DNA from: a virus
Strand: one strand, 5' to 3'
IMG/VR virus record: IMGVR_UViG_3300048580_000375
Location: 1-64,000 of that record
Length of the DNA: 64,000 nt
A program made the translations under genes and the position numbers. Numbering within the stretch: position 1 is the first letter of the stretch; each line of letters starts with the position of its first letter. The notes under the pieces are model-generated. The model saw only the letters and a list, made by a program, of their open reading frames with translations, was not told where the DNA came from and searched no databases. Below, piece by piece: positions 1 to 64,000 of this stretch.

Positions 1-1
1 A

Positions 2-451
2 TTACCCAACAACTTTTTTTATGATTTCTGAAACTATTTTTGAATCAGCCTTACCTTGATATTTTTTATTAAATTCACCCATAGTTCTACCTGACAATGC
101 GTTTGAGTTTGTCATAACAGGTAATCCAACAATAATCTCCCTTACAGCAGTTTCAATTTCTTCATTAGTCATTTGAGCTGGTAAGTAATTCTTTAATACC
201 AACATTTCTTCCGATTCTTTAACAGCTAATTCAGGTCTACCACCATCAATAAATAAACGAATAGATTCTTCTCTTTGTTTTATTCCTTTATTGATAACTT
301 TAAGAACATCAGCATCCGAAAGTTCAGTTCCATTAACCTTTTCACCTTCAGTAATCTTAGCTTTCAACCCACTTAGAGTCGATTTAGTTATTTCATCTTT
401 GTTTTTCATTGATGAGATAAAGTCTTTTTGAATTTGTTCTTTAAGTGTCAT
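2..451 (-). CDS. YqeY/GatB-like protein
   Basis: 149 residues, the usual length of the YqeY family, whose fold is related to the tail domain of the amidotransferase subunit GatB. Visible family features are the N-terminal TLKEQIQKDF helix, STLSGLKAKI, and the C-terminal GRTMGEFNKKY segment. The start is the ATG at 449-451: a longer reading frame upstream would run through a tRNA-Gly gene. A Bacteroidota-type promoter lies 18 bases upstream. In bacteria YqeY is linked loosely to tRNA-dependent amidation, so its place beside a tRNA array is suggestive, but its role in a phage is unknown. Confidence 0.85.
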   Translation of the reverse strand: MTLKEQIQKDFISSMKNKDEITKSTLSGLKAKITEGEKVNGTELSDADVLKVINKGIKQREESIRLFIDGGRPELAVKESEEMLVLKNYLPAQMTNEEIETAVREIIVGLPVMTNSNALSGRTMGEFNKKYQGKADSKIVSEIIKKVVG

Positions 452-468
452 AATTTTTATTATTTCTA

Positions 469-499
469 CAAAGGTAATAAAAAAAATCAGTAATACAAA
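469..499 (-). promoter_or_regulatory. Bacteroidota-type promoter for the yqeY-like gene
   Basis: On the minus strand TTTG (499-496), 19 bases, then TACCTTTG (476-469) fits the Bacteroidota -33/-7 consensus TTTG-N19-TAnnTTTG. The -33 element sits inside the loop of the terminator hairpin that closes the upstream tRNA transcript. Confidence 0.75.
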
Positions 500-517
500 A
501 ATATTACTGATTTTTTT
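479..517 (-). terminator. Rho-independent terminator after the tRNA array
   Basis: Perfect 10-base stem ATCAGTAATA/TATTACTGAT (486-495 with 502-511) with a 6-base loop, flanked by A and T runs. It follows tRNA-Gly(TCC) on the minus strand. Confidence 0.8.
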
Positions 518-522
518 AAGTG

Positions 523-594
523 AGCGAATAGTGATAATCGAAATCACATCCCCACGTTGGAAGCGTGGTATAATAGCCTTTATACGATACTCGC
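523..594 (-). tRNA. tRNA-Gly(TCC)
   Basis: Cloverleaf folds by eye: acceptor GCGAGTA/TATTCGC, anticodon arm CCACG-CTTCCAA-CGTGG, T arm GTGAT-TTCGATT-ATCAC. The anticodon TCC reads GGA. No encoded CCA. Confidence 0.9.
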
Positions 595-728
595 GAATTT
601 TACGTCCTAGTGGGACGGGTTTAATGTTTTCCATCATTTCCCACTCTGAGATTCCAAGTGAGTAGATTTTAACGGTTTAGTTTTCTTAAAAACAAACACA
701 TTAGTGTCTTACCACATAAAAATATAAA

Positions 729-878
729 TCACACTACTGGGAGGGTTTGTGCAATCCCTTTAACCCCAAGAGACTGGCATTTTATAGAACTACAATCAGT
801 TTCTACCCATAGATTTGGATAATCTTTCTTGTAGATATTAGGATGTCCAGTCCAATACCCTACCAAGTTATAAGACAT
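729..878 (-). CDS. small hypothetical protein
   Basis: A 49-codon frame from ATG to TGA lies between two tRNA genes. The product is of mixed composition (starts MSYNLVGYWTGH, ends AQTLPVV) with two cysteines and no recognised motif. It is kept because amino acid use looks natural and nothing else explains this roughly 300-base gap. No promoter is evident. Confidence 0.4.
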   Translation of the reverse strand: MSYNLVGYWTGHPNIYKKDYPNLWVETDCSSIKCQSLGVKGIAQTLPVV

Positions 879-909
879 TGGCAGTCTAGTTAGTATCTCT
901 TACTAATTG

Positions 910-994
910 AGCCGACTGAGGGATTCGAACTCCCGATGTTCTTACGATTCCTGATTACAAGTCAGGTGCAATCAACCAACTATGCGAAATCGGC
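910..994 (-). tRNA. tRNA-Thr(TGT), long variable region
   Basis: Acceptor GCCGATT/AGTCGGC, anticodon arm CCTGA-CTTGTAA-TCAGG, T loop TTCGAAT. The anticodon TGT reads ACA. The variable region is about 15 bases, unusual for threonine, and the T stem has one mismatch. A second Thr(TGT) with a normal variable loop lies at 3649-3720. Confidence 0.8.
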
Positions 995-1009
995 TTATAA
1001 AACGTTCAG

Positions 1010-1081
1010 AGCAGATAAAAGGAATCGAACCTTCATCCTTGGCTTGGCAAGCCAATGCACTAACCGTTGTGCTACACCTGC
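1010..1081 (-). tRNA. tRNA-Gly(GCC)
   Basis: Acceptor GCAGGTG/TATCTGC, anticodon arm TTGGC-TTGCCAA-GCCAA, T loop TTCGATT. The anticodon GCC reads GGC/GGT. Confidence 0.9.
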
Positions 1082-1085
1082 ATTT

Positions 1086-1159
1086 ATTTCACTAATAAAT
1101 TGGATTAAATACACCCTCCATTGGAGGATAAGTTTAACTAGTTTTATTCTAAGTGAAAT
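1086..1159 (-). repeat. structured spacer hairpin, copy 1
   Basis: Inverted arms ATTTCACT(A)ATAA (1086-1098) and TTATTCTAAGTGAAAT (1144-1159) enclose a smaller CCTCC/GGAGG hairpin. It ends 4 bases before the 5' end of tRNA-Gly(GCC). A second copy with a compensating terminal pair change is at 1931-1998. Confidence 0.6.
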
Positions 1160-1160
1160 A

Positions 1161-1817
1161 TTATTTTTTAGTAAATATAATTCTCCCATACCACCAATTT
1201 TCAGGTAATATGTCAGTTTTTTTTACCTTTTTATTTTCTTTACCATTAGTTATCCAACAAGTCCCATATTGTGAATTATTTTTACCTTTTTGGTTGGTTG
1301 AGTTAGCTGACCCTATTTTATGTTTAGATTCTTCCTTATGTTTTTTACCCCTAAATGAAGACCCAAACTTATAATCAGATTTTTTTCGACCTTCGTTATG
1401 TAACTCCCTTACGTTTTTAACCCAAATTGGATCGTTCGCATATAACCATTTTATTCTTTCCGTACCCAAAAATCTAGTTTTTTTTGACCCTAAAAAAAAC
1501 TTTTCTCTATGTTTTTTATCTTTAAAACCACCATTACCACCAGGTTTTAAATTCATACATAAAGATTCTTTAAGTAAATCTTCATTTACGATACTTATTT
1601 CTCTTTCTATCAAAGAACTTCTATTCGGTAAGAACTCAAGTATTTCTACTTTATGATTTTCTTTACCATATTTTTTAACTGAATACCATAATCGCTTTCC
1701 ACTTCCAATATAACCATCTTCAAGGTTATCTGTCGAGTGCATACCAATATAGTATTTTCCAGTTAAAATGTTTGTTGTTTTGTAGATATAATGATATCTT
1801 TTTTCTTTTCTCGCCAT
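1161..1817 (-). CDS. GIY-YIG homing endonuclease 1
   Basis: 218 residues from the ATG at 1815-1817, chosen over a start nine codons upstream because it matches the start of its paralogue (MARKEK). The N-terminus has the GIY-YIG core in the form YIYKTTN...KYYIGMHST, followed by a glycine-rich NLKPGGNGG segment and a C-terminal helix-rich DNA-binding region (NUMOD-like, KHREKFF, KHKEESKHKIG). Such free-standing endonucleases (Seg type in T4) cut at target sites and spread themselves and neighbouring DNA. It lies between tRNA genes. The motif CTATTTATA lies 4 bases before the start. Its closest relative in the window is at 6475-7173. Confidence 0.85.
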   Translation of the reverse strand: MARKEKRYHYIYKTTNILTGKYYIGMHSTDNLEDGYIGSGKRLWYSVKKYGKENHKVEILEFLPNRSSLIEREISIVNEDLLKESLCMNLKPGGNGGFKDKKHREKFFLGSKKTRFLGTERIKWLYANDPIWVKNVRELHNEGRKKSDYKFGSSFRGKKHKEESKHKIGSANSTNQKGKNNSQYGTCWITNGKENKKVKKTDILPENWWYGRIIFTKK

Positions 1818-1855
1818 ATAATATAAATAGGCTGAAAAGTACAAAACGTCCAGGG

Positions 1856-1926
1856 TACCGTCAATTGGATTCGAACCAATAACTTCCCTTGATGAGAGGG
1901 GAATTATCCCATTTAACTATGACGGC
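1856..1926 (-). tRNA. tRNA with CAT anticodon (Met or Ile2)
   Basis: Acceptor GCCGTCA/TGACGGT begins with a G-T pair. T arm ATTGG-TTCGAAT-CCAAT is perfect. The anticodon loop CTCATCA has C rather than a purine at position 37, and the anticodon stem has an irregular outer pair. CAT could mean Met or lysidine-modified Ile; I cannot decide. A clear Met tRNA is at 7230-7305. Confidence 0.7.
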
Positions 1927-1930
1927 ATTT

Positions 1931-1998
1931 GTTTCACTAATAATTGACAAATTAAGAGTTTGTTGCTTTTAAGCGTTTGTTTTTATTCTAAGTGAAAC
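1931..1998 (-). repeat. structured spacer hairpin, copy 2
   Basis: Arms GTTTCACTAATAA (1931-1943) and TTATTCTAAGTGAAAC (1983-1998) enclose a different inner stem-loop, TTGACAAA/TTTGTTG. It fills the gap between tRNA-Ala and tRNA(CAT), with 4 bases on either side. Confidence 0.6.
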
Positions 1999-2002
1999 AT
2001 TG

Positions 2003-2075
2003 TGGAGCTACCCGGCTTCAAACCGGGGATTCAAGATTGCAAATCTTGTGTGTTAGTCAGCTATACCATAACCCC
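2003..2075 (-). tRNA. tRNA-Ala(TGC)
   Basis: Acceptor GGGGTTA/TAGCTCC includes the G3-T70 pair that is the alanine identity element. Anticodon arm CAAGA-TTTGCAA-TCTTG, T arm CCCGG-TTTGAAG-CCGGG. Reads GCA. Confidence 0.92.
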
Positions 2076-2125
2076 ATATTGTTTTTTAAAGATAATAATT
2101 TTACTTAAAAAAATCAAATCTTTTG

Positions 2126-2201
2126 TAGTCCCTATCGGATTCGAACCGATGATCTTCCTCTTGTAAGGAGGATGCTTTACAACCAACTAAGCGAAAGGAC
2201 T
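2126..2201 (-). tRNA. tRNA-Val(TAC)
   Basis: Acceptor AGTCCTT/AGGGACT, anticodon arm TCCTC-CTTACAA-GAGGA, T arm ATCGG-TTCGAAT-CCGAT. Reads GTA. Confidence 0.92.
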
Positions 2202-2206
2202 ATATC

Positions 2207-2280
2207 GTAGCTCTAAAGGGAATCCAACCCCTATTCTTTCTTTAGAAGAGAAATGTCTTATGCATTAAACGATAGAGCTA
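2207..2280 (-). tRNA. tRNA-Arg(TCT)
   Basis: Acceptor TAGCTCT/AGAGCTA, anticodon arm TTTCT-CTTCTAA-AGAAA. T loop TTGGATT departs from the usual TTCGAAT. Reads AGA. Confidence 0.88.
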
Positions 2281-2322
2281 TATATTTTATTTATAATTTT
2301 TCAAATATCTTTCTTTTTAGAT

Positions 2323-2646
2323 TTACCTTTCAATTGTTGGGTATTTAGAATCCATTTCATCAATCACAGAATAAGGTGAACCGCCAATACCCGAATAACG
2401 AATATCTTCAAATCCATTTTCTTTTGTAATTAAAGAATTTTTTTCCTTAATACCTCCATTATATTTATCACCATAACTACCTTCAATTTTTCCGGTAGCT
2501 GGGTTGATATCACCCCATTTTGGGGTATGTTCACTTTCAATAGGTTCAATGTAATACACTTTACCTGTTCTGAAAGATTTTACTACGTGTCTACCAGTTT
2601 TATCGGTTTCAGATAAAAACTTGGTGTTAAAATCCTTGTCTTTCAT
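2323..2646 (-). CDS. hypothetical protein
   Basis: 107 residues, not recognised. Hydrophilic, with glycine-rich segments (PATGKIEGSYGDKYNGG) and no membrane segment or signal peptide. It ends 42 bases before tRNA-Arg and starts just after tRNA-Asn on the minus strand, so it is probably co-transcribed with the tRNAs. Confidence 0.7.
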   Translation of the reverse strand: MKDKDFNTKFLSETDKTGRHVVKSFRTGKVYYIEPIESEHTPKWGDINPATGKIEGSYGDKYNGGIKEKNSLITKENGFEDIRYSGIGGSPYSVIDEMDSKYPTIER

Positions 2647-2650
2647 ATTG

Positions 2651-2736
2651 CTGTACCTGTAGGATTCGAACCTACGTTGAGAATTACTTCTGTCAGATTA
2701 ACAGTCTGATACCATCGTCCACTCGGTCAAAGTACA
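2651..2736 (-). tRNA. tRNA-Asn(GTT) with a class II variable arm
   Basis: Acceptor TGTACTT/AGGTACA, anticodon arm TCAGA-CTGTTAA-TCTGA, T arm GTAGG-TTCGAAT-CCTAC, discriminator G as in tRNA-Asn. The variable region is 17 bases and forms its own AGAA-GTAA-TTCT stem-loop, as in Ser, Leu or Tyr tRNAs. The D arm (GACCGAGTGG) is also Ser/Leu/Tyr-like. Confidence 0.8.
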
Positions 2737-2829
2737 TTTTTTATTTCTTTTATTTTCACACTCTAACATATAAATCATATCCCAATACACCTCTGAGGAA
2801 TATCATTTTTAAATCAAAGAACCTTTTAG

Positions 2830-2902
2830 TAATCCCAGTGAGATTTGAACCCACATCACACAGATTAAGAGTCTGTTTCTTTACCAATTAAGCTATAGGA
2901 GT
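2830..2902 (-). tRNA. tRNA-Lys(CTT)
   Basis: Anticodon arm ACAGA-CTCTTAA-TCTGT, T arm GTGGG-TTCAAAT-CTCAC, acceptor ACTCCTA/TGGGATT with a mismatch at position 2. The 5' half is also the 3' end of the endonuclease gene 2865-3479, whose TAA stop is bases 36-38 of this tRNA. Confidence 0.8.
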
Positions 2903-3479
2903 GTAGTGTTTTTTTTAAATCACTTATAAAATGATTTAAATTATTTTTCACATCATAATCACTTATTCTTAAAATAACCCAACCATCATCGTTTAATCTT
3001 TTATTTCTTATTTTATCTTTTTCAATAACACTTTCAATATTATGTGTTGATCCATCAACTTCTATATTTATTTTTTCTTTTAAAAAAGCAAAATCTAAGG
3101 AATATCTATATATAGGATACTCTTGAGTCCACCCAACAATATTTTCTTTTATCAACTTCTCCCTAAGTAATTTTTCAGGATAACTTTCTTTTGATGAATG
3201 GTTTAATAAATAAGGTATTTTACCTGGATTCTCATCTAAATATTTTTTTCTACTTTTACTTATTTTTTCTTTTGTTTCTTGACTAAGCTTTTTAGGGTTT
3301 TTAATATGACTTAATTTAACTGATTCACTTTTAGTTCTAACAACAAATAAACCATTTTTACAACCATAAGATAATCCATTATTACTAATATTAAAGTTTT
3401 TAGCCACCTCAACCCAAGTATGATTTTCATCATAGTATTTTTGTATTTCAACCCAATTATATGTAATATATTTACTCAT
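2865..3479 (-). CDS. DUF559/Vsr-like homing endonuclease overlapping tRNA-Lys
   Basis: 204 residues. The N-terminus (about 1-55) looks like a helix-turn-helix region. Residues 65-90 (LSQETKEKISKSRKKY) resemble a NUMOD3 DNA-binding motif. The C-terminal half has the PD-(D/E)xK signature of the DUF559/Vsr-related family: PEKLLREKL, then YSLDFAF, then INIEVDGSTH, then DDGWVILRIS. Very-short-patch-repair-like enzymes of this type are known as phage homing endonucleases. The last 12 codons and the stop lie inside tRNA-Lys(CTT), which suggests that the gene landed next to, or captured, the tRNA 5' half. Confidence 0.75.
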   Translation of the reverse strand: MSKYITYNWVEIQKYYDENHTWVEVAKNFNISNNGLSYGCKNGLFVVRTKSESVKLSHIKNPKKLSQETKEKISKSRKKYLDENPGKIPYLLNHSSKESYPEKLLREKLIKENIVGWTQEYPIYRYSLDFAFLKEKINIEVDGSTHNIESVIEKDKIRNKRLNDDGWVILRISDYDVKNNLNHFISDLKKTLHSYSLIGKETDS

Positions 3480-3494
3480 ATCTTATTATTTTAG

Positions 3495-3566
3495 TCCTCC
3501 CGCCGAGAGTCGAACTCGGCCCCATAGATTAAAAGTCTATTGCCTACACCAGTTTGCTACAAGAGG
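3495..3566 (-). tRNA. tRNA-Lys(TTT)
   Basis: Acceptor CCTCTTG/CGGGAGG, anticodon arm ATAGA-CTTTTAA-TCTAT, T arm CCGAG-TTCGACT-CTCGG. Reads AAA. Confidence 0.92.
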
Positions 3567-3648
3567 TTATTTTTTATATCACCCCCATACCAAGAGAGTG
3601 TTTTAATTTGGTTTTCGTTTCATCGTCTTAATCTTTTTTTATTCTTTG

Positions 3649-3720
3649 ATCCAAATGTCGGATTCGAACCAACTTCCCATCATTACAAGTGACGTGTTTT
3701 CCCAATTAAACTAATCTGGA
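3649..3720 (-). tRNA. tRNA-Thr(TGT), second copy
   Basis: Acceptor TCCAGAT/ATTTGGA, anticodon arm CGTCA-CTTGTAA-TGATG, T arm GTTGG-TTCGAAT-CCGAC, normal variable loop. Same anticodon as the tRNA at 910-994 but a different body. Confidence 0.9.
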
Positions 3721-3727
3721 ATATAAC

Positions 3728-3762
3728 AAAAAACCCTGAACTTTTTAAGGGTTCAGGGTTTT
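3728..3762 (-). terminator. terminator upstream of tRNA-Thr
   Basis: Stem AACCCTGAAC/GTTCAGGGTT (3732-3741 with 3751-3760) followed on the minus strand by a T run. It ends the short transcript that carries the 34-residue gene, so the tRNAs below would be expressed by read-through. Confidence 0.75.
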
Positions 3763-3788
3763 AATATTTATTTTAATATTATTATGTT

Positions 3789-3893
3789 TTACGTTTTAGA
3801 CAAAACACTTCCTGAACCAAGTGAGATATTATTTCTACCCCCTTTTGTTGTTGCTTTCGCAGTTACCACCATATTTCTGTTCGTGTTTTTCAT
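3789..3893 (-). CDS. 34-residue protein in its own promoter-terminator unit
   Basis: ATG at 3891-3893 to TAA. Small, basic, serine/threonine/glycine-rich product (MKNTNRNMVVTAKATTKGG then NNISLGSGS). Not recognised. The frame sits exactly between a near-perfect Bacteroidota promoter (3935-3966) and a terminator (3728-3762), which argues for a real small gene, though a leader peptide or small RNA is possible. CTATTTATA lies 10 bases upstream of the start. Confidence 0.5.
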   Translation of the reverse strand: MKNTNRNMVVTAKATTKGGRNNISLGSGSVLSKT

Positions 3894-3934
3894 ATTTGTA
3901 TTATATAAATAGTATGTTTTTTTCTTTTGTTATA

Positions 3935-3966
3935 CAAAGATATAACTTTTTTTTTAAAATGTCAAA
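3935..3966 (-). promoter_or_regulatory. Bacteroidota-type promoter
   Basis: Minus strand TTTG (3966-3963), 20 bases, TATCTTTG (3942-3935). The downstream stretch AAAAAAACATACTATTTAT also follows the promoter at 7352-7382. Confidence 0.78.
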
Positions 3967-3973
3967 CTTTTTT

Positions 3974-4303
3974 TTAATTTTTTTTCATCCCTTTATGTTT
4001 TTTAATCACTTCAATGATTACTTCTACAGGAACATATGGATAAACGGTATCTGTAGGATTATTATTTGATTGAGCATAATCTATAATTAGTTCTTCATAT
4101 TCAGAAGGAAACCCAATCTCCATTTCGGTAAAATTACTACCAAATTGTCTTGGGTTTGAATATGAAAATTCCCCACCCTGAACTGACATAGAAAATCCAT
4201 CATTACATTCTATCCTAGGTCTTGGATTCAAACTAATAGTGGTAGTTTTTTCCAACCACTCTTGAAATTTTACACTTACACTAATTTTCGATAAACTCCT
4301 CAT
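3974..4303 (-). CDS. hypothetical protein
   Basis: 109 residues, not recognised. Soluble, with a lysine-rich C-terminus (IKKHKGMKKN). Its start overlaps the end of the upstream gene by 23 bases, and both begin MRS, so the pair is probably translated together from the transcript starting near 5045. Confidence 0.7.
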   Translation of the reverse strand: MRSLSKISVSVKFQEWLEKTTTISLNPRPRIECNDGFSMSVQGGEFSYSNPRQFGSNFTEMEIGFPSEYEELIIDYAQSNNNPTDTVYPYVPVEVIIEVIKKHKGMKKN

Positions 4304-4631
4304 ATTTTTTTAATAATATTATTAAATCGTTTTCTAACCTATTTTTTAATTCAGTTATATCTTCATAATACCAACCATCTAATTCGTAAATTAAATCGTC
4401 ATTTATTGACATGGACATTCTATTTACCCCTGAATTAAATACATATAATTCATCACTATCACTATTACATAACATTATTGTCCAACCACCTAATTGTTGT
4501 CGGTTAGTTAAACTAATATTCCAAGTTAAACCAATATAAGTAAAAAGACGATAAGTTATATTTGAATCATCAACATTTGACACCCAATCATTAGTATATC
4601 TTAACTTTTTGATTTGTTTTACACTTCTCAT
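4281..4631 (-). CDS. hypothetical protein
   Basis: 116 residues, not recognised. Acidic C-terminal helix (RLENDLIILLKKYEEF). Middle gene of a three-gene minus-strand operon (5029 to 3974). Confidence 0.7.
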   Translation of the reverse strand: MRSVKQIKKLRYTNDWVSNVDDSNITYRLFTYIGLTWNISLTNRQQLGGWTIMLCNSDSDELYVFNSGVNRMSMSINDDLIYELDGWYYEDITELKNRLENDLIILLKKYEEFIEN

Positions 4632-4642
4632 ACTTTGATTTT

Positions 4643-5029
4643 TTAGTAATTTTCATAAAATTTCTCCATTCTTTCCATTACCACATCTAAACTCCAACCA
4701 CTTGAACTCTTTTGGTCGTTCCAATGAAAGTAACCCATTTGTATTTTCTCAACACTCCTGGAAATTGACTTGTCGTGTACAAATTCTGGCATACCACCAT
4801 TACCTAAATCCTTGTTGTAGTTACAACGATACTCAACAACTATGTCTTTACCATTGAATTTTTTCGTGTAACGTATTTTAGATTTACCTTTCATTCGTGT
4901 CCAACCGTGATTAGACATATAAACATCCATTTGTTCGATAACACTATTTTTTGTTACCTCTAAAAAAGCTTGTCTTTCTTCTTCCTGTTTTTTAAGGAAA
5001 TCGTAATATTGTTTAACTGTGTTATACAT
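4643..5029 (-). CDS. hypothetical protein
   Basis: 128 residues, not recognised. Starts with a charged helix (QYYDFLKKQEEERQAF). The first gene after the promoter at 5052-5082, so it is likely expressed early by host RNA polymerase. Confidence 0.72.
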   Translation of the reverse strand: MYNTVKQYYDFLKKQEEERQAFLEVTKNSVIEQMDVYMSNHGWTRMKGKSKIRYTKKFNGKDIVVEYRCNYNKDLGNGGMPEFVHDKSISRSVEKIQMGYFHWNDQKSSSGWSLDVVMERMEKFYENY

Positions 5030-5051
5030 ATCTGTTTTGTTAATTACAATA

Positions 5052-5082
5052 CAAATATACCCCTTTTTTTAATATTTACAAA
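5052..5082 (-). promoter_or_regulatory. Bacteroidota-type promoter, consensus match
   Basis: Minus strand TTTG (5082-5079), exactly 19 bases, TATATTTG (5059-5052). It lies 22 bases upstream of the start of the gene at 5029. Confidence 0.82.
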
Positions 5083-5100
5083 TTTTTTTAATTTTTTTTG

Positions 5101-5171
5101 TGGAATATCTGAAATTCGAATCCAAGCCTTACCCTGTTTAGGGTCTGCACATCCTTATGTGCTTTTATCCC
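5101..5171 (-). pseudogene. tRNA-like relic with a shortened anticodon loop
   Basis: Has an acceptor-like pair GGGATAA/ATATTCC (one mismatch), a perfect D stem GCAC/GTGC and a T loop TTCGAAT. The anticodon arm is ACCC-TAAACA-GGGT, a 6-base loop (or a 4-base loop on a 5-base stem), so no normal anticodon can be read. Probably a decayed tRNA. Confidence 0.5.
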
Positions 5172-5176
5172 ATTCG

Positions 5177-5205
5177 TACTACCAACCGGATTTGAACCGA
5201 CAACC
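5177..5205 (-). pseudogene. 3' half of a split tRNA
   Basis: T arm GTCGG-TTCAAAT-CCGGT followed by TGGTAGT and discriminator A. The acceptor strand is perfectly complementary over 7 bases to ACTACCA at 5954-5960, more than 700 bases upstream, where a lone tRNA 5' half lies. The HNH endonuclease stop codon is directly 5' of this half. Confidence 0.55.
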
Positions 5206-5775
5206 TTATAATAAATTAAATAAATGTTTATTATGGTACTCCCTATGGCAATTAGAACAAAGTACCTCACACTTATTTAATTCAGGTATTAATTTATCAA
5301 ACGATTTAAGATTACCGCCAGATATCCCAAATTCTTTTTCATTACTATCTTTATGATGTAAATCTAACGCACCTACACATCTATTATAACCACATTTACT
5401 ACACTTACCACCTAAATACTTTAAACATTTAATTTTAATATTCAAACGCCATTGTCTATGCTTTTCATATTGTTTATCACGTAATTCATCTTTTGTTTTA
5501 AATTTCTTTGGCGTCTTACCGGTATATTTTTTTACCGTACCATATGAAATACCTAATTTTTTAGCGATTTCTTTTTTTGTAATCGATCCGTCATTTAATT
5601 CTTCAATTACTTTAATTAATTCATTAGTTATTTTACTACCCCTATTATTTATAGGGTTGTTTAACCCTTCTTTTTTAAGATGATATGATATTATACCTTT
5701 ACCTATATTCAGTTTTTTAGATATATCATCATATGACATATTTTCCCTTCTTAATTTTAAAATTTGATCCCTCAT
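5206..5775 (-). CDS. HNH homing endonuclease
   Basis: 189 residues. Residues 1-90 hold two helix-turn-helix-like segments (ENMSYDDISKKLNIGKG and SITKKEIAKKLGISYGTV). The C-terminal third is a zinc-supported HNH nuclease: CSKCGYNRC, then ALDLHHKD, then CEVLCSNCHREYH, with the two CxxC pairs and the HH and H catalytic residues in place. The stop lies 4 bases before the T arm of a tRNA 3' half. Together with the tRNA-Ile it occupies the gap between the two halves of a broken tRNA. Confidence 0.88.
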   Translation of the reverse strand: MRDQILKLRRENMSYDDISKKLNIGKGIISYHLKKEGLNNPINNRGSKITNELIKVIEELNDGSITKKEIAKKLGISYGTVKKYTGKTPKKFKTKDELRDKQYEKHRQWRLNIKIKCLKYLGGKCSKCGYNRCVGALDLHHKDSNEKEFGISGGNLKSFDKLIPELNKCEVLCSNCHREYHNKHLFNLL

Positions 5776-5825
5776 ATTTATTTATTTAATAATAAATACA
5801 TTAAAAAACTAAAAAGGTTCAATTG

Positions 5826-5897
5826 TTGTGGGTACGAGAATCGAACTCGTATGACAAACGTATAAGATTCGCAGCCTAACCATTAACTGAACCCACA
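5826..5897 (-). tRNA. tRNA-Ile(TAT)
   Basis: Acceptor TGTGGGT/ACCCACA, anticodon arm CGAAT-CTTATAC-GTTTG, T arm ACGAG-TTCGATT-CTCGT. Reads ATA, a codon frequent in these AT-rich genes. Confidence 0.88.
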
Positions 5898-5920
5898 ATA
5901 AAAATACTTCAAATAATATT

Positions 5921-5960
5921 CAACCAATTACCCTGCTCTCACCAATTGAGCTATGGTAGT
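5921..5960 (-). pseudogene. 5' half of a split tRNA
   Basis: ACTACCA acceptor strand, TA, then a complete D arm GCTC-AATTGGT-GAGAGC, after which the sequence loses tRNA character. No anticodon or T arm follows. Its acceptor partner is at 5178-5184. Both halves end or begin near a shared GGTTG. Confidence 0.55.
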
Positions 5961-5970
5961 ATATTATTTG

Positions 5971-6043
5971 TGGGGACGGGTGGTTACGATCCACCTCCTT
6001 CAGTTTTTCAGACTGACGCTTCTACCAAGTTAGCTTCATCCCC
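5971..6043 (-). tRNA. tRNA-Phe(GAA)
   Basis: Acceptor GGGGATG/CGTCCCC, anticodon arm TCAGT-CTGAAAA-ACTGA, T stem GGTGG/CCACC. The T loop ATCGTAA is atypical. Confidence 0.9.
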
Positions 6044-6052
6044 TTTTATTTG

Positions 6053-6125
6053 TACTCCCACCCAGATTTGAACTGGGATCCCCACCTTATCAGGGTGGTA
6101 TCCTCACCGATTAGACGATGGGAGC
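6053..6125 (-). tRNA. tRNA-Ile(GAT)
   Basis: Acceptor GCTCCCA/TGGGAGT with a G-T first pair, anticodon arm CCACC-CTGATAA-GGTGG, T arm CCCAG-TTCAAAT-CTGGG. Reads ATC/ATT. Confidence 0.92.
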
Positions 6126-6135
6126 GTATATTTTG

Positions 6136-6208
6136 TATTCCGTACGGGATTTGAACCCGTAATCTTTTCCTTGAAAGGGAAACGACTTAACCATTTGTCC
6201 AACGGAAC
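6136..6208 (-). tRNA. tRNA-Glu(TTC)
   Basis: Acceptor GTTCCGT/ACGGAAT, anticodon arm TTTCC-CTTTCAA-GGAAA, T arm ACGGG-TTCAAAT-CCCGT. Confidence 0.92.
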
Positions 6209-6219
6209 ATTTATTTTAG

Positions 6220-6296
6220 CGGTACCAGTGGAATTCGAATCCACCTGTTTTTCCCGAGTGACAGTCGGGTAGCCACACCTAGCAGCCCCTGATACC
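6220..6296 (-). tRNA. tRNA-Asp(GTC)
   Basis: Acceptor GGTATCA/TGGTACC with discriminator G, anticodon arm CCCGA-CTGTCAC-TCGGG, T arm GTGGA-TTCGAAT-TCCAC. Confidence 0.92.
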
Positions 6297-6322
6297 ATAT
6301 TTTTAAAGAACTATAAAACAAA

Positions 6323-6349
6323 AAACCCAAACTTATTAGGTTTGGGTTT
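6323..6349 (-). terminator. terminator before the tRNA-Asp gene
   Basis: Stem AAACCCAAAC/GTTTGGGTTT with a 7-base loop and a T run on the minus strand. Like the one at 3728-3762, it follows a very small frame and precedes a tRNA block. Confidence 0.75.
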
Positions 6350-6376
6350 CTCTTAATTTAATCTAACTACACTTTA

Positions 6377-6454
6377 TTAGACACAAAGATATCCCAAACT
6401 GAGGTTTCTATCCTCAATCACGTTAAATTCAAATATGTTAATAATTGTTGTCAT
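6377..6454 (-). CDS. possible 25-residue peptide
   Basis: ATG to TAA frame (MTTIINIFEFNV, ends SLGYLCV) just before a terminator. It could equally be a non-coding leader. No recognised motif and no clear promoter. Confidence 0.25.
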   Translation of the reverse strand: MTTIINIFEFNVIEDRNLSLGYLCV

Positions 6455-6474
6455 AATCTTTTTTTTTAATTGTT

Positions 6475-7173
6475 TTACTTTCTTCCTTTAACCCAACCAT
6501 CTAATTGATAAGTTTCAAGGCCTTCTTTTTTAATCTTTTTGTTAGTACCATCTTTGGTTATCCAACACGTACCGAATTGGCTATTTGATTCACCAACACC
6601 ATTACCTTTAGATGATTCAGACATTAGTTTCTTAGTTTCTTCAGAATGTTTTTTATTCTTAAAGGTACCTTCAGAAAAACCAGCATTTGAGAACCCTATT
6701 TTAGTTTTTAAAATCCAATCATCTTTTAATGTTTTATCATTTTCTAATGATATTCTAAAATTTTTACTTATTTCACTTTGAAAATTATCACCAAATTTAT
6801 TCTTTAAAAATTCGTTAGTTTTTAATCTACCATTTTTAACACCTTCAGTAAAAAATTTAATTTTATGTTCTTCTGAACTAAAACCCCCATAACCACCTAC
6901 TTTTAGATTTATACAATCAATTTTAGCAATTTCGTTTAAATTAACAATTTCACCCTCTCTATTTTTTAGTTCTTCTCTTGTTTTACAAAATTCAAGTATT
7001 TCCCTAATAAAATTTTCTTTACCGTGTTTGTTAATAGAATACCTTAACCTAGTACCACTACCCAAATAACCATCATCTAAATCATCAGTACTATGCATTC
7101 CTATATAATATTTACCACTTAATATATTTGTGGTTTTATATATGAAATGATACTTTTTTTCTTTTCTCGCCAT
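6475..7173 (-). CDS. GIY-YIG homing endonuclease 2
   Basis: 232 residues. The N-terminal 40 residues are nearly identical to endonuclease 1 at 1161-1817: same MARKEK start, YIYKTTN and KYYIGMHST. The middle differs more and the ends share NSQ(Y/F)GTCWIT and an NKK(V/I)KK motif. NUMOD3-like KHSEETKKLMSESSKG precedes the C-terminus. It sits between tRNA-Asp and tRNA-Met. The two enzymes probably come from duplication or repeated invasion of the array. Confidence 0.87.
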   Translation of the reverse strand: MARKEKKYHFIYKTTNILSGKYYIGMHSTDDLDDGYLGSGTRLRYSINKHGKENFIREILEFCKTREELKNREGEIVNLNEIAKIDCINLKVGGYGGFSSEEHKIKFFTEGVKNGRLKTNEFLKNKFGDNFQSEISKNFRISLENDKTLKDDWILKTKIGFSNAGFSEGTFKNKKHSEETKKLMSESSKGNGVGESNSQFGTCWITKDGTNKKIKKEGLETYQLDGWVKGRK

Positions 7174-7229
7174 ATCTATCTTTTATAATAAATATGCAGA
7201 AAAATGTAAAAGTACAAAAAACATTGACT

Positions 7230-7305
7230 TGGTTGCGGAGGATGGATTCGAACCACCGACCTCAAGGTTATGAGCCTTGCGAGCTACCACTGCTACTACT
7301 CCACA
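7230..7305 (-). tRNA. tRNA-Met(CAT), elongator type, with encoded CCA
   Basis: Acceptor TGTGGAG/CTCCGCA, anticodon arm CAAGG-CTCATAA-CCTTG, T arm GGTGG-TTCGAAT-CCATC, followed by A and CCA. It lacks the GGG/CCC anticodon-stem pairs of initiators. It is the only tRNA here with an encoded CCA. Confidence 0.92.
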
Positions 7306-7351
7306 ATATATTTTCTTACTAATAAATAGTATGTTTTTTTAAATTGTGATA

Positions 7352-7382
7352 CAAATATACTATTTTTTTTCTATTTGTCAAA
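7352..7382 (-). promoter_or_regulatory. Bacteroidota-type promoter for the tRNA-Met side of the array
   Basis: Minus strand TTTG (7382-7379), exactly 19 bases, TATATTTG (7359-7352). The downstream leader carries CATACTATTTAT, as does the leader after the promoter at 3935-3966. Confidence 0.82.
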
Positions 7383-7396
7383 CTTTTTTTTAATTT

Positions 7397-7834
7397 TTAT
7401 CCCCATTGTTGGACTGAAAAAAATATTTTATCGTTCATTTCATCAACCACCTCAGCCATTATCCAACCGTGATTTTCAGGTAATTTACTATCATCACCAA
7501 TAACTTTAAAATATGTCAATCCACCTTCTTCAATTATTCCACCATAAAACAAATCCATTAATTCATCATAAGCTGTTTTTTTAAATCCATAACAACTATC
7601 ACCGTCAAGATCTTTGGTTTTTTTGAAGTGTTCAGACCATATTAATATTGGTTGATTCGGATCATTATCATCTATTGAAAAATCAAATTCATCCAAATAT
7701 TTCTTTAGTTCTTCAGCTCTTTCATCGATATATCTTGGAATAAATAATTTACCTTTTTTTGGATTTTCATCTTCTTGGATTACCTTATTAATAATGTTGG
7801 TTAATTCTTGTTCTGTTATTTTAATCTTCTTCAT
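7397..7834 (-). CDS. capsid-targeting-type protein A
   Basis: 145 residues from the second ATG (7832-7834), chosen because the CTATTTATG motif then sits three bases before the start as in other late genes, and because MKKIKITEQ matches its relatives; an ATG two codons upstream is the alternative. The N-terminus (KKIKITEQEL...KVIQE) is an amphipathic helix ending in I-Q-E at residue 21, which fits the T4-type prohead-protease cut site (L/I)-x-E. The rest is acidic and not recognised. A Bacteroidota promoter at 7869-7900 also lies upstream, giving early and late control. Inferred to be packaged in the head. Confidence 0.65.
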   Translation of the reverse strand: MKKIKITEQELTNIINKVIQEDENPKKGKLFIPRYIDERAEELKKYLDEFDFSIDDNDPNQPILIWSEHFKKTKDLDGDSCYGFKKTAYDELMDLFYGGIIEEGGLTYFKVIGDDSKLPENHGWIMAEVVDEMNDKIFFSVQQWG

Positions 7835-7837
7835 ATC

Positions 7838-7846
7838 CATAAATAG
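7838..7846 (-). promoter_or_regulatory. late-type motif CTATTTATG, 3 bases before ATG
   Basis: CTATTTATG-GAT-ATG on the minus strand. One of eight such N3 arrangements in the window. Confidence 0.45.
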
Positions 7847-7868
7847 TTTATTTTGTTTTATTCTGATA

Positions 7869-7900
7869 CAAAGGTAATATAATTTTTTTATACTTCCAAA
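7869..7900 (-). promoter_or_regulatory. Bacteroidota-type promoter
   Basis: Minus strand TTTG (7900-7897), 20 bases, TACCTTTG (7876-7869). It lies upstream of capsid-targeting-type gene A and just before the end of the primase gene. Confidence 0.72.
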
Positions 7901-7906
7901 TGTTTT

Positions 7907-8854
7907 TTAAATTATTTCAATTTCACTTAAATGTCTGTAATTCAATAACGTATTATAAAAATCTTCTTTATTTTCAAATAACTTTCCTAAATCTCTATCA
8001 TCTGGATAATTTAAAACAAATATACGATTTCTTAATTTCCCAGCATTTAATTTCTGATACATCCCATATATTTGTTGGGTGGCGTCAGGATCTAAAGCAA
8101 TAACAATATCAGATTTAGCGTTATCATATATTGCTTTCCATTTAAACTCTGATAATGACTTACCCAATAATAAGAAGTGATTTGGTATTGGTAATCCATC
8201 AAATACACCTTCAGTTATATATAATGGTTTTTCCCAATCGATTCTATTCTCATTAAATATTAAATCATCTTTATCGGTGTCAGGGTTTAGATATTTTTGT
8301 TTAGCACCAATATATGACCTAGTTGAGAAATAAATAATATTACCTTTCTTATCGTATAATGGAACAACTATTCTTTGCTTATATTTTCCTTCTAAACAAA
8401 ACCCAATGTTAAATTCTTTTAATAAATCATCGGTATAACCTCTTGATATAATGTAGTTATAAGGTTGAAGGTGAATATAATTTCTTTTATTTATAATTGA
8501 AAATGGGATGAATTCTTTTGGGAATTCAGTAATATTTTTATCTTTTTTCGTATATTTTCTCTTATTTATTTGATAATCGTATTCAGGAGCAATTACTTTA
8601 AATGTATTATAATGCTGTTTATTTCCAAATTTTTTAATAATCCCATCAATTGTTCCTGGAGTTCTTTCACAAGCCCAACAATGGGATAAACCTTCTTCAA
8701 GATTTATTTCAAGATTTCCTTTCCCATCATATTCAACGTTTTTATCTGCCGAACATAATGGACAATCAACAGTTATTTGTGAGTTTCCGTGATATGTTTT
8801 TTTTATGTTTCCAAAAATTGAAACAACTAAGTCTGTTATAAGAGAATAATCCAT
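7907..8854 (-). CDS. 61: DNA primase (gp61-like)
   Basis: 315 residues. An N-terminal zinc ribbon with C31, C34, C59 and C62 (CPLC and CWAC) is followed by a linker and a Toprim domain: TEGVFDG at 214-220 holds the catalytic glutamate and DPD at 255-257 the metal-binding aspartates. It would make RNA primers for lagging-strand synthesis together with a replicative helicase that is not in this window. A terminator at 8881-8910 separates it from the gene upstream, so it needs its own promoter, which I do not see clearly. Confidence 0.9.
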   Translation of the reverse strand: MDYSLITDLVVSIFGNIKKTYHGNSQITVDCPLCSADKNVEYDGKGNLEINLEEGLSHCWACERTPGTIDGIIKKFGNKQHYNTFKVIAPEYDYQINKRKYTKKDKNITEFPKEFIPFSIINKRNYIHLQPYNYIISRGYTDDLLKEFNIGFCLEGKYKQRIVVPLYDKKGNIIYFSTRSYIGAKQKYLNPDTDKDDLIFNENRIDWEKPLYITEGVFDGLPIPNHFLLLGKSLSEFKWKAIYDNAKSDIVIALDPDATQQIYGMYQKLNAGKLRNRIFVLNYPDDRDLGKLFENKEDFYNTLLNYRHLSEIEII

Positions 8855-8880
8855 TATTATAAGTATAGGAAAAAGGCATA

Positions 8881-8910
8881 AAAAAATCCCCTTTATTAGG
8901 GGATTTTTTT
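8881..8910 (-). terminator. terminator between capsid-targeting-type gene B and primase
   Basis: Stem AAAAAATCCCC/GGGGATTTTTT with a 7-base loop. Confidence 0.85.
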
Positions 8911-8924
8911 AAAAATGCTTGTTG

Positions 8925-9554
8925 TTACATTAATTCATCTAACATTCCATATCTTCTAGCTGCATCATATAATTTCGGATTTTTAATTTTTAAATCACGT
9001 CTACTTGTATAATCACCATTTTCAAATTCTTGCCTTATCAATTCAGGTGTCCAAGATGGTTGGAATCTATATGGTATTAATTCATCTAACATACCACGTT
9101 TTCTAGCCGCAAAATATAATTTCGGATTTTTTTTCTCTAAATCACGTCTACTTGTATAATCACCATTTATAAATTCTTGCCTTATCAATTCAGGTGTCCA
9201 AGATCTTTCTATTCCACTAGGTAATGATTTATTATCATCGAAATAATCCATAGCCCAATCATCCATATAACCAGTCACTTTACCAATTCGCCTATCTAAT
9301 TGATCGTAAACTTGTTTGGTTAAAGTATCGATAAATATTTTATCACTACTTCTATCAGTGTACATAAAAACATCCCCCCCTCTTTCAATTATTTTCATAA
9401 TAAGTTCAGCAGAAACTTTAGTTCCCATAGCATATCTTTTAGCTGAAGCAAAATCTGTTATTTTTCTTTTTACAATACCGCCCGGTAAATCTTCATTTTC
9501 GTTAATAACTCGTCTAACGATTCTAACGATGTCTGATTCTGTTAATCTAATCAT
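8925..9554 (-). CDS. capsid-targeting-type protein B with tandem DNA-binding-like repeats
   Basis: 209 residues. The N-terminal helix (LTESDIVRIVRRVINE) ends in I-N-E at residue 19, a predicted prohead-protease site. The C-terminal half has two near-identical 42-residue repeats, about 118-159 and 167-208, each with WTPELIRQEF, GDYTSRRDL, KNPKLY and MLDEL. Repeats of this form occur next to nuclease domains in phage and bacterial proteins and look like small helical DNA-binding units; no nuclease is present here. CTATTTATA lies 23 bases upstream. Inferred to be a DNA-binding protein packaged with the genome. Confidence 0.75.
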   Translation of the reverse strand: MIRLTESDIVRIVRRVINENEDLPGGIVKRKITDFASAKRYAMGTKVSAELIMKIIERGGDVFMYTDRSSDKIFIDTLTKQVYDQLDRRIGKVTGYMDDWAMDYFDDNKSLPSGIERSWTPELIRQEFINGDYTSRRDLEKKNPKLYFAARKRGMLDELIPYRFQPSWTPELIRQEFENGDYTSRRDLKIKNPKLYDAARRYGMLDELM

Positions 9555-9601
9555 TTTTTTTTGTTTTTTTATTTTAATATAAATAGTTTATTTTTTTAAT
9601 T

Positions 9602-10156
9602 TTATTTATTCCACATACCCATAAGATATTCATCATATTCATCTTTAAGTTCTGATATAATATCATCAGTATCATCATATTCATCTGAAATATCCCATTC
9701 AATCTCATCAAAAATTCTACTCATCCAATCATATACATCACTATAACCACGTTGCGATATTTCATTAGCGTATTTATTAATAAGTTTTTCAAATCTTCCA
9801 TTGTTTTCTTTATCATCTAAATTTGATTCTGTTATTTTTTTTAAATAAAGTTCCCTAATAAAAGGAGCAACATCATCAAAAGTAACACCTTCACATTCTT
9901 CATCTACATAAAGAGGTATATCCATAACATCTTTTAAATATTTAATAAATCTTTCATATGCTGCAGTATCATTCTTTTCGGGTATAACATCGTCATTCCA
10001 ATATAGTAAATCCCCACCATTTTTCCTATTAGTAAATGCAAAGTCAATATATGTTTTAATACATTTCATTGGATTACCCATATCTTCATTTTCTTTGATA
10101 ACTCTTTTAACTATTCTCGTAATATCGCTTTCAGTTAATCTTACAATTTTTTTCAT
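9602..10156 (-). CDS. capsid-targeting-type protein C
   Basis: 184 residues. N-terminus KKIVRLTESDITRIVKRV ends in I-K-E at residue 22 and is very close to that of protein B. The mature part would be strongly acidic (EYDDTDDIISELKDEYDEY near the C-terminus), with no recognised domain. CTATTTATA lies 18 bases upstream of the start. Likely an internal head protein by analogy; its function is unknown. Confidence 0.72.
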   Translation of the reverse strand: MKKIVRLTESDITRIVKRVIKENEDMGNPMKCIKTYIDFAFTNRKNGGDLLYWNDDVIPEKNDTAAYERFIKYLKDVMDIPLYVDEECEGVTFDDVAPFIRELYLKKITESNLDDKENNGRFEKLINKYANEISQRGYSDVYDWMSRIFDEIEWDISDEYDDTDDIISELKDEYDEYLMGMWNK

Positions 10157-10184
10157 TCTTTTATTTTATTTTAATATAAATAGT

Positions 10185-10373
10185 TTATTTTTTAATTTTA
10201 AAAGTTTCAGGATTTCTTTTTTGTTTATTTGCTGTAGCATAATAAACTGATTTACCTTTTTTCTTTCCATATTGTTTTTGGAATGATGACATTGCCGGTT
10301 TATCATATTCTTTAACCATATCTTCAATAAGATTGATTAATTCTGTTTCTGTAAGTTGTATTTTCTTCCCCAT
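10185..10373 (-). CDS. small basic capsid-targeting-type protein D
   Basis: 62 residues. N-terminus KKIQLTETELINLIEDM ends in V-K-E at residue 22, a weaker match to the protease site. The remaining 40 residues are very basic (QYGKKKGKSVYYATANKQK), as expected of a DNA-binding peptide in the capsid. It lies 28 bases downstream of gene E. Confidence 0.7.
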   Translation of the reverse strand: MGKKIQLTETELINLIEDMVKEYDKPAMSSFQKQYGKKKGKSVYYATANKQKRNPETFKIKK

Positions 10374-10399
10374 TTTTATGTTTTCTTTAATTTAAATTA

Positions 10400-11071
10400 T
10401 TACCAATAACCACCAGTCATTCTACTTGGACCTGTCTTAAAAGCCACTTTCTTTTCAAACTTATAGTTTTTATCATCCTCATCAGCGTCATAATCAGGGA
10501 TTGAGAAAGAATCTCTTACTTCTTGATCCGAATAATCATCAACTTCATCTTGAGTTAAAACCAATTCCTTTTTCTTAAATGTTTCACCATTAGATTTTTC
10601 AATATCATAACCTGGAATATCTTTCTTCCAAAAGTCATCAAGTTTAACATTATATGGATATGAATCTAAACTTCTAAGTTCTAACTTTTGTTCAGGTGTT
10701 TTCGGCATTGTTTTTTCAATCTTATTTTCCAAATCATCTATTTTAGATAAGATTTGTTCCATATTACCTAATTTAACCTCTAAACTAGAAATAGTGTCCA
10801 TAATTTTAGTTAAATTATCATCACTATCAACCACCTTTTCTTCAACGTCACCAACTTTATTTACAATATCTGTAACATTTATACCTTGAGTATCTTTACC
10901 TGATGTTGGTTGTTGTTCTTCAACTGGATTGTCTAAATCAACGACATCAACCATAGTTGTATCATCAGCAGTTTCAAATGGTTGATTACCTTCATCTTCT
11001 TTTAAGTAATACTTATATCCAAGTATATTATTGAATCTTTTTAATTCTTTTTCTAATATCGTTTCTTTCAT
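10400..11071 (-). CDS. capsid-targeting-type protein E, coiled coil
   Basis: 223 residues. N-terminus MKETILEKELKRFNNILG ends in L-K-E at residue 25. Residues about 70-130 form a predicted coiled coil (ISSLEVKLGNMEQILSKI and DDLENKIEK). The rest is acidic and the C-terminus is SRMTGGYW. It could be an internal or scaffold-core protein. ATATTTATT lies three bases before its ATG. Confidence 0.7.
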   Translation of the reverse strand: MKETILEKELKRFNNILGYKYYLKEDEGNQPFETADDTTMVDVVDLDNPVEEQQPTSGKDTQGINVTDIVNKVGDVEEKVVDSDDNLTKIMDTISSLEVKLGNMEQILSKIDDLENKIEKTMPKTPEQKLELRSLDSYPYNVKLDDFWKKDIPGYDIEKSNGETFKKKELVLTQDEVDDYSDQEVRDSFSIPDYDADEDDKNYKFEKKVAFKTGPSRMTGGYW

Positions 11072-11074
11072 AGT

Positions 11075-11083
11075 AATAAATAT
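11075..11083 (-). promoter_or_regulatory. late-type motif ATATTTATT, 3 bases before ATG
   Basis: ATATTTATT-ACT-ATG on the minus strand, in front of capsid-targeting-type gene E. Confidence 0.4.
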
Positions 11084-11097
11084 GCTAGATTTATTAT

Positions 11098-11268
11098 TTA
11101 TAATATTCCGTAAGTAATTTCTCTGATCAATTCTCTACCATCTTCAACAACTAATTTTTTGTCAATTCTTTCTACGAGACCATCTTTAGTTGTGATAACT
11201 ACTTTTTCGTTATCTTTTTTTTCTTTGTTTTCAACTTCAATGAAGTCATTAATATTTTGAGTTTCCAT
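11098..11268 (-). CDS. 56-residue hypothetical protein
   Basis: ATG at 11266-11268 to TAA at 11098-11100. Acidic-basic mixed product starting METQNINDFIEVENK and ending REITYGIL, with a short beta-rich centre (KVVITTKDGLVERIDKK). Not recognised. CTATTTATA lies 15 bases upstream. It fills the only gap between gene E and the hub gene. Confidence 0.65.
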   Translation of the reverse strand: METQNINDFIEVENKEKKDNEKVVITTKDGLVERIDKKLVVEDGRELIREITYGIL

Positions 11269-11297
11269 AATTATATTTTTATATATAAATAGTTAAA

Positions 11298-14200
11298 TTA
11301 TTTAATTTCACCGGCAATTATTGCATCATATATTGATTGTAAATTAGCCAAACCCCTCCTGTATGAATTACCATCTTCATACTCTTGTATCGCCTTTTGT
11401 AATGTCCAACCAGGTCCAGCCGTTAAATTATAAGCCACATTATACGCATCAGTTAAATCAGTAAAACTATTTAAGGCATCTAACCCTTTCTTACCCGACA
11501 TATTACTATATTTATCTTTATCTTTTAACGATGAAAGAGTTTTAATATTATAATCACCTAAAACTTTTGCAGCTGTATCAGGATCCGTTATTTTACTTGG
11601 CGTATCTTCTAACCCATACTCCCTATATACCGCTCTACCGGTTATTTGATTAAATCCACCACCTCTATATTTATAACCATCACCATCAGGGCTATCATCA
11701 AAAGTTATATTATTAAAAACTATTGGTTCTATATTCTGAGGTTTATTACCTAAGTAAGTCCCATTTTTTATTTTTCTTCCATAATATACTTTATTATAAT
11801 ACCTTATAGGATTTTCAGCCATAAATTTAATAGTATCATCACCGGCAGGTAATATTTCATTTATAAATGTTTTATTACCCCCAAAAATTGATTTTATACC
11901 TCCTTCTCCATCAATTTTTTTAGTATATGTCTGTTCTCTAACCGGTTTTAAACCACTTTCTTTTGACGCAACCGCCATTATACCGGCAATCATTTCTACG
12001 CTAGTGTAACCAAGCGTTTTTAATGTATTATATATATTATTTGCATTAGTTTTAGCTGTAGCTGATAAATTTTTATAATAATTATTACTTGGGGTTACGG
12101 TAGATAAAACATTACTAACACCTTTTTCCAATATTTCTTTTGTTAATGTAGAAACAAATTCACTTACTAATGGGAAGTTTAGACTTGACATTCTAACACC
12201 TTCAAAGTTTGTTACGACATTGTTTGGTTGTATTGAATGGGATACTTTTGTTATTAGATACAAACCACTAAATAGTGGAATATATCTTAAATAAAAATAC
12301 ATTGTTGGTTGTATCATCATATTACCTAACGATTCAACTTTACAAGTATAACTTCTTCTAGATAAAATAGGATATATGTTATTACCTATTGTTTGAACAG
12401 ATCTATTTTGTTTTTGAGATGTTAATTGATCCCAAACAGTAATACTTTCATTTGTCTCCCTAAATTCAGCCTGATCTAAACTAATACCTCTAAACATATT
12501 TTGGTTTTTAATACCCATATCAACAAAAAAAGCAACAGGTTCATTCACCTTATTAGTATCAGTAAGATCATTAAATGGGGATTTAGATGGACTTTCAAAT
12601 CTTTCGTTTGAGAAATCAATTTTAACAACATCAGGTATATGGTTTTGATTTTCATATTGATACGACGCATTCTTACCCACATATTGCATAATAAACACAG
12701 GTGATGTAGATTGAAAATCAAGTGTATTTATTGGTTTAAATAACCCATCAATTAAAGCATTTTTGTTGGAGTTAGCTGTTAAACCACCAAAATTGATATA
12801 TGATGTTAATGGGTGAAAAATCATTTCATTCATTTTAGCCAATTCACCTATAATACTATATAAACTATTTTTTGAATTTACTTTCTCATAGTAATCTTTT
12901 AACACCCTAAAATCTAACAATAAATCACCCCCAATATCTCTATTAATTCTATCAACAAAAAAGAAGTGATCGAATAAAAATTCTCTATTATCATTATATT
13001 TTAATTCATTATTTGAATCCACATCACCTTCTAACCCCCAAGTATATCTAAGCCTATCACCATCTTTCTTATCAATAACCCACTTATCATTTACATTCTT
13101 GAATGTTTGATATAAAGATTTTTTTAAATCACTAGCTGTTTTTACCGCTACGGCATTAGATCCGGATTCAGGATTATTTTTATCATTTTTAATTATTTTC
13201 ACCTCAATTTCGGTAATTTTTCTTTGGAATCCTGTTAAATATTTTTTAATTATAAAAGCCTGATTATAAACATTGTATCTAATACCATTATATGTGACTT
13301 GTGAAAAAATCCCGTCTTTGGTGACATTTGTATCCCACTCATTATTATTTGTCCAATATTTTAACCAAACATCATATAATTTAGACAATCCGTTTGATTT
13401 CGCAACCATTTGTATTTCAACATCAAAAAACTCTTTAATTAAAGAATAAACAACTTTTAATTCTTTTCCATCCATTTTTTTAACAGATTCGCTTACATTA
13501 CCATTATTCCTAAATACGATAGTATTACCATTTTTATTTATGGTAAAAGGAACAATAGCGTTGTCCGAATTAGCATTTTCTGTTTGATATATATCTATAT
13601 CGTATAAAATATGGTTTTCACCTACTCTAGTTAAACCATTTTGTATTGTTTCAGCTATAAATTCTACTAATTCCTTATATACTTCTAAAAAAGCTTTTCT
13701 ATTAGCTATATAGATTTCGTCTATATTTTCATACGAATCAGGGTTGTTTGGGGTTGTAAATGGAAAATAATAATTATATTTAGTATTAAATGGATTTTTA
13801 TAATCACCATCACGGCTCATATAAAATCTATTATTAAAAAATAAATAACTTAAAGCGTTTACCATTTTTGTTATGTGTATTCCATTAAATAAAGTAAAAT
13901 CACTAAAATCATCTAAAACACCTGGGAGATATTTTAAAATAGTTTTAATCGTATTTTCAGCGGCTTGTAAATTATATAAAACATTTTCTAATGAAGTTAA
14001 AAGATTAGTATCATTATTCAAAAGAGTTTTATTATAAACCATTCTTTCATCTTGTTTTTCCATAAATGGAAAAAACATCGCCTTTAACGATATTTCATTT
14101 GGGTATTCAAATTTTTCTTTTCCATATTTAATAAATCCATTATTCCCAACTTTAACCGAACCAGCACCATAATCGGCCGATAAACTTATTACATTATCTT

Positions 14201-16238
14201 TAATCTCAGGAACAAATCTTAAATTATTTAAGGTATCATATTTTTGTTTTAATTTTTTTATACCTTCAGTTTCCACAATATCGGTGAAATAATTAGATTT
14301 ATAATTTTTAAGGTATCTGAATTTTTGTTTTATATCGCTTTGTATTATACTAACTGTTTTGTCGTAATATATTACTTTATCTTTACTTTCATCTATAATT
14401 TGTAATAACCCTAAAGGTTGATTATTATAATTATTATCTTTACTATCATTTATCCAAGTTAAATTATTTTTTAAAGTAGTTGCGTAAGTTTTTATCCCAG
14501 TTTCACCTAATATTTTATATAGGTTATTAGCATCCATTTCACCAAATTTTTCAACTTGATCTATTTTACCAATACCCCAAGAATTACTTGAAAGTAATAA
14601 AGCATGTTCAACGATATCATATAAAATATTTTTAATTGAAAATGGTGTTGTTGTCGGTGAATATTGTTGTGAGTGTATTGGGTTAAATAAAATTTGATCC
14701 GCTATTAATGCCGTGTTCGTATCTGTTTTCCCTGTTGATTCTAATAATCTATTAGTGGTTTTAGTCGCATTTAAATAACTTTCAACAAATTGTCTTTCAG
14801 GGTAATCATTTTTATTTAGTAAGGGTAAATCATCAAAATAACAAATTTCATAGTTATCATTAAATAAAACAGGCCAAGGATAAATTTCTTCTAATTGTTT
14901 ACTTTCAACTCTTTTTGGATTACCATCATCCATTATATTTTTTAACTTATTTTTCCTATTAAAAGTATCGGCAGCACTTTGAGTTGTTTCCGTAATTAAA
15001 TCCAAAAATAATTCAAAGTTATTACAAATAATCAACATTATATTTCTTATTGTTGGTGTAAAACCTAAAAATTCTTTAAGTTCAGATTTAACTTCATCAT
15101 CAAGTTCTTTTGTTATTTCGTTATTTCTATTATTTATTATGTTTTTTGAGTTTTCAAAATATAGTTTATAACTATTAATAATTTCATTTGATATTGGGTT
15201 AATTGGACTATCGGTAGGGGCTGTATTATCACATTTTAATTGCCCACCGTAATTAGGGAAATTAATAAATAAAGAATCACCATTTATTGTTTTAACCTTT
15301 TCGTTGAAAGTATTATTTAGTACGGTTGTTTTAGTAACTTCATCATATATTCTTTGTATAAGATCAATAAAATTATCTAATGAAGCCTTTTCCCTAAACT
15401 TTTGATTTTCTTGGTTTAGAACCGATACAAACGTATTTAAATCTTTAGATTTGTTAATTAAATCAACTAAAGTAAAAACATTGCTATTAATAATGTTAGT
15501 TATTTCATCACTCATTTCAGGGTATTTTTTAGCCTGTAACTCAAATTTTTTAATTAACCTATCTTTCCCTGACTTACCATTTATTTCCATTTGAGATGCC
15601 ACCAAACCATATTGCACATTTAAGTCAGATAATAACGCATATGTAAATCCAACAAACTCACAAGTTATCTGAAAATTTCCTGTTGAATAGTCAAATCTAG
15701 ACGAATATTTTAATAAATGTAATAAGTATTTAACAGCTTTACCATAATAACCTTTAACTTCTAAAACAAACATAGGGTATGGGAAATTAAAAAAAGCCCC
15801 ATACGGTGAATCTTTAGGATCTTCATTTAATGCCTGACCTCTAACATCTGTCATTGTTATTGTTACTCTCGGAACATAAGATGTATCATATGTTATTTGA
15901 ACTGAGTTAATACCTAACATTTCTTCACCATTTGGTTTTCCTGAAGCGTCTAATTCAGTCCAATCCGTTGTAAACTTATCTTTATCTTTATTTGGTTTAA
16001 GAAAATTAATTCTAGCCGAAGCAACAGCTTGTGTTTTAACACCATCAGAGTTTGAATTCATTATGTAAGATCTGGGTCTAGTAAAAGCCCTTAGATTACA
16101 ATACATAATCAAATCTTCTTGATTTACCGCATTATTGTTATTAGGATTAGTTCCAAACCCATAGGCGGAATATTCACTACCACCAATATTTTCATTAGGA
16201 TCGTATAGGTTTAAATTACCAATTGTTATTACACTCAT
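11298..16238 (-). CDS. baseplate hub protein with C-terminal GH19-like lysin domain
   Basis: 1646 residues. The N-terminal third (with VQITYDTSYVPRVTITMTD and VLEVKGYYGKAVKYLLHLLK) looks like a gp27-type hub; the centre is long and not recognised. From about residue 1430 a GH19 chitinase/lysozyme-like domain is visible: GIMAVASKESGLKP with the likely catalytic glutamate, then YRGGGFNQITGRAVYREYG, the family hallmark, and NVAYNLTAGPGW. It would cut peptidoglycan as the tail tube enters, the job gp5 does in T4. Translation is coupled to the gp53-like gene through a TAATG stop-start overlap. Confidence 0.8.
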   Translation of the reverse strand: MSVITIGNLNLYDPNENIGGSEYSAYGFGTNPNNNNAVNQEDLIMYCNLRAFTRPRSYIMNSNSDGVKTQAVASARINFLKPNKDKDKFTTDWTELDASGKPNGEEMLGINSVQITYDTSYVPRVTITMTDVRGQALNEDPKDSPYGAFFNFPYPMFVLEVKGYYGKAVKYLLHLLKYSSRFDYSTGNFQITCEFVGFTYALLSDLNVQYGLVASQMEINGKSGKDRLIKKFELQAKKYPEMSDEITNIINSNVFTLVDLINKSKDLNTFVSVLNQENQKFREKASLDNFIDLIQRIYDEVTKTTVLNNTFNEKVKTINGDSLFINFPNYGGQLKCDNTAPTDSPINPISNEIINSYKLYFENSKNIINNRNNEITKELDDEVKSELKEFLGFTPTIRNIMLIICNNFELFLDLITETTQSAADTFNRKNKLKNIMDDGNPKRVESKQLEEIYPWPVLFNDNYEICYFDDLPLLNKNDYPERQFVESYLNATKTTNRLLESTGKTDTNTALIADQILFNPIHSQQYSPTTTPFSIKNILYDIVEHALLLSSNSWGIGKIDQVEKFGEMDANNLYKILGETGIKTYATTLKNNLTWINDSKDNNYNNQPLGLLQIIDESKDKVIYYDKTVSIIQSDIKQKFRYLKNYKSNYFTDIVETEGIKKLKQKYDTLNNLRFVPEIKDNVISLSADYGAGSVKVGNNGFIKYGKEKFEYPNEISLKAMFFPFMEKQDERMVYNKTLLNNDTNLLTSLENVLYNLQAAENTIKTILKYLPGVLDDFSDFTLFNGIHITKMVNALSYLFFNNRFYMSRDGDYKNPFNTKYNYYFPFTTPNNPDSYENIDEIYIANRKAFLEVYKELVEFIAETIQNGLTRVGENHILYDIDIYQTENANSDNAIVPFTINKNGNTIVFRNNGNVSESVKKMDGKELKVVYSLIKEFFDVEIQMVAKSNGLSKLYDVWLKYWTNNNEWDTNVTKDGIFSQVTYNGIRYNVYNQAFIIKKYLTGFQRKITEIEVKIIKNDKNNPESGSNAVAVKTASDLKKSLYQTFKNVNDKWVIDKKDGDRLRYTWGLEGDVDSNNELKYNDNREFLFDHFFFVDRINRDIGGDLLLDFRVLKDYYEKVNSKNSLYSIIGELAKMNEMIFHPLTSYINFGGLTANSNKNALIDGLFKPINTLDFQSTSPVFIMQYVGKNASYQYENQNHIPDVVKIDFSNERFESPSKSPFNDLTDTNKVNEPVAFFVDMGIKNQNMFRGISLDQAEFRETNESITVWDQLTSQKQNRSVQTIGNNIYPILSRRSYTCKVESLGNMMIQPTMYFYLRYIPLFSGLYLITKVSHSIQPNNVVTNFEGVRMSSLNFPLVSEFVSTLTKEILEKGVSNVLSTVTPSNNYYKNLSATAKTNANNIYNTLKTLGYTSVEMIAGIMAVASKESGLKPVREQTYTKKIDGEGGIKSIFGGNKTFINEILPAGDDTIKFMAENPIRYYNKVYYGRKIKNGTYLGNKPQNIEPIVFNNITFDDSPDGDGYKYRGGGFNQITGRAVYREYGLEDTPSKITDPDTAAKVLGDYNIKTLSSLKDKDKYSNMSGKKGLDALNSFTDLTDAYNVAYNLTAGPGWTLQKAIQEYEDGNSYRRGLANLQSIYDAIIAGEIK

Positions 16239-16546
16239 TAATATCCGTATAAATTAAAATAATTATTTATTGCAGAATTATAATCTAATAAGCTTGCTTG
16301 TAAAGGATATGGGACATTTAATATCGTTTGATCTGGTATGTTAATTTCCAAAGCACCATATTGAGGGTTAGCCATCATTATTAACCAACCATATGTAGGA
16401 TTACCATAAAAATCATTACTAATTTTATCTAACCTAGAACTACCAACACTATAAAAATATTGCTTATCGGTAGATTTCTTTGGTAACTTAACAAATGGTA
16501 ATGTCCTATGTTTATTGTTTATAAATGTTTCTTTATATCTATCCAT
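16238..16546 (-). CDS. 53: gp53-like baseplate wedge protein
   Basis: 102 residues. The pattern FYSVGSSRLDKISNDFYGN, then YGWLIMMANP, then the LNVPYP end, matches the T4 gp53 / LysM-like baseplate wedge family, which is usually longer in T4 (about 200 residues). Lies between hub and giant baseplate gene, as expected of a baseplate operon. Confidence 0.75.
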   Translation of the reverse strand: MDRYKETFINNKHRTLPFVKLPKKSTDKQYFYSVGSSRLDKISNDFYGNPTYGWLIMMANPQYGALEINIPDQTILNVPYPLQASLLDYNSAINNYFNLYGY

Positions 16547-16557
16547 ATTTTTTATAT

Positions 16558-19500
16558 TTAAACCCTATCTTGATTCATCATACTTGGAACTTGTTCGACA
16601 CCAATATTATTATTTGTATTAGTATCGACAATTACATCTAATTCTGTTGGTCTAAAATTAGCCTCTTCAATCATTTCCATTTCCTCTTGTTTTCTTTTAG
16701 CCTCAGCGACTTCTTGTTTATTTATATTTTCTAATATTTGATTTAGATATTCTTCCTCATCTTTACTCAATTTAGCTCTACTGTCATATAAATTAGTATT
16801 GGCGAAATAGTTGAATGAAAGAGCGTTTTGTAATTCATTAATTGGACCACCTAAAGAACTTCCACCAATATAACTGAACTGAATATCCACATTAGCTATC
16901 ATAGGTTGCACACCAATACCTTCATAATTCATATCCCAAACTAAAGGATCGTAAGTTATATTTATACCATTTATAATAATTTTAGTATGGTAAAAATCAC
17001 CAATTCTTAATATACAAACAGGTGGAGGTCCAAACACAGTATTTGTTACAACACTCGTATCAATAGAATCACCAGCCTTAGCGCATTGTTGTAAAAATGT
17101 TAATCTACTATTAAACCCTTCAGGTGTTGTCGAATGAAATGCCGGATGAAAGAATTTTAATTTTTCAATTAACTTATCATATAAAAACGGTGAGTTTGAT
17201 TTTAATTCTTCAAACATATCACATTCCTTATTAAATGGTTGTAATACACCGGCTCGCAATCGCCTAAATAATGAATTATAGTAATCTAATTTTAATTGTA
17301 ATTCATTACTATTTTTACTTGTTTGTTCAGCTAAATTACTAATACTACCATCAGTATAACCTATTTTAATTTGAGCCCCATTAATAACCGCATAACGATA
17401 TAAGTAAGATTCTTTAGCGTAAATAGATCTTGGATTATTTTCATCATTAAGTTGATTTTTATTAAGATTATTATTTAAATCCACCGTTGGTGTTTCAACC
17501 ACATTACCAATATCTAAAGTATTACCTTCAGATTTTTTTAAATCGGCATTAAATATTATACTATCAACATTAAATGCAGGATTTTGTTCCTTTATTTTAT
17601 CTTTAATATATTTAGCTAAAGTGTTTTTTCTTCTACTTGATAGATTAGCGTTATAACTACTAACATCTTGATTTAAAAATGATGTATTACTTTCAATTGG
17701 AATTGTGACACTTAATATTTTAGTATCTAAACCCTTATCCGTAATTTCTTTAATTTTTTCACTAATAGCAGTAATTAAATTATTTAAATCAGCCCAACCA
17801 TTAGGTAATGTTTCACTAAAGAATGTTCTTGTAGTCCCACTATCACCCCAACTATTATTTTGGTTTTCTACCAAATATTCTAATTCCCTACCTAAATAAG
17901 TGGTATATAAAGCATTTAAATCAGGATCTTCAAAAGTGGCTGAACACCTTATATTTGATGACCTATTATCTATATTAACTAAAGTACAATTACCAGGTAA
18001 ATCATTTTCATAATAAACTTTAGGATTACCACTATAAATTAAATCTAACGTTGTTTTATTTTTATTAATTAATGCGGTTAGATTATTAATTTCATTGCTA
18101 GTAAATTGTTTATATTTTTTTAATAAATCCTCAATTGGGTAATTAATACAATCATCAAAAAAAGCTTCTAATTCACCATCAGCCTTACCATAACCTTGAG
18201 TATTATAAATACCACTATTAAAATGATTCACAATTGATGGATGATCCACAACAATCTTAAATCCTAAAGATCCGCTTCTTGATGAATTATTATACGTATA
18301 TATCGGTTCAGGCCTACCCACAAATTCATTCGCAGTCCAATTAACGGTAGTATTATCACTAAATGATATATTATACGGTGGAAACCACATAATTCTACCA
18401 CCATTAGGTCCAACTTCACCACAAGGTAAAAATACTTTAGCACCTCTCCAAGCTAAGTTTTCAATTGATAACATATATCTTTTAGCTATTGTTGGGTCCA
18501 ATGTTCTTTCACCATATTCATCAATAATTGAGTTTTGTTTAGTTGGAGCTATTATCGGAATACCATTCTTATCTAATGTGGTGTATTTCGTATCAGTCAT
18601 TAAACCCCTACCATAACCTCTATAACCTTTTCTAACTAAATCACTTATTTGATTGTAACCTTTATCTTTTGTCCATACCCTACAAAACTCTTTATTTTCA
18701 ATCGGCCATTTAACCGCATTACCTTTAGACATACCCCTTAAACTCCTTGTGGAGTTTCTTACAACATCACCTATAATATCATCTCTATTAGCTAATGTCT
18801 GAGTTGTACATAATATACTATCACCATTAAAACTAAACTCACCTGATATATTTATTGAACCATCCCAATTTTGTCCATCACTTCTAAACGGATCATCACT
18901 AGTTATTCTAGGATTACCAAAATCGGTATTATCTCTTAAAACTACATTAGTTTCCCAATAAATATCATCATATTCACCAGGTTTTATAGCTATTGTACTA
19001 ATTCTACCACCTTCACCCGTACCATCAGCATTACTATCATATTCTACAAAATCATCACTTAATTTACCACTTCCCAATCCACTATTATCAGGACTATCAT
19101 TTAATCTTACAGGATCAGTATTATCAACCACGTAATTAGAATCAGGTTCTTTAACAGGTAATCCTAATATACCACTAATTTTTTGTGTTGTAGTATATTT
19201 TCTTTGAGAATCAATATATAAATTAGATTTTGGTTTTGGTACAAGTGCAGAAAATAAATCTAACGTATCAGGATCTCTTAACCATTCAGGTGTAAATTTA
19301 TTATAAGATATAGTGTTATACATCTTAAATAATTGTCCTGTACTTGTATATCTTAATAGTGTTTTATTTCTCGGTAGTTTAGGCGGGATTAACCTATCTG
19401 GATTAGTATCACATTCAGTTATATCACCACCAAATATATTTCTACCAAATAAAGTATTTATACCGTTTTTAATCGTATTTACTACACTACTACCAATGTT

Positions 19501-21039
19501 TTCTTCAGGTATTGGACTTATACCCGGATCTATACCTGATAACCTTCTTACCACATCAAATGAGGTTAAAAAACCAGGTAATGTTGTTATATCATAACTT
19601 AAAGTAAATGGTGGTACCTGACCCTTTAATAACGCTACACCAGCACCCAATGGATCATTCATAGCGTCAGTTGTATTACCAAACCTACCCTCAAGTTCTT
19701 TTGTTTGAGCTCTATCTAATCTATTCTGTATTGTTTGTTTTAAGAAAATATATCCACCTTTACCTAATTCAGAATCACCTTGAACCGATAATGGTAATCC
19801 ATCCGAAGCTAAATCAGTTATTAAATTAAATGTTGCAGGTAATTCTGACCTACCATTAGCATTGAAACCATAACTTAAATCGTTTTTAGTGAATTGTGTT
19901 TGTCCGATAAAAGGGGTTAAAGATTCACCAGCAGAATTAGTTGGATCACCAAGATTTATTAAATAACCATCAAGTGTTCTTTGATTAGGTAATTGAATAT
20001 CGTTTTGAATATCAACTTGAGTTCTTTCTTGACTTGAAAACTTATTTATTTGCTCCGAATAGTTATAATTTCCTTGTTCTCCGATTACGAAATAACCATC
20101 AACAGGATATTCATCACTACCTGTCGTATCCGGAACTTGTCTTATATTATCTAAATTAATATCTTTACCAACATCTTTAGTAGTGTATTTTACATACTTA
20201 TTAGCGTCTTTACCTTTATTTGTTAATTCAATTTGATTGTTTGATATTGAATCAACGCCCGGTGTATTATTCACCATTAAATTACTTAAAAATAAAGCCC
20301 TACCTGTTTGAACTTGTGTTACATAATTAATAAAATAATCTATACTACCAGTATCAGCATTTGATAATTCTTTTATTAAAATATTTTGAAATAATCCGAC
20401 CCCATATCTGTTTATAAACTCAGGTATTTCCAAGTTTTTAGTTAATAAATTAGTTTTAGTTGGCTCAATAAAGTCGTCCAACTTAGAATTAATTACATTT
20501 CTTAAAATATTTGCAACCGCACCATCTGTTTGTAAGTCATCAAATAATGCGTTATATTGTCTTGAACCGGAATTAAGGTATTGTAACGCATCATCTTCAG
20601 ATAAGTTTTTAAGTATTTGATTTTTTTGCGTTAAAATATCACCTTTAATTTGTGGGTTCGTAACCCCATTATCATCAATTAAAGTTGTCTTAATTTGATT
20701 TACGTTATTTCTTGTAGGTAAATCTTCAACTATATCAAATAAATTGTCAATAACATTTCTTCCGTGATAAGCAACTAAATCATTTGGTTGAATATTTTTA
20801 GTTACTTCGTTTTTTTGCGTTTGTATTTGTGTCTCAATTAAAAGATCACCAACAGGATTTTCCAATCCAGTGGGAACAAGATTTTTAACGTTATTTATAT
20901 TTAATAACGCAGTTTTTCTTATAGCATCATCAAGTATTTGATGATAATCATCCATTTTATCAGGTGATATATCAAAACCTAATAATTTGGCAATTTGTAT
21001 TTTTGCTTCGTCTGTTAATTTGATATTAGAGTTACTCAT
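16558..21039 (-). CDS. giant baseplate/tail protein with OmpA-like region
   Basis: 1493 residues, not assignable to one T4 gene. Residues about 780-960 contain a virion-type segment (RIMWFPPYNISFSDNTTVN and SGSLGFKIVVDHPSIVNHF). Around residues 1105-1175 there is an OmpA-like peptidoglycan-binding pattern (SVTIPIESNTSFLNQD, then NLSSRRKNTLAKYIKD). The C-terminal ~70 residues are charged helices (EEEYLNQILENINKQE). Between gp53-like and tape measure genes it is probably a baseplate wedge or hub component that touches the cell wall. Confidence 0.65.
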   Translation of the reverse strand: MSNSNIKLTDEAKIQIAKLLGFDISPDKMDDYHQILDDAIRKTALLNINNVKNLVPTGLENPVGDLLIETQIQTQKNEVTKNIQPNDLVAYHGRNVIDNLFDIVEDLPTRNNVNQIKTTLIDDNGVTNPQIKGDILTQKNQILKNLSEDDALQYLNSGSRQYNALFDDLQTDGAVANILRNVINSKLDDFIEPTKTNLLTKNLEIPEFINRYGVGLFQNILIKELSNADTGSIDYFINYVTQVQTGRALFLSNLMVNNTPGVDSISNNQIELTNKGKDANKYVKYTTKDVGKDINLDNIRQVPDTTGSDEYPVDGYFVIGEQGNYNYSEQINKFSSQERTQVDIQNDIQLPNQRTLDGYLINLGDPTNSAGESLTPFIGQTQFTKNDLSYGFNANGRSELPATFNLITDLASDGLPLSVQGDSELGKGGYIFLKQTIQNRLDRAQTKELEGRFGNTTDAMNDPLGAGVALLKGQVPPFTLSYDITTLPGFLTSFDVVRRLSGIDPGISPIPEENIGSSVVNTIKNGINTLFGRNIFGGDITECDTNPDRLIPPKLPRNKTLLRYTSTGQLFKMYNTISYNKFTPEWLRDPDTLDLFSALVPKPKSNLYIDSQRKYTTTQKISGILGLPVKEPDSNYVVDNTDPVRLNDSPDNSGLGSGKLSDDFVEYDSNADGTGEGGRISTIAIKPGEYDDIYWETNVVLRDNTDFGNPRITSDDPFRSDGQNWDGSINISGEFSFNGDSILCTTQTLANRDDIIGDVVRNSTRSLRGMSKGNAVKWPIENKEFCRVWTKDKGYNQISDLVRKGYRGYGRGLMTDTKYTTLDKNGIPIIAPTKQNSIIDEYGERTLDPTIAKRYMLSIENLAWRGAKVFLPCGEVGPNGGRIMWFPPYNISFSDNTTVNWTANEFVGRPEPIYTYNNSSRSGSLGFKIVVDHPSIVNHFNSGIYNTQGYGKADGELEAFFDDCINYPIEDLLKKYKQFTSNEINNLTALINKNKTTLDLIYSGNPKVYYENDLPGNCTLVNIDNRSSNIRCSATFEDPDLNALYTTYLGRELEYLVENQNNSWGDSGTTRTFFSETLPNGWADLNNLITAISEKIKEITDKGLDTKILSVTIPIESNTSFLNQDVSSYNANLSSRRKNTLAKYIKDKIKEQNPAFNVDSIIFNADLKKSEGNTLDIGNVVETPTVDLNNNLNKNQLNDENNPRSIYAKESYLYRYAVINGAQIKIGYTDGSISNLAEQTSKNSNELQLKLDYYNSLFRRLRAGVLQPFNKECDMFEELKSNSPFLYDKLIEKLKFFHPAFHSTTPEGFNSRLTFLQQCAKAGDSIDTSVVTNTVFGPPPVCILRIGDFYHTKIIINGINITYDPLVWDMNYEGIGVQPMIANVDIQFSYIGGSSLGGPINELQNALSFNYFANTNLYDSRAKLSKDEEEYLNQILENINKQEVAEAKRKQEEMEMIEEANFRPTELDVIVDTNTNNNIGVEQVPSMMNQDRV

Positions 21040-21066
21040 TTACAATAAATAAATGGTTTTTAATTT

Positions 21067-23310
21067 TTAAACAGTTCCGTTATTTAATTCTAACATATTA
21101 TTTGATACTAATTGTAAAATACTATATCTGAATTCAGGGTTATTAATTAAATCTCTTCTCATATCTAAACTAACCCCCATACCTAAATCTAATTTTAAAG
21201 TTCCATTTATATTAACATCTGTTACGCCACCCATACCATTTTTTCTTAAATACGCAGTATCATCTGGAGCTCCTTGAGCAATTGGTCTTAAACCCCTAGG
21301 TGTTGGTTTTGAAATAACTAAACCATTTGGACTGATATCACCATCATTAACTTGCTCTAAGTCGTTGAAAGACATTATATCTTTTCCTCGTTCATTTTCA
21401 AACCTTAAAAATGATCCCAACCTACCAAAACTATTATTCCAAGCAACCATTAAAACACCACCTAACATTTTACCTAAGCTAGTTAAAGCATCCATCATTG
21501 TCGTGTTTTTATTTGGATCGAACAATCTACCAATCCATTCACCAACACTTTTAATACCTTCAGTTATACTAGTGAGAAAACTATCTAAACCACCACCTTC
21601 AATCATACCACCAACCACATTACCAACAGTTTCCATAGCCTTAGTTAAGTTTTCAGCAAAATCGGTTCTATCTAAAACAGCGATAAGTTTATCCATTATT
21701 GGTGCAAACCCAGCCTTTAAAATTTCAAATAAATTTTTCATCTTATCAAAGAATGTTAATCTTTGAGTTGCGGCGTCTGCCAATTTTTTTTGTTCACCAA
21801 TAGCTTTCTTTAAATTTTCAGGACTTAAATTTTCCAATAATTCCATATTATCCCCAACTAAAATTTCAAACTTACCAGTACCCTTGTTTAATTGAGCCAA
21901 ATTTTTAATTGTTTCTCTTTGTTCTTTTTCAAACGCAAATAAATTTTTTACTTGACTTAAAGCTTTTTCTTGTCTTGCTAATGTTAAAGCACTTTCAGTC
22001 ATTTCATCAATAGATATACCTGTTGCTTCAGCAACTTTTCTCAACCTATGTAATTCCATTGCAGGTATTTTGAATTCACCTGACGCTTTATCAAACATAG
22101 CAACACCTTTAGTTGCTTCAATTAAGGATTTTTGTAATCCTTCCATATCATTTCTTGCTTGGTATATTAACTGCATTGGATCACCTAAAGCAGCAAAACT
22201 ACCACCTAATACTTGTAATTGTGCAGATAATTCAACAGCACCTTCCAACTCAAATAACTTTTCAGATAAACCAAATACGGATTCCATACTCATTTTAACT
22301 GACGTTGCGGTTTGAGCCATTTGAGCTAAGTTTTTAGCCCCATCCTTGAAACTATATTTTTGAGCTGTTTTTAAACTACCTTCAATATTTTTTAATACTT
22401 TAGAAGAGTTTAGACCGAGTTTTTGATTGGTGATGAAAGTTGTTTCAACTAAATCTTTAACATCAGTCATATTATAACCAAAGGCCTCAAAAGAAGCTGC
22501 CATTCTACCCGCACCATCAGCACCTAAGTCAGTTCCAAGTGCAATTTCAGTCATATCACCCATCATCTTGCTAGATAATACAACACCCCTACCTAAAGCA
22601 TCGTTATAAGCTTTCTGACCCGCCAACATATCAGCAATATGAACACCCATTGATTGTGTATGAACAGCAGTTAATGCGGCTTGATGTCTTAAATTCATCA
22701 TCTGTTCTGATGTCATACCAACATCAACGGACAATGCTCTAGCCGCTTTATCTAACTTATCGTAATAATTAATGAAGAAGTCTTTAATTTCAGAAAATAT
22801 ACTACCAAGTACGCCGGCAACCGGAACCATTCTACCTATAAGTCCAGCCATTGCCTTACCACCAATTACGGATCTACCAATACTATCGGCAGCCGCTTGA
22901 TTTTCGGCATACTCTTGTTTTTTTAATTTGATTATTTCTTCTAAATTTTTCTTTCTTTCACCTTCAGCTTTGTCTGCTATTTTTTGTAAATCCCTCATTG
23001 AGCGGTATAAATTATCGTTTTCTTTTTGTATTTTACGATAAGCTTCACCCGCTTTAATATTCTCTTTTAACCCATCAAATGTTAATTTTCTTGTTTTTTG
23101 TCTTAAATCATATTCCTCATTTAATAATTCATTTTCAATTCTTTTTAAGTCATTTAATCTATCTAATAACTCTTTTTGTTTTTCAATTTCTTCAGTACCA
23201 GCGTTTTGAAATGAGTTAGTTCTTTCAATATTAGCGTTGATTTGGGTAACTAAATCATTAATTTCCCTATATATATTTAAACTTTCTTTAGGATCTCCAC
23301 CTGTAGCCAT
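21067..23310 (-). CDS. tail tape measure protein
   Basis: 747 residues, longer than T4 gp29 (590). Extended coiled-coil helices at 1-150, a glycine/alanine hydrophobic stretch at about 155-175 (MAGLIGRMVPVAGVLGSIF), alternating amphipathic helices, and further hydrophobic glycine-rich segments at about 565-640. The C-terminus LDLGMGVSLDMRRDLINN is beta-like. It would set tail length and lie inside the tube. The position between baseplate genes and the gp26-like gene fits. Confidence 0.8.
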   Translation of the reverse strand: MATGGDPKESLNIYREINDLVTQINANIERTNSFQNAGTEEIEKQKELLDRLNDLKRIENELLNEEYDLRQKTRKLTFDGLKENIKAGEAYRKIQKENDNLYRSMRDLQKIADKAEGERKKNLEEIIKLKKQEYAENQAAADSIGRSVIGGKAMAGLIGRMVPVAGVLGSIFSEIKDFFINYYDKLDKAARALSVDVGMTSEQMMNLRHQAALTAVHTQSMGVHIADMLAGQKAYNDALGRGVVLSSKMMGDMTEIALGTDLGADGAGRMAASFEAFGYNMTDVKDLVETTFITNQKLGLNSSKVLKNIEGSLKTAQKYSFKDGAKNLAQMAQTATSVKMSMESVFGLSEKLFELEGAVELSAQLQVLGGSFAALGDPMQLIYQARNDMEGLQKSLIEATKGVAMFDKASGEFKIPAMELHRLRKVAEATGISIDEMTESALTLARQEKALSQVKNLFAFEKEQRETIKNLAQLNKGTGKFEILVGDNMELLENLSPENLKKAIGEQKKLADAATQRLTFFDKMKNLFEILKAGFAPIMDKLIAVLDRTDFAENLTKAMETVGNVVGGMIEGGGLDSFLTSITEGIKSVGEWIGRLFDPNKNTTMMDALTSLGKMLGGVLMVAWNNSFGRLGSFLRFENERGKDIMSFNDLEQVNDGDISPNGLVISKPTPRGLRPIAQGAPDDTAYLRKNGMGGVTDVNINGTLKLDLGMGVSLDMRRDLINNPEFRYSILQLVSNNMLELNNGTV

Positions 23311-23323
23311 AACTATTTAAGTA

Positions 23324-23947
23324 TTAAGGTTTGTTAATTACATTTAATCTAAATTGATACTTCTTGTATTTGTTTTTATCTACAAGATCATTTATATCCA
23401 AAGCTGTTAAGTATGTCATATCATAAGTATTAGGTGTATATATAACACCTGAACTTGGTGATTTTTTATTATATATAATATCATTATATTTAACTAAATA
23501 TTTATTGTTTGTTAGAATAAAATCAACAGAAAATAAATCCGGATAACCTGTCGTTGTTTTCATTTTAACATTACCTTTAGTAAAAATTTCTTTTATTCTT
23601 TGGTAATCATCCACACTAACTTTAAGATATTGGAATCCTGTGTAATTATCTCTCGTAGTAAAAGATATTGTTATTTTATTAGTTTTATCTTTACCCTCAA
23701 CATCATCACGAGTTTGTCTTGATCTAGGGATATTAAAACCTATTTTATCCGCAGCTTTTTCAACATTTTTATTAGCCAATCTAGCACCACCAATACCTTT
23801 ATATTCTTTAGGTGATCTGATAAATCCTGGTGTTAGTTGTTTACCAACATTAGCAATTTTAGAATCAACTCTACCACCACCATCTCTAGTAATTTTAAAA
23901 TCATCAGCTTCTTTTAATATTTCATTAAATAAATCTATAAGTTTCAT
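23324..23947 (-). CDS. capsid-targeting-type protein F
   Basis: 207 residues from the ATG at 23945-23947; an upstream start 11 codons earlier would begin inside the late-type motif ATATTTATA, which lies exactly three bases before the chosen ATG. The first 13 residues (MKLIDLFNEILKE) end in L-K-E and closely resemble the short targeting peptides of T4 internal proteins. The remainder is basic with no recognised domain. Likely an internal head protein although the gene lies among tail genes. Confidence 0.65.
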   Translation of the reverse strand: MKLIDLFNEILKEADDFKITRDGGGRVDSKIANVGKQLTPGFIRSPKEYKGIGGARLANKNVEKAADKIGFNIPRSRQTRDDVEGKDKTNKITISFTTRDNYTGFQYLKVSVDDYQRIKEIFTKGNVKMKTTTGYPDLFSVDFILTNNKYLVKYNDIIYNKKSPSSGVIYTPNTYDMTYLTALDINDLVDKNKYKKYQFRLNVINKP

Positions 23948-23950
23948 ATA

Positions 23951-23959
23951 TATAAATAT
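23951..23959 (-). promoter_or_regulatory. late-type motif ATATTTATA, 3 bases before ATG
   Basis: ATATTTATA-TAT-ATG on the minus strand; it decides the start of gene F. Confidence 0.5.
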
Positions 23960-23970
23960 GTTTAAATAAA

Positions 23971-23997
23971 AAAACCGCAATTATTTATTGCGGTTTT
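23971..23997 (-). terminator. terminator overlapping the end of the frame-shifted partner
   Basis: Stem AAAACCGCAA/TTGCGGTTTT; the loop contains the stop codon of 23981-24208. A late-type motif begins 12 bases further on. Confidence 0.8.
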
Positions 23998-24208
23998 CCA
24001 TTTCTTCAAATTGTTTTATAACCCTACCAATTAAATATCTTTTTGTTTTAACAGGCATAGATAAAAAATCATTCCAAGTTATATTCCTATGATGTGATAA
24101 AAAATCAAATTCATCGTATAGGTTTTCTTCAGTATTAAAAATCAGGCCAGAAGAAAGAAAGGCTGATTGGTACTGAAGTACGAAAAAATTCTCCACTTGG
24201 AGCCTCAA
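23981..24208 (-). CDS. +1-frame partner of the gp26-like gene
   Basis: The open frame is 75 codons but has no ATG before codon 51 (SMPVKTKR); the only upstream start-like codon is TTG. Its conserved-looking part (DFLSHHRNITWNDFLSMP, then RYLIGRVIKQFEEM) resembles the small proteins that follow gp26-type genes and begins right where the gp26-like frame stops. The gp26-like stop context is GAT TTT TAA, and moving +1 gives TTT AAT, which continues in this frame. I infer a +1 frameshift fusion of about 310 residues; independent start at TTG is the alternative. Confidence 0.6.
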   Translation of the reverse strand: MRLQVENFFVLQYQSAFLSSGLIFNTEENLYDEFDFLSHHRNITWNDFLSMPVKTKRYLIGRVIKQFEEMENRNK

Positions 24209-24920
24209 CCTCCAAGCCTAAATCTAAACCAGGTTCTACCCTATTATATTCTTTTCTAATAGCGGAACTATCACCAATTCTCATATTTAATATAAATTGA
24301 GCAATTCTACCTTTATCTCTATCACCATCAATTTCCATTATCATTCTTTCTAATTTTTTTGTCGATGTTTCATCAACATAAAATTTCATCATTTTCTTTT
24401 TCTTTTCAATTTCCTCATCAATTGATTCAATATCTTTAGTTGTTAATAATCTAAATTTAATGGTGGATTTTGATAGGGGTAATTTCATAGTGTATTCATT
24501 ATTATTATCAGGATCAACCAATTCTTTATATTTTATATTACTTAAATCAACCTCATATTCAAATTCTTCCCCTGTTTTAGGATCAGTCAATTTAACAGGA
24601 TATATATTACCATAACCACTTGTTCTTAAAAAAATATAAATAGCATCCCTATCACCCGGTAATAATTCATTATGTTTAATATCCTTATCCATTATTTTTC
24701 TATCCAATAAAACATCTAACGCTTTACCTGATTTAAGTAAATTTGGTGATAATAATATGTTTTCATCAGCCGCGGTTAAATATGATACTTTAACAGATGA
24801 TTTTTTATTTGTATAAAATAACCCTTTGCTTGGTAAGGGTATAACGTCATATGGTTCATTACTCTCTTGAGCAGCTCCAATAGCTTTTAATTGATCTAAA
24901 TTCTTTATATCTAATTCCAT
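24135..24920 (-). CDS. 26: gp26-like baseplate hub assembly protein
   Basis: 261 residues. The pattern PLPSKGLFY, then VSYLTAADENILLSPNLL, then LLPGDRDAIYIFLR, and the C-terminal FFWPDF is that of the T4 gp26 baseplate family, which helps assemble the central hub. Its stop may be bypassed by +1 frameshifting into the frame 23981-24208. Confidence 0.78.
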   Translation of the reverse strand: MELDIKNLDQLKAIGAAQESNEPYDVIPLPSKGLFYTNKKSSVKVSYLTAADENILLSPNLLKSGKALDVLLDRKIMDKDIKHNELLPGDRDAIYIFLRTSGYGNIYPVKLTDPKTGEEFEYEVDLSNIKYKELVDPDNNNEYTMKLPLSKSTIKFRLLTTKDIESIDEEIEKKKKMMKFYVDETSTKKLERMIMEIDGDRDKGRIAQFILNMRIGDSSAIRKEYNRVEPGLDLGLEVEAPSGEFFRTSVPISLSFFWPDF

Positions 24921-24961
24921 ACATTATATATATGAAACTTTTAGTTTTTGTAAATATTTAC

Positions 24962-25783
24962 TTATTTACCGTAATAAGGGTTAGGGTTTAATTTAGATTG
25001 CATTTTTTGTCTCAACTCTTCAGTTCTACCAGGATAATTAGTTTGAGTTGGTTGTGTTTGATTAGGTGTTTGTTTATTTTGAACCCCTTGAGTTGGTTGT
25101 GTTTGATTAGGCGTCGATTGAGTTTGAGTTGGTTGTATTTGATTTGTTTTTTTATTAAAAAATAAATTACTATCTTTAGATAAACTACTCTCATTTAATT
25201 TCAACATTTTTTCATTTGCACCTAAAAATTCTTTTAAGAAATACATATACTTATAAGCTTGTTCCACCAAAACACTTTCATTTCTTCTAGGAGATGAAAA
25301 TAACTTTTCTAAATCTTTTATCGAATTTTCAATATTTTTATTTATTGATAATCCGATTCTCTTTAATTTAAGATTTTCTCGGTTATCCCCATTTTTACCT
25401 GTATAGTATTGAGCTTTAGGTATTTTAATATATTTAGTATTTAGATTTAAAACCTTAGTATTTTGATCTGTAAAATCAGCTAAAAGATATAAATATTCAG
25501 AAACATCCACGTTTCTACTTGGGTAATTTTCTACAATTTTTTTTATTGAGTTGTCAATAAAATTATATACCGATAATCCAATACTTTTTAATTTAGTTTC
25601 ATCACCTAAATTTTTTATCCCTTGATAACTTGTTCTTTTACCATCACCTGTCACAATATTTTTAATGTTTGACCCAACAGCTTTAATTTGTTTAGTTCCG
25701 GCAGATACTTTAGCACCTAACCTATCAAAAAAACCTTCATTTAATAAGGTATTATATTGTTCTTCTGTTATTTTAATTTTCAT
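24962..25783 (-). CDS. capsid-targeting-type protein G
   Basis: 273 residues. N-terminus MKIKITEEQYNTLLNE ends in L-N-E at residue 16. Basic middle (LGAKVSAGTKQIKAV). The last quarter is a low-complexity linker of repeated NQTQPTQ units, also visible as a DNA repeat near 25030-25150. It lies directly downstream of gene H and is probably transcribed with it. Confidence 0.68.
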   Translation of the reverse strand: MKIKITEEQYNTLLNEGFFDRLGAKVSAGTKQIKAVGSNIKNIVTGDGKRTSYQGIKNLGDETKLKSIGLSVYNFIDNSIKKIVENYPSRNVDVSEYLYLLADFTDQNTKVLNLNTKYIKIPKAQYYTGKNGDNRENLKLKRIGLSINKNIENSIKDLEKLFSSPRRNESVLVEQAYKYMYFLKEFLGANEKMLKLNESSLSKDSNLFFNKKTNQIQPTQTQSTPNQTQPTQGVQNKQTPNQTQPTQTNYPGRTEELRQKMQSKLNPNPYYGK

Positions 25784-25797
25784 AAATTTAATATTTT

Positions 25798-28161
25798 TTA
25801 TCTAAAGTAATCACCTCTAATAGAACCACTAACTTTTGTATCGAATCCAACACCGGTTGGTTTTTTATTTGAGGTTTCTTGACTTACAGATTGTTCAGTT
25901 TCATCTCCTTCAGGTTGATTACCACCACCTTGATTTGATTGATTAGAACCTTGTTGATTACCACCTCGATTATTTACTTGTGGATTTGTACCTTGAGTTG
26001 TTTGTCCCCCTGATTTACCACCACCTTTAACTACACAATCATAAGCTTGAATAAATAAATTCATAGGGGCTTTAGCACTACCATAAGCACCTGTTAAACC
26101 AACATCTTCTTTATATGCCATAATAATTCTACTTACTAATGATATCGCTTTAGCTATCGCTTGAACATTTCTACTTCTAGCTATTTTAGGATCTTCAGCT
26201 TCTTTTACTAATTGTTCAAATGGAATTACTTTACCAATAGTTGCTCTATTCTGAATAATTAAATTACCTATTTGCATCATATCCTCTTGAGCCGCCTTTA
26301 ATGTATCTTTACCTTGTGAAATTGAAGTATTAACCAATAATTCCATAGGTTTAACTAATGCAGATACATTGGCTTGTTTAAATGCTTTAACCACTTTATT
26401 CCAAGAATTAACCGCATCTGTCTCACCGGCTTGTAAAGCCCCACCTTTAGGTGCGTTTGTTTGTGTTACGTTAGCAGCATTTGCAGTATTCCAAGCCGCA
26501 CCCGCTTCTTTTAATTCAATAAACTCCCTAAGTAAATTATGAACAACAGCATCAATACTAGATTTTAATTGTGACTGAGTTAAAGGTTTAGAATTAGGAA
26601 ATCTACCTTGTTTTTGTTGTGTTGGTTGTGGTTTATTTGGTTGTGTTGGTTGTGGTGATGTTTTTGTTGGTTTAGTTGGTATTTTAACAACACCTTTATT
26701 AATCATTTCGTTTAATTGAATAGTAGCCTTAATTAGATTTTTTACACATTCAATATTTATACCTGTTGTACCACCTTGTTGGTTTTGTTTATCGCCACCT
26801 TTACCATCAGTTTTAATAATACCTGATGATGGGTTTTCTTGGGTTGGTTTTAAATCAACTAATGATTGGTATAAGTCATTTAAAGTTTTAGCTCTTGATT
26901 GTTTTTGTCCTTTAATTCTCATACCCTTTACAAGAGCACCCGCAGCTATTAAACCAATACCTAAAGCACCTACGATTGGAGCTGCGGAACCAGCAGCGGT
27001 TTTAATTAATACTTTCTTTAATATAGGGACAGTAACTTTTTTAGCTATTGTTTCTACAACAGAACCACCCGGAACTGTTACCAAAGTATCACCAATACTT
27101 CTACCTGTTCCAGCCCAATCACCTTTAAACATTTCACCTAAACTTTTATACCCATCAGGATTGTTTTTAATTTGTTCTAATACTTGTTTAGCAACATCAG
27201 GATTTCTAAATATACCACCTTGTTCTGTTAAAGCACCAATACCTTTATCTAAATCACCATTACCAACTTTTGTAACAGCATCTAAAAATTGTTGTGGGGT
27301 TGAATTTGGGTTTAATCCCGTTCCCTCAAACATATTTAACCATTGAGTTAAACCTTGTCCTGGTTGTATAGTTCCAATAGTATTTTTTAAATATTTAACT
27401 TTTTCTTCTTCTGTTGGAACTTCAATGAATCTTTGCCCCCAAACTGAATCCATTAACCAACTTAAACCACCTAAACTAACACCAAGTCCTGATAATAATA
27501 AAGGTAATTTATTTGATTTAAGAGTTTTCATTCTACTCGAATCAAAAGTTCCTGTCTTACCAGCTTGATTTAATTTAGCACTTCTCGGTTCAGCCTCATC
27601 TAATAATTCATATTCAGTAATTAAATCACCTTCAATATTTTCATGATCCATAACACTAAAAGCCGCAGTTAAATCAGTATCTAAAAACTTTTTAACATAC
27701 GTTCTTAAATCACCAATAATAACATTAGCAGCGTCAATAGGTAAAAACTTAGAATCTGTCGGTGATAATTTAGTTGAAGCGACAATTGAATCGTAAGCTT
27801 GTGAAACTAATATTATACACCTTAAAAAAGATACTCTGGACTTATTATTTGGGAATTCAGAATCAATATCACGAATATCCCTATCTAATTGTTGAATTAT
27901 TTCATTACCTTTTTTTGTTAATAAATCTCTGATTTTACCTTCAGCATTAGCAGTTGATTGAGTTTTACCTAATATTTTACCATCAGCTTTATATCTGCCT
28001 AATTTAGATAGAGCATATTTAGTTGTTTCCCACCAACCTTCATTTAATAATTCTTTGTTTATATCCTCTAATATTAAATCTATTTCTTGTGATTCATTTA
28101 ATGGTTTAACACCCATCACTTTTCTATTTCTATTGATTTCTTCAATTAATATTTTACTCAT
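25798..28161 (-). CDS. capsid-targeting-type protein H with hydrophobic segments
   Basis: 787 residues. Its N-terminus shares ISxx-LNE logic with the group: DINKELLNE ends at residue 41 in a predicted protease site, followed by GWWE. Two hydrophobic segments, about 219-237 (LPLLLSGLGVSLGGLSWLM) and 391-413 (APIVGALGIGLIAAGALVKG), could cross a membrane. Low-complexity Q/P/T and G/N/Q stretches occupy about 480-530 and the C-terminus. Head-packaged proteins with such segments could act at the cell membrane after ejection; this is inference. Confidence 0.65.
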   Translation of the reverse strand: MSKILIEEINRNRKVMGVKPLNESQEIDLILEDINKELLNEGWWETTKYALSKLGRYKADGKILGKTQSTANAEGKIRDLLTKKGNEIIQQLDRDIRDIDSEFPNNKSRVSFLRCIILVSQAYDSIVASTKLSPTDSKFLPIDAANVIIGDLRTYVKKFLDTDLTAAFSVMDHENIEGDLITEYELLDEAEPRSAKLNQAGKTGTFDSSRMKTLKSNKLPLLLSGLGVSLGGLSWLMDSVWGQRFIEVPTEEEKVKYLKNTIGTIQPGQGLTQWLNMFEGTGLNPNSTPQQFLDAVTKVGNGDLDKGIGALTEQGGIFRNPDVAKQVLEQIKNNPDGYKSLGEMFKGDWAGTGRSIGDTLVTVPGGSVVETIAKKVTVPILKKVLIKTAAGSAAPIVGALGIGLIAAGALVKGMRIKGQKQSRAKTLNDLYQSLVDLKPTQENPSSGIIKTDGKGGDKQNQQGGTTGINIECVKNLIKATIQLNEMINKGVVKIPTKPTKTSPQPTQPNKPQPTQQKQGRFPNSKPLTQSQLKSSIDAVVHNLLREFIELKEAGAAWNTANAANVTQTNAPKGGALQAGETDAVNSWNKVVKAFKQANVSALVKPMELLVNTSISQGKDTLKAAQEDMMQIGNLIIQNRATIGKVIPFEQLVKEAEDPKIARSRNVQAIAKAISLVSRIIMAYKEDVGLTGAYGSAKAPMNLFIQAYDCVVKGGGKSGGQTTQGTNPQVNNRGGNQQGSNQSNQGGGNQPEGDETEQSVSQETSNKKPTGVGFDTKVSGSIRGDYFR

Positions 28162-28164
28162 ACA

Positions 28165-28173
28165 TATAAATAG
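28165..28173 (-). promoter_or_regulatory. late-type motif CTATTTATA, 3 bases before ATG
   Basis: CTATTTATA-TGT-ATG in front of gene H. Confidence 0.5.
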
Positions 28174-28194
28174 ACAATATTTTAAAAATAAAAA

Positions 28195-28227
28195 AACCCA
28201 CTATATCTTTTTACAGATAAGTGGGTT
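28195..28227 (-). terminator. terminator of the methyltransferase operon
   Basis: Stem AACCCACT/AGTGGGTT extended by an imperfect inner stem, followed on the minus strand by a T run. It separates the 28.3-30.6 kb operon from late gene H. Confidence 0.8.
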
Positions 28228-28309
28228 ATTTATAAAACCAACAAAGAATTATAATATATAAATAACTAAAAATTTAAAAAAGTAAAATAATTATCACTTA
28301 AATTTGGGA

Positions 28310-28570
28310 TTATTTTTCCCACTCATCTTTTATTTTTTTAAATAATTCATCCAATGTTTCAGCATTCCAAACCCTTACAATACTTCCATCAGGGTATTCA
28401 AATTCAGCTTGAGGGACCCAATTGACTCCTGTTTCTTCAACAGCAACATCCCATCCTTGATATAATTCACTTTCTAACGCTTCGTAAGGGATATTATCAT
28501 TATCTAACATACCTTTCATTTCAATACAGTCTGGACATCCAAACTTTGTCCAAATAAACAATTTTTTCAT
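28310..28570 (-). CDS. glutaredoxin/thioredoxin-like protein
   Basis: 86 residues, typical glutaredoxin length. The redox motif CPDC is at residues 12-15 after a hydrophobic strand (KKLFIWTKFG), and VPQAEF supplies the family's proline loop. In T4-like phages glutaredoxins reduce the phage ribonucleotide reductase; none is in the window. It overlaps the methyltransferase gene by 4 bases. Confidence 0.85.
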   Translation of the reverse strand: MKKLFIWTKFGCPDCIEMKGMLDNDNIPYEALESELYQGWDVAVEETGVNWVPQAEFEYPDGSIVRVWNAETLDELFKKIKDEWEK

Positions 28571-29418
28571 ACTACCAATTTATTAAATTTATTTAATCTT
28601 TCTTTACTGATTTCAATATATAATTCATTCATATCAAAACCAATATAATTTCTATTATTATTGTAAGATGCTACCCCTGTTGAAGCCACACCGTTAAAAG
28701 GATCTAAAACTAAATCACCTTCTCTTGTCAGCCATTTAACAAAAAATTCAGGTAATTCAGGATTAAATGGTGCGGGATGCCTTCCTGAACTTTCATCTCT
28801 TACAGTCGCAGCTGTATTGAATTGAAATAATGTACCAGGAACTTTACCTAACGGATTTACATTAACCTTTTTCTTTTTTGTGTTATCAGTTAAACCATTT
28901 TCGTCAATAACATCATTAGCCATTACTTTATAATCAAATCGTTTAACGGAAGCTTCCGCATATGGTTCTCTTATATCGTCTGTATTACAATAAAAATCTT
29001 TAGGTGATTTTACAAAATGAAAAATATATTCAATCCTATCATTTAATCTTTTCTTACCACCTGTCGGTAAAGCGGCTTTCTTACCCCAAATATATCTATC
29101 GTATAGTTTGAAATCTGTTTCCCTTACAATACGACAAACTAAATCCATAACATAGATACTTCTTTCACCATTAGATACCTTATCATTTATATTCATAATA
29201 AATGAACCATCATCAGTTAGTTTATTATAAAAATCTTTGATAACCGGTATAAACCAATCTGCAAAAGTATTCTCATTATATAATTTAACTTTCTTACCAT
29301 AATTTACTGTGTTAGCATAATCAGGTGATGTAACAATAAGATTAATTGACTTATCATCCATTTGTTTGATTAAATCTTCCGTTAATCCTTTATGTATTTT
29401 ATTTATTTCCAAACCCAT
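28567..29418 (-). CDS. DNA N4/N6 methyltransferase (beta class)
   Basis: 283 residues. Catalytic TSPDY at 30-34 near the N-terminus and the SAM-binding DPFNGVASTG near the C-terminus give the order motif IV before motif I, the beta class of amino-methyltransferases. The centre (KRLNDRIEYIFHFVKS) is a family segment. TSPDY rather than DPPY favours N4-cytosine, but this is not certain. No restriction partner is nearby, so it probably protects phage DNA or marks it. Confidence 0.88.
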   Translation of the reverse strand: MGLEINKIHKGLTEDLIKQMDDKSINLIVTSPDYANTVNYGKKVKLYNENTFADWFIPVIKDFYNKLTDDGSFIMNINDKVSNGERSIYVMDLVCRIVRETDFKLYDRYIWGKKAALPTGGKKRLNDRIEYIFHFVKSPKDFYCNTDDIREPYAEASVKRFDYKVMANDVIDENGLTDNTKKKKVNVNPLGKVPGTLFQFNTAATVRDESSGRHPAPFNPELPEFFVKWLTREGDLVLDPFNGVASTGVASYNNNRNYIGFDMNELYIEISKERLNKFNKLVV

Positions 29419-29689
29419 CTTCTAATTCCCAATCCAAAGGGACTCCATTTTTATGTTCAAATCTTTTTTGTAATTCACCTGTTTTTATATATTTTTTATA
29501 AAAATCAGGGTTATATAATTCAATTAATTGTTCATTCCAAGATATTTTTTCTATTCTTCTCAACAATTCAATCCAATGTTCTTTAATTAACCCCTTTTTA
29601 AACTCCCCATTTATTAGTTGAAAGTTAATAACATTAATTAAATGAGATATTGTCATATCCTCAGTTTTTTTAATTTTAGTCGTTTTCAT
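29399..29689 (-). CDS. hypothetical protein
   Basis: 96 residues, helical and not recognised (HWIELLRRIEKISWN, ends DWELEDGFGNK). It overlaps both neighbours (20 and 14 bases) in an operon of two methyltransferase-like genes, so it may work with them. Confidence 0.7.
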   Translation of the reverse strand: MKTTKIKKTEDMTISHLINVINFQLINGEFKKGLIKEHWIELLRRIEKISWNEQLIELYNPDFYKKYIKTGELQKRFEHKNGVPLDWELEDGFGNK

Positions 29690-30353
29690 TCCAAATATTA
29701 TTATATTTTACTTTACTCTTTTCCTTAGTAAAAACAACCCAATAACAATGATATTTCCTTGCGTGCATCTGAACTTTATGCTTACCTGATAATATCCTAT
29801 TTTTAGTTGTTTGAATAAACAAATCCTTACAATAGAATCCATGTCTTATACCATAATTAATTACTTCAATATGTGATAAGTATTGCTTTGAAGAACTAAT
29901 AGTATCTTGACATTTTACAATTAGAACACCTTTTTCATTCATTATTCTTGAGAACTCACCTATCGCAGCGTCATAGAATTTCCAAAGTTCTTCAATATTT
30001 TTAAATGAACCAAATCTATTTGATATAATATTTGAACCTAATTTACCTTTAGAACTATTAGGCGTTCCAACAACAAATGGTGGATCGAACATAATACTAT
30101 TTACCGAATTATCAGGTAATGGTAATTTATCGGCAGACGCTTGAATAGTATCTTCCGTTTGTGGGTATAAATCAAACTTATGTTTTGGTTCTGGTATAAT
30201 TGTTTTCTTATAAAAATTACCCTTAGAATATGTCGGATCGACATCTATTTGTTTAGATGGGATATACAATTTTAATATATTATCTATAATAATAGATTGT
30301 TCATCCGATACCGATTTAATAACATCTTTATTTGTTTTAGCGAATTCTATCAT
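29676..30353 (-). CDS. methyltransferase-like protein with DPPF motif
   Basis: 225 residues. SIMFDPPF (DPPF at 90-93) is the catalytic motif of N6-adenine/N4-cytosine amino-methyltransferases, and GVLIVKCQD plus HCYWVVFTK fit later strands of the fold. A classic FxGxG SAM-binding motif is not obvious; IDVDPTYSKGNFYK at about 36-49 may stand in for it. The substrate could be DNA or RNA. Confidence 0.7.
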   Translation of the reverse strand: MIEFAKTNKDVIKSVSDEQSIIIDNILKLYIPSKQIDVDPTYSKGNFYKKTIIPEPKHKFDLYPQTEDTIQASADKLPLPDNSVNSIMFDPPFVVGTPNSSKGKLGSNIISNRFGSFKNIEELWKFYDAAIGEFSRIMNEKGVLIVKCQDTISSSKQYLSHIEVINYGIRHGFYCKDLFIQTTKNRILSGKHKVQMHARKYHCYWVVFTKEKSKVKYNNIWNEND

Positions 30354-30634
30354 TTGTATAATACCTCCGTGATTGGATCTAAAACACCATAAGTGTCTAA
30401 CATAGTTTTTAATTCCTTAGCTTTATTAATATACCAAACAGATTTTTTAAAATCTTGTTCCAATGATTGATTTGGTTTATCACCCATACGCATTTTATAT
30501 TTAAAGGCGTTCATCTCACAAAAAGCAATTGTTTTTTCAACACCCCAAATATCTACCATCATATCAATAACTTCTTTACTAAAAGTATTATAATGGTTTG
30601 GGTGATTCACATGTTCATATTCCTTGTTTTCCAT
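30350..30634 (-). CDS. DUF3310 family protein
   Basis: 94 residues. HPNHYN, then VEKTIAFCEMNAFKYKMR and KKSVWYINKAKEL form the DUF3310 signature common in phages, often near nucleotide-metabolism genes; exact function unknown. First gene of the operon ending at the 28195-28227 terminator. Confidence 0.88.
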   Translation of the reverse strand: MENKEYEHVNHPNHYNTFSKEVIDMMVDIWGVEKTIAFCEMNAFKYKMRMGDKPNQSLEQDFKKSVWYINKAKELKTMLDTYGVLDPITEVLYK

Positions 30635-30677
30635 ATATACACAAGGTTAATAAAAAAAAACTAAAAAGAAAACCTAG

Positions 30678-32219
30678 TTATAAAACACTAGAAAGTGTGG
30701 TTAATTTTAATAACGCATCTAATATTGATCTACAATTACCAAAATTTATATTTAAATTAACACCCTTTATTTTATCAAATAAATTAATTAATGATAATAT
30801 TATAGATAACCTAGCCTTTATTTTTTCACTTACAATTTGTAATATTAAACCTTGTATTATTAACCATATATTATCAGCAACTAATTTATATATTTTCTTA
30901 TATATTTCACTAATAATACTTTTAAACATATCAAATAAAGATTTCGTATATTTTTGTAAAAAACTTTCAAATCCCTCACCCCATTCGATACCACCTACTT
31001 CAGTTAAAATAGCAAATAATAATATTACTTTTGGTGATAATAATAATCTAGAAATATTATTTGGTATTTGATTAATTATACCTGACTTGAAATCAATATT
31101 TAGTGTAGGTAAAGATCCAGGACTCTCATTTATTGGATTACCACCTGTAGATATATTATTACCTAACCCATTAGCATTATTTTGATATGAATTATTTAAT
31201 ACCCCATCAATATTGTTTAATATACTATTTAATTGATTAATTTCATCATTTATCTGATCATAAGCTTCCAATACTATTTCATTTGTTATTGGTGTTTCTA
31301 TTGGTTGGCATAGTATTTGATTTATTTTGTTTGTAAAATCATCTGATAGTGTATCATATTCATTATATTTAGAAATTCTTTCAGATAAAATCTGACTTAA
31401 AGGTTTTCCTTTATTATTTAATAAATCAACCAATATAGCATCTTTTTCTGTTTTATCTTTTCCTATATCATTTAATGTAGGCGCACAAGCGTTTCTTACG
31501 TCGTTTACTAATTTATTTAAAAATTGTAATCTTTTTCGTAATTCTTTATTTGGTTTTTGTGATATACTAAATAAAGATTTAAAGAAATCATTATCAATAA
31601 TAGTAAGTGAATTTACATATTCATTCACAAATACACTTACAGGTTGATTTATATATTTGGGATTTATTCTAAAACTTAAAACTTGTGTTGATTGATTAAA
31701 ACTTATATTTGTTAATAAATCTTGCCATGATGTCGCACCTGCCGAACCGTTTAACGTATCATAAATAAATCTATTTAATCCACTACTTACTTCATAAGCA
31801 CCACTTACATCATCTAATGGGTTTGTCTTTAATAGAAAAAAATAATCTATACTTGATACCGATAACTCAATATTATTAGTTCCATCTGTATACTCAGGTT
31901 TTATTACGAAATCATTATTACAAAAAAAAGATTTAAGAATTACTTTTTTTAAACCTTCTTTAAGGTTAGTATTTAACGTTTCTATATCACCTAATACTGA
32001 ATTTAAAACTTCTTGAACAGCCTGTTTCTTACCTTTCATAGTTCCAAGTAAGTCCATTAGAAAATCAAATGGATCATCTTTAGGAATTCTTAAAGAAGGT
32101 AATGAATAGTTAGTTACCTGCAATAACAGTTTTTCTTTTTTTAATTGCTCAATGGTAATTAAAAAATTTTGAACTCTATCAATAATAAGTTTTTTATCTG
32201 CTTGTCCGGTATTAGCCAT
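30678..32219 (-). CDS. probable virion protein
   Basis: 513 residues, not recognised. Long helices, an N/Q-rich linker at about 330-365, and hydrophobic segments near the C-terminus (NIWLIIQGLILQIVSE, ARLSIILSLINLF). It is the second gene of a late-type unit, coupled to the upstream gene by a 1-base stop-start overlap. A tail or baseplate part is likely from context. Confidence 0.55.
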   Translation of the reverse strand: MANTGQADKKLIIDRVQNFLITIEQLKKEKLLLQVTNYSLPSLRIPKDDPFDFLMDLLGTMKGKKQAVQEVLNSVLGDIETLNTNLKEGLKKVILKSFFCNNDFVIKPEYTDGTNNIELSVSSIDYFFLLKTNPLDDVSGAYEVSSGLNRFIYDTLNGSAGATSWQDLLTNISFNQSTQVLSFRINPKYINQPVSVFVNEYVNSLTIIDNDFFKSLFSISQKPNKELRKRLQFLNKLVNDVRNACAPTLNDIGKDKTEKDAILVDLLNNKGKPLSQILSERISKYNEYDTLSDDFTNKINQILCQPIETPITNEIVLEAYDQINDEINQLNSILNNIDGVLNNSYQNNANGLGNNISTGGNPINESPGSLPTLNIDFKSGIINQIPNNISRLLLSPKVILLFAILTEVGGIEWGEGFESFLQKYTKSLFDMFKSIISEIYKKIYKLVADNIWLIIQGLILQIVSEKIKARLSIILSLINLFDKIKGVNLNINFGNCRSILDALLKLTTLSSVL

Positions 32220-32584
32220 TATTCACCACTAATATTAATTTTACCTTCTTTTATTTCTTTAACCAATTTACGCATTTCAGCCTTTTGCTCTTTTGATATT
32301 TGTTTTGTTGAAGAATCATCATTTTTAATGTTACCCTTCTTATTCATTATATCAGCCATTAATTTTGCTAACTCAAGCTTTTTACCTATTGAAGAATCTA
32401 TAACCTTTAATAATTCATTATTAATTTTACCTACCATAGCTACATCACTATTTTCTTCAACGTTCTTTAAATACTTATTTAATAAACCTAAAGCTTTGTT
32501 TCTCTGATCTACTACTTCACAATATGTTTCTTGGAGTAATGAAGTTAAACTTTCATCATTAAACTCTAATTTTTGTTTTGCCAT
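32219..32584 (-). CDS. hypothetical protein of a late unit
   Basis: 121 residues, almost all charged helix (LTSLLQETYCEVVDQRNKAL, KEQKAEMRKLVKEIKEG). Not recognised; size and coiled character would suit a small terminase-like or assembly protein, but nothing specific supports that. ATATTTATA lies three bases before the ATG. Confidence 0.65.
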   Translation of the reverse strand: MAKQKLEFNDESLTSLLQETYCEVVDQRNKALGLLNKYLKNVEENSDVAMVGKINNELLKVIDSSIGKKLELAKLMADIMNKKGNIKNDDSSTKQISKEQKAEMRKLVKEIKEGKINISGE

Positions 32585-32587
32585 ATA

Positions 32588-32596
32588 TATAAATAT
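32588..32596 (-). promoter_or_regulatory. late-type motif ATATTTATA, 3 bases before ATG
   Basis: ATATTTATA-TAT-ATG on the minus strand at the divergent junction. Confidence 0.5.
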
Positions 32597-32635
32597 ATAT
32601 AAAAAATATTACTGGCCTTCTATAGGTACTATTAT

Positions 32636-32735
32636 AATATAGAGAGTTAAATATATTAATACTAGTATATGTTAATAATGATCAATATAGAGAGTTAAAT
32701 ATATTAATACTAGAGATATTGTACTGATCAATATA
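32636..32735. repeat. 30-base direct repeats in the divergent intergenic region
   Basis: Two exact 30-base copies at 32636-32665 and 32684-32713 (48 bases apart) and two GATCAATATA copies at 32680 and 32726. Very AT-rich, with an ATACTAGTAT palindrome. It lies where minus-strand late genes and plus-strand replication genes diverge; candidate origin or operator. Confidence 0.7.
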
Positions 32736-32799
32736 AAAAAATTTATTTTAAAATAAATAGTTATTGATTTTTTTAATCAAAATAATTATAATTACATAG

Positions 32800-34620
32800 A
32801 TGATAGAATTAAATGATATTAGTAAAATTAAGGCTCTTGATATATTAAAAAATTATGTAGGTGATAACCCTTATATTTTAGAATTAAAAAAAAAGAGAGA
32901 AGATAAATCATTCTTACCTATAACTGAAAACCAATCAAAATATATTATAAGTAATCATACTTTTCAAGTAAAAGAAGTAAATAAATTTTTAGATCTAACT
33001 AATTTTTTTAGGAATTCATTAATGAGAGAATTTAATATTTCAACTCAGATTGAAAAGATATTAATTGAAAAGATATTTGGCGAACAAGAAAAAGTATATC
33101 ATGCACAAGTTAAGATCCTTAAAAATAGACCATCTGAAATAATTTGGATACCTAAATCTCAATTAAATGAGGATTTATTTAAAGTAATTCCGGAAGTAAA
33201 TGTTAATTGGGATAAATATTCTTCAAGACTTCCTATGAAACATCAGGAAGAAGCTATTATTAAATTACTTCAAAATGATAAGTTTTTATTATTAGATACA
33301 CCAGGTTTAGGTAAAACTACATCATCTATTATTGCAGCATTAGAATCAGGATCTCAAAAAATATTAATTATATGTCCTGCATCTCTTAAACTTAATTGGA
33401 AAAAAGAAATATCTATTTATGATAACCCTAATAATGTATCAATCATTCAACGTGAATGGACACCTAATAAATGGACAATTATAAATTATGATATCTTAGA
33501 TAAATTTAATACTATTGAAAAACCTAAAAAAGGGAAAAAACCTAAATTTAAACATCAGGAATATGATAAAGAAGTTGTCAATAATCATATAATTAATGAA
33601 AAATTTGATTTGATTATTATTGACGAGTCACACTATTTGAAATCAAATAGCAGTAATCGTACAAAACATGTTAAAAAAATCATTAAATCTATTAAAAAAA
33701 GATGGTTTCTAACTGGTACGCCAATAACAAATAAACCTATAGATATATTTTCATTACTTTCAATGGTGGAACACCCACTTTCAACTAATTATAATTCATT
33801 TTTATATACGTATTGTAATGCTAAAACAATGATGATAAAAGGTAGAAGAATAATTAAAGCTGATGGTGCTTCGAACTTAGAAGAATTAAATAGAAGGATT
33901 AAACCTGTTTCGATTAGAAGAAGAAAAGAAGATGTGTTAGATTTACCGGATAAAATTATTTCACCAGTTTATTTACAAATGGAAAGTGATGAACTTATTG
34001 AATATGAATTGTCAGTTGAAAGATATATTCAAATGAGAGAAGAACAGGGTAAAAATCTATCTAATAATAAATTAGTTGAATTGGCTGTATTAAGAAGATG
34101 GGTTGCAGAAAATAAATTAAAATATACTAAAGAACTAATAAATAATTCATTAGAGAGTGATAAAAAAGTAATTGTCTTTACAGACTATACTTCAGTTGTT
34201 AATACATTGAAAGAAGAATATAAAGATATTTGTACAGTTATTAATGGTGAAACATCACAAAAAGATAGACAAAGGGCGGTTGAAGATTTTCAAAATAATC
34301 CTGATGTTAAATTATTTATTGGTAATACCGTTGCCGCTGGTGTTGGTTTAACATTAACAGCTGCAGAAGTTGTTATTGTTAACGATTTAAATTTTACACC
34401 CGCAAATGTAGATCAATCATTAGATAGGGCTTATAGGATTGGTCAAACTAAAGATGTAATATGTTATTTCCCATTATTTGATGATACTATTGATACTATC
34501 GTATATGATGTATTAAATAAAAAAAGGGATATTATTAATATGGCTATTGATGGTGTTATAGATAATAAAGGAGTTATTGAAGAAGTAATAAATAGAATAG
34601 ATGAGAAGTATAAAAAATAA
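32800..34620 (+). CDS. SNF2-family DNA helicase/translocase
   Basis: 606 residues. Walker A TPGLGKTT at 167-174, DESH box at 275-278, LTGTPITN motif III, and C-terminal helicase motifs V and VI (AGVGLTLTAAE and QSLDRAYRIGQT). The N-terminal ~130 residues are not recognised. It likely remodels replication forks or recombination intermediates, the task of UvsW in T4, although the motifs are SNF2-type. First gene of the plus-strand replication block. Confidence 0.88.
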   Translation: MIELNDISKIKALDILKNYVGDNPYILELKKKREDKSFLPITENQSKYIISNHTFQVKEVNKFLDLTNFFRNSLMREFNISTQIEKILIEKIFGEQEKVYHAQVKILKNRPSEIIWIPKSQLNEDLFKVIPEVNVNWDKYSSRLPMKHQEEAIIKLLQNDKFLLLDTPGLGKTTSSIIAALESGSQKILIICPASLKLNWKKEISIYDNPNNVSIIQREWTPNKWTIINYDILDKFNTIEKPKKGKKPKFKHQEYDKEVVNNHIINEKFDLIIIDESHYLKSNSSNRTKHVKKIIKSIKKRWFLTGTPITNKPIDIFSLLSMVEHPLSTNYNSFLYTYCNAKTMMIKGRRIIKADGASNLEELNRRIKPVSIRRRKEDVLDLPDKIISPVYLQMESDELIEYELSVERYIQMREEQGKNLSNNKLVELAVLRRWVAENKLKYTKELINNSLESDKKVIVFTDYTSVVNTLKEEYKDICTVINGETSQKDRQRAVEDFQNNPDVKLFIGNTVAAGVGLTLTAAEVVIVNDLNFTPANVDQSLDRAYRIGQTKDVICYFPLFDDTIDTIVYDVLNKKRDIINMAIDGVIDNKGVIEEVINRIDEKYKK

Positions 34621-34768
34621 AATTAGAAATAATTCCCATATAAATTTCGCTAGAAATTGTATGATTGAATTACTTTCAAAGAAAGATGAGCCTACCGGAT
34701 TTAGAGAAATAAGTTCATTAGACTTACATAAAATTGAAGAAATATTAAATAGATATAAACCTAGATAA
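34601..34768 (+). CDS. 55-residue hypothetical protein
   Basis: ATG at 34601 overlaps the end of the helicase gene by 20 bases; ends with TAA at 34766-34768. Basic N-terminus (MRSIKNKIRNNSHINFARN) and a helix (LDLHKIEEILNRYK). Not recognised; overlap suggests coupled translation. Confidence 0.6.
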   Translation: MRSIKNKIRNNSHINFARNCMIELLSKKDEPTGFREISSLDLHKIEEILNRYKPR

Positions 34769-34850
34769 TAATTTAATGTTTGTATTTAGTTTTTGATTAA
34801 AAAAAACTAATATTAAATACAATATAGATGGTTTCATTTTTAAAAATGAA

Positions 34851-34859
34851 CTATTTATA
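34851..34859 (+). promoter_or_regulatory. CTATTTATA motif upstream of gene 32
   Basis: Plus-strand CTATTTATA 53 bases before the gp32-like start. The intervening leader holds a perfect AACTC-GTTA-GAGTT hairpin (34873-34886). Confidence 0.35.
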
Positions 34860-34912
34860 TATAATAAATTCGAACTCGTTAGAGTTGTAATAAACTTTTA
34901 AAAATATATATT

Positions 34913-35698
34913 ATGAGCGCAAAAGCACAACCAAAAAACAGCGTATTAGACGCAATCCTTAAGCAGTACGAAAGCAATAAGGTAAAACCAAGAAAAGAAG
35001 TAGATTTAACTAAGTACTTCACTACAATGTTACCAAAAGGTAAACTTACAGACAAAAAGAAATTTAGAATCATCCCAACAGAACCAGGTCAATCACCATT
35101 TGTAGAAGTGTGGTTTCACAACGTTCAAATTAATGGTGAATGGAAAAAGTTGTATTGTCCTGAAAAAAATGCTGGCGACCCTTGTCCATTTTGTGAGGTT
35201 GCATCTGAATTAGATAAATCCGATTCAAAAGAAGAAAAAGATTTGGCTAAATCATATAAACCTAAAAAATTCTATATTGTAAAAGGTATTGAAAGAGGTA
35301 AAGAAAATGAAGGTGTTAAGTTTTGGAGATTCTCACACAATTATAAAGGTACTGGTGTATTTGATAAAATGATTGCCGTTTTTTCTGAAAAAGGTGATAT
35401 TTCAGACGCTAAAGAAGGTAGAGATTTAATCATCAATATCGGTAAAGATGATAGAGGTAATTCAGTTGTAAGTTCAATCATTCATGATGATAAAGAACCG
35501 TTAGGTACAGAAGAACAAATTACTGAATGGATTTCCGATACTATGACTTGGGAAGATGTTTTTAGTAAGAGAGATTATGACTACTTATCAAAAGTAGTTA
35601 GAGGTGAAAATCCTTATGAAAAGAAAGATACTTCACCAACTTCAGCTACAAACCAAAAAGAAGATGAAGCCACAATGGATGAAGAACAACCATTTTAA
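34913..35698 (+). CDS. 32: single-stranded DNA binding protein (gp32-like)
   Basis: 261 residues. Basic N-terminus for cooperative binding, then a core with the zinc site H69, C82, C91, C94, whose spacing nearly matches T4 gp32 (H64, C77, C87, C90), and an acidic C-terminal tail (EDEATMDEEQPF) for partner binding. It coats single strands in replication and recombination beside UvsX. A strong terminator follows at once, so it may be made in large amounts from its own leader. Confidence 0.92.
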   Translation: MSAKAQPKNSVLDAILKQYESNKVKPRKEVDLTKYFTTMLPKGKLTDKKKFRIIPTEPGQSPFVEVWFHNVQINGEWKKLYCPEKNAGDPCPFCEVASELDKSDSKEEKDLAKSYKPKKFYIVKGIERGKENEGVKFWRFSHNYKGTGVFDKMIAVFSEKGDISDAKEGRDLIINIGKDDRGNSVVSSIIHDDKEPLGTEEQITEWISDTMTWEDVFSKRDYDYLSKVVRGENPYEKKDTSPTSATNQKEDEATMDEEQPF

Positions 35699-35704
35699 TT
35701 TTAA

Positions 35705-35745
35705 TGAGCTTGGGTATAAAAAAATACCCAAGCTCATTTTTTTTT
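35705..35745 (+). terminator. strong terminator after gene 32
   Basis: Stem GAGCTTGGGTAT/ATACCCAAGCTC followed by nine T. Confidence 0.92.
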
Positions 35746-35785
35746 AAACTATTTAGAAAATAACAAAAAATAATTATTATTAAGT

Positions 35786-36109
35786 ATGTCAAAAATTAAA
35801 GTATATATGTGTGAATCATATACTACAATAGTAGCGAAAGAATCAATTGAAATTGATTCGGAAATGTACGAAGAAACTAAAGGTATGTCAATTGAAGAAT
35901 TGGAAGAATATATCGAAGAAAATTTTAATAAAATGATTCCAACACCTAATAATAACAGTGAATGGATTTCTTCATTAGAAGAAGAATTAAATGAAATGGA
36001 AATGGTTAATGATAAAATCAAAAACCAAGAATCGTGGTTAGAATTTATACATCCTAATGATTGTGAAGAATGTGACGATGATTTTAATATTAGTGAAGAA
36101 GATGAATAA
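35786..36109 (+). CDS. acidic hypothetical protein
   Basis: 107 residues, very acidic (EELEEYIEENF, CEECDDDFNISEEDE). C-terminal cysteines in a DCEECDD arrangement might bind metal. Not recognised. It lies between gp32 and UvsX genes; a DNA mimic or a recombination mediator would fit the charge, but there is no direct evidence. A CTATTTAGA variant motif lies upstream. Confidence 0.65.
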   Translation: MSKIKVYMCESYTTIVAKESIEIDSEMYEETKGMSIEELEEYIEENFNKMIPTPNNNSEWISSLEEELNEMEMVNDKIKNQESWLEFIHPNDCEECDDDFNISEEDE

Positions 36110-36132
36110 ATTAATAAAAAATAAAAATATAA

Positions 36133-37242
36133 ATGGCTGGTAAAATAACAAAAAAAGATGAATCAAAGGGTATTGTTAAACCTAAAATAGTTGATAAAAA
36201 ATCAATTAATTTAGATAAATTAAAAGATTTTAAAAATAAAAATGGGTTTAATGAAGATGTAAAAGATAAAGAATTAGATTGGATTCCTATTTCTAAAGCA
36301 TTTACAGAAGCCACTGGATTGGCTGGTATTCCAAAAGGTTATATAACTCTATCAAGAGGATTTTCTAATACAGGTAAATCCACATCTTTAATGGAGGCAA
36401 TTGTGTCATCTCAAAAATTAGGTATTCTACCTGTTATTATCGATACTGAGAATAATTTTAGTTGGGAACATGCTAAAGATATGGGTTTACAGTTTGATGA
36501 GATTATTGACGAAGAAACAGGACAAATTGTAAATTATGATGGTTTTTTTATTTTTATTAATAATGAATATCTAATTGATAATTACGGTAAAAAAAGGGAT
36601 AAAAATAGACAGGAAGCGGTTATTGAAGATGTTGCAGATTTTTGTCATGATTTAATAGATAAACAAAGTGCTGGTGAATTACCATATGAAATATTATTTG
36701 CTTGGGATTCAATAGGAACTTTAGATTGCGAACAATGTGTTACATCTAAAAATAGAAATAATATGTGGAACGCAGGAGCGTTAGAAGCTGCATTTAAATC
36801 ATTAGTTAATCATAGAATTCCTGCTTCAAGAAAAGAAGGTAAACCATTTACAAATACTATGATTGCGGTTCAAAAGATTTGGATTGATAGTATGGGTGCT
36901 GGTGTTGTAAAACATAAAGGTGGTGAGGCTTTTTTCTATGGAGCTAGATTAATTTTACATTTTGGTGGAATTCAAGCTCACGGAACTGAAAGATTAAAGG
37001 CAACTAGTTCAGGTAGAGAGTATTCTTTTGCTATTGGTACTAAAATTGAAGTCGTAAAAAATCAAATTAACGGTATTCAATTATTAGGTAAAATAATATC
37101 AACACCTCACGGATTTATTAGTTACGCCGACTTAGATGATTATAAACGTAAGAATAAAGATTACTTATTAAGTAAATTAGGTAGTGATGATGGTGAAATT
37201 GAAATCACATCTGAAGTTGTAAATAGTATTGATTCTGAATAA
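36133..37242 (+). CDS. uvsX: UvsX/RecA-like recombinase
   Basis: 369 residues. Walker A GFSNTGKST at 76-84, catalytic-glutamate strand PVIIDTENNFSW, Walker B ILFAWDSIG near 190, and a lysine-rich N-terminal region of about 50 residues. It would pair single strands with homologous duplex during recombination-dependent replication, with gp32 and gp47-type partners also present in this window. Ends at a bidirectional terminator. Confidence 0.92.
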   Translation: MAGKITKKDESKGIVKPKIVDKKSINLDKLKDFKNKNGFNEDVKDKELDWIPISKAFTEATGLAGIPKGYITLSRGFSNTGKSTSLMEAIVSSQKLGILPVIIDTENNFSWEHAKDMGLQFDEIIDEETGQIVNYDGFFIFINNEYLIDNYGKKRDKNRQEAVIEDVADFCHDLIDKQSAGELPYEILFAWDSIGTLDCEQCVTSKNRNNMWNAGALEAAFKSLVNHRIPASRKEGKPFTNTMIAVQKIWIDSMGAGVVKHKGGEAFFYGARLILHFGGIQAHGTERLKATSSGREYSFAIGTKIEVVKNQINGIQLLGKIISTPHGFISYADLDDYKRKNKDYLLSKLGSDDGEIEITSEVVNSIDSE

Positions 37243-37269
37243 AAAAACCCTGCTAAACAGGGTTTTTTT
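37241..37269. terminator. bidirectional terminator between convergent genes
   Basis: Stem AAAAAAACCCTG/CAGGGTTTTTTT with a 5-base loop; it serves uvsX on the plus strand and the membrane protein gene on the minus strand. Confidence 0.9.
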
Positions 37270-37567
37270 ATTCATTTAAAATTTGTTGTTCATTTGGAGT
37301 ATTTTCAGGGGTAGATTCAATTTTTTTATCTTTACTAATTTGTGTTGTTGTCCATCCACCATATCCTAACCATGATCCAATAATAATCATAAAATCAGTT
37401 GCACCTAATGTGCAAGCAATAATAGATTTAGTAATAAAAATTATTGTTAAAATTAACATTACTGAAAATATAAAGAATCTTTCAATTCGTTTAGATGATA
37501 AAAATGATTTTTTATTTGAGAAGGTATTTAATAATTCACTAAATATCCATTTAATTTTTTCTTTCAT
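37268..37567 (-). CDS. small two-span membrane protein, holin candidate
   Basis: 99 residues. Basic N-terminus (MKEKIKWIF), two hydrophobic segments at about 31-49 (FFIFSVMLILTIIFITKS) and 57-72 (DFMIIIGSWLGYGGWTT), and a polar charged tail. Size and layout suit a class II holin, but single minus-strand placement among replication genes gives no lysis context and there is no endolysin next to it. Confidence 0.6.
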   Translation of the reverse strand: MKEKIKWIFSELLNTFSNKKSFLSSKRIERFFIFSVMLILTIIFITKSIIACTLGATDFMIIIGSWLGYGGWTTTQISKDKKIESTPENTPNEQQILNE

Positions 37568-37633
37568 GTTTACACTTTTTATTTAAATTTATATTATTGT
37601 TTTACAATAAATACAAGAAAATGAAAATTATTA

Positions 37634-37966
37634 ATGAAATCCATAAAGGATATTAAAAAAGAAATTGGTTATATTGAATTTAAATCTTTGATTAATTCAG
37701 ACTCAATATTAATTCCAATTTATTATCTACGAAATACTAAGAATGGTATTAGAGTTGAGACAAAACATCATCAAATAATTGATGAGTTATTAAAATACTC
37801 AAATTTTCGTGATGAAAAAACATATTATTTTAAAGGTGATCCTATTAACTATAGTATAGTTCAATTTAAAAAAACAAAACAAAAATTTGAATTCGGTGAA
37901 TTAAAATATGGGTTTTTAACCGATTTAGTTATTAATAAAAATACATATCAATTTACTTTAATTTAG
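37634..37966 (+). CDS. hypothetical protein
   Basis: 110 residues, beta-rich and basic, not recognised. Ends with TAG. First of a series of closely spaced plus-strand genes up to the sigma factor. Confidence 0.65.
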   Translation: MKSIKDIKKEIGYIEFKSLINSDSILIPIYYLRNTKNGIRVETKHHQIIDELLKYSNFRDEKTYYFKGDPINYSIVQFKKTKQKFEFGELKYGFLTDLVINKNTYQFTLI

Positions 37967-37986
37967 TTATTAATAATATAAATGTT

Positions 37987-38514
37987 ATGAAAATAGGTAT
38001 TGACGTAAATATATTAAGAAACTACATTCCCAGACTAATTGATATGTATTATAAAGAACATGAAAAAAGTCCATTAAATGACGATATAAATCCATATTCG
38101 TTAGAAGATAGTTTTGATGATGATATATTTGATTTTATTGGTGAAAACATATTAGAGATATTTGGATTCGCCAAAGAAAGTGAAAGAGGTGTTATTGGTT
38201 TTTGTGGTCAATTACAAAAAAATTATAATAATCATCAATTTTATATTATATGTAATGGTTTTGAAATTATGATTCCCAGCACACTACATTTTTTATGTAA
38301 AATGAATTGTGATATTCAAGGGTATATTTTTAGGAAAAACTCTATTGACTTATGGGATGAAGTTGATATGATTATAACGGATAGTCCTTTTATATTGGAA
38401 AATAAACCTGAAAATAAAAAATCAATTAAGATTAATAAATTTTACAATTTAAAAAGTATAAGTGACTATACAATAAATTCTCTATTAGAAATAGAAGATG
38501 AAAGAATACTTTAA
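37987..38514 (+). CDS. HAD-like hypothetical protein
   Basis: 175 residues. The start MKIGIDVNILRNYIPRL resembles the motif I of phage HAD-type 5'-nucleotidases (IGIDVDGVLRD) with the second aspartate changed to asparagine, and DMIITDSPF near residue 130 could be motif III/IV. An active enzyme is doubtful. Its end overlaps the next gene by 17 bases. Confidence 0.5.
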   Translation: MKIGIDVNILRNYIPRLIDMYYKEHEKSPLNDDINPYSLEDSFDDDIFDFIGENILEIFGFAKESERGVIGFCGQLQKNYNNHQFYIICNGFEIMIPSTLHFLCKMNCDIQGYIFRKNSIDLWDEVDMIITDSPFILENKPENKKSIKINKFYNLKSISDYTINSLLEIEDERIL

Positions 38515-38785
38515 AATATTAAACAAAGAATACTTTTTAGATTTAGAAGAAGTAATTAAATGTGTCGAGCAAGGTGAAGGTGAAATAAATATTGGTAAAT
38601 TCGATGTTTTAAGAATGTGGATAGATCAATTTATTAGTTTAACCGATGTTGAAAAAAATGAAGCAACAGGACAAAGTGAAGAATTAAGTGATAGTGGTAA
38701 AATTTTATGGAATACACTATTACGTCATAACATATTAAAAGAAATAGAAGAAAATAAAGCATATTTTAAACCAAAAACAAAATGA
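38498..38785 (+). CDS. hypothetical protein
   Basis: 95 residues, helical and acidic (LDLEEVIKCVEQGEGEI). Not recognised. Overlaps the glycosyltransferase gene by 4 bases (ATGA), so expression is coupled. Confidence 0.65.
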   Translation: MKEYFKILNKEYFLDLEEVIKCVEQGEGEINIGKFDVLRMWIDQFISLTDVEKNEATGQSEELSDSGKILWNTLLRHNILKEIEENKAYFKPKTK

Positions 38786-39855
38786 TTGAAAAATTAAAAG
38801 AAAGTCTAGATAAAATAGAAAATAAAGACTTCCAAATTATGTTCCTTACACCTGATTTAAAAGGAACACCAAGAGCATCAGTAGCTGAAATCTATTATCA
38901 TGTTAAAGAATTAATTAAATTAGGTTACAACGCATCAATTCTACATGAAAATAATGAATATACGAAAGTAGGATCTTGGTTAGGTGAAGAATATGATAAT
39001 TTACCACATTCATCAATACAAGAAATTGGTGGGACATTTAAAGTCGGTCCTCAGGATTTTTTAATTATCCCTGAATTGTTCGGTAATGTCATTCAACAAA
39101 CACAAAAACTACCTTGTAAGAGAGTTATTTTAGCACAATCTTACGACTATATTTTAGATATGTTACCTCCAGGAACTAATTGGACTTCATTAGGTGTTAA
39201 TACATTTATTACCACTTCTGAAACGATTAAACAAGAAATTAATAAGTTGTTTCCAACAACCAATGGATATGTTATAAATCCCCAAATACCTTCTTATTTC
39301 AATAATAAGAATAGTCTTAAAAAACCTATCATTGCTATTATGTGTAGGGACGATAGAACTACATCAAAAATAGTTAAAACATTTTATTTAAAATACCCTT
39401 TATATTCCTTTATCACATTTAGGGATATTAAACAAATTCCAAGAGAAGAATTATCAAACGTATTAAATGATTATTTCTTATCTGTATGGGTAGACGAATA
39501 TTCTTCATTTGGAACATTCCCTGTTGAAAGTATTAGATGTGGAACCCCTGTAATTGGTAAAGTCCCAATGATTCAACCTGAATGGATTACTGAAAAAAAT
39601 GGTATTTGGTTATTTGATGAATTACAAATACCTGAAGCTATCGCTATCTTTAGTAAAAACTTTTTTGAAGATATTGAAGATTTAGAATTATTAAATGAAA
39701 TTAAAGGTATGGAAAATAAATATACCGAAGAAGAACAATCAAAACAAATTAAAGATGTATACACTAAAATATTTAACGAAAGAAAAGAAGAGTTAAAAAT
39801 AAATATTAGTAGATTATCAGAACCAAATAATTTAGAACAACCAATAGTATTATAA
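38782..39855 (+). CDS. GT-B-type glycosyltransferase
   Basis: 357 residues. The fold order fits a GT1/GT4-like enzyme: DFQIMFLTPDLKGTPRASV, central DFLIIPELFGN, and in the C-terminal half SVWVDEYSSFGTFPVESIRCGTPVI where E in the FPVESI segment is the nucleotide-sugar-binding glutamate. Acceptor unknown. Paired directly with the GT2 gene that follows. Confidence 0.7.
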   Translation: MIEKLKESLDKIENKDFQIMFLTPDLKGTPRASVAEIYYHVKELIKLGYNASILHENNEYTKVGSWLGEEYDNLPHSSIQEIGGTFKVGPQDFLIIPELFGNVIQQTQKLPCKRVILAQSYDYILDMLPPGTNWTSLGVNTFITTSETIKQEINKLFPTTNGYVINPQIPSYFNNKNSLKKPIIAIMCRDDRTTSKIVKTFYLKYPLYSFITFRDIKQIPREELSNVLNDYFLSVWVDEYSSFGTFPVESIRCGTPVIGKVPMIQPEWITEKNGIWLFDELQIPEAIAIFSKNFFEDIEDLELLNEIKGMENKYTEEEQSKQIKDVYTKIFNERKEELKINISRLSEPNNLEQPIVL

Positions 39856-39856
39856 T

Positions 39857-40684
39857 ATGGAAAAAAGTAATATAAGTGTAATTATACCAATTCATACGGT
39901 TATTGAATTAGATCAATATTTACCAAAAGCATTAGAAAGTGTTGAAAAAAACACAGTCCAACCTGACGAAATTTTAATTGTTAGATGCGCTTGCCCTGAA
40001 GTAACAGAGTTTTTATCAAAATATGATTTCGGTGATATGAAAAAGAAAATCAGAATCGTTGAAACTAAAAAAACAAAAGAGTTTGCTCATATGATAAATT
40101 CGGCAGTTGAAGAAGTTAAAACAGACTATTTCTCAATCTTAGAATTTGATGATGAATACTCATCTATTTGGTTCAAAAGCGCTGTTAAATACATTAAGGC
40201 TAATTCAGATGTTGATGTATTCTTATCACACGTTATAGATGTGGATCAAAATAATAATTTCATCGGAACAACAAATGAGGTAACATGGTCATTAGGATTT
40301 GTTCAAGGGATGACACCTGAAGAAAGTTACGCTAATTTAGGTTTCTTAGATTTAGAAGCGTTAAAATCTTTCCCTAACTTTCAATTAAGCGGGGCTATTA
40401 TTAAAAAATCAACATTTGAAGATATTGGTGGAATTAAAAATAACCTTAAATTATCGTTTATTTATGAGTTCTTATTAAGAATGACATATAATGGTTATAA
40501 AGTTATGACAATCCCTAAATCAGGTTATAAACATATGAATATGAGACCTTATTCTTTATTCTGGAGATATAGAAATGATGATAGATATAAATTATCACAA
40601 GATGAAGGTAAGTTTTGGATGCAAACAGCAATGAAAGAATACTTCTTCAATTTCGATAGGGAAATTAAGTATGAGGGAAATTAA
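39857..40684 (+). CDS. GT2-family glycosyltransferase
   Basis: 275 residues. N-terminal ISVIIPIHTVIELDQYLPKAL nucleotide-binding start and the metal-binding FDDE at about 95 (SILEFDDEYSS) place it in the GT-A/GT2 class. Follows the GT-B gene by one base. Their position between replication genes and the late sigma factor suggests modification of phage DNA or virion rather than the host surface, but this is open. Confidence 0.75.
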   Translation: MEKSNISVIIPIHTVIELDQYLPKALESVEKNTVQPDEILIVRCACPEVTEFLSKYDFGDMKKKIRIVETKKTKEFAHMINSAVEEVKTDYFSILEFDDEYSSIWFKSAVKYIKANSDVDVFLSHVIDVDQNNNFIGTTNEVTWSLGFVQGMTPEESYANLGFLDLEALKSFPNFQLSGAIIKKSTFEDIGGIKNNLKLSFIYEFLLRMTYNGYKVMTIPKSGYKHMNMRPYSLFWRYRNDDRYKLSQDEGKFWMQTAMKEYFFNFDREIKYEGN

Positions 40685-41045
40685 AAAATACTTAAAAAAT
40701 AAAAAGGGTGTTAAATATAAACCTAATACTAATATAGGTATAGGGACAATTGGATTTAATAATGGAAACGATATAATTCGTTTTCCATTATTAAATTATT
40801 CTGTTATTACTACACCGACAATGTTGGTATATAATAGATATATCCATCAACTAGTTATAGACTCAAATGATAGAAGTTTAGATAACTTTCTTTTAAATAA
40901 AAGAAGTGGTGAAAAATATAGTATTTATATTCATGGCGTTATACTAGAGGGTTGTTTTGTGAAAGAATATAATTATCATGGTTATGATGATAATAATATA
41001 GCGACTTTTCGTTTTAGTGTGGATACTTGTATTGTAAATTTATAA
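40671..41045 (+). CDS. hypothetical protein
   Basis: 124 residues, beta-rich (RFPLLNYSVITTPTMLVYN, CFVKEYNYHGYDDNN). Not recognised. Overlaps the GT2 gene end by 14 bases. A small tail-completion type protein would fit the composition, without direct support. Confidence 0.6.
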   Translation: MREIKKYLKNKKGVKYKPNTNIGIGTIGFNNGNDIIRFPLLNYSVITTPTMLVYNRYIHQLVIDSNDRSLDNFLLNKRSGEKYSIYIHGVILEGCFVKEYNYHGYDDNNIATFRFSVDTCIVNL

Positions 41046-41073
41046 TAAAATAAGATAAATAAAAAAGAAAATT

Positions 41074-41787
41074 TTGAGTATCACATATTTTGGTGAAAAT
41101 GAAGAATACGGAATGTTATTATTTTTAAGTGCTAAGACACAGTATGAAAGAACTGTTATATTTAACGAACACTTAAAATATGCCTTCACTAAGTTAGTTG
41201 AAAGTATAATTAGAACCTATGGTTTATTTGATAAAGATGAAGATTTTGAGGAACAATTTAATGATTCTTTATCCTTTATTATGACAAAGATTGAAAATTT
41301 TAAACCGGGTAAGATTGGTAAATCAGGAAAACCTGTTAAAGCTTATTCATATTTTGGGACGATAACTAAAAGATATTTAATATCAAAACTTAAAGATAAG
41401 TATGAAGAAAAATTAAAATCCACTTCATATGAAGATATATCGCAAGAATTAAATGATGATGAAAGGTTTTCATATCATATTGACGAAGAAAAAAATATTC
41501 ACAATAAAGAATTTTTCTACGGTTTAGGTGAGTCTATTAAAAAACAAATAGAAACCACCAATATGAAACAAAATGACATTATTATAGGTAAAACAATTAT
41601 TGAATTATTAGATAGATGGGATACTATATTTGATGATAAAGGGAATCATAAGGGTAGTGTTAAATATAATAAAAACTTAATATTATTATATCTTAGAGAA
41701 ATAACAGGATTACAGCCAAAAGATATACGAAAATCACTTAAACACTTCAAAAAAGCGTATTTTATTTACAAAAAATCTTCTTTCTAA
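41074..41787 (+). CDS. 55: late-transcription sigma factor (gp55-like)
   Basis: 237 residues if the TTG at 41074 is the start; the first in-frame ATG is at 41113. Helical protein with a sigma-2-like segment (KPVKAYSYFGTITKRYLISKLKDKYEE) matching the core-binding/-10 region of T4 gp55-like factors, and a short C-terminal helix-turn-helix-like end (LREITGLQPKDIRKSLKHF). It should direct host RNA polymerase to late promoters, and the TATTTATA motifs before the virion genes are the obvious candidates. Converges with a minus-strand gene with a 4-base overlap. Confidence 0.75.
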   Translation: MSITYFGENEEYGMLLFLSAKTQYERTVIFNEHLKYAFTKLVESIIRTYGLFDKDEDFEEQFNDSLSFIMTKIENFKPGKIGKSGKPVKAYSYFGTITKRYLISKLKDKYEEKLKSTSYEDISQELNDDERFSYHIDEEKNIHNKEFFYGLGESIKKQIETTNMKQNDIIIGKTIIELLDRWDTIFDDKGNHKGSVKYNKNLILLYLREITGLQPKDIRKSLKHFKKAYFIYKKSSF

Positions 41788-42371
41788 TAGAAATAACTAT
41801 CGTCATCCCCAACCCATTTAGAATTATGCTCAACATTTGGAATCCAAACATCAACTTTCCAAGTAAGAGTTTCTCCTGTTGATAGACAAAAATTAGTATC
41901 ATGCCATTCAACAACCCTATTATTTGGCATCGCCAATAAATAACCATCATCGGCGAATATTATATGAGCACACTTATAGTCGGTTGGTTCATCTGAATAT
42001 GGGTTATCATACCAATCAATCGTAAATTGATATCTACCCCATACTTCTTTTTTTGATTTTAATAAAACTTTACATCTTCTATCCTTCAAATACTGATAAG
42101 ACACTATATTTGATTTCTCAGAAAAACAATTCCATAATTGCTTATGGTGATAAGGGATATCGTTTATTGGTTCTTTATGAAATATTTCAGATAATGGGAC
42201 TCTAGATCTTAAAGCACCATAATCAGTCATAATATGAAAAGTTATTATTTTATCTGAATATGACTGTAATCCAAACACATAACAATTATCAAACTTATCG
42301 AAGTCCTTATCGTTTTTAGTTAGCCAAGAACGTCTAACTAACGCTTTAAAAGAAGGTATGTCGTAATTCAT
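41784..42371 (-). CDS. hypothetical protein of the fibre module
   Basis: 195 residues, aromatic-rich, not recognised (GRYQFTIDWYDNPYSDEP, WIPNVEHNSKWVGDDDSYFY). Last gene of the minus-strand fibre unit, one base after its upstream neighbour. Confidence 0.65.
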   Translation of the reverse strand: MNYDIPSFKALVRRSWLTKNDKDFDKFDNCYVFGLQSYSDKIITFHIMTDYGALRSRVPLSEIFHKEPINDIPYHHKQLWNCFSEKSNIVSYQYLKDRRCKVLLKSKKEVWGRYQFTIDWYDNPYSDEPTDYKCAHIIFADDGYLLAMPNNRVVEWHDTNFCLSTGETLTWKVDVWIPNVEHNSKWVGDDDSYFY

Positions 42372-42372
42372 A

Positions 42373-42741
42373 CTAATTTGATTTTACAAAACTATCCAAA
42401 ATATTAATATATAATTTTTCTCTTATCGGAACTATTAATTTAGTTCCATCATCTGAAAAAGTTATATCAAATTGAGCTTCATATCTACCTTCTCTTTTAG
42501 TATCATTAGCAGTCCATTTATAAATTATATAATACTCTGTTGTTTGATTTATATTCGCTAAAATAATATTAGCTTCTTTATTGGCGACAATTAATTTATT
42601 AGTATTTACATCACGCATTGAAAATGTTATTGATGCGTATTCTAATTTATCGTTTAATTTATGATAATCAAACCTACCGTCTTTAATTAAAGCTAAAGTA
42701 AGAATTGGTAATGTGCTATTTTTTGTTATAAAGAAATCCAT
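42373..42741 (-). CDS. small beta-rich virion-type protein
   Basis: 122 residues, beta-strand pattern (LEYASITFSMRDVNTN, EGRYEAQFDITFSDDGTKL) like small baseplate or fibre-associated Ig-like domains; not firmly recognised. ATATTTATA lies three bases before the ATG. Confidence 0.65.
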   Translation of the reverse strand: MDFFITKNSTLPILTLALIKDGRFDYHKLNDKLEYASITFSMRDVNTNKLIVANKEANIILANINQTTEYYIIYKWTANDTKREGRYEAQFDITFSDDGTKLIVPIREKLYINILDSFVKSN

Positions 42742-42744
42742 ATA

Positions 42745-42753
42745 TATAAATAT
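42745..42753 (-). promoter_or_regulatory. late-type motif ATATTTATA, 3 bases before ATG
   Basis: ATATTTATA-TAT-ATG on the minus strand. Confidence 0.5.
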
Positions 42754-42755
42754 TA

Positions 42756-45700
42756 TTAAACTATTTTTAAAAAGCCATTAACGTCTTTATATATAGTTCC
42801 TGTAGATAAAGATAAAATTTGTGTATAATCAGGAATATATTGAATAATTAAATTACTCGGACATAATCCGTTACTTAATGTTAAATTATTTACAAAAGTC
42901 GTACAACTACAATTTGATATAATATTAGAACCGATAATAAAACTTTGTGTATGTGATTGACAAATATTGTTATTATTTCCACCTAATATACCAGAAAAAG
43001 AACCGTTTATTAAATTATTGGATCCACCACCAATTATACTATAGCAACCTAAATTTATTTTATTATTATAACCACCACTAATTGTTGATGCAATTTGACA
43101 TGCTGTGTTACAAAAACCACCACCTATTGTTGATCTATTACCATCCGCTGTGTTACGAAAACCACCACTAATTGTTGCTGAATTATTTCTTGATAAATTA
43201 CAATAACCTCCAGATACTGTTGAATAAACTCCAGAAACTAAATTACAAAAATCTTTTCTATATGTCGACCCTGCATCTACTCCAGCAATAACTACTGATT
43301 GGTCAATACTTTTCCAAGAAATACCTGATGAGTTAGTAGTTAATACTTGACCTGTTGTTCCTGTACTTCCTGAGGCGTAAATATAACCATTAATATCCAA
43401 ATTTTGGGTAAATGTGGTGTTATTTTTATTTGTTATTATATTGGAACCTAACACAAATGAATTATTATGTGTTGATGTATTATTATATCCACCAAGTATA
43501 GACGAGTTATCACCGGTTATATGATTACCACTACCACCTAAAATATTTGAAAAATTACCGTTAATACTATTAAATCTACCACCGCTAATTGTTGCCGCCC
43601 CATAAACACTGGATGTTGTATTACAATAACCACCACTAATTGTTGAGTATTGACCTGAAATTGTATTAAATTTACCACCTCCAATAGATGACCAATGATC
43701 TAAAATCGTATTACTTTCCCCTCCATTTATTACTGAACACCCTTGATAATAATAAGTTAAACTTATATTTGTAGGTGTTTTAATTAAATTATTAAAACCT
43801 CCACCAATAAAATTAGTTGACCCTGAAATTGTGTTATATAAACCTCCACCAATTATTGAGTTTTGTCCGTATAATCTATTAGAATCCCCACCAACAATTG
43901 ATGAAAACCCACCTGTTAGTTTATTAAGTGATCCACCCCCAATAGTATTATAACAATTAAAATTATCTATACAAGAAGTATCGTTTGTTCCTTGTATTGT
44001 ATTTAAATAACCACCACCTATTGTTGAATATTCACCTGAGTTATTTATAAAATTACTAACACCGTTTATTATTGTAGAATAATCACCAAATACTACATTA
44101 TTAGTACCACCAACAACTATTTCTGATTTATCAGGTGTATTACCGGCTATATTATTTATCCCACCACCTATAAATGAATAGTTACCACATGCGGTATTAC
44201 CACTACCAGATCCAATAAATGCGTAATCACCGTAAACCATATTTGATATACCACCGGTGTTACCCCACTTAACCCCTGTTCGTGTTGAAGTCAATACTTG
44301 TCCGGTGGATCCTGAATTATTAAAACTATCAAATAAATATTTTTGTATATCTAAACAATTAACATATGTTGTGTTTGTTCTATCTGAACTTAAACCATTA
44401 CCTATTATAAATGAATTGTCGTGTGTTAATAAATTTGTATTACCACCTAAAATACCACTACAATTTGAAGTTGATTTATTATATACCCCACCTAAAATCA
44501 CCGAATCTCTACCTGATACGGTATTATACCAACCACCACCAATAACACCACCTGGTTTTAATATTGTATTGTTGTGACCACCACCAATATATGAGTTAAA
44601 ATCTGATGCGATATTAAGGGAACCACCACCTATTGTTGATAAACAACCCGATATTGTGTTTTGACAACCACCACCTATTGTTGAATAACACCCTAAAATT
44701 TTATTTATATACCCGCCATTAATGACACCATAATCACCCGATATTGTATTATAATATCCACTACCAATATATGAAAATGGTTTTGTTATTATATTAAACC
44801 AACCACCGGATATTGTTGAACAATTTGCACTTATCGTATTTTTACAACCACCACCTATTGTTGATACGTTAGATAATATTGTATTTGATTCACCTCCTGA
44901 TATAACACCACCACGACCATTTGAAGTATTTGTTTGACCACCACTTATAGTTGAATATATTCCGGATGCGATATTATTTTGTTGTATTCTATTTGTTGTT
45001 CCAACCACATTTAAATATTCTTGTATAATACCACTACCGGTTAAAGTAATTATTGTTTGATTACTCCCACTAATATTTACCCATTTAACACCTGTTGGTG
45101 TTGATGAAAGTATTTGTCCTGTCGCTCCTTGACAATTAAAACTATCGAATAAATGGGTTTGGATGTCTAAACAATTAACATAAGTTGTATTTGTTTTATC
45201 AGAAGTTATGTTAGAACCTAAAATAAAAGTATTTGTTTTATTGGTGTAATTATTTTCCCCACCCAATATTCCAGAATTTGAACTAAGTATGGTATTACAA
45301 TTACCACCACCAATTAAAGATTGATTATTTAAAACTAAATTATTAACACCACCATTAATTACTGAATCATCCCCACTTATTGAGTTATTAGAACCACCAC
45401 CAATAAATGAATAATTACCCGATGAAGTATTTTGAATCCCGCCGGTAATTGTGGAATAACAACCTAAATTATAGTTAATAAATCCACCTAATACTGATGA
45501 ATATACCCCTGAAACTAAATTATCGTTATCAACTCTAACACTCGACCCTAATGTTGTACCTGAACTATATAAGTTAGCTGATATTATGATATTAGTATTG
45601 TTATTTGATGTTGACGCACTAACCCATTTTATACCTGTTGAAGTCGTAGATAAAACGTATCCGGTTAAACCTGTTGAATTGTTAACATCATATATGTGGT

Positions 45701-48383
45701 TTTTTACATCTAAATTATTAACAAATGTAGTATTTGATTTATCAGAAGTAATATTAGAACCAACTATAAATGAATTTGTATGGTTTAAAATTTTATTATT
45801 TTCCCCACCTATTATTGATGAGCTATCACCACTAATACTATTATTTATACCACCACCTATTACTGAAAAAGAACCTAAATTAGATATGTCATTTAAATAT
45901 CCGCCACCAATAACTGAACAACACCCATTTGATGTATTATATTTACCACCGGAAATAACACTATCTTTACCGTTAGATGTGTTATGAATACCACCACCTA
46001 TTACTGAACCTGTGTTTAATGTTGTATTTCTTTCACCGCCACCAATAAATGATTTGTAATTACTAACGGTATTATTCCAACCACCACCTATTACACCCCA
46101 TGAAGCAATTTGTATCCTGTTACAAAGACCACCAGCTATAGATCCATAATTAGCTGAATTTGTATTACATAATCCACCACCAATAAATGATTGACTACCT
46201 GATGAGCTATTTAAAAAACCACCACCAACAAATGAATGATTACCCGAAGCGTTATTACTATAACCACCAACAACAACTGAAAAATCACCAAACGCTGAAT
46301 TATTTTGACCACCACCAACAAATTCACCTAGATTAGGGGTACAGCCGGCAATATTATTTAAACCACCGACAACAACTGAATAGTTACCACAAGCGGTATT
46401 ACCACTACCAGATCCAATAAATCCGTAATTACCGATTAAATTATTATTATTACCAACTCCAACGATATTTGAAATCGATGTCCATGTAATACCACTATTT
46501 GTCGAAGTTAAAACGTAATTGGTGTTACCGGTACTCCCATCAAAATCTTTTATTGATTTAGCTGTTAGTTGATTTAATTTTAAATTACTGTAATTTATTA
46601 TGTTTATTGTTGATGACGTATAAACACTATTAGTATAACCTAATTTGAATTCTTCATCGACTTCACTCCAAATAAAAGCAGTATCTTCAGTTATACCTCT
46701 ATCAATTAAAAAACCGGCATCTTTAGTTGGTATTGTTGTACCTGATGATAAAACAAGTATTGGGTTTGATATGATTAAAGATGATGTATTAATAGTTGTT
46801 GCCGTTCCTGAATATAATAAATTACCATTTATAATTAAATTACCATAAATAGTACCCCCACTTATACTTAATTTTTTATTTAGAAGTTGTGATGATGACC
46901 CAAGAGGGGTGTCGATATTTACCCAATTAATTAAGCCATTTGATTTATTAATACTTAAAATTTGATTTTCAGAGCCGGGACTATTATTACCATCATATAA
47001 GTAACCTCGAATATTAGTGTTATTAATAAAAACAGTATCATTTCTATTCGCATCACCTGCGTTACCTAAAATAACGACATTACTACAACCACTATCACTA
47101 TTATTATAACCTAAAATATATGAATTAACCCCTGTTGAAGTGTTGTTACAACCTAAAACAATTGAACCCTCACCAGATACTACATTATTATAACCACCAA
47201 CCACAGAGTAGGAACCTAATGCTGAGTTATTACAACCACCAATAACGGAAGATCCGCAATTGGATGTGGTATTACAATTACCACCACCAATTATTGAGTA
47301 ATTACCGTTATTGTAATTATTCGATCCTGCGAAAATACCTGAGTAATTACCATCGGTGATTGTATTATTGGTTCCACCACCAATTATTGAACAAACACCT
47401 TTATTTTGATCGTCAACATTACCACCTATAAAATTATATTCACCACCGCCAATTAATGATATATTGCCAAAAACAGTGTTATAATTACCACCACCTATAA
47501 ATGATCCTTTATTTATTCCTAATGTATTATATTTACCACCCGAAATGACTTGAAATGAGTCAACACCCCTACCAAGTATCGTATTAAACGCTCCTCCCCC
47601 AATTGATGAATAAGAACCGGATAATGTGTTATTTAATCCACCATTAATTAATGACAAACAACTTTCACCTTCCGATATTGAATTTTGCTGACCTGAGCCA
47701 ATAAAACCCCAATTACCATCTAATAAATTAGATTGACCACCTACAAGAACATTATAGTTATCAATAGTTATAGTGTTATTATCCCCACCACCTATAAATG
47801 AAGAACCTTGAATACCTAATAATCCAGGTCCGCCACCACCTATAATTACGTTACTATTACCGCCTGAATTACCCCAACAAAAACCATCTGATGTAGCGAC
47901 TATAAATTGACCTGTTAAACCTGGTGATCCTACATTATCGTATATATAATCTTTAATGTTTATAGACTCTACAAATGAAGTATTTGTTGTTGTAGCGGTT
48001 AAATTACTACCTAAAATAACGGAATTAGTTTTATCCGTGTAGTTATTAACGCCACCAATAATAGTAGAACAATTACCAATCGCCGAATTATTAGACCCAT
48101 TTCTTACGGTTGAATAACTACCAGTTCCTTGTGTTATGGTATTACCTGTATAATTTGAGAAAAAATTAATATCTATTTTTTCATCTAATATGTTTTTAGT
48201 ATCAGATGTATATTGATAAAATGTATCATTTTGAACAACCGGTATAGAATCAACAAAATCATTTATTATGATTTTATTTGATGTATTACTTGATATACTA
48301 TATAGTAATAATAAATCTTCAGACGGTTTTACTTGCCCGCTGTTTATACCTGTTAAATCTTTTAATATTCTTCCTTGTGCCAT
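42756..48383 (-). CDS. giant modular repeat fibre/adhesin
   Basis: 1875 residues. The N-terminal ~90 residues look like an attachment part. The body is built of short repeats with the pattern N(T/N)-xSGxxS-xIxGG, like the beta-roll of YadA-type adhesin heads. These blocks are separated by seven or eight copies of a ~55-residue spacer containing FI(L/V)GSNI, NTT(F/Y)VN, a D(I/V) strand, G-TGQ(V/I)L and GVKW. Cysteines recur in CN and GCYS positions. The C-terminus (GTIYKDVNGFLKIV) is a typical phage fibre end. Probably a trimeric receptor-binding fibre. CTATTTATA lies three bases before the ATG. Confidence 0.8.
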   Translation of the reverse strand: MAQGRILKDLTGINSGQVKPSEDLLLLYSISSNTSNKIIINDFVDSIPVVQNDTFYQYTSDTKNILDEKIDINFFSNYTGNTITQGTGSYSTVRNGSNNSAIGNCSTIIGGVNNYTDKTNSVILGSNLTATTTNTSFVESINIKDYIYDNVGSPGLTGQFIVATSDGFCWGNSGGNSNVIIGGGGPGLLGIQGSSFIGGGDNNTITIDNYNVLVGGQSNLLDGNWGFIGSGQQNSISEGESCLSLINGGLNNTLSGSYSSIGGGAFNTILGRGVDSFQVISGGKYNTLGINKGSFIGGGNYNTVFGNISLIGGGEYNFIGGNVDDQNKGVCSIIGGGTNNTITDGNYSGIFAGSNNYNNGNYSIIGGGNCNTTSNCGSSVIGGCNNSALGSYSVVGGYNNVVSGEGSIVLGCNNTSTGVNSYILGYNNSDSGCSNVVILGNAGDANRNDTVFINNTNIRGYLYDGNNSPGSENQILSINKSNGLINWVNIDTPLGSSSQLLNKKLSISGGTIYGNLIINGNLLYSGTATTINTSSLIISNPILVLSSGTTIPTKDAGFLIDRGITEDTAFIWSEVDEEFKLGYTNSVYTSSTINIINYSNLKLNQLTAKSIKDFDGSTGNTNYVLTSTNSGITWTSISNIVGVGNNNNLIGNYGFIGSGSGNTACGNYSVVVGGLNNIAGCTPNLGEFVGGGQNNSAFGDFSVVVGGYSNNASGNHSFVGGGFLNSSSGSQSFIGGGLCNTNSANYGSIAGGLCNRIQIASWGVIGGGWNNTVSNYKSFIGGGERNTTLNTGSVIGGGIHNTSNGKDSVISGGKYNTSNGCCSVIGGGYLNDISNLGSFSVIGGGINNSISGDSSSIIGGENNKILNHTNSFIVGSNITSDKSNTTFVNNLDVKNHIYDVNNSTGLTGYVLSTTSTGIKWVSASTSNNNTNIIISANLYSSGTTLGSSVRVDNDNLVSGVYSSVLGGFINYNLGCYSTITGGIQNTSSGNYSFIGGGSNNSISGDDSVINGGVNNLVLNNQSLIGGGNCNTILSSNSGILGGENNYTNKTNTFILGSNITSDKTNTTYVNCLDIQTHLFDSFNCQGATGQILSSTPTGVKWVNISGSNQTIITLTGSGIIQEYLNVVGTTNRIQQNNIASGIYSTISGGQTNTSNGRGGVISGGESNTILSNVSTIGGGCKNTISANCSTISGGWFNIITKPFSYIGSGYYNTISGDYGVINGGYINKILGCYSTIGGGCQNTISGCLSTIGGGSLNIASDFNSYIGGGHNNTILKPGGVIGGGWYNTVSGRDSVILGGVYNKSTSNCSGILGGNTNLLTHDNSFIIGNGLSSDRTNTTYVNCLDIQKYLFDSFNNSGSTGQVLTSTRTGVKWGNTGGISNMVYGDYAFIGSGSGNTACGNYSFIGGGINNIAGNTPDKSEIVVGGTNNVVFGDYSTIINGVSNFINNSGEYSTIGGGYLNTIQGTNDTSCIDNFNCYNTIGGGSLNKLTGGFSSIVGGDSNRLYGQNSIIGGGLYNTISGSTNFIGGGFNNLIKTPTNISLTYYYQGCSVINGGESNTILDHWSSIGGGKFNTISGQYSTISGGYCNTTSSVYGAATISGGRFNSINGNFSNILGGSGNHITGDNSSILGGYNNTSTHNNSFVLGSNIITNKNNTTFTQNLDINGYIYASGSTGTTGQVLTTNSSGISWKSIDQSVVIAGVDAGSTYRKDFCNLVSGVYSTVSGGYCNLSRNNSATISGGFRNTADGNRSTIGGGFCNTACQIASTISGGYNNKINLGCYSIIGGGSNNLINGSFSGILGGNNNNICQSHTQSFIIGSNIISNCSCTTFVNNLTLSNGLCPSNLIIQYIPDYTQILSLSTGTIYKDVNGFLKIV

Positions 48384-48386
48384 GTT

Positions 48387-48395
48387 TATAAATAG
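48387..48395 (-). promoter_or_regulatory. late-type motif CTATTTATA, 3 bases before ATG
   Basis: CTATTTATA-AAC-ATG on the minus strand in front of the giant fibre gene. Confidence 0.5.
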
Positions 48396-48400
48396 TTGTT

Positions 48401-50335
48401 TTATATGATTAAATATTCTTCTTCGTTAATATTTGTATTTGGATTATTTTCTTGTATATTTAGATTGTATCCGCTAAAATCATCAGTAATTAAGGGGTTA
48501 TCGATAATTTGAGATACACATGGTAATAATTCACAACCATATTCAGGTAAAACTATTTTCCTACCACCAAAATTACCTTTAAAATTATATCTACATTTAT
48601 CAATATTATAATTATGTCTTATTTCGCCAATATCTAATGGTTTTTCATACATTTTAAATGAACTAATACCACCTAAATATGTTCCAGCAAAATAATTTTG
48701 AATGAGTAACTCACTATTTGTTCCACCTGTATATTTACCTAAAAATAAATCATATGGTGTAAAATCTTTATAGTTACTAGCATTCCACAATTCCATTACA
48801 TCTTCCCAATTCATTTGAATATTATTCCAAATTAAAGGTGTTTCTTTTAAAAGTGAAACTTGACTTTGAAATAAACCTGAACTACCACCACCTAAACTTA
48901 TTGTAAATGGAACTCCTTCTTGCTTTGAAGGATCTGTTGGTAATTCATAAGGTATAAACTCCGTAAAACCTGTTACAATCCAATAAGGTCTGCCATTCAC
49001 ATATGTCTTTAATGTTCCATTCTTATATTTACCGTAATCTAACTCACAATCTGTTTGATATGGATAATCTCTTTCCCATTTAATAGTTAAATTTACCCAA
49101 GTTGATAATGTATTTGGATTACACTCACCACAAGTATAACCTGTAAACATAGGAATTGGTGCGTATTCTTCAACTATTTTCGGTTCAGTTATTTCGGTAT
49201 ATCCTGATGTAATAATAACTTCACCACATCTATTAGTTCCTGTGTAAGCGCTTATAATACAGTATGTATTCGTTGTTATTCTCCTATAACCTAATTTAAA
49301 ATCAGGTGTCACCCTGAAACCTAATACGTTATCTGTTATTCCTGACCAAATTATCGGTGTGTAATCCCAATTATAATACTCATCACCGCAATTCCTACAA
49401 CCATTAGAACATGAACAAGTCCCATAACCGGGTATTAACATATTATTTTGAATTAAATTGTTTTCTTGAATTTCAATGTATGGATCTAACGAAATATCTG
49501 TTGATGTTCTTAATTCTTGACTTGTTATTGTTGTTGGGTTTAAAGTTAAACCACTTAAAAAAGTATTAAATGCTAAACTTGTTATACCTGTAAATGAATC
49601 ATAAAATTTATTTTCTTGCCTTACACCAAAATATAAGAAGAAGCCTGTATTACCGGTAAAAGTATCGTTTAATGTTAATCCGGTAAAATTAGTAAATAAG
49701 TTAGGATTATATTTAGTATTTAAATTTAATTGAACCGTCCATCCCTTATTAAATCTTTTTTGAATTAATTGATATGGGTATCCGTATAATTTATAAAAAC
49801 CATTAAAATAACCACCACCAAATTCTATATATTGCCCACTAGTATCATTCCATAATTGTAATGGGAAATCATAATTTGTTGTCCCATACGGAAATACTCT
49901 CCACAATTTAAGATTAGTATTACCACTTACAAATGTTAAAGTTTCACCAGTAAAAGAAAGTGTTGTTGCCGTATATTCACCTAATACTTGATAATCTAAA
50001 GGGTTTTGTCCTATTATATAATTAGAACCGTCTGTTTGAGTTCCAACGTTAATCGATGTTAATCCAATATCATTTAAGGTAAAACCTGATGTGTATTGTT
50101 TAGACGAGTACGTAGGGGTTTCTATATATTGAATAGCACCATCTATTATATGAATATTTGTGTCGGTTGAATCAAAATCAAAATTAAAAATTAAACCATT
50201 ATTTATAATATCTGTTGAATATAAGTAATTTGGTATGTATTGATCGGGCGTTAATTCATAATCCCAATAATCCATAAATGGAAGAACTAGGTCTAAATTA
50301 TTAAAATTAGTTTGTCTATTATAGTTATATCCCAT
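48401..50335 (-). CDS. virion structural protein
   Basis: 644 residues, rich in beta strands, aromatic residues, T and G; a cysteine cluster (CSCSNGCRNCGDEYYNW) near residue 310 may bind metal or form disulfides. Parts resemble LamG/concanavalin-like folds (residues 440-590, WVNLTIKWERDYPY, ISLGGGSSGLF, ISSFKMYEKPLDIGEI), as in fibre and whisker proteins. Start codon overlaps the stop of the neck-like gene by one base. Confidence 0.65.
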   Translation of the reverse strand: MGYNYNRQTNFNNLDLVLPFMDYWDYELTPDQYIPNYLYSTDIINNGLIFNFDFDSTDTNIHIIDGAIQYIETPTYSSKQYTSGFTLNDIGLTSINVGTQTDGSNYIIGQNPLDYQVLGEYTATTLSFTGETLTFVSGNTNLKLWRVFPYGTTNYDFPLQLWNDTSGQYIEFGGGYFNGFYKLYGYPYQLIQKRFNKGWTVQLNLNTKYNPNLFTNFTGLTLNDTFTGNTGFFLYFGVRQENKFYDSFTGITSLAFNTFLSGLTLNPTTITSQELRTSTDISLDPYIEIQENNLIQNNMLIPGYGTCSCSNGCRNCGDEYYNWDYTPIIWSGITDNVLGFRVTPDFKLGYRRITTNTYCIISAYTGTNRCGEVIITSGYTEITEPKIVEEYAPIPMFTGYTCGECNPNTLSTWVNLTIKWERDYPYQTDCELDYGKYKNGTLKTYVNGRPYWIVTGFTEFIPYELPTDPSKQEGVPFTISLGGGSSGLFQSQVSLLKETPLIWNNIQMNWEDVMELWNASNYKDFTPYDLFLGKYTGGTNSELLIQNYFAGTYLGGISSFKMYEKPLDIGEIRHNYNIDKCRYNFKGNFGGRKIVLPEYGCELLPCVSQIIDNPLITDDFSGYNLNIQENNPNTNINEEEYLII

Positions 50336-51420
50336 TATATTAATAAATAAGGTGTTTGGAATGGTCTGTATTTTAATATCGTATTTAAATTTTCGGCTTC
50401 ATTAGCCTTTCTTTCTAACATCTTAGGCTGACTAATTCGGTCTAAATAATCCTTTAATTCTGTTATTAGTAATTCTTTTTCTTCTTTAGCTGAACTAGCA
50501 AACATTTCATAATCCATTTTAATTTCAGCTCCGGGTGATCCTAAATTTCCACTAAATGTTCCTCTTACATATGCTAACGTTTCTTTACATAATGCAGTAA
50601 AATATCTTCTTACCCAATATTTAGCCGGTTCGTTTAAATCTGACCATTGTAATTTACTTAATGGAGTATCACTTGGTAATTTAATAATATCTTTATTTTG
50701 TTCAATACATCTTTGTCTTTCTGTATTTACATCGTAATACCAATACCAAACATAATGACCATCAATTCTTCCGGCATTAGCATCAAATCTACCACCAGGT
50801 GTTGGTAATAAATGTAAGTATTTTGTCCCTTTCGGACCTGCCGTTACTTTATATATTAACTCACTTCTAATAATTCTATTCTTTAAGTTTCTGTCTGCCG
50901 CTCTTAATAATATATCAAATGCTGGCATAACATATAACGCACCTAAACCAATATATTCCGCACCAAAATGAAAGTTCCACACACCTAAAAATGGATCAAC
51001 AACCGATTGATTTAAAGTTGGTGGGGTGATATACATAACTTCATTTATTTCCCTACCCGCCGGTATTTCGTATATTTGTTGATTTCTTTTTAATACAACA
51101 TAATCCTTTTTAATTTCCCAAGGTCCATTAGCTTGTAATCCAACTATTTTAGAATAGGCGTAAGTAAATGATGTTTCGTAATTTAAACTTCTGGTAGTTA
51201 ACGCAAAAGTAATATCTGCAACATCTAAGTTTATACCTTCTAACGAACTCCATTGATTTTCAATCAACCAATTTTGTGTGTATTGGGCGTAATCTTCAAT
51301 GGCTGTTTGTAATAAATCATCCATTTGTTCATCGGTAAGTTGTATTTTCCTGATGGGAGCACCTAAACGAGATTTAACTTGTTTATATAATGCTAACTTT
51401 TCCTCTAATGTTATTTCCAT
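50335..51420 (-). CDS. neck-like virion protein
   Basis: 361 residues. Helical N-terminus (EKLALYKQVKSRLGAP, DEQMDDLLQTAIEDYAQY) and aromatic-rich centre (HYVWYWYYDVNTERQ) match a conserved structural protein of T4-like giant phages often annotated as neck or head-completion protein; I cannot fix the T4 number. Second gene of a four-gene late unit. Confidence 0.6.
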   Translation of the reverse strand: MEITLEEKLALYKQVKSRLGAPIRKIQLTDEQMDDLLQTAIEDYAQYTQNWLIENQWSSLEGINLDVADITFALTTRSLNYETSFTYAYSKIVGLQANGPWEIKKDYVVLKRNQQIYEIPAGREINEVMYITPPTLNQSVVDPFLGVWNFHFGAEYIGLGALYVMPAFDILLRAADRNLKNRIIRSELIYKVTAGPKGTKYLHLLPTPGGRFDANAGRIDGHYVWYWYYDVNTERQRCIEQNKDIIKLPSDTPLSKLQWSDLNEPAKYWVRRYFTALCKETLAYVRGTFSGNLGSPGAEIKMDYEMFASSAKEEKELLITELKDYLDRISQPKMLERKANEAENLNTILKYRPFQTPYLLI

Positions 51421-51800
51421 TCTTGGTTGTTATATTTTAGTATTTTGGGTATAAATTTATTAAATATTTTAGGCGAATATTTTATCATAAAATCTAATTC
51501 TTCCTGAGCAATATCTTCAGATGGGAAAGTAACTGGTTTAACTTTTTCACCTTTATCGTTAAATTTTGATATAAAACAACAAGTCCCATCATAATATTGA
51601 GATAAAAAATATTTTTTAGGTTTATATTTTTCATCTAAGTTAAATGTATCTTTAAATCTATTAACTACTTTCTTATAATCATTTAATTCATCTTTATTAA
51701 TGAAAATAATATAATAGGTTTTTTCACCACCAAAAGTATGGGTTTTATGTAAATCACCAACTTCATTAATAACACCTTTACTAATAATTACTTTTTTCAT
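51411..51800 (-). CDS. hypothetical protein, first gene of the fibre/neck unit
   Basis: 129 residues, basic, beta-rich (TYYIIFINKDELNDYKKVV, YFLSQYYDGTCCFISKF). Not recognised. ATATTTATT lies three bases before the ATG. Ends 10 bases inside the next gene. Confidence 0.65.
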   Translation of the reverse strand: MKKVIISKGVINEVGDLHKTHTFGGEKTYYIIFINKDELNDYKKVVNRFKDTFNLDEKYKPKKYFLSQYYDGTCCFISKFNDKGEKVKPVTFPSEDIAQEELDFMIKYSPKIFNKFIPKILKYNNQEWK

Positions 51801-51803
51801 AAT

Positions 51804-51812
51804 AATAAATAT
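51804..51812 (-). promoter_or_regulatory. late-type motif ATATTTATT, 3 bases before ATG
   Basis: ATATTTATT-ATT-ATG on the minus strand at the divergent junction with the gp47-like gene. Confidence 0.4.
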
Positions 51813-51846
51813 TTAACTTATCAATTTTATTTACTATATTTTATAT

Positions 51847-52632
51847 ATGATAAATAAAATTGCTTATTTTGGAGATTTACATCTTAGACTTTATAAATAC
51901 CACTACGAATATAAAGATATATTCTTTAATCAATTCATACCGAAATTAAAAGAAATAAAACCAGATAGAATATGTTTCGGAGGTGATTGGGCTCATTCCA
52001 AAAATCAAGCAACCCCTGAATTATTTGAAATATCTTGTATATTCTTAAATGAACTTACCAAAATAGCTCCTGTTGTTCTTACGTTAGGTAATCACGATTT
52101 ATTATTAAATAATTTAGATAGGTTAGATATTTTAACACCTATATTAAATGCTTTAAGTAATGATAAAATTACGTTCTTAAATAAAACAGGGTGTTATGAA
52201 GATGAAAATATTGTTTGGTGTGTTTGGGGTATAACTGAAGGTAATACAAAACCTGAAATAATTAGAGAAGAAGGGAAACATTATATTGGATTACAACACG
52301 GTCCTTTAAGAGGTTCTACAACTGACTTAAACTTTATATTTGAGGATGGGTTAGATATTGAGGATTTTAATGATTGTGATGTTGCTTTAAATTCCGATAT
52401 TCATAAAAGAAATGTTATGACAACTGAAAAAGGTATTCCGGTTGTGATGGTGGGTAGTTTGGTACAGCAGTCGCATGGGGAAAAAATAAATAATCACGGA
52501 TTTTTAGAATATACGATTGAAGATAAAGGTATAAAGTTTCACGATCTCCACAATGATTATGTTTTTATGAATTATAAAATATCATCAATAGATGATATTG
52601 AAAATGAAAGTGAAGTACTATTAAATCTATGA
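51847..52632 (+). CDS. 47: recombination endonuclease subunit (gp47/SbcD/Mre11-like)
   Basis: 261 residues, shorter than T4 gp47 (339). All metallophosphoesterase motifs are visible: GDLHLR, GGDWAHSK, LGNHD, QHGP and SDIHKR. With a gp46-type ATPase (not in the window) it would resect DNA ends for UvsX-driven recombination. The C-terminal capping region is reduced. Starts a tightly packed plus-strand operon (4-base overlap with the next gene). Confidence 0.88.
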   Translation: MINKIAYFGDLHLRLYKYHYEYKDIFFNQFIPKLKEIKPDRICFGGDWAHSKNQATPELFEISCIFLNELTKIAPVVLTLGNHDLLLNNLDRLDILTPILNALSNDKITFLNKTGCYEDENIVWCVWGITEGNTKPEIIREEGKHYIGLQHGPLRGSTTDLNFIFEDGLDIEDFNDCDVALNSDIHKRNVMTTEKGIPVVMVGSLVQQSHGEKINNHGFLEYTIEDKGIKFHDLHNDYVFMNYKISSIDDIENESEVLLNL

Positions 52633-53012
52633 GAACATTAAAAGATAACAATTCATTAATTAAAAAGTGGGAATATAGTGGACTTTTAAAGTATACCCAA
52701 AACCCTAAAATGATGGCTTATTGTTTAGAATATTCTGCTAAAACATTACTTGATTCAGGTATAAGTGAAAATAACGGTATGATTATCCCAATAATATTTA
52801 GGGTAATAAATAATATAAAACCAACATTTAGACACGATAGTAAAATAATTATTAAAGATATTATGGAAAGATTTCCAAATTTTATGTTGGATAAAAGAAG
52901 GGTTATTGATGATTTAAAATTTTTTACTAGTATGGATTGGGAAGCGGAAATGTGTCAATTATTTGTTGAGGAATATTTAAAGATATATGAGAACAATAAA
53001 TCAATACGTTAG
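52629..53012 (+). CDS. hypothetical protein
   Basis: 127 residues, helical (MAYCLEYSAKTLLDSG, DIMERFPNFMLDKRRVIDD). Not recognised. Overlaps gene 47 by 4 bases and the next gene by 26, so it is probably coupled to recombination functions. Confidence 0.65.
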   Translation: MRTLKDNNSLIKKWEYSGLLKYTQNPKMMAYCLEYSAKTLLDSGISENNGMIIPIIFRVINNIKPTFRHDSKIIIKDIMERFPNFMLDKRRVIDDLKFFTSMDWEAEMCQLFVEEYLKIYENNKSIR

Positions 53013-53247
53013 TAGAAAAAAAACTAAAAAAACTTTTACCGAACAATGGGGGGCGTTATTGAATGGTGTTATAATGCCAACAATACAAAGATTTACCCAC
53101 AGAACATTAGGTGAAGATATAGTGTCAGTTCAACCAATGGAGGCGCCTATTGGTATTCTTAATTACATAGATTTTCAATACGGAGTTGCGTCAGAATCAA
53201 CATTTCCTTTTTGGAAAATTAAAGTTATATTTAATAAAAAAAAATAA
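52987..53247 (+). CDS. 86-residue protein resembling a segment of the gp23 capsid protein
   Basis: Residues about 25-70 (IMPTIQRFTHRTLGEDIVSV, VQPMEAPIGILNYIDFQYG) follow the pattern of the N-arm/core junction of T4-type major capsid proteins, in which R, L, V-QP and P-G-Y/F residues recur. Only this segment is present. It could be a capsid-derived mini-protein or an unrelated match. Basic tails at both ends. Confidence 0.5.
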   Translation: MRTINQYVSRKKTKKTFTEQWGALLNGVIMPTIQRFTHRTLGEDIVSVQPMEAPIGILNYIDFQYGVASESTFPFWKIKVIFNKKK

Positions 53248-53248
53248 T

Positions 53249-53821
53249 ATGGATTTAAGGGCAAAAATTGAAAAAAATAAAACACGATTTATTGATAGTG
53301 TTAAAAATTATGGTAATTTCATTACTGATGAATTATACGAATTTTTAGGTGAAGATTTATGGACATCACCAGCATCAACTACATTACAATTACATAATTG
53401 TTTTCCTGGTGGATTAGTTGATCATATATTAAAAGTTACGGCTTATGCTGTCAAGATAAATGATACATTACCTGAAAAACTTAGAGTTGATAAATCATCA
53501 ATTATTAAAGTTTGTTTCCTACATCAAATTGGTAAAATTAAACTATATTTATTAAATGATACTGATTGGGAAATTAAAAGAGGTATCTTATATAAGTTTA
53601 ATGAAGAACTACCGTCTATGAAAATAAGTGAGAGGGGTTTATTCTATTGTAATCAATATGGTGTGAAATTATCAGATGTTGAGTTCCAAGCGATAATGAA
53701 TTTTGAAAAAACTGATGAAGATAGACAATCAAGATGGTATAGTGATATATTATCGATAATATTAAAACAAGCTATTGAACTCGCTATTTTTGAAGAAAAA
53801 CAATCAAATGAGAAGTCTTAA
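53249..53821 (+). CDS. HD-domain-like protein with altered catalytic motif
   Basis: 190 residues from the ATG at 53249, two bases after the previous stop; a longer frame from 53186 lies inside the upstream gene. NCFPGGLVDHILKV followed 40-50 residues later by CFLHQIGK matches HD-type phosphohydrolases except that the central aspartate of HD is glutamine. The expected downstream histidine region (SERGLFYCNQYGVKLSD) also lacks the usual His. Probably a fold without classic metal chemistry. Confidence 0.65.
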   Translation: MDLRAKIEKNKTRFIDSVKNYGNFITDELYEFLGEDLWTSPASTTLQLHNCFPGGLVDHILKVTAYAVKINDTLPEKLRVDKSSIIKVCFLHQIGKIKLYLLNDTDWEIKRGILYKFNEELPSMKISERGLFYCNQYGVKLSDVEFQAIMNFEKTDEDRQSRWYSDILSIILKQAIELAIFEEKQSNEKS

Positions 53822-54239
53822 AGAAATAGTAGCATATAGAAGTTTTAACAATAATAAGTTTAACCTCATTCTCACACCGAGACAATGGGGTTTAACTACG
53901 TTATTAATTAGTTATATAAATCAAATACCAAATGGTAAATCAATATTATTTGGTGTGAGTAATCCTACTATGGTTATAGAAACTAACAGAAGAATAACAC
54001 ACTCTAATTGTAGAATTCAAATCATTCACGAATCAAGTTTAATTGGATATGGATTTGATTATATTATATGTGATAATTTTTTTAATGATAGTTGGATTCA
54101 AAAATTAGTGTTAATAGCACCAGTTTTAAACCCAAATGGTAAGATAATATTAGCGGATAGTGGTAGGTGTTTAGGGTATCAAATGGAATATTTTAGAAAC
54201 TACAATAAAATAATAAAAACAAGTTTAGATAATGGATGA
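53808..54239 (+). CDS. mini ATPase-like protein resembling a terminase motor fragment
   Basis: 143 residues from the ATG at 53808 (14-base overlap). LTPRQWGLTTLLISYI looks like the deviant Walker A of phage large terminases (SRQxGKT/ITT type), and FDYIICDNFFND is placed like a Walker B strand, with DN rather than DE. Motor domains are normally more than 200 residues, so this is a reduced or regulatory form. Its job is unknown. Confidence 0.5.
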   Translation: MRSLKEIVAYRSFNNNKFNLILTPRQWGLTTLLISYINQIPNGKSILFGVSNPTMVIETNRRITHSNCRIQIIHESSLIGYGFDYIICDNFFNDSWIQKLVLIAPVLNPNGKIILADSGRCLGYQMEYFRNYNKIIKTSLDNG

Positions 54240-54906
54240 TGTAAGAAAAAAGATGATGGGTTTGGTTACGGCTTTCTTTATGGGTTTAAATGAGGCAGAT
54301 AAACAAATCTTAAAATCTCAATTAAACACTGTTGATGAATCACAACTAGGTCATCACCAAATGAATATTAAAAGCCCGTTTTTAAATGGGATAAATCAAG
54401 GTAAGATAACTGAAGAACAAAGACAACATTTTTATAAGGTATTACACCTTGCAGAACAAAAATGGAGAACATCAAAAGGATTTGATGATCCTGAAAAAAT
54501 GAGAACATTGATGGAAAAAAGGGGAATGAATGGTGTATTAGAAAGTATTAGTTGTGAGCCAATAGATATGGGGCTTAGTAATGAATTTTACTACCCTGTA
54601 AGAACAAATGCTGAACAATTTGAAATTGAAAAGATTGCTGAGAATATGTTGGTATATGACAATGAAATTAAATTTAGGTGTCCTATGTTTAATAATAGGA
54701 GAATATTTGAAAATATAAGAGGTGAGGGTAATGTATTAAGGGAATTAATGAATACAACACAAGTTGAATGGGATAAAAAAGAATTTGACAATGTGGGTGT
54801 TAAATACACTTATAATACATATGATTATAATGTAAGTTATAAGAATACAATAAAAGAAAATGATGACTATTTTTTAGTTGTGTTTAATAAAAATAATATA
54901 ATATAA
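54232..54906 (+). CDS. hypothetical protein
   Basis: 224 residues, not recognised. N-terminal helix (MMGLVTAFFMGLNEADKQ) and a beta-rich C-terminus (YTYNTYDYNVSY, DDYFLVVFNKN). Overlaps the upstream gene by 8 bases. Confidence 0.65.
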   Translation: MDDVRKKMMGLVTAFFMGLNEADKQILKSQLNTVDESQLGHHQMNIKSPFLNGINQGKITEEQRQHFYKVLHLAEQKWRTSKGFDDPEKMRTLMEKRGMNGVLESISCEPIDMGLSNEFYYPVRTNAEQFEIEKIAENMLVYDNEIKFRCPMFNNRRIFENIRGEGNVLRELMNTTQVEWDKKEFDNVGVKYTYNTYDYNVSYKNTIKENDDYFLVVFNKNNII

Positions 54907-54907
54907 T

Positions 54908-55099
54908 ATGGAAAACGGATTTATAATAATAAAGAAAGAAACTCTTCAGGAGTTAGTTAAAAATTTCTATAAGGTGTGTAGTCTAGCGGATGAATGTAAT
55001 ATTTACGAACATGATTATTTAGATGAGTCAATGCAAGAAATGAAGTCTTGGGTGGATGATAAATTTGGTAGAACTATTAAAGAAGAGACTTATGAATAA
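54908..55099 (+). CDS. small acidic hypothetical protein
   Basis: 63 residues (LADECNIYEHDYLDESMQE, ends GRTIKEETYE). Not recognised. One base after the previous gene; start follows the AATAATATGG pattern common to this operon. Confidence 0.6.
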   Translation: MENGFIIIKKETLQELVKNFYKVCSLADECNIYEHDYLDESMQEMKSWVDDKFGRTIKEETYE

Positions 55100-55103
55100 T
55101 AAT

Positions 55104-55637
55104 ATGGAAAATATATTTTTAAAATGTGAATGTCATTCTCACGGACTTGAAGTCGAAGTTGATAGAAACTCTGAAAACCCAAATAATTCAGAGTTTATGT
55201 TTAGTATTTGGGAGTATGGTAAAAAAACCAAACCATCATTTAAACAAAGATGGGATTATTTTTGGACTGGTAATAATGATATGATTAACGATCACGTTAT
55301 TATGGATCTAAAAAAAGCGTCTGAATTATCAAAATATTTGGTATCTAATATTGATAAAATTAATGTGGATATTAAAAAACATAACTCTTCTAATGGTTTA
55401 ATTAGGGATTTAATTAAAAAATCTGAAGAAAATTTAGAGAAGATTTTAAAAAGAAAACCTAAAAAAGTTGTACCGACAAAACAACAAGTGGAAAAGGATA
55501 TTATGGTTAAATCGGAAAAAATTAAAACCGGTAATGATAATAAAATTGAAAAAATTGGTGAATTAATTATTCCTACAAATGGTGCTGGTTTTCAAGGGGG
55601 TGAATCAGGTGATGGTTTAAGTGGATTTAGGGGTTAG
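55104..55637 (+). CDS. hypothetical phage protein with lysine-rich tail
   Basis: 177 residues from the ATG at 55104, chosen because AATAAT precedes it as in neighbouring genes; ATG at 55092 is equally possible. Starts MENIFLKCECHSHGLEVEV, then WDYFWTGNNDMINDHV, then a charged helix-rich basic region (ILKRKPKKVVPTKQQ) and a glycine-rich end (GGESGDGLSGFRG). Not recognised. Confidence 0.6.
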   Translation: MENIFLKCECHSHGLEVEVDRNSENPNNSEFMFSIWEYGKKTKPSFKQRWDYFWTGNNDMINDHVIMDLKKASELSKYLVSNIDKINVDIKKHNSSNGLIRDLIKKSEENLEKILKRKPKKVVPTKQQVEKDIMVKSEKIKTGNDNKIEKIGELIIPTNGAGFQGGESGDGLSGFRG

Positions 55638-55674
55638 AAATTAAACCTTAATCTTTATTTTTAGTAGAATATTT

Positions 55675-55714
55675 ACGATACTTAGTCTATGATTAAAAAT
55701 GGTCTAAGTATCGT
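55675..55714 (+). promoter_or_regulatory. hairpin holding the start codon of the glycan operon
   Basis: Perfect 11-base inverted repeat ACGATACTTAG (55675-55685) / CTAAGTATCGT (55704-55714). The 18-base loop contains the ATG at 55689-55691. No T run, so not a terminator. Confidence 0.65.
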
Positions 55715-57248
55715 TTGTTCTATGCGAGAACACGATAAAGAGTTTGAAGAACACGTTAAAAAAACTATCGGATTAAAGGATTATGAGTTATTGTTTTACA
55801 TAAATCCAGGAACACATTCACTTACAGAATTATATAATAAAGGATTAAATGAATCCAAGAACAAATACGTTCTTTTCTGTCATAATGATATTAAATACCT
55901 TAAATCGGGTTGGGGTAAAAGATACATTGAACAACTTGAAAATAAAGATTATGGTATTATAGGACACGCTGGAACCACAAAATTAACTGAAAGTGGAAGA
56001 TGGTGGGATGATATGAATTTGATGGTAGGTCAAGTATGGCATCAACACAATGATGAACAATCAGGTAAAACTATGAAATGGGAATCAAAATATTCGGGTA
56101 ATTTTGGTTATGAGGTAATTAATACTATTAATTTGGATGGCTTAGCTTTCTGTGTTAATAAAGAAAAAATTAAAGAAAGATTTGATGAAAACATAAAAGG
56201 GTTTCACTTTTATGATTTAGATTTTACATTGGCGAATCATATCGCTGGTGTTGAAATTGGTGTTATTTTTGATAACCCTATTTTACATAAATCAATTGGG
56301 ATGACAGACGAACAATGGGAAACTACGAGACAACAATTTGTTGATAAGTGGATTAATGTCGGTATCCCATTAGAAATTAAACCAATTAACGTATTTCATG
56401 ATAAACACGTAAATAAACCCTTACCTAAAGAACCTAAATTAGCAATAATTATCCCAAGTAAAAACAACTACGATTTATTAGAAAGGTGTGTTAAATCTAT
56501 TCAAGAAACGAAGTTTTCTAATTATAAAATTTATATTGCTGACACTGGTTCATTAAAAGTTACGGTTGATAAAATCAAAGAAAATTTATTAAATGATAAA
56601 GTGGTGTTAAACCAGTATGGTTACTATAACTTTAGTAAGATTAATAACGATATGGTAAATAATTTTATCGATAAGGATAGTGAGTTAGTATTATTTTGTA
56701 ACGATGATGTCTATATTAAAGAAGGTGATCCAATTACAAGAATGACTACGATTTACGTTAATAATAAACATGATATTGGGACGATAGGTTTAAGATTACA
56801 TTTCGGTGAAAGAAGTGGTGATAAGGTAAATAAAGTTCAACATGGCGGTGTAATTGCTTTTACTAATGGACAAGAAATAAGAATAACACATCAAGGGTTA
56901 GGTAGTTATTGGGGTTATGAACCAAGTGTGAAAAGAGATGTGTTTGGTAATACGTTTGCTTTTGCTATGACACCTATGAATGTTTGGAAGAAAGTCGGTG
57001 GGTTAAATGAAATATTTGAAGAATGTTTTGAGGATGTGGAATTTAATTTAAAATGTATATTAAATGGAAAAACCAATTACTTTATTGGTGATGAATACGC
57101 AATTCACGATGAATCATCATCAAGAAATAAATCACAAGAAAAATTACAAAAAGAATCTTTGGATTACCAAAAGATTGTAAAAATAATAAGTGGTTATATG
57201 TGGAATGAAAGACTACAAAAATTAATAAAATTTATAAACAAACAATAA
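55689..57248 (+). CDS. tandem GT-A glycosyltransferase
   Basis: 519 residues with two GT-A-like units. Unit 1 (about 1-240): LSIVCSMREHDKEFEEHV and VLFCHNDIKYLKSGW (DxD-like HND). Unit 2 (about 250-519): KLAIIIPSKNNYDLLERCV, LVLFCNDDVYI, and GNTFAFAMTPMNVWKKVGG with FEDVEFNLK, the GT2 hallmark order. It is the first gene of a compact operon of sugar-transfer genes and its start is held in a hairpin. Confidence 0.8.
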   Translation: MIKNGLSIVCSMREHDKEFEEHVKKTIGLKDYELLFYINPGTHSLTELYNKGLNESKNKYVLFCHNDIKYLKSGWGKRYIEQLENKDYGIIGHAGTTKLTESGRWWDDMNLMVGQVWHQHNDEQSGKTMKWESKYSGNFGYEVINTINLDGLAFCVNKEKIKERFDENIKGFHFYDLDFTLANHIAGVEIGVIFDNPILHKSIGMTDEQWETTRQQFVDKWINVGIPLEIKPINVFHDKHVNKPLPKEPKLAIIIPSKNNYDLLERCVKSIQETKFSNYKIYIADTGSLKVTVDKIKENLLNDKVVLNQYGYYNFSKINNDMVNNFIDKDSELVLFCNDDVYIKEGDPITRMTTIYVNNKHDIGTIGLRLHFGERSGDKVNKVQHGGVIAFTNGQEIRITHQGLGSYWGYEPSVKRDVFGNTFAFAMTPMNVWKKVGGLNEIFEECFEDVEFNLKCILNGKTNYFIGDEYAIHDESSSRNKSQEKLQKESLDYQKIVKIISGYMWNERLQKLIKFINKQ

Positions 57249-58024
57249 TGACTAAATTAGGTATAGCATATAATATTTTTGATGACTCAATAGAGTTGTT
57301 AGAAAAATCAATTTTATCTGTTAGAAATGTCGCTGATTACATCACAGTAATATATCAAGACATTTCTAATATGGGTAATGAATCTGAAGTAAATTTAAAA
57401 GAATTACTAACCGAATATAAAAATAAAGGTTTAATAGATTCTTTTTATTTATATAAACCACAATTAAACGCACCTATTCCACATATTAATGAAATAAATA
57501 AAAGGAATATGGGTTTATATGTTTGTCAAGGTGAAGGTTGTACTCATTTTATGTCAATGGATTCTGATGAATTCTATAAAGAAGATGAGTTAAGGAAAGT
57601 ATTAAACGTAATGGTTGAAGGTGATTATGATTCATCTGCTTGTCAATTACAAACTTATTGGAAGAGCGGTAAATGGGTTTTAAATCCACCTGAAGAATAT
57701 TATGTTAGTTTAATATATAAAATTAGATCTGGTGTGGATTTTGTATTGGGACACGTATTTCCTGTTTTAGTTGATCCAACAAGAAGAATGAATCCTGGTA
57801 ATTGTAAAATATTTACAAGGGATGAAATAGAAATGCATCACGCATCATATGTTAGAAATGACATAGCTAAAAAATTATTTAATAGTTCATCTATAAGTAG
57901 TTTTGGTGATATTATTGAAGATTTAATTAATTACTTTAATAATTGGAAAGAAGGTGATAAAGCATTTATGCCTGATAGAAATAAATATGATCTTAAAAAA
58001 GTGGAAAATTTGTTTAATATATGA
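57248..58024 (+). CDS. glycosyltransferase (GT-A, DSDEF motif)
   Basis: 258 residues. LGIAYNIFDDSIELLEKSIL start and the MSMDSDEFYKEDEL segment (metal-binding DSD at about 101) fit small GT2-like enzymes. H-H at EMHHASYV may be catalytic-side residues. Overlaps its upstream neighbour by one base. Confidence 0.7.
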   Translation: MTKLGIAYNIFDDSIELLEKSILSVRNVADYITVIYQDISNMGNESEVNLKELLTEYKNKGLIDSFYLYKPQLNAPIPHINEINKRNMGLYVCQGEGCTHFMSMDSDEFYKEDELRKVLNVMVEGDYDSSACQLQTYWKSGKWVLNPPEEYYVSLIYKIRSGVDFVLGHVFPVLVDPTRRMNPGNCKIFTRDEIEMHHASYVRNDIAKKLFNSSSISSFGDIIEDLINYFNNWKEGDKAFMPDRNKYDLKKVENLFNI

Positions 58025-58755
58025 AAATAGCTGTTTGTTTACACCTTTTCTATACCGATATGTGGGAAGAAATAACACATTATTTGGATAATATTAATCA
58101 TCCATATAAATTATATGTTAGTTTAGTAGATAGTTATTATGATGAAAGTATTATGGATAAAATTCACTCGTATAAACCAGATATGGCTACAATTGTTGTG
58201 GTTGAAAACAAAGGTGTTGATATTGGTGGATTTTTAAATGTCTATCCGTTAGTTGATGAAGATACTGATTTAATATTAAAAATACACGGTAAGAAAAGTA
58301 TTGGATTACCTAATAAACCATCAGATATGGTTAAAGTTTATGGTATGGAAAGTGCAATACAAAAAGGTAGAGAATGGTTTGAAAGAAATATGAATGGTAT
58401 TCTAAAAAACTCAGATTTTGTAGATAGTATAATTGATAGATTTAAAACCGATGAAACTTGTGGTTTAATTGGACATAATTTAGAGACTTACGTTGGACCT
58501 AACGACTTTTTAGTAAAAGAATTAATTAAAATGTTTGGGTTAAATCCTAATGTATATGGATCACCATTTATAGATGGGACTATGTTTTGGGTTAGAAACG
58601 ATTTATTTAAAAAATATTTAACCGAAGATGGTGTTAGAAATATATTAAAAATGATACCAAAAGGTTATCAAAACGAACCATCAATTAACCATTCACTTGA
58701 AAGGATTTTTGGTTATATTATAAAAAATGAAAATAAAGAAGTTATTGTTTTATGA
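58021..58755 (+). CDS. RgpF-like (rhamnan synthesis F) protein
   Basis: 244 residues. AVCLHLFYTDMWEEI, YKLYVSLVDS, ENKGVDIGGFL and LKIHGKKS, then PFIDGTMFWVRNDLF are the signature order of the RgpF family found in polysaccharide clusters. Acts in assembly of rhamnose-type polysaccharides in bacteria; its exact reaction here is not certain. Four-base overlaps on both sides. Confidence 0.82.
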   Translation: MKIAVCLHLFYTDMWEEITHYLDNINHPYKLYVSLVDSYYDESIMDKIHSYKPDMATIVVVENKGVDIGGFLNVYPLVDEDTDLILKIHGKKSIGLPNKPSDMVKVYGMESAIQKGREWFERNMNGILKNSDFVDSIIDRFKTDETCGLIGHNLETYVGPNDFLVKELIKMFGLNPNVYGSPFIDGTMFWVRNDLFKKYLTEDGVRNILKMIPKGYQNEPSINHSLERIFGYIIKNENKEVIVL

Positions 58756-59417
58756 TATTAAATGAATATTTTGATAAAGCATTTTGTATAAATCTTGACA
58801 GAAGAAATGATAGGTGGGAAGAAGTTCAACCAATCTTTATAAAGGAAAATATTGAAATTGAAAGATTTAGTGCTTGTGATGGTAATAAAGAGTTTAATTT
58901 ACCGATAGTTGAAGGTGGTCCGGCATCAAATGCTGAGTTGGGTGGGACTAAATCACATATGGATGTTATTATAAGAGCGAAAGAATTGGGATTAAAGAAT
59001 GTTTTAGTTTTTGAAGATGATGTTGATTTAATACCAAATATAAATGAAGAGTTTTCTAAAGTTTTAGAACAGATACCTGATGATTGGGATATGATTTATT
59101 TTGGTGGTAATCATGTTGGTGGTTTATTACAAATTAGTCCTAATATATGTAGAGCTGGTAGAACTTATGCTTTACAAATGTATGCGGTAAATGAAAAGTT
59201 TTATGATTTGGCTATAAAATATTATTCAGATAAAATTAAATGGGTTTTAAGTGGTAGACAACCATTAAAACCATCGGTAGCTGCGGATTATTTCATTGCG
59301 GATTTACACCAAATAATAAATTGTTATGTAATTAAACCACACTTCTCTTGGCAAAGAAAAAGTTATTCTGATTTAGCGGAGCAAGTGGTTGATTATAATT
59401 TTTTAAAAAATAAATAA
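58752..59417 (+). CDS. GT25-family glycosyltransferase
   Basis: 221 residues. AFCINLDRRNDRWEEV, FSACDGN, GTKSHMDVI and VLVFEDDVDLIPN (EDD motif at about 85) are the GT25 (LPS galactosyltransferase-type) signature. Operon spacing is tight (4-base overlap, then 3-base gap). Confidence 0.88.
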   Translation: MILNEYFDKAFCINLDRRNDRWEEVQPIFIKENIEIERFSACDGNKEFNLPIVEGGPASNAELGGTKSHMDVIIRAKELGLKNVLVFEDDVDLIPNINEEFSKVLEQIPDDWDMIYFGGNHVGGLLQISPNICRAGRTYALQMYAVNEKFYDLAIKYYSDKIKWVLSGRQPLKPSVAADYFIADLHQIINCYVIKPHFSWQRKSYSDLAEQVVDYNFLKNK

Positions 59418-59420
59418 AAT

Positions 59421-60170
59421 ATGAAAATAGATGAATTAGCTTTAAAACACGGCACTGATAAATCCAGTTTGGATCACTATTACACCCAATTTTATCAAAA
59501 ATACTTTGATAAGTATGTTAGTAACCCTAAAAAAATATTAGAGTTAGGTATTTACACAACAACAAAAAGTACTGATTTAGAAACATCGGGTGCATCATTA
59601 AAAACATGGTCTGAATATTACCCTGAATCAGATATCTATGGTTTAGATTTAAGCGACTACTCGATATTAGATAATACTTATAAAAATATACACACCTTAC
59701 CTTGTAATACTGAAATTAGAAAAAATGATGATGTATATAAATTACAAAATCCGTGGCTAAGAGAAATATATACAAACCCTAAACACCAATTAATTGGTGG
59801 TGGTGTAGGTTTAGAAGATATTGAAAAAAAATTCGGTAGTGATTTTGATATTATAATTGATGATGGTCCACATACAATGTCAGGACAACAAATATTTTTA
59901 GGGTATATGTTTAAGCATTTAAAATCGGGTGGAATATTTGTTATTGAAGATTTGTGTACTTCAGATATTAATAAATGGGGGTCGACATATAATAGTTATC
60001 CATTTACCGAAAAAAATACTTTATGGGTGATTAATTATTATATTAAACATAAAAAAATAGTCACAGATTTTATGTTAGAAAATGAGATTAAGTATTTGGA
60101 AGATAACATTTCTGAAATGTATTTAGAAACCGCTAATAATTCTGAAATTGTTTTTATAGTTAAAAAATGA
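59421..60170 (+). CDS. SAM-dependent methyltransferase of sugar/natural-product type
   Basis: 249 residues. LALKHGTDKSS, KILELGIYTTTKSTDL (motif I GIY-T), DIYGLDLSDYS and FDIIIDDGPHTMSGQQ with YMFKHLKSGGIFVIEDL match the class I methyltransferases that modify sugars in glycan and macrolide pathways. Likely caps or decorates the glycan built by the neighbours. Confidence 0.78.
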   Translation: MKIDELALKHGTDKSSLDHYYTQFYQKYFDKYVSNPKKILELGIYTTTKSTDLETSGASLKTWSEYYPESDIYGLDLSDYSILDNTYKNIHTLPCNTEIRKNDDVYKLQNPWLREIYTNPKHQLIGGGVGLEDIEKKFGSDFDIIIDDGPHTMSGQQIFLGYMFKHLKSGGIFVIEDLCTSDINKWGSTYNSYPFTEKNTLWVINYYIKHKKIVTDFMLENEIKYLEDNISEMYLETANNSEIVFIVKK

Positions 60171-60940
60171 TAACGTGTGAATTAATGGGTGGTTTAGGAA
60201 ATCAATTATTCCAAATCGCAACAACAACAGCACTTGCTTTACGAAATAACGATAACGCTTGTTTCGATATTGATGGTCATAAAATAGGGTTACAAGGAAG
60301 AGATGCTATAAATTATAAGGAAAATATTTTTAGGAATTTATTAAACCAAAAAATAGAAACAAATAATGTTTTCGAACAAAATGGGTTTCATTATGAAAAT
60401 ATACCTTATTCTAAGAATCTTAAATTAAGTGGTTATTTCCAGAGTGAAAAATATTTCATTGATTATAGGGATGAAATATTAGAATTATTAAGTCCTGGTG
60501 AAAAGATAGAAAAATATATTGAACAAAAATTTGGGGAAATATTGAAGAAAAAAACTTGTTCACTCCATGTTAGACATGGTGATTATTTACAATTATCTAA
60601 TTATCACCCACCATGTTCGGTTAAATATTATACAGAGGCAATTAAAATGTTTGATGATGATACTTTATTTATTATTTTTTCTGACGATATTTCTTGGTGT
60701 AAGTCTGTATTTAGAGGAGATAATTTTTTCTTTATAGAAAATGAAGAGGATTATATTGACTTATATATTATGAGCAAATGTTTAGATAATATAATGGCGA
60801 ATAGCTCATTTAGTTGGTGGGGGAGTTGGTTAAATAAAAACGAAAATAAACGTGTAATTGTTCCGAGTAAATGGTTCGGTAAAGGATATTTTGATTGGAA
60901 TATAAATGATGTTTATACAAATAAAATGATAAAATTATGA
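60167..60940 (+). CDS. GT11 alpha-1,2-fucosyltransferase-like protein
   Basis: 257 residues, near the family norm of 280-300. GGLGNQLFQIA at the N-terminus, LSGYFQSEKYF, SLHVRHGDYL with the substrate-binding HxRxGDY, and NSSFSWWGSWLN are diagnostic of GT11. It would transfer fucose (or a related deoxy-sugar) from GDP-sugar. Confidence 0.9.
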   Translation: MITCELMGGLGNQLFQIATTTALALRNNDNACFDIDGHKIGLQGRDAINYKENIFRNLLNQKIETNNVFEQNGFHYENIPYSKNLKLSGYFQSEKYFIDYRDEILELLSPGEKIEKYIEQKFGEILKKKTCSLHVRHGDYLQLSNYHPPCSVKYYTEAIKMFDDDTLFIIFSDDISWCKSVFRGDNFFFIENEEDYIDLYIMSKCLDNIMANSSFSWWGSWLNKNENKRVIVPSKWFGKGYFDWNINDVYTNKMIKL

Positions 60941-61629
60941 TGAATTTTAGTTTTGGAATATGTAAGGGTATTAATTCACCCTTTTTGAAAGAAATAATTT
61001 ATTCTATACGACAACAAAATATAGATAATTATGAAATAATAATTGTAGGGGAAAAACATACAGAATTTGGTGATGATATTATTAATATAGATTTCGATGA
61101 AAGTATTAAACCAGGTTGGATAACTAAAAAGAAAAATTTAATAACTAAGAATGCTAAGTATGAAAATATAGTTTATCTTCACGATTATGTTTATTTTAAA
61201 CATGACTGGTATAAAGGTCAAATCCTTAAAGGGTGTGATATTAAAATTAGAATGGATAAGATAAAAAACAATAATGGTGATAGATTTAGAGATTGGTGTA
61301 TTTGGCCTAATAATGATAATGTTATTGATAATATTATAGGTAGAAGTATAATGATACCTTACGATATGACACATTTATCAAAATATATGTATATTAATGG
61401 AACTTATTGGATTGCTAACAAAAAAATAATGACAGAATTCCCGTTAAATGAAGATTTAGTTTGGGGTGAAAGTGAGGATGTTGAATGGTCAAAAAGAGTT
61501 AGGGAAAAATATAGTTTTGAAATGAATGACTTTTCCGAAGTAAGATTATTAAAACAACATTCAAACCACGATTTTAGTGAATGTAATAATGATATTATAA
61601 AAATATTAAAAGAATATGAAAAAAATTAA
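60937..61629 (+). CDS. glycosyltransferase (GT-A-like)
   Basis: 230 residues. NFSFGICKGINSPFLKEII start, NYEIIIVGE, NIVYLHDYVYFK (HDY at the DxD position) and VWGESEDVEWSKRV near the C-terminus are GT2-like. Overlaps neighbours by 4 and 14 bases. Confidence 0.7.
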   Translation: MMNFSFGICKGINSPFLKEIIYSIRQQNIDNYEIIIVGEKHTEFGDDIINIDFDESIKPGWITKKKNLITKNAKYENIVYLHDYVYFKHDWYKGQILKGCDIKIRMDKIKNNNGDRFRDWCIWPNNDNVIDNIIGRSIMIPYDMTHLSKYMYINGTYWIANKKIMTEFPLNEDLVWGESEDVEWSKRVREKYSFEMNDFSEVRLLKQHSNHDFSECNNDIIKILKEYEKN

Positions 61630-62425
61630 AATATTTGACGATATATTTTCCCATAATCCTTATAGTTGTTTAAATTGTGTGTCGGATTATATTATTTGGG
61701 ACGTAAACCCTGAAAAAATAAATGATGGGGATATTATTTTTTTTACTGACATTTCTTTAGAAAAGGTGTTAGAATATAAAGGTAGAAACGTAAAAAAGTA
61801 TGCTTGGTTATTAGAATCTCCGGCAATTATTAATCAAGATAAAATATTAGAATTAGAAAATGAATTTGATAATATATTCACATTTAGAAATGACTTATTA
61901 AAACTATCTAATAAATATAAATTATTATTACATTGGTGTTGTTGGATAAAAAATCAAGATAAACAGATTTATAGTAAAACAAAATCATTATCCATAATAG
62001 CCTCTGGGAAGAGGCAAACGGAAGGACATATTTTAAGACATAGTATTATTTCTTTATTCGGTAATAAAATGGATATTTTTGGTCGGGGGTATAATTTTAT
62101 TGAAGATAAATTAGAAGGATTAAAAGACTATAAATTTCATATTGTCGTTGAAAATATAAAAGAAGATTATTATTTTAGTGAAAAACTATTAGATTGTTTT
62201 GCTACTGGAACAATACCGATATATTGGGGGTGTCCTTCTATCGGTGATTTTTTCAATGAAAAAGGTATTTTAATTTTTAATAATATGGATGGTTTATATA
62301 ATATTTTAAAAAAAATAAATGATGAAAAATATGAAGAACTTTTACCTTACGCTATTGAAAATTTTAAAATATTACAAAAATATAAAACCCCAGAAGATTA
62401 TTTAATAAATTATAATATACTATGA
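61616..62425 (+). CDS. GT10-like (alpha-1,3-fucosyltransferase family) protein
   Basis: 269 residues. YKFHIVVENIKEDYYFSEKL followed by LDCFATGTIPIYWGCPSIGDFF is the nucleotide-sugar-binding signature of GT10. The N-terminal acceptor half is divergent (YAWLLESPAIIN). Together with the GT11 gene it points to a deoxy-sugar-rich glycan. Confidence 0.82.
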   Translation: MKKIKIFDDIFSHNPYSCLNCVSDYIIWDVNPEKINDGDIIFFTDISLEKVLEYKGRNVKKYAWLLESPAIINQDKILELENEFDNIFTFRNDLLKLSNKYKLLLHWCCWIKNQDKQIYSKTKSLSIIASGKRQTEGHILRHSIISLFGNKMDIFGRGYNFIEDKLEGLKDYKFHIVVENIKEDYYFSEKLLDCFATGTIPIYWGCPSIGDFFNEKGILIFNNMDGLYNILKKINDEKYEELLPYAIENFKILQKYKTPEDYLINYNIL

Positions 62426-63777
62426 TTAAACTAATACTTTTTGATTTGGATGGTGTTCTTGTAGATGCCAAAAATATACATTACGAAACCTTAAATAATG
62501 CCCTACCCTTAGAATATAGGATAGGTTGGGAAGAGCATTTAAGTATTTATGATGGTTTAAAAACCATTCAAAAACTAGAGTTATTAACACATAATAAAGG
62601 TTTATCTAAAGATAAATATAACGATATATGGGTGAGTAAACAAAAATTTACACAAGAAAAATTAGAAAATTTAGAAGTATCTTCAGTATTAAAGAATACT
62701 ATAAAACAATTATCTTTAAATGGGTATAAATTAGGGGTAGCTTCAAATAGCATACGTAAAACAGTAAATTTAGTATTATCTAAATTAGATATAATACAAT
62801 ATTTTGACACTATATTATCTAATGAAGATATTTTTAATAGTAAACCACACCCTGAAATTTATTGGAAGTCAATGTCTATGTTAAATATATTACCAGAAGA
62901 TACTTTAATTATTGAAGATTCCCCATATGGTTTGTTAGCCGCTAACAGAAGTAATGCTAATATTTATAGAGTTAAAAATCCTAAAGATATAAATTACGAT
63001 AATATTATAAATGAAATTAAAAAAATAGAAAATAGAAATATGATGCCAAAATGGAAAGATAAAAAATTAAATGTTTTAATACCTATGGCCGGTGCTGGGT
63101 CAAGATTTGCTGATGCTGGATATACTTTTCCTAAACCATTAATAGAAGTAAATGGGAAACCAATGATACAAGTGGTTGTTGAAAATCTTAATATTGATGC
63201 AAATTACATATATGTTGTTCAAAAAGAACATAGAAAAAAATATAATTTAGATACTTTATTAAATTTAATAACACCGGATTGTAAAATAGTTGAGGTAGAA
63301 GGTATTACTGAAGGTGCTGCTTGTACGGCATTATTGGCTAAAGAATTTATAGACAATGATAAACCTCTATTTTTTGCCAATTCGGATCAATTCGTTGAAT
63401 GGGATTCTACTGAATTTATGTATAAAATGAATGAATCGAATGTTGATGGTGGTATAATAATATTTAAGTCTACACACCCTAAATGGTCATTTGCTAGGTT
63501 AAATGATGATGGACTTATAAGTGAAGTCGCTGAAAAAAATCCAATTTCCGATAATGCGACGGTAGGTTTTTATTATTGGAAATATGGTAAAGATTTTGTG
63601 AAATACGCAGAACAAATGATTATTAATAACATTAGAGTTAATAATGAATTTTATGTTTGTCCAGTTTTCAATGAAGCTATAAACGATGGTAAGAAAATAT
63701 TACCATTTAATGCAAAAAATATGTATGGTTTAGGGACACCTGAAGATTTGAATAATTTTTTATTAAATCATAAATAA
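62422..63777 (+). CDS. HAD phosphatase fused to sugar-phosphate nucleotidyltransferase
   Basis: 451 residues. Domain 1 (1-205) is a beta-phosphoglucomutase-like HAD: FDLDGVLVD at 7-15, ASNS at 107-110, KPHPEIY and IIEDSPYG. Domain 2 (215-451) is a nucleotidyltransferase: PMAGAGSRFADAGYTFPKPL at 221-240, FANSDQF for metal binding, and CPVFNEAI. The fusion would trim or mutate a sugar phosphate and activate it to a nucleotide sugar, supplying donors for the transferases upstream. Confidence 0.87.
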   Translation: MIKLILFDLDGVLVDAKNIHYETLNNALPLEYRIGWEEHLSIYDGLKTIQKLELLTHNKGLSKDKYNDIWVSKQKFTQEKLENLEVSSVLKNTIKQLSLNGYKLGVASNSIRKTVNLVLSKLDIIQYFDTILSNEDIFNSKPHPEIYWKSMSMLNILPEDTLIIEDSPYGLLAANRSNANIYRVKNPKDINYDNIINEIKKIENRNMMPKWKDKKLNVLIPMAGAGSRFADAGYTFPKPLIEVNGKPMIQVVVENLNIDANYIYVVQKEHRKKYNLDTLLNLITPDCKIVEVEGITEGAACTALLAKEFIDNDKPLFFANSDQFVEWDSTEFMYKMNESNVDGGIIIFKSTHPKWSFARLNDDGLISEVAEKNPISDNATVGFYYWKYGKDFVKYAEQMIINNIRVNNEFYVCPVFNEAINDGKKILPFNAKNMYGLGTPEDLNNFLLNHK

Positions 63778-63780
63778 TTT

Positions 63781-64000
63781 GTGAAAGTTGCGTTATTAAT
63801 ATCTGGACATATGAGGTATTTTAAAGAAACTATACCATCATTAAAAAGATCTATTTTAGATGTTTTAAATCCTGACATATATATTCATACATGGGATGAA
63901 GGTGATAGAAGTATGTGGAATAATACTTTAGGTGGTGAAATAAATAACAAATATTTCGATAATTTAGGTATAAATATTAAAAAATTTGTTATAGATAAAT
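63781..64000 (+). CDS. glycan-operon protein, truncated by the window edge
   Basis: Starts with GTG at 63781, three bases after the previous stop, and stays open to the edge (73 codons). KVALLISGHMRYFKETIPSL and PDIYIHTWDEGD resemble a family of surface-glycan glycosyltransferase-like proteins seen in phage and bacterial clusters. Only the N-terminus is visible. Confidence 0.65.
   Translation, partial: MKVALLISGHMRYFKETIPSLKRSILDVLNPDIYIHTWDEGDRSMWNNTLGGEINNKYFDNLGINIKKFVIDK

What the first reader, a model, noticed from the sequence alone, without database searches (positions are those of the whole stretch)
55689..64000. Nine-gene glycan synthesis operon in a phage, including GT10 and GT11 enzymes
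Seen: tandem GT-A, GT2-like, RgpF-like, GT25, methyltransferase, GT11, GT-A, GT10, and a HAD-nucleotidyltransferase fusion, with overlaps of a few bases, continuing past the edge. Two more transferases lie at 38.8-40.7 kb. Known: Bacteroidota have fucosylated surface glycans. Inference: the phage may build a complete oligosaccharide on its virion, on its DNA, or on the host surface to exclude other phages.
Basis: partly seen in the sequence, partly recalled or inferred. Interest (0 to 1): 0.7.

Follow-up and report, generated by a model that had tools for sequence, protein, structure and literature searches.

The report
Swappable sugar-chain building locus in phage
A large tailed phage carries a complete 14-gene set for building a sugar chain inside the infected cell, at a fixed place in its genome where a sister phage holds a largely different set, so these phages probably decorate themselves (or their host) with changeable sugar coats.

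Summary
Nine tightly packed ORFs at 55689-63777 are glycan enzymes, and the locus runs five genes past the window edge and then stops: 14 genes, record 55689-67141. It is phage DNA. Sister contig G001 (core proteins mostly 85-97% identical) has the same two flanks and the same first three transferases (93-95%). Beyond them it has a different 23-gene set in total, which includes GDP-fucose-type donor enzymes (a GDP-mannose dehydratase and a likely GDP-fucose synthase), UDP-galactopyranose mutase and two DegT aminotransferases. So this is a fixed glycan locus with a conserved head and an exchangeable tail. None of the 14 proteins has a membrane segment, and no exporter, priming or polymerase family was found in 80 related viral loci. 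A bacterial cluster with the same sugar-activation module does have an ABC exporter. The HAD-nucleotidyltransferase fusion has 291 relatives in viral contigs (the best ones about 70% identical) but only three close matches in 84,980 genomes. It travels with a 142-aa glycerophosphodiesterase-like protein. Similar clusters are published in T4-like cyanophages and read there as host cell-wall modification. I favour cytoplasmic glycosylation of virion proteins over host-surface change; DNA glycosylation is unlikely. The target is not shown.

The parts
55689..57248 (+). P1: head gene, two-domain glycosyltransferase (Glyco_tranf_2_5 + GT2), candidate first-acting enzyme
   Evidence: Pfam; 95% identical in sister G001 and 83% in G002; a 38-40% relative heads the cluster in L070, L071 and L079-L081, and G006 has a related 551-aa head gene at the same site
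57248..58024 (+). P2: GT2-like transferase (weak match)
   Evidence: PF00535 E 3.7e-4, below cut-off; 93% in G001
58021..58755 (+). P3: RgpF-like transferase
   Evidence: PF05045 3.8e-27; 94% in G001, last gene shared with the sister
58752..59417 (+). P4: GT25 transferase, first gene of the exchanged part
   Evidence: PF01755 1.2e-9; absent from G001
59421..60170 (+). P5: SAM methyltransferase (sugar O-methylation inferred)
   Evidence: phrog_21658 8.5e-18; 43% relative in G001 at another position
60167..60940 (+). P6: GT11 (alpha-1,2-fucosyltransferase family)
   Evidence: PF01531 1.3e-24; motifs HVRHGDY and SSFSWW; 48% in G001; relatives in about 100 annotated phages, mostly cyanophages
60937..61629 (+). 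P7: GT-A-fold transferase without a Pfam family
   Evidence: AlphaFold pLDDT 89.7; Foldseek 6p61 E 1.4e-8 and GalNAc-transferases; conserved WGxxEDxxWS
61616..62425 (+). P8: GT10 (fucosyltransferase family)
   Evidence: PF00852 8.9e-6, above cut-off; conserved EN...Y(F)xEK motif
62422..63777 (+). P9: bifunctional HAD phosphatase/mutase-like + sugar-phosphate nucleotidyltransferase; makes an activated donor (substrate unknown)
   Evidence: HAD_2 1.4e-32 and NTP_transferase 3.8e-10; 291 viral relatives, the best about 70% identical; mean column identity 81% over 30 sequences
63781..64000 (+). P10: start of a 257-aa 'SGHMR' family protein, likely transferase (full gene 63781-64554 of the record; GTG start)
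   Evidence: family present in 36 of 87 fusion-bearing loci and in bacterial cluster L143. Genes P11-P14 lie beyond the window at record 64579-65340, 65399-66151, 66156-66716 and 66713-67141 (mini-GDPD)
38782..39855 (+). GT4-like transferase of the core genome
   Evidence: PF00534 0.013, weak; conserved with its neighbour in G001, G002, G003, G006, G008 at 34-94%
39857..40684 (+). GT2 transferase of the core genome
   Evidence: PF00535 5.9e-11; conserved in the same five contigs
42756..48383 (-). 1875-aa repetitive tail-fibre-like protein: candidate acceptor and the other locus that varies between sister phages
   Evidence: 36% S+T+N; 62% identical over only 47% in G001, while its neighbours are 88-94%. 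Fibre role inferred from repeats and position

Best explanation
A complete, phage-owned glycan locus. Shown: 14 co-directional, mostly overlapping genes at one fixed genomic site in a T4-like myophage lineage, with a conserved head of three transferases and an exchangeable distal part; all products are soluble by hydropathy; no exporter, lipid-primer or polymerase gene. Inferred: during infection P9 (with P14) makes a nucleotide-activated sugar or sugar-like donor; host or phage supplies GDP-fucose and other donors; P1-P3 lay down a constant base on an acceptor in the cytoplasm; the distal transferases (GT25, GT11, GT-A, GT10 and others) and the methyltransferases add a fucosylated, methylated outer part that differs between phages. 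The most likely acceptor is a virion protein (tail fibre or capsid), as in chloroviruses, giving a variable coat that changes recognition of the particle. The acceptor is not shown.
For: (1) Phage-embedded and complete: G001 shares both flanks. Left, 51782-58757 at about 90-92% nt; right, the last 54 bases of the record at 92.6% inside the convergent gene next to DNA polymerase. (2) Conserved head, swapped tail: P1-P3 at 93-95% aa, then no nt match except GT11 at 65%. (3) No hydrophobic segment in any of the 14 proteins or in the G001 allele. Only 22 of 1451 plus-strand ORFs in 80 related loci have two or more segments, and none of the 8 of these tested is an exporter by Pfam. Positive control: the bacterial cluster with the same module has ABC2_membrane, an ABC ATPase and Acyl_transf_3. 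(4) Donor capacity in the sister allele: GMD 1.4e-120, a likely GDP-fucose synthase, UGM, two DegT, AsnB-like. (5) The tail-fibre gene is another strongly varying locus. (6) Precedent: most PBCV-1 transferases are predicted soluble and cytoplasmic and some were implicated in major capsid protein glycosylation (PMC9614988).
Against: Transferases that act on undecaprenyl-linked sugars at the inner face of the membrane are often soluble too, so a phage could borrow the host's primer, flippase and polymerase. RgpF, GT25 and GT11 families are typical of LPS and capsule clusters. The published reading of the closest cultured clusters (cyanophage S-SCSM1) is host cell-wall modification (PMC9602691). 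No acceptor site, no protein oligosaccharyltransferase and no glycoproteomics were available. The link to the fibre rests on parallel variation in one pair of sisters.
Confidence: 0.48

Rival explanations
1. Host-surface remodelling: the phage enzymes redirect the host's lipid-linked glycan (O-antigen, capsule or periplasmic protein glycan), using the host's own primer, flippase and polymerase, to block superinfection or alter recognition.
For: RgpF, GT25, GT11 and GT10 families; the bacterial GDPD-HAD-NTase module sits in surface-polysaccharide-type clusters; authors of S-SCSM1 read their similar cluster this way (PMC9602691).
Against: No membrane primer, flippase, ABC exporter, polymerase or acyltransferase among the tested multi-segment ORFs of 80 related viral loci or by hydropathy in five cyanophage clusters. 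The phage looks lytic (T4-like replication genes; no integrase noted, not searched for specifically), leaving little time to rebuild the surface.
Confidence: 0.35
2. DNA hypermodification: the transferases glycosylate modified bases in phage DNA against restriction.
For: Phages do this with diverse transferases (Pyle et al. 2024, cited in PMC12619734). Two DNA methyltransferase genes are present.
Against: No thymidylate-synthase/hydroxymethylase homologue in the window record, G001 or the 211-kb G008, and no Tet_JBP match in any contig (contigs may be incomplete, and the Tet search had no positive control). The methyltransferases are N6/N4 type, not C5. No DNA-glucosyltransferase family among the cluster proteins. 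Fourteen genes with GT10/GT11 are far more than DNA needs.
Confidence: 0.07
3. Assembly artefact: a bacterial polysaccharide cluster joined to a phage contig.
For: Gene families resemble bacterial clusters.
Against: Independent contigs G001 and G002 read colinearly through the left junction into P1-P2, and G001 shares the right flank as well. The fusion enzyme is far commoner in viral contigs than in genomes.
Confidence: 0.02
4. The products act on small molecules or on host proteins to counter a defence system rather than making a structural glycan.
For: Some viral transferases modify small molecules; the P9/P14 product is unknown.
Against: The number and diversity of transferases and the sugar-donor enzymes of the sister allele point to an oligosaccharide.
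Confidence: 0.05

Closest known systems
T4-like cyanophage 'cell wall/LPS' gene clusters (S-SCSM1, S-SM2, S-CAM9, S-PRM1, B23; Kyanoviridae)
   Same: Long co-directional operon of transferases, methyltransferases and donor enzymes in a T4-like phage with no exporter seen by hydropathy. S-SCSM1 has GMD, GDP-fucose synthase, GT11, NodZ, asparagine synthase and methyltransferases, like the G001 allele. Several others carry the HAD-NTase fusion or its NTase part, and the mini-GDPD.
   Different: The window phage belongs to another lineage: its 787-aa structural-region protein and its core GT4 protein match no annotated phage. The fusion is 57% identical to the cyanophage form. No photosynthesis genes were noted.
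Chlorovirus PBCV-1 and mimivirus virion glycan machinery
   Same: Virus-encoded, mostly soluble transferases and (in the sister allele) donor enzymes that assemble an oligosaccharide in the cytoplasm (PMC9614988).
   Different: Eukaryotic viruses with unrelated genomes; there the glycan on the capsid is demonstrated, here it is not.
Bacterial GDPD-HAD-NTase module in surface polysaccharide clusters (genomes G314, G101)
   Same: Same three activities in a row; HAD 44-45% and NTase 40-48% identical; GDPD-like about 210 aa beside them.
   Different: Separate genes in bacteria; HAD and NTase fused and the GDPD shrunk to 142 aa in the phage. The G314 cluster includes an ABC exporter and an acyltransferase.
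Mycobacteriophage capsid and tail-tube glycosylation
   Same: Phage glycans on the particle, reported as shielding it (Freeman et al. 2023 as summarised in PMC12619734).
   Different: The machinery was not compared here; the paper itself is not held.

Membership tests
GT11 fucosyltransferase family | Profile match above cut-off; HxRRGDY-type donor motif | tested here: met
   PF01531 87.4 bits vs cut-off 23.9; motif present as HVRHGDY, second Arg replaced by His. Linkage specificity not testable.
GT10 fucosyltransferase family | Profile match above cut-off; EN..Y.TEK-type donor motif | tested here: met
   PF00852 25.9 bits vs cut-off 23.9; ENIKEDYYFSEK, E and K invariant in 15 relatives. Only the C-terminal domain scored.
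Exported surface polysaccharide (Wzx/Wzy or ABC) biosynthesis cluster | Membrane primer, flippase/ABC permease, polymerase or ligase | tested here: not met
   None among the 14 genes or the 23-gene G001 allele; none by Pfam among 8 tested multi-segment ORFs of 80 related loci; the bacterial control was positive
T4-like phage glycan operon as in cyanophages | Transferase-rich operon embedded in a T4-like genome | tested here: met
   T4-type neck, baseplate hub, UvsX, SSB, helicase and primase; flanked by DNA polymerase in the sister
T4-like phage glycan operon as in cyanophages | Own GDP-fucose donor enzymes | tested here: inconclusive
   Absent from the window allele, present in the sister allele; the rest of the window phage genome is not assembled
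Virus-encoded virion glycosylation (PBCV-1 type) | Soluble cytoplasmic transferases | tested here: met
   No hydrophobic 19-mer in any of the 14 proteins
Virus-encoded virion glycosylation (PBCV-1 type) | Glycan on a structural protein | not testable with these tools
   Needs glycoproteomics
Phage DNA glycosylation | Pathway to a hydroxylated base (TS-like hydroxymethylase or TET) | tested here: not met
   PF00303 and PF12851 absent from G000, G001 and G008; contigs may be incomplete and the PF12851 search had no positive control
GDPD (glycerophosphodiester phosphodiesterase) | HR...ExD...HD active-site motif on a TIM-barrel fold | tested here: inconclusive
   Motif invariant in 53 sequences; profile hits PDB GDPD 7e0v at E 0.0025; model pLDDT 96.9, but best GDPD fold match 1v8e only TMq 0.44, E 0.03

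The most novel reading that the evidence does not exclude
T4-like phages of aquatic bacteria carry a syntenic, cassette-swapped 'glycotype' locus that builds an oligosaccharide on the virion entirely in the cytoplasm. It is centred on a largely virus-restricted HAD-nucleotidyltransferase plus mini-GDPD pair making an undescribed activated donor: a bacteriophage counterpart of chlorovirus virion glycosylation, with exchangeable glycan types.
Probability: 0.35. Interest if true: 0.82.

Novelty: new variant of a known kind. Interest (0 to 1): 0.58.

Why it matters
Glycan gene clusters in T4-like cyanophages have been filed as host cell-wall genes without a test. The comparison here shows a fixed locus with exchangeable content, no export genes, and a largely virus-restricted donor-making enzyme pair found in hundreds of viral contigs. 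If the glycan sits on the virion, phage particles carry self-made, switchable sugar coats, which bears on host range, defence and immune recognition. Cultured cyanophages with the same enzyme pair make this directly testable by mass spectrometry of purified particles.

Tried and rejected
Chimeric contig: rejected. DNA glycosylation: searched PF00303 and PF12851; not found in the window lineage. A GT60 (cytoplasmic Skp1-type) plus prolyl-hydroxylase route as the general mechanism: GT60 occurs in 11 of 87 loci but not in the window or G001, and a 2OG-oxygenase in only one of 16 contigs, so not general. Regulatory RNA (S-SCSM1 has an annotated wcaG RNA): Rfam finds only tRNAs in the window, its extension and 40 kb of G001. 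Annotated relatives of the phage itself: none for the 787-aa protein or the core GT4 protein. Identifying the NTase substrate: profile hits (4evw; 6-deoxy-heptose pathway protein 5xhw/6jq8) and phosphoheptose isomerase neighbours in S-SM2 hint at a heptose-type donor, but this is only a lead. Literature searches for phage virion glycan clusters and for the GDPD-HAD-NTase set found nothing closer.
Full report
OBSERVATION. The nine ORFs exist as described and their families are confirmed. P7, which no Pfam family recognises, has a GT-A fold by AlphaFold and Foldseek. The window is bases 1-64000 of a 67,303-base IMG/VR virus record. Beyond the edge are five more ORFs: P10 257 aa (SGHMR family), P11 253 aa, P12 250 aa, P13 186 aa (looks methyltransferase-like by eye, no Pfam match) and P14 142 aa. 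The operon then stops. Gene spacings are -1, -4, -4, 3, -4, -4, -14, -4, 3, 24, 58, 4, -4, a layout no chance set of ORFs would give.

IT IS PHAGE DNA AND IT IS COMPLETE. A scan with the neck protein found sister contigs. G001 (109 kb) matches most core proteins at 85-97%, and G002 mostly at 79-94%. G001 is colinear up to and into the operon (nt identity about 90-92% to base 58757), then diverges. The last 54 bases of the window's record match G001 again at 92.6%, inside a convergent gene that lies next to a DNA polymerase gene. Both flanks are therefore fixed. The window allele is 14 genes and 11.5 kb; the G001 allele, counted, is 23 genes and 20 kb.

CONSERVED HEAD, EXCHANGED TAIL. P1-P3 are 93-95% identical in G001. 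Downstream, G001 has other genes: GT7C-like, GT2, two GT11, NodZ-like and GT10 transferases, GDP-mannose dehydratase (1.4e-120), a likely GDP-fucose synthase (Epimerase family, 45% to its relatives), two further SDR enzymes, two DegT aminotransferases, an asparagine-synthase-like protein, UDP-galactopyranose mutase and methyltransferases. More distant phages (L070, L071, L079-L081) have a P1-like head gene just after the same upstream neighbour family, and G006 has a related 551-aa gene in that position. L071 and L079 carry relatives of GT25, GT10, P7 and the fusion in that order. So the window allele is a mosaic: head shared with its sister, tail shared with distant phages.

NO EXPORT MACHINERY. 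None of the 14 proteins has a hydrophobic segment. In 80 related loci only 22 of 1451 plus-strand ORFs have two or more, and none of the eight tested matches an exporter, primer or polymerase family. The contrast is a bacterial chromosome (G314) in which the same donor module sits with an ABC-2 permease, an ABC ATPase and a membrane acyltransferase. This lowers, but does not exclude, a host-surface role, because host membrane enzymes could be borrowed.

A LARGELY VIRUS-RESTRICTED ENZYME PAIR. The HAD-nucleotidyltransferase fusion had 291 relatives among viral contigs; the 80 kept are 66-73% identical. The same patterns gave three close matches in 84,980 genomes, all on MAG contigs. Among 395 genomes drawn from one of those MAGs' phylum, only that MAG itself scores as a true fusion or a true mini-GDPD. 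P14 is a 142-aa protein with invariant HRG, ExD, GHD and HxK residues. It occurs in 71 of 87 fusion-bearing loci, and each of the 16 annotated cyanophage records that carry it also appears in the search with the fusion or its NTase part. Its model is confident (pLDDT 96.9) but only loosely resembles solved GDPD structures (1v8e, TMq 0.44). In two bacterial genomes a roughly 210-aa GDPD-like protein, a separate HAD and a separate NTase stand in a row. The phage pair is thus best read as a fused, shortened version of a bacterial donor-making module. Its product is unknown; a heptose-type sugar is a lead only.

MECHANISM AND TARGET. Established by sequence: a co-directional gene set, products soluble by hydropathy, fixed locus, swapped distal part. 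Inferred from families: donor activation by P9/P14, a constant base by P1-P3, then fucosylation by P6/P8, methylation, and further sugars. Also inferred: the acceptor is a virion protein. Supporting points are the missing export genes, the parallel variation of the fibre gene at 42756-48383 against 88-94% identical neighbours, a transferase pair at 38.8-40.7 kb kept in all five relatives, and the chlorovirus precedent (PMC9614988). DNA as target is unlikely (the methyltransferases are N6/N4 type).

KNOWN OR NEW. T4-like cyanophages carry comparable clusters; S-SCSM1's is published as cell-wall synthesis and modification (PMC9602691), and GT11 relatives occur in about 100 annotated phages. I therefore call this a new variant of a known kind. 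New relative to what I could find are the head/tail exchange at a fixed locus in a lineage outside cultured phages, the absence of export genes tested against a positive control, and the largely virus-restricted enzyme pair with its bacterial ancestor-like module. The host is not known; absence of Shine-Dalgarno sites (1 of 51 genes, 2.1 expected) fits Bacteroidota but does not prove it.

CAVEATS. Contigs are metagenomic and incomplete. Hydropathy is a simple 19-residue test. The pattern-based scans find close relatives only, and IMG/VR membership is itself a prediction. Gene counts use mechanical ORFs. Nothing here shows expression, and no acceptor has been identified.

Noticed in passing
L143:6850-8848 (G314) and L144:5890-7896 (G101): Bacterial three-gene run GDPD-like, HAD, NTase in polysaccharide-type clusters, apparent unfused counterpart of the phage fusion plus mini-GDPD; product unknown. 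In G314 a cupin (56% to a phage cupin in L070) and an SGHxR-family protein follow.
   Followed up: partly
L072:6699-7955; G012:C1:72699-73571; G019:C1:100710-101486: GT60-type (PF11397, Skp1 polypeptide GlcNAc-transferase family) proteins two or three genes before the fusion in 11 phage loci; the eukaryotic relatives glycosylate a cytoplasmic protein, a hint for protein acceptors.
   Followed up: partly
42756-48383: 1875-aa protein of IGGGxNNxxSG-type repeats (resembles trimeric adhesin head repeats), 36% S+T+N, strongly divergent between sister phages.
   Followed up: partly
38782-40684: GT4-like + GT2 pair conserved (34-94%) in all five relatives, mostly with the gene at 37987 before it and 41074-41787 after it, even when the surroundings are rearranged; the GT4 protein has no match in annotated phages.
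   Followed up: partly
28567-30353: Two N6/N4-type DNA methyltransferase genes within the structural-gene region, 93-96% conserved in G001.
   Followed up: no
522-7305: 17 tRNA genes on the minus strand, two of them Met-CAT.
   Followed up: no
60566-60586: GT11 donor motif reads HVRHGDY, while the G001 relative reads HVRRGDY; may affect activity or donor choice.
   Followed up: no
L017:235-3873: 1212-aa ORF with 17 hydrophobic segments and no Pfam match, upstream of a fusion-bearing cluster.
   Followed up: no
window, genome-wide: Practically no Shine-Dalgarno motifs (1 of 51 genes), compared with 6-9 of 24-28 in three of the four cyanophage loci tested.
   Followed up: partly
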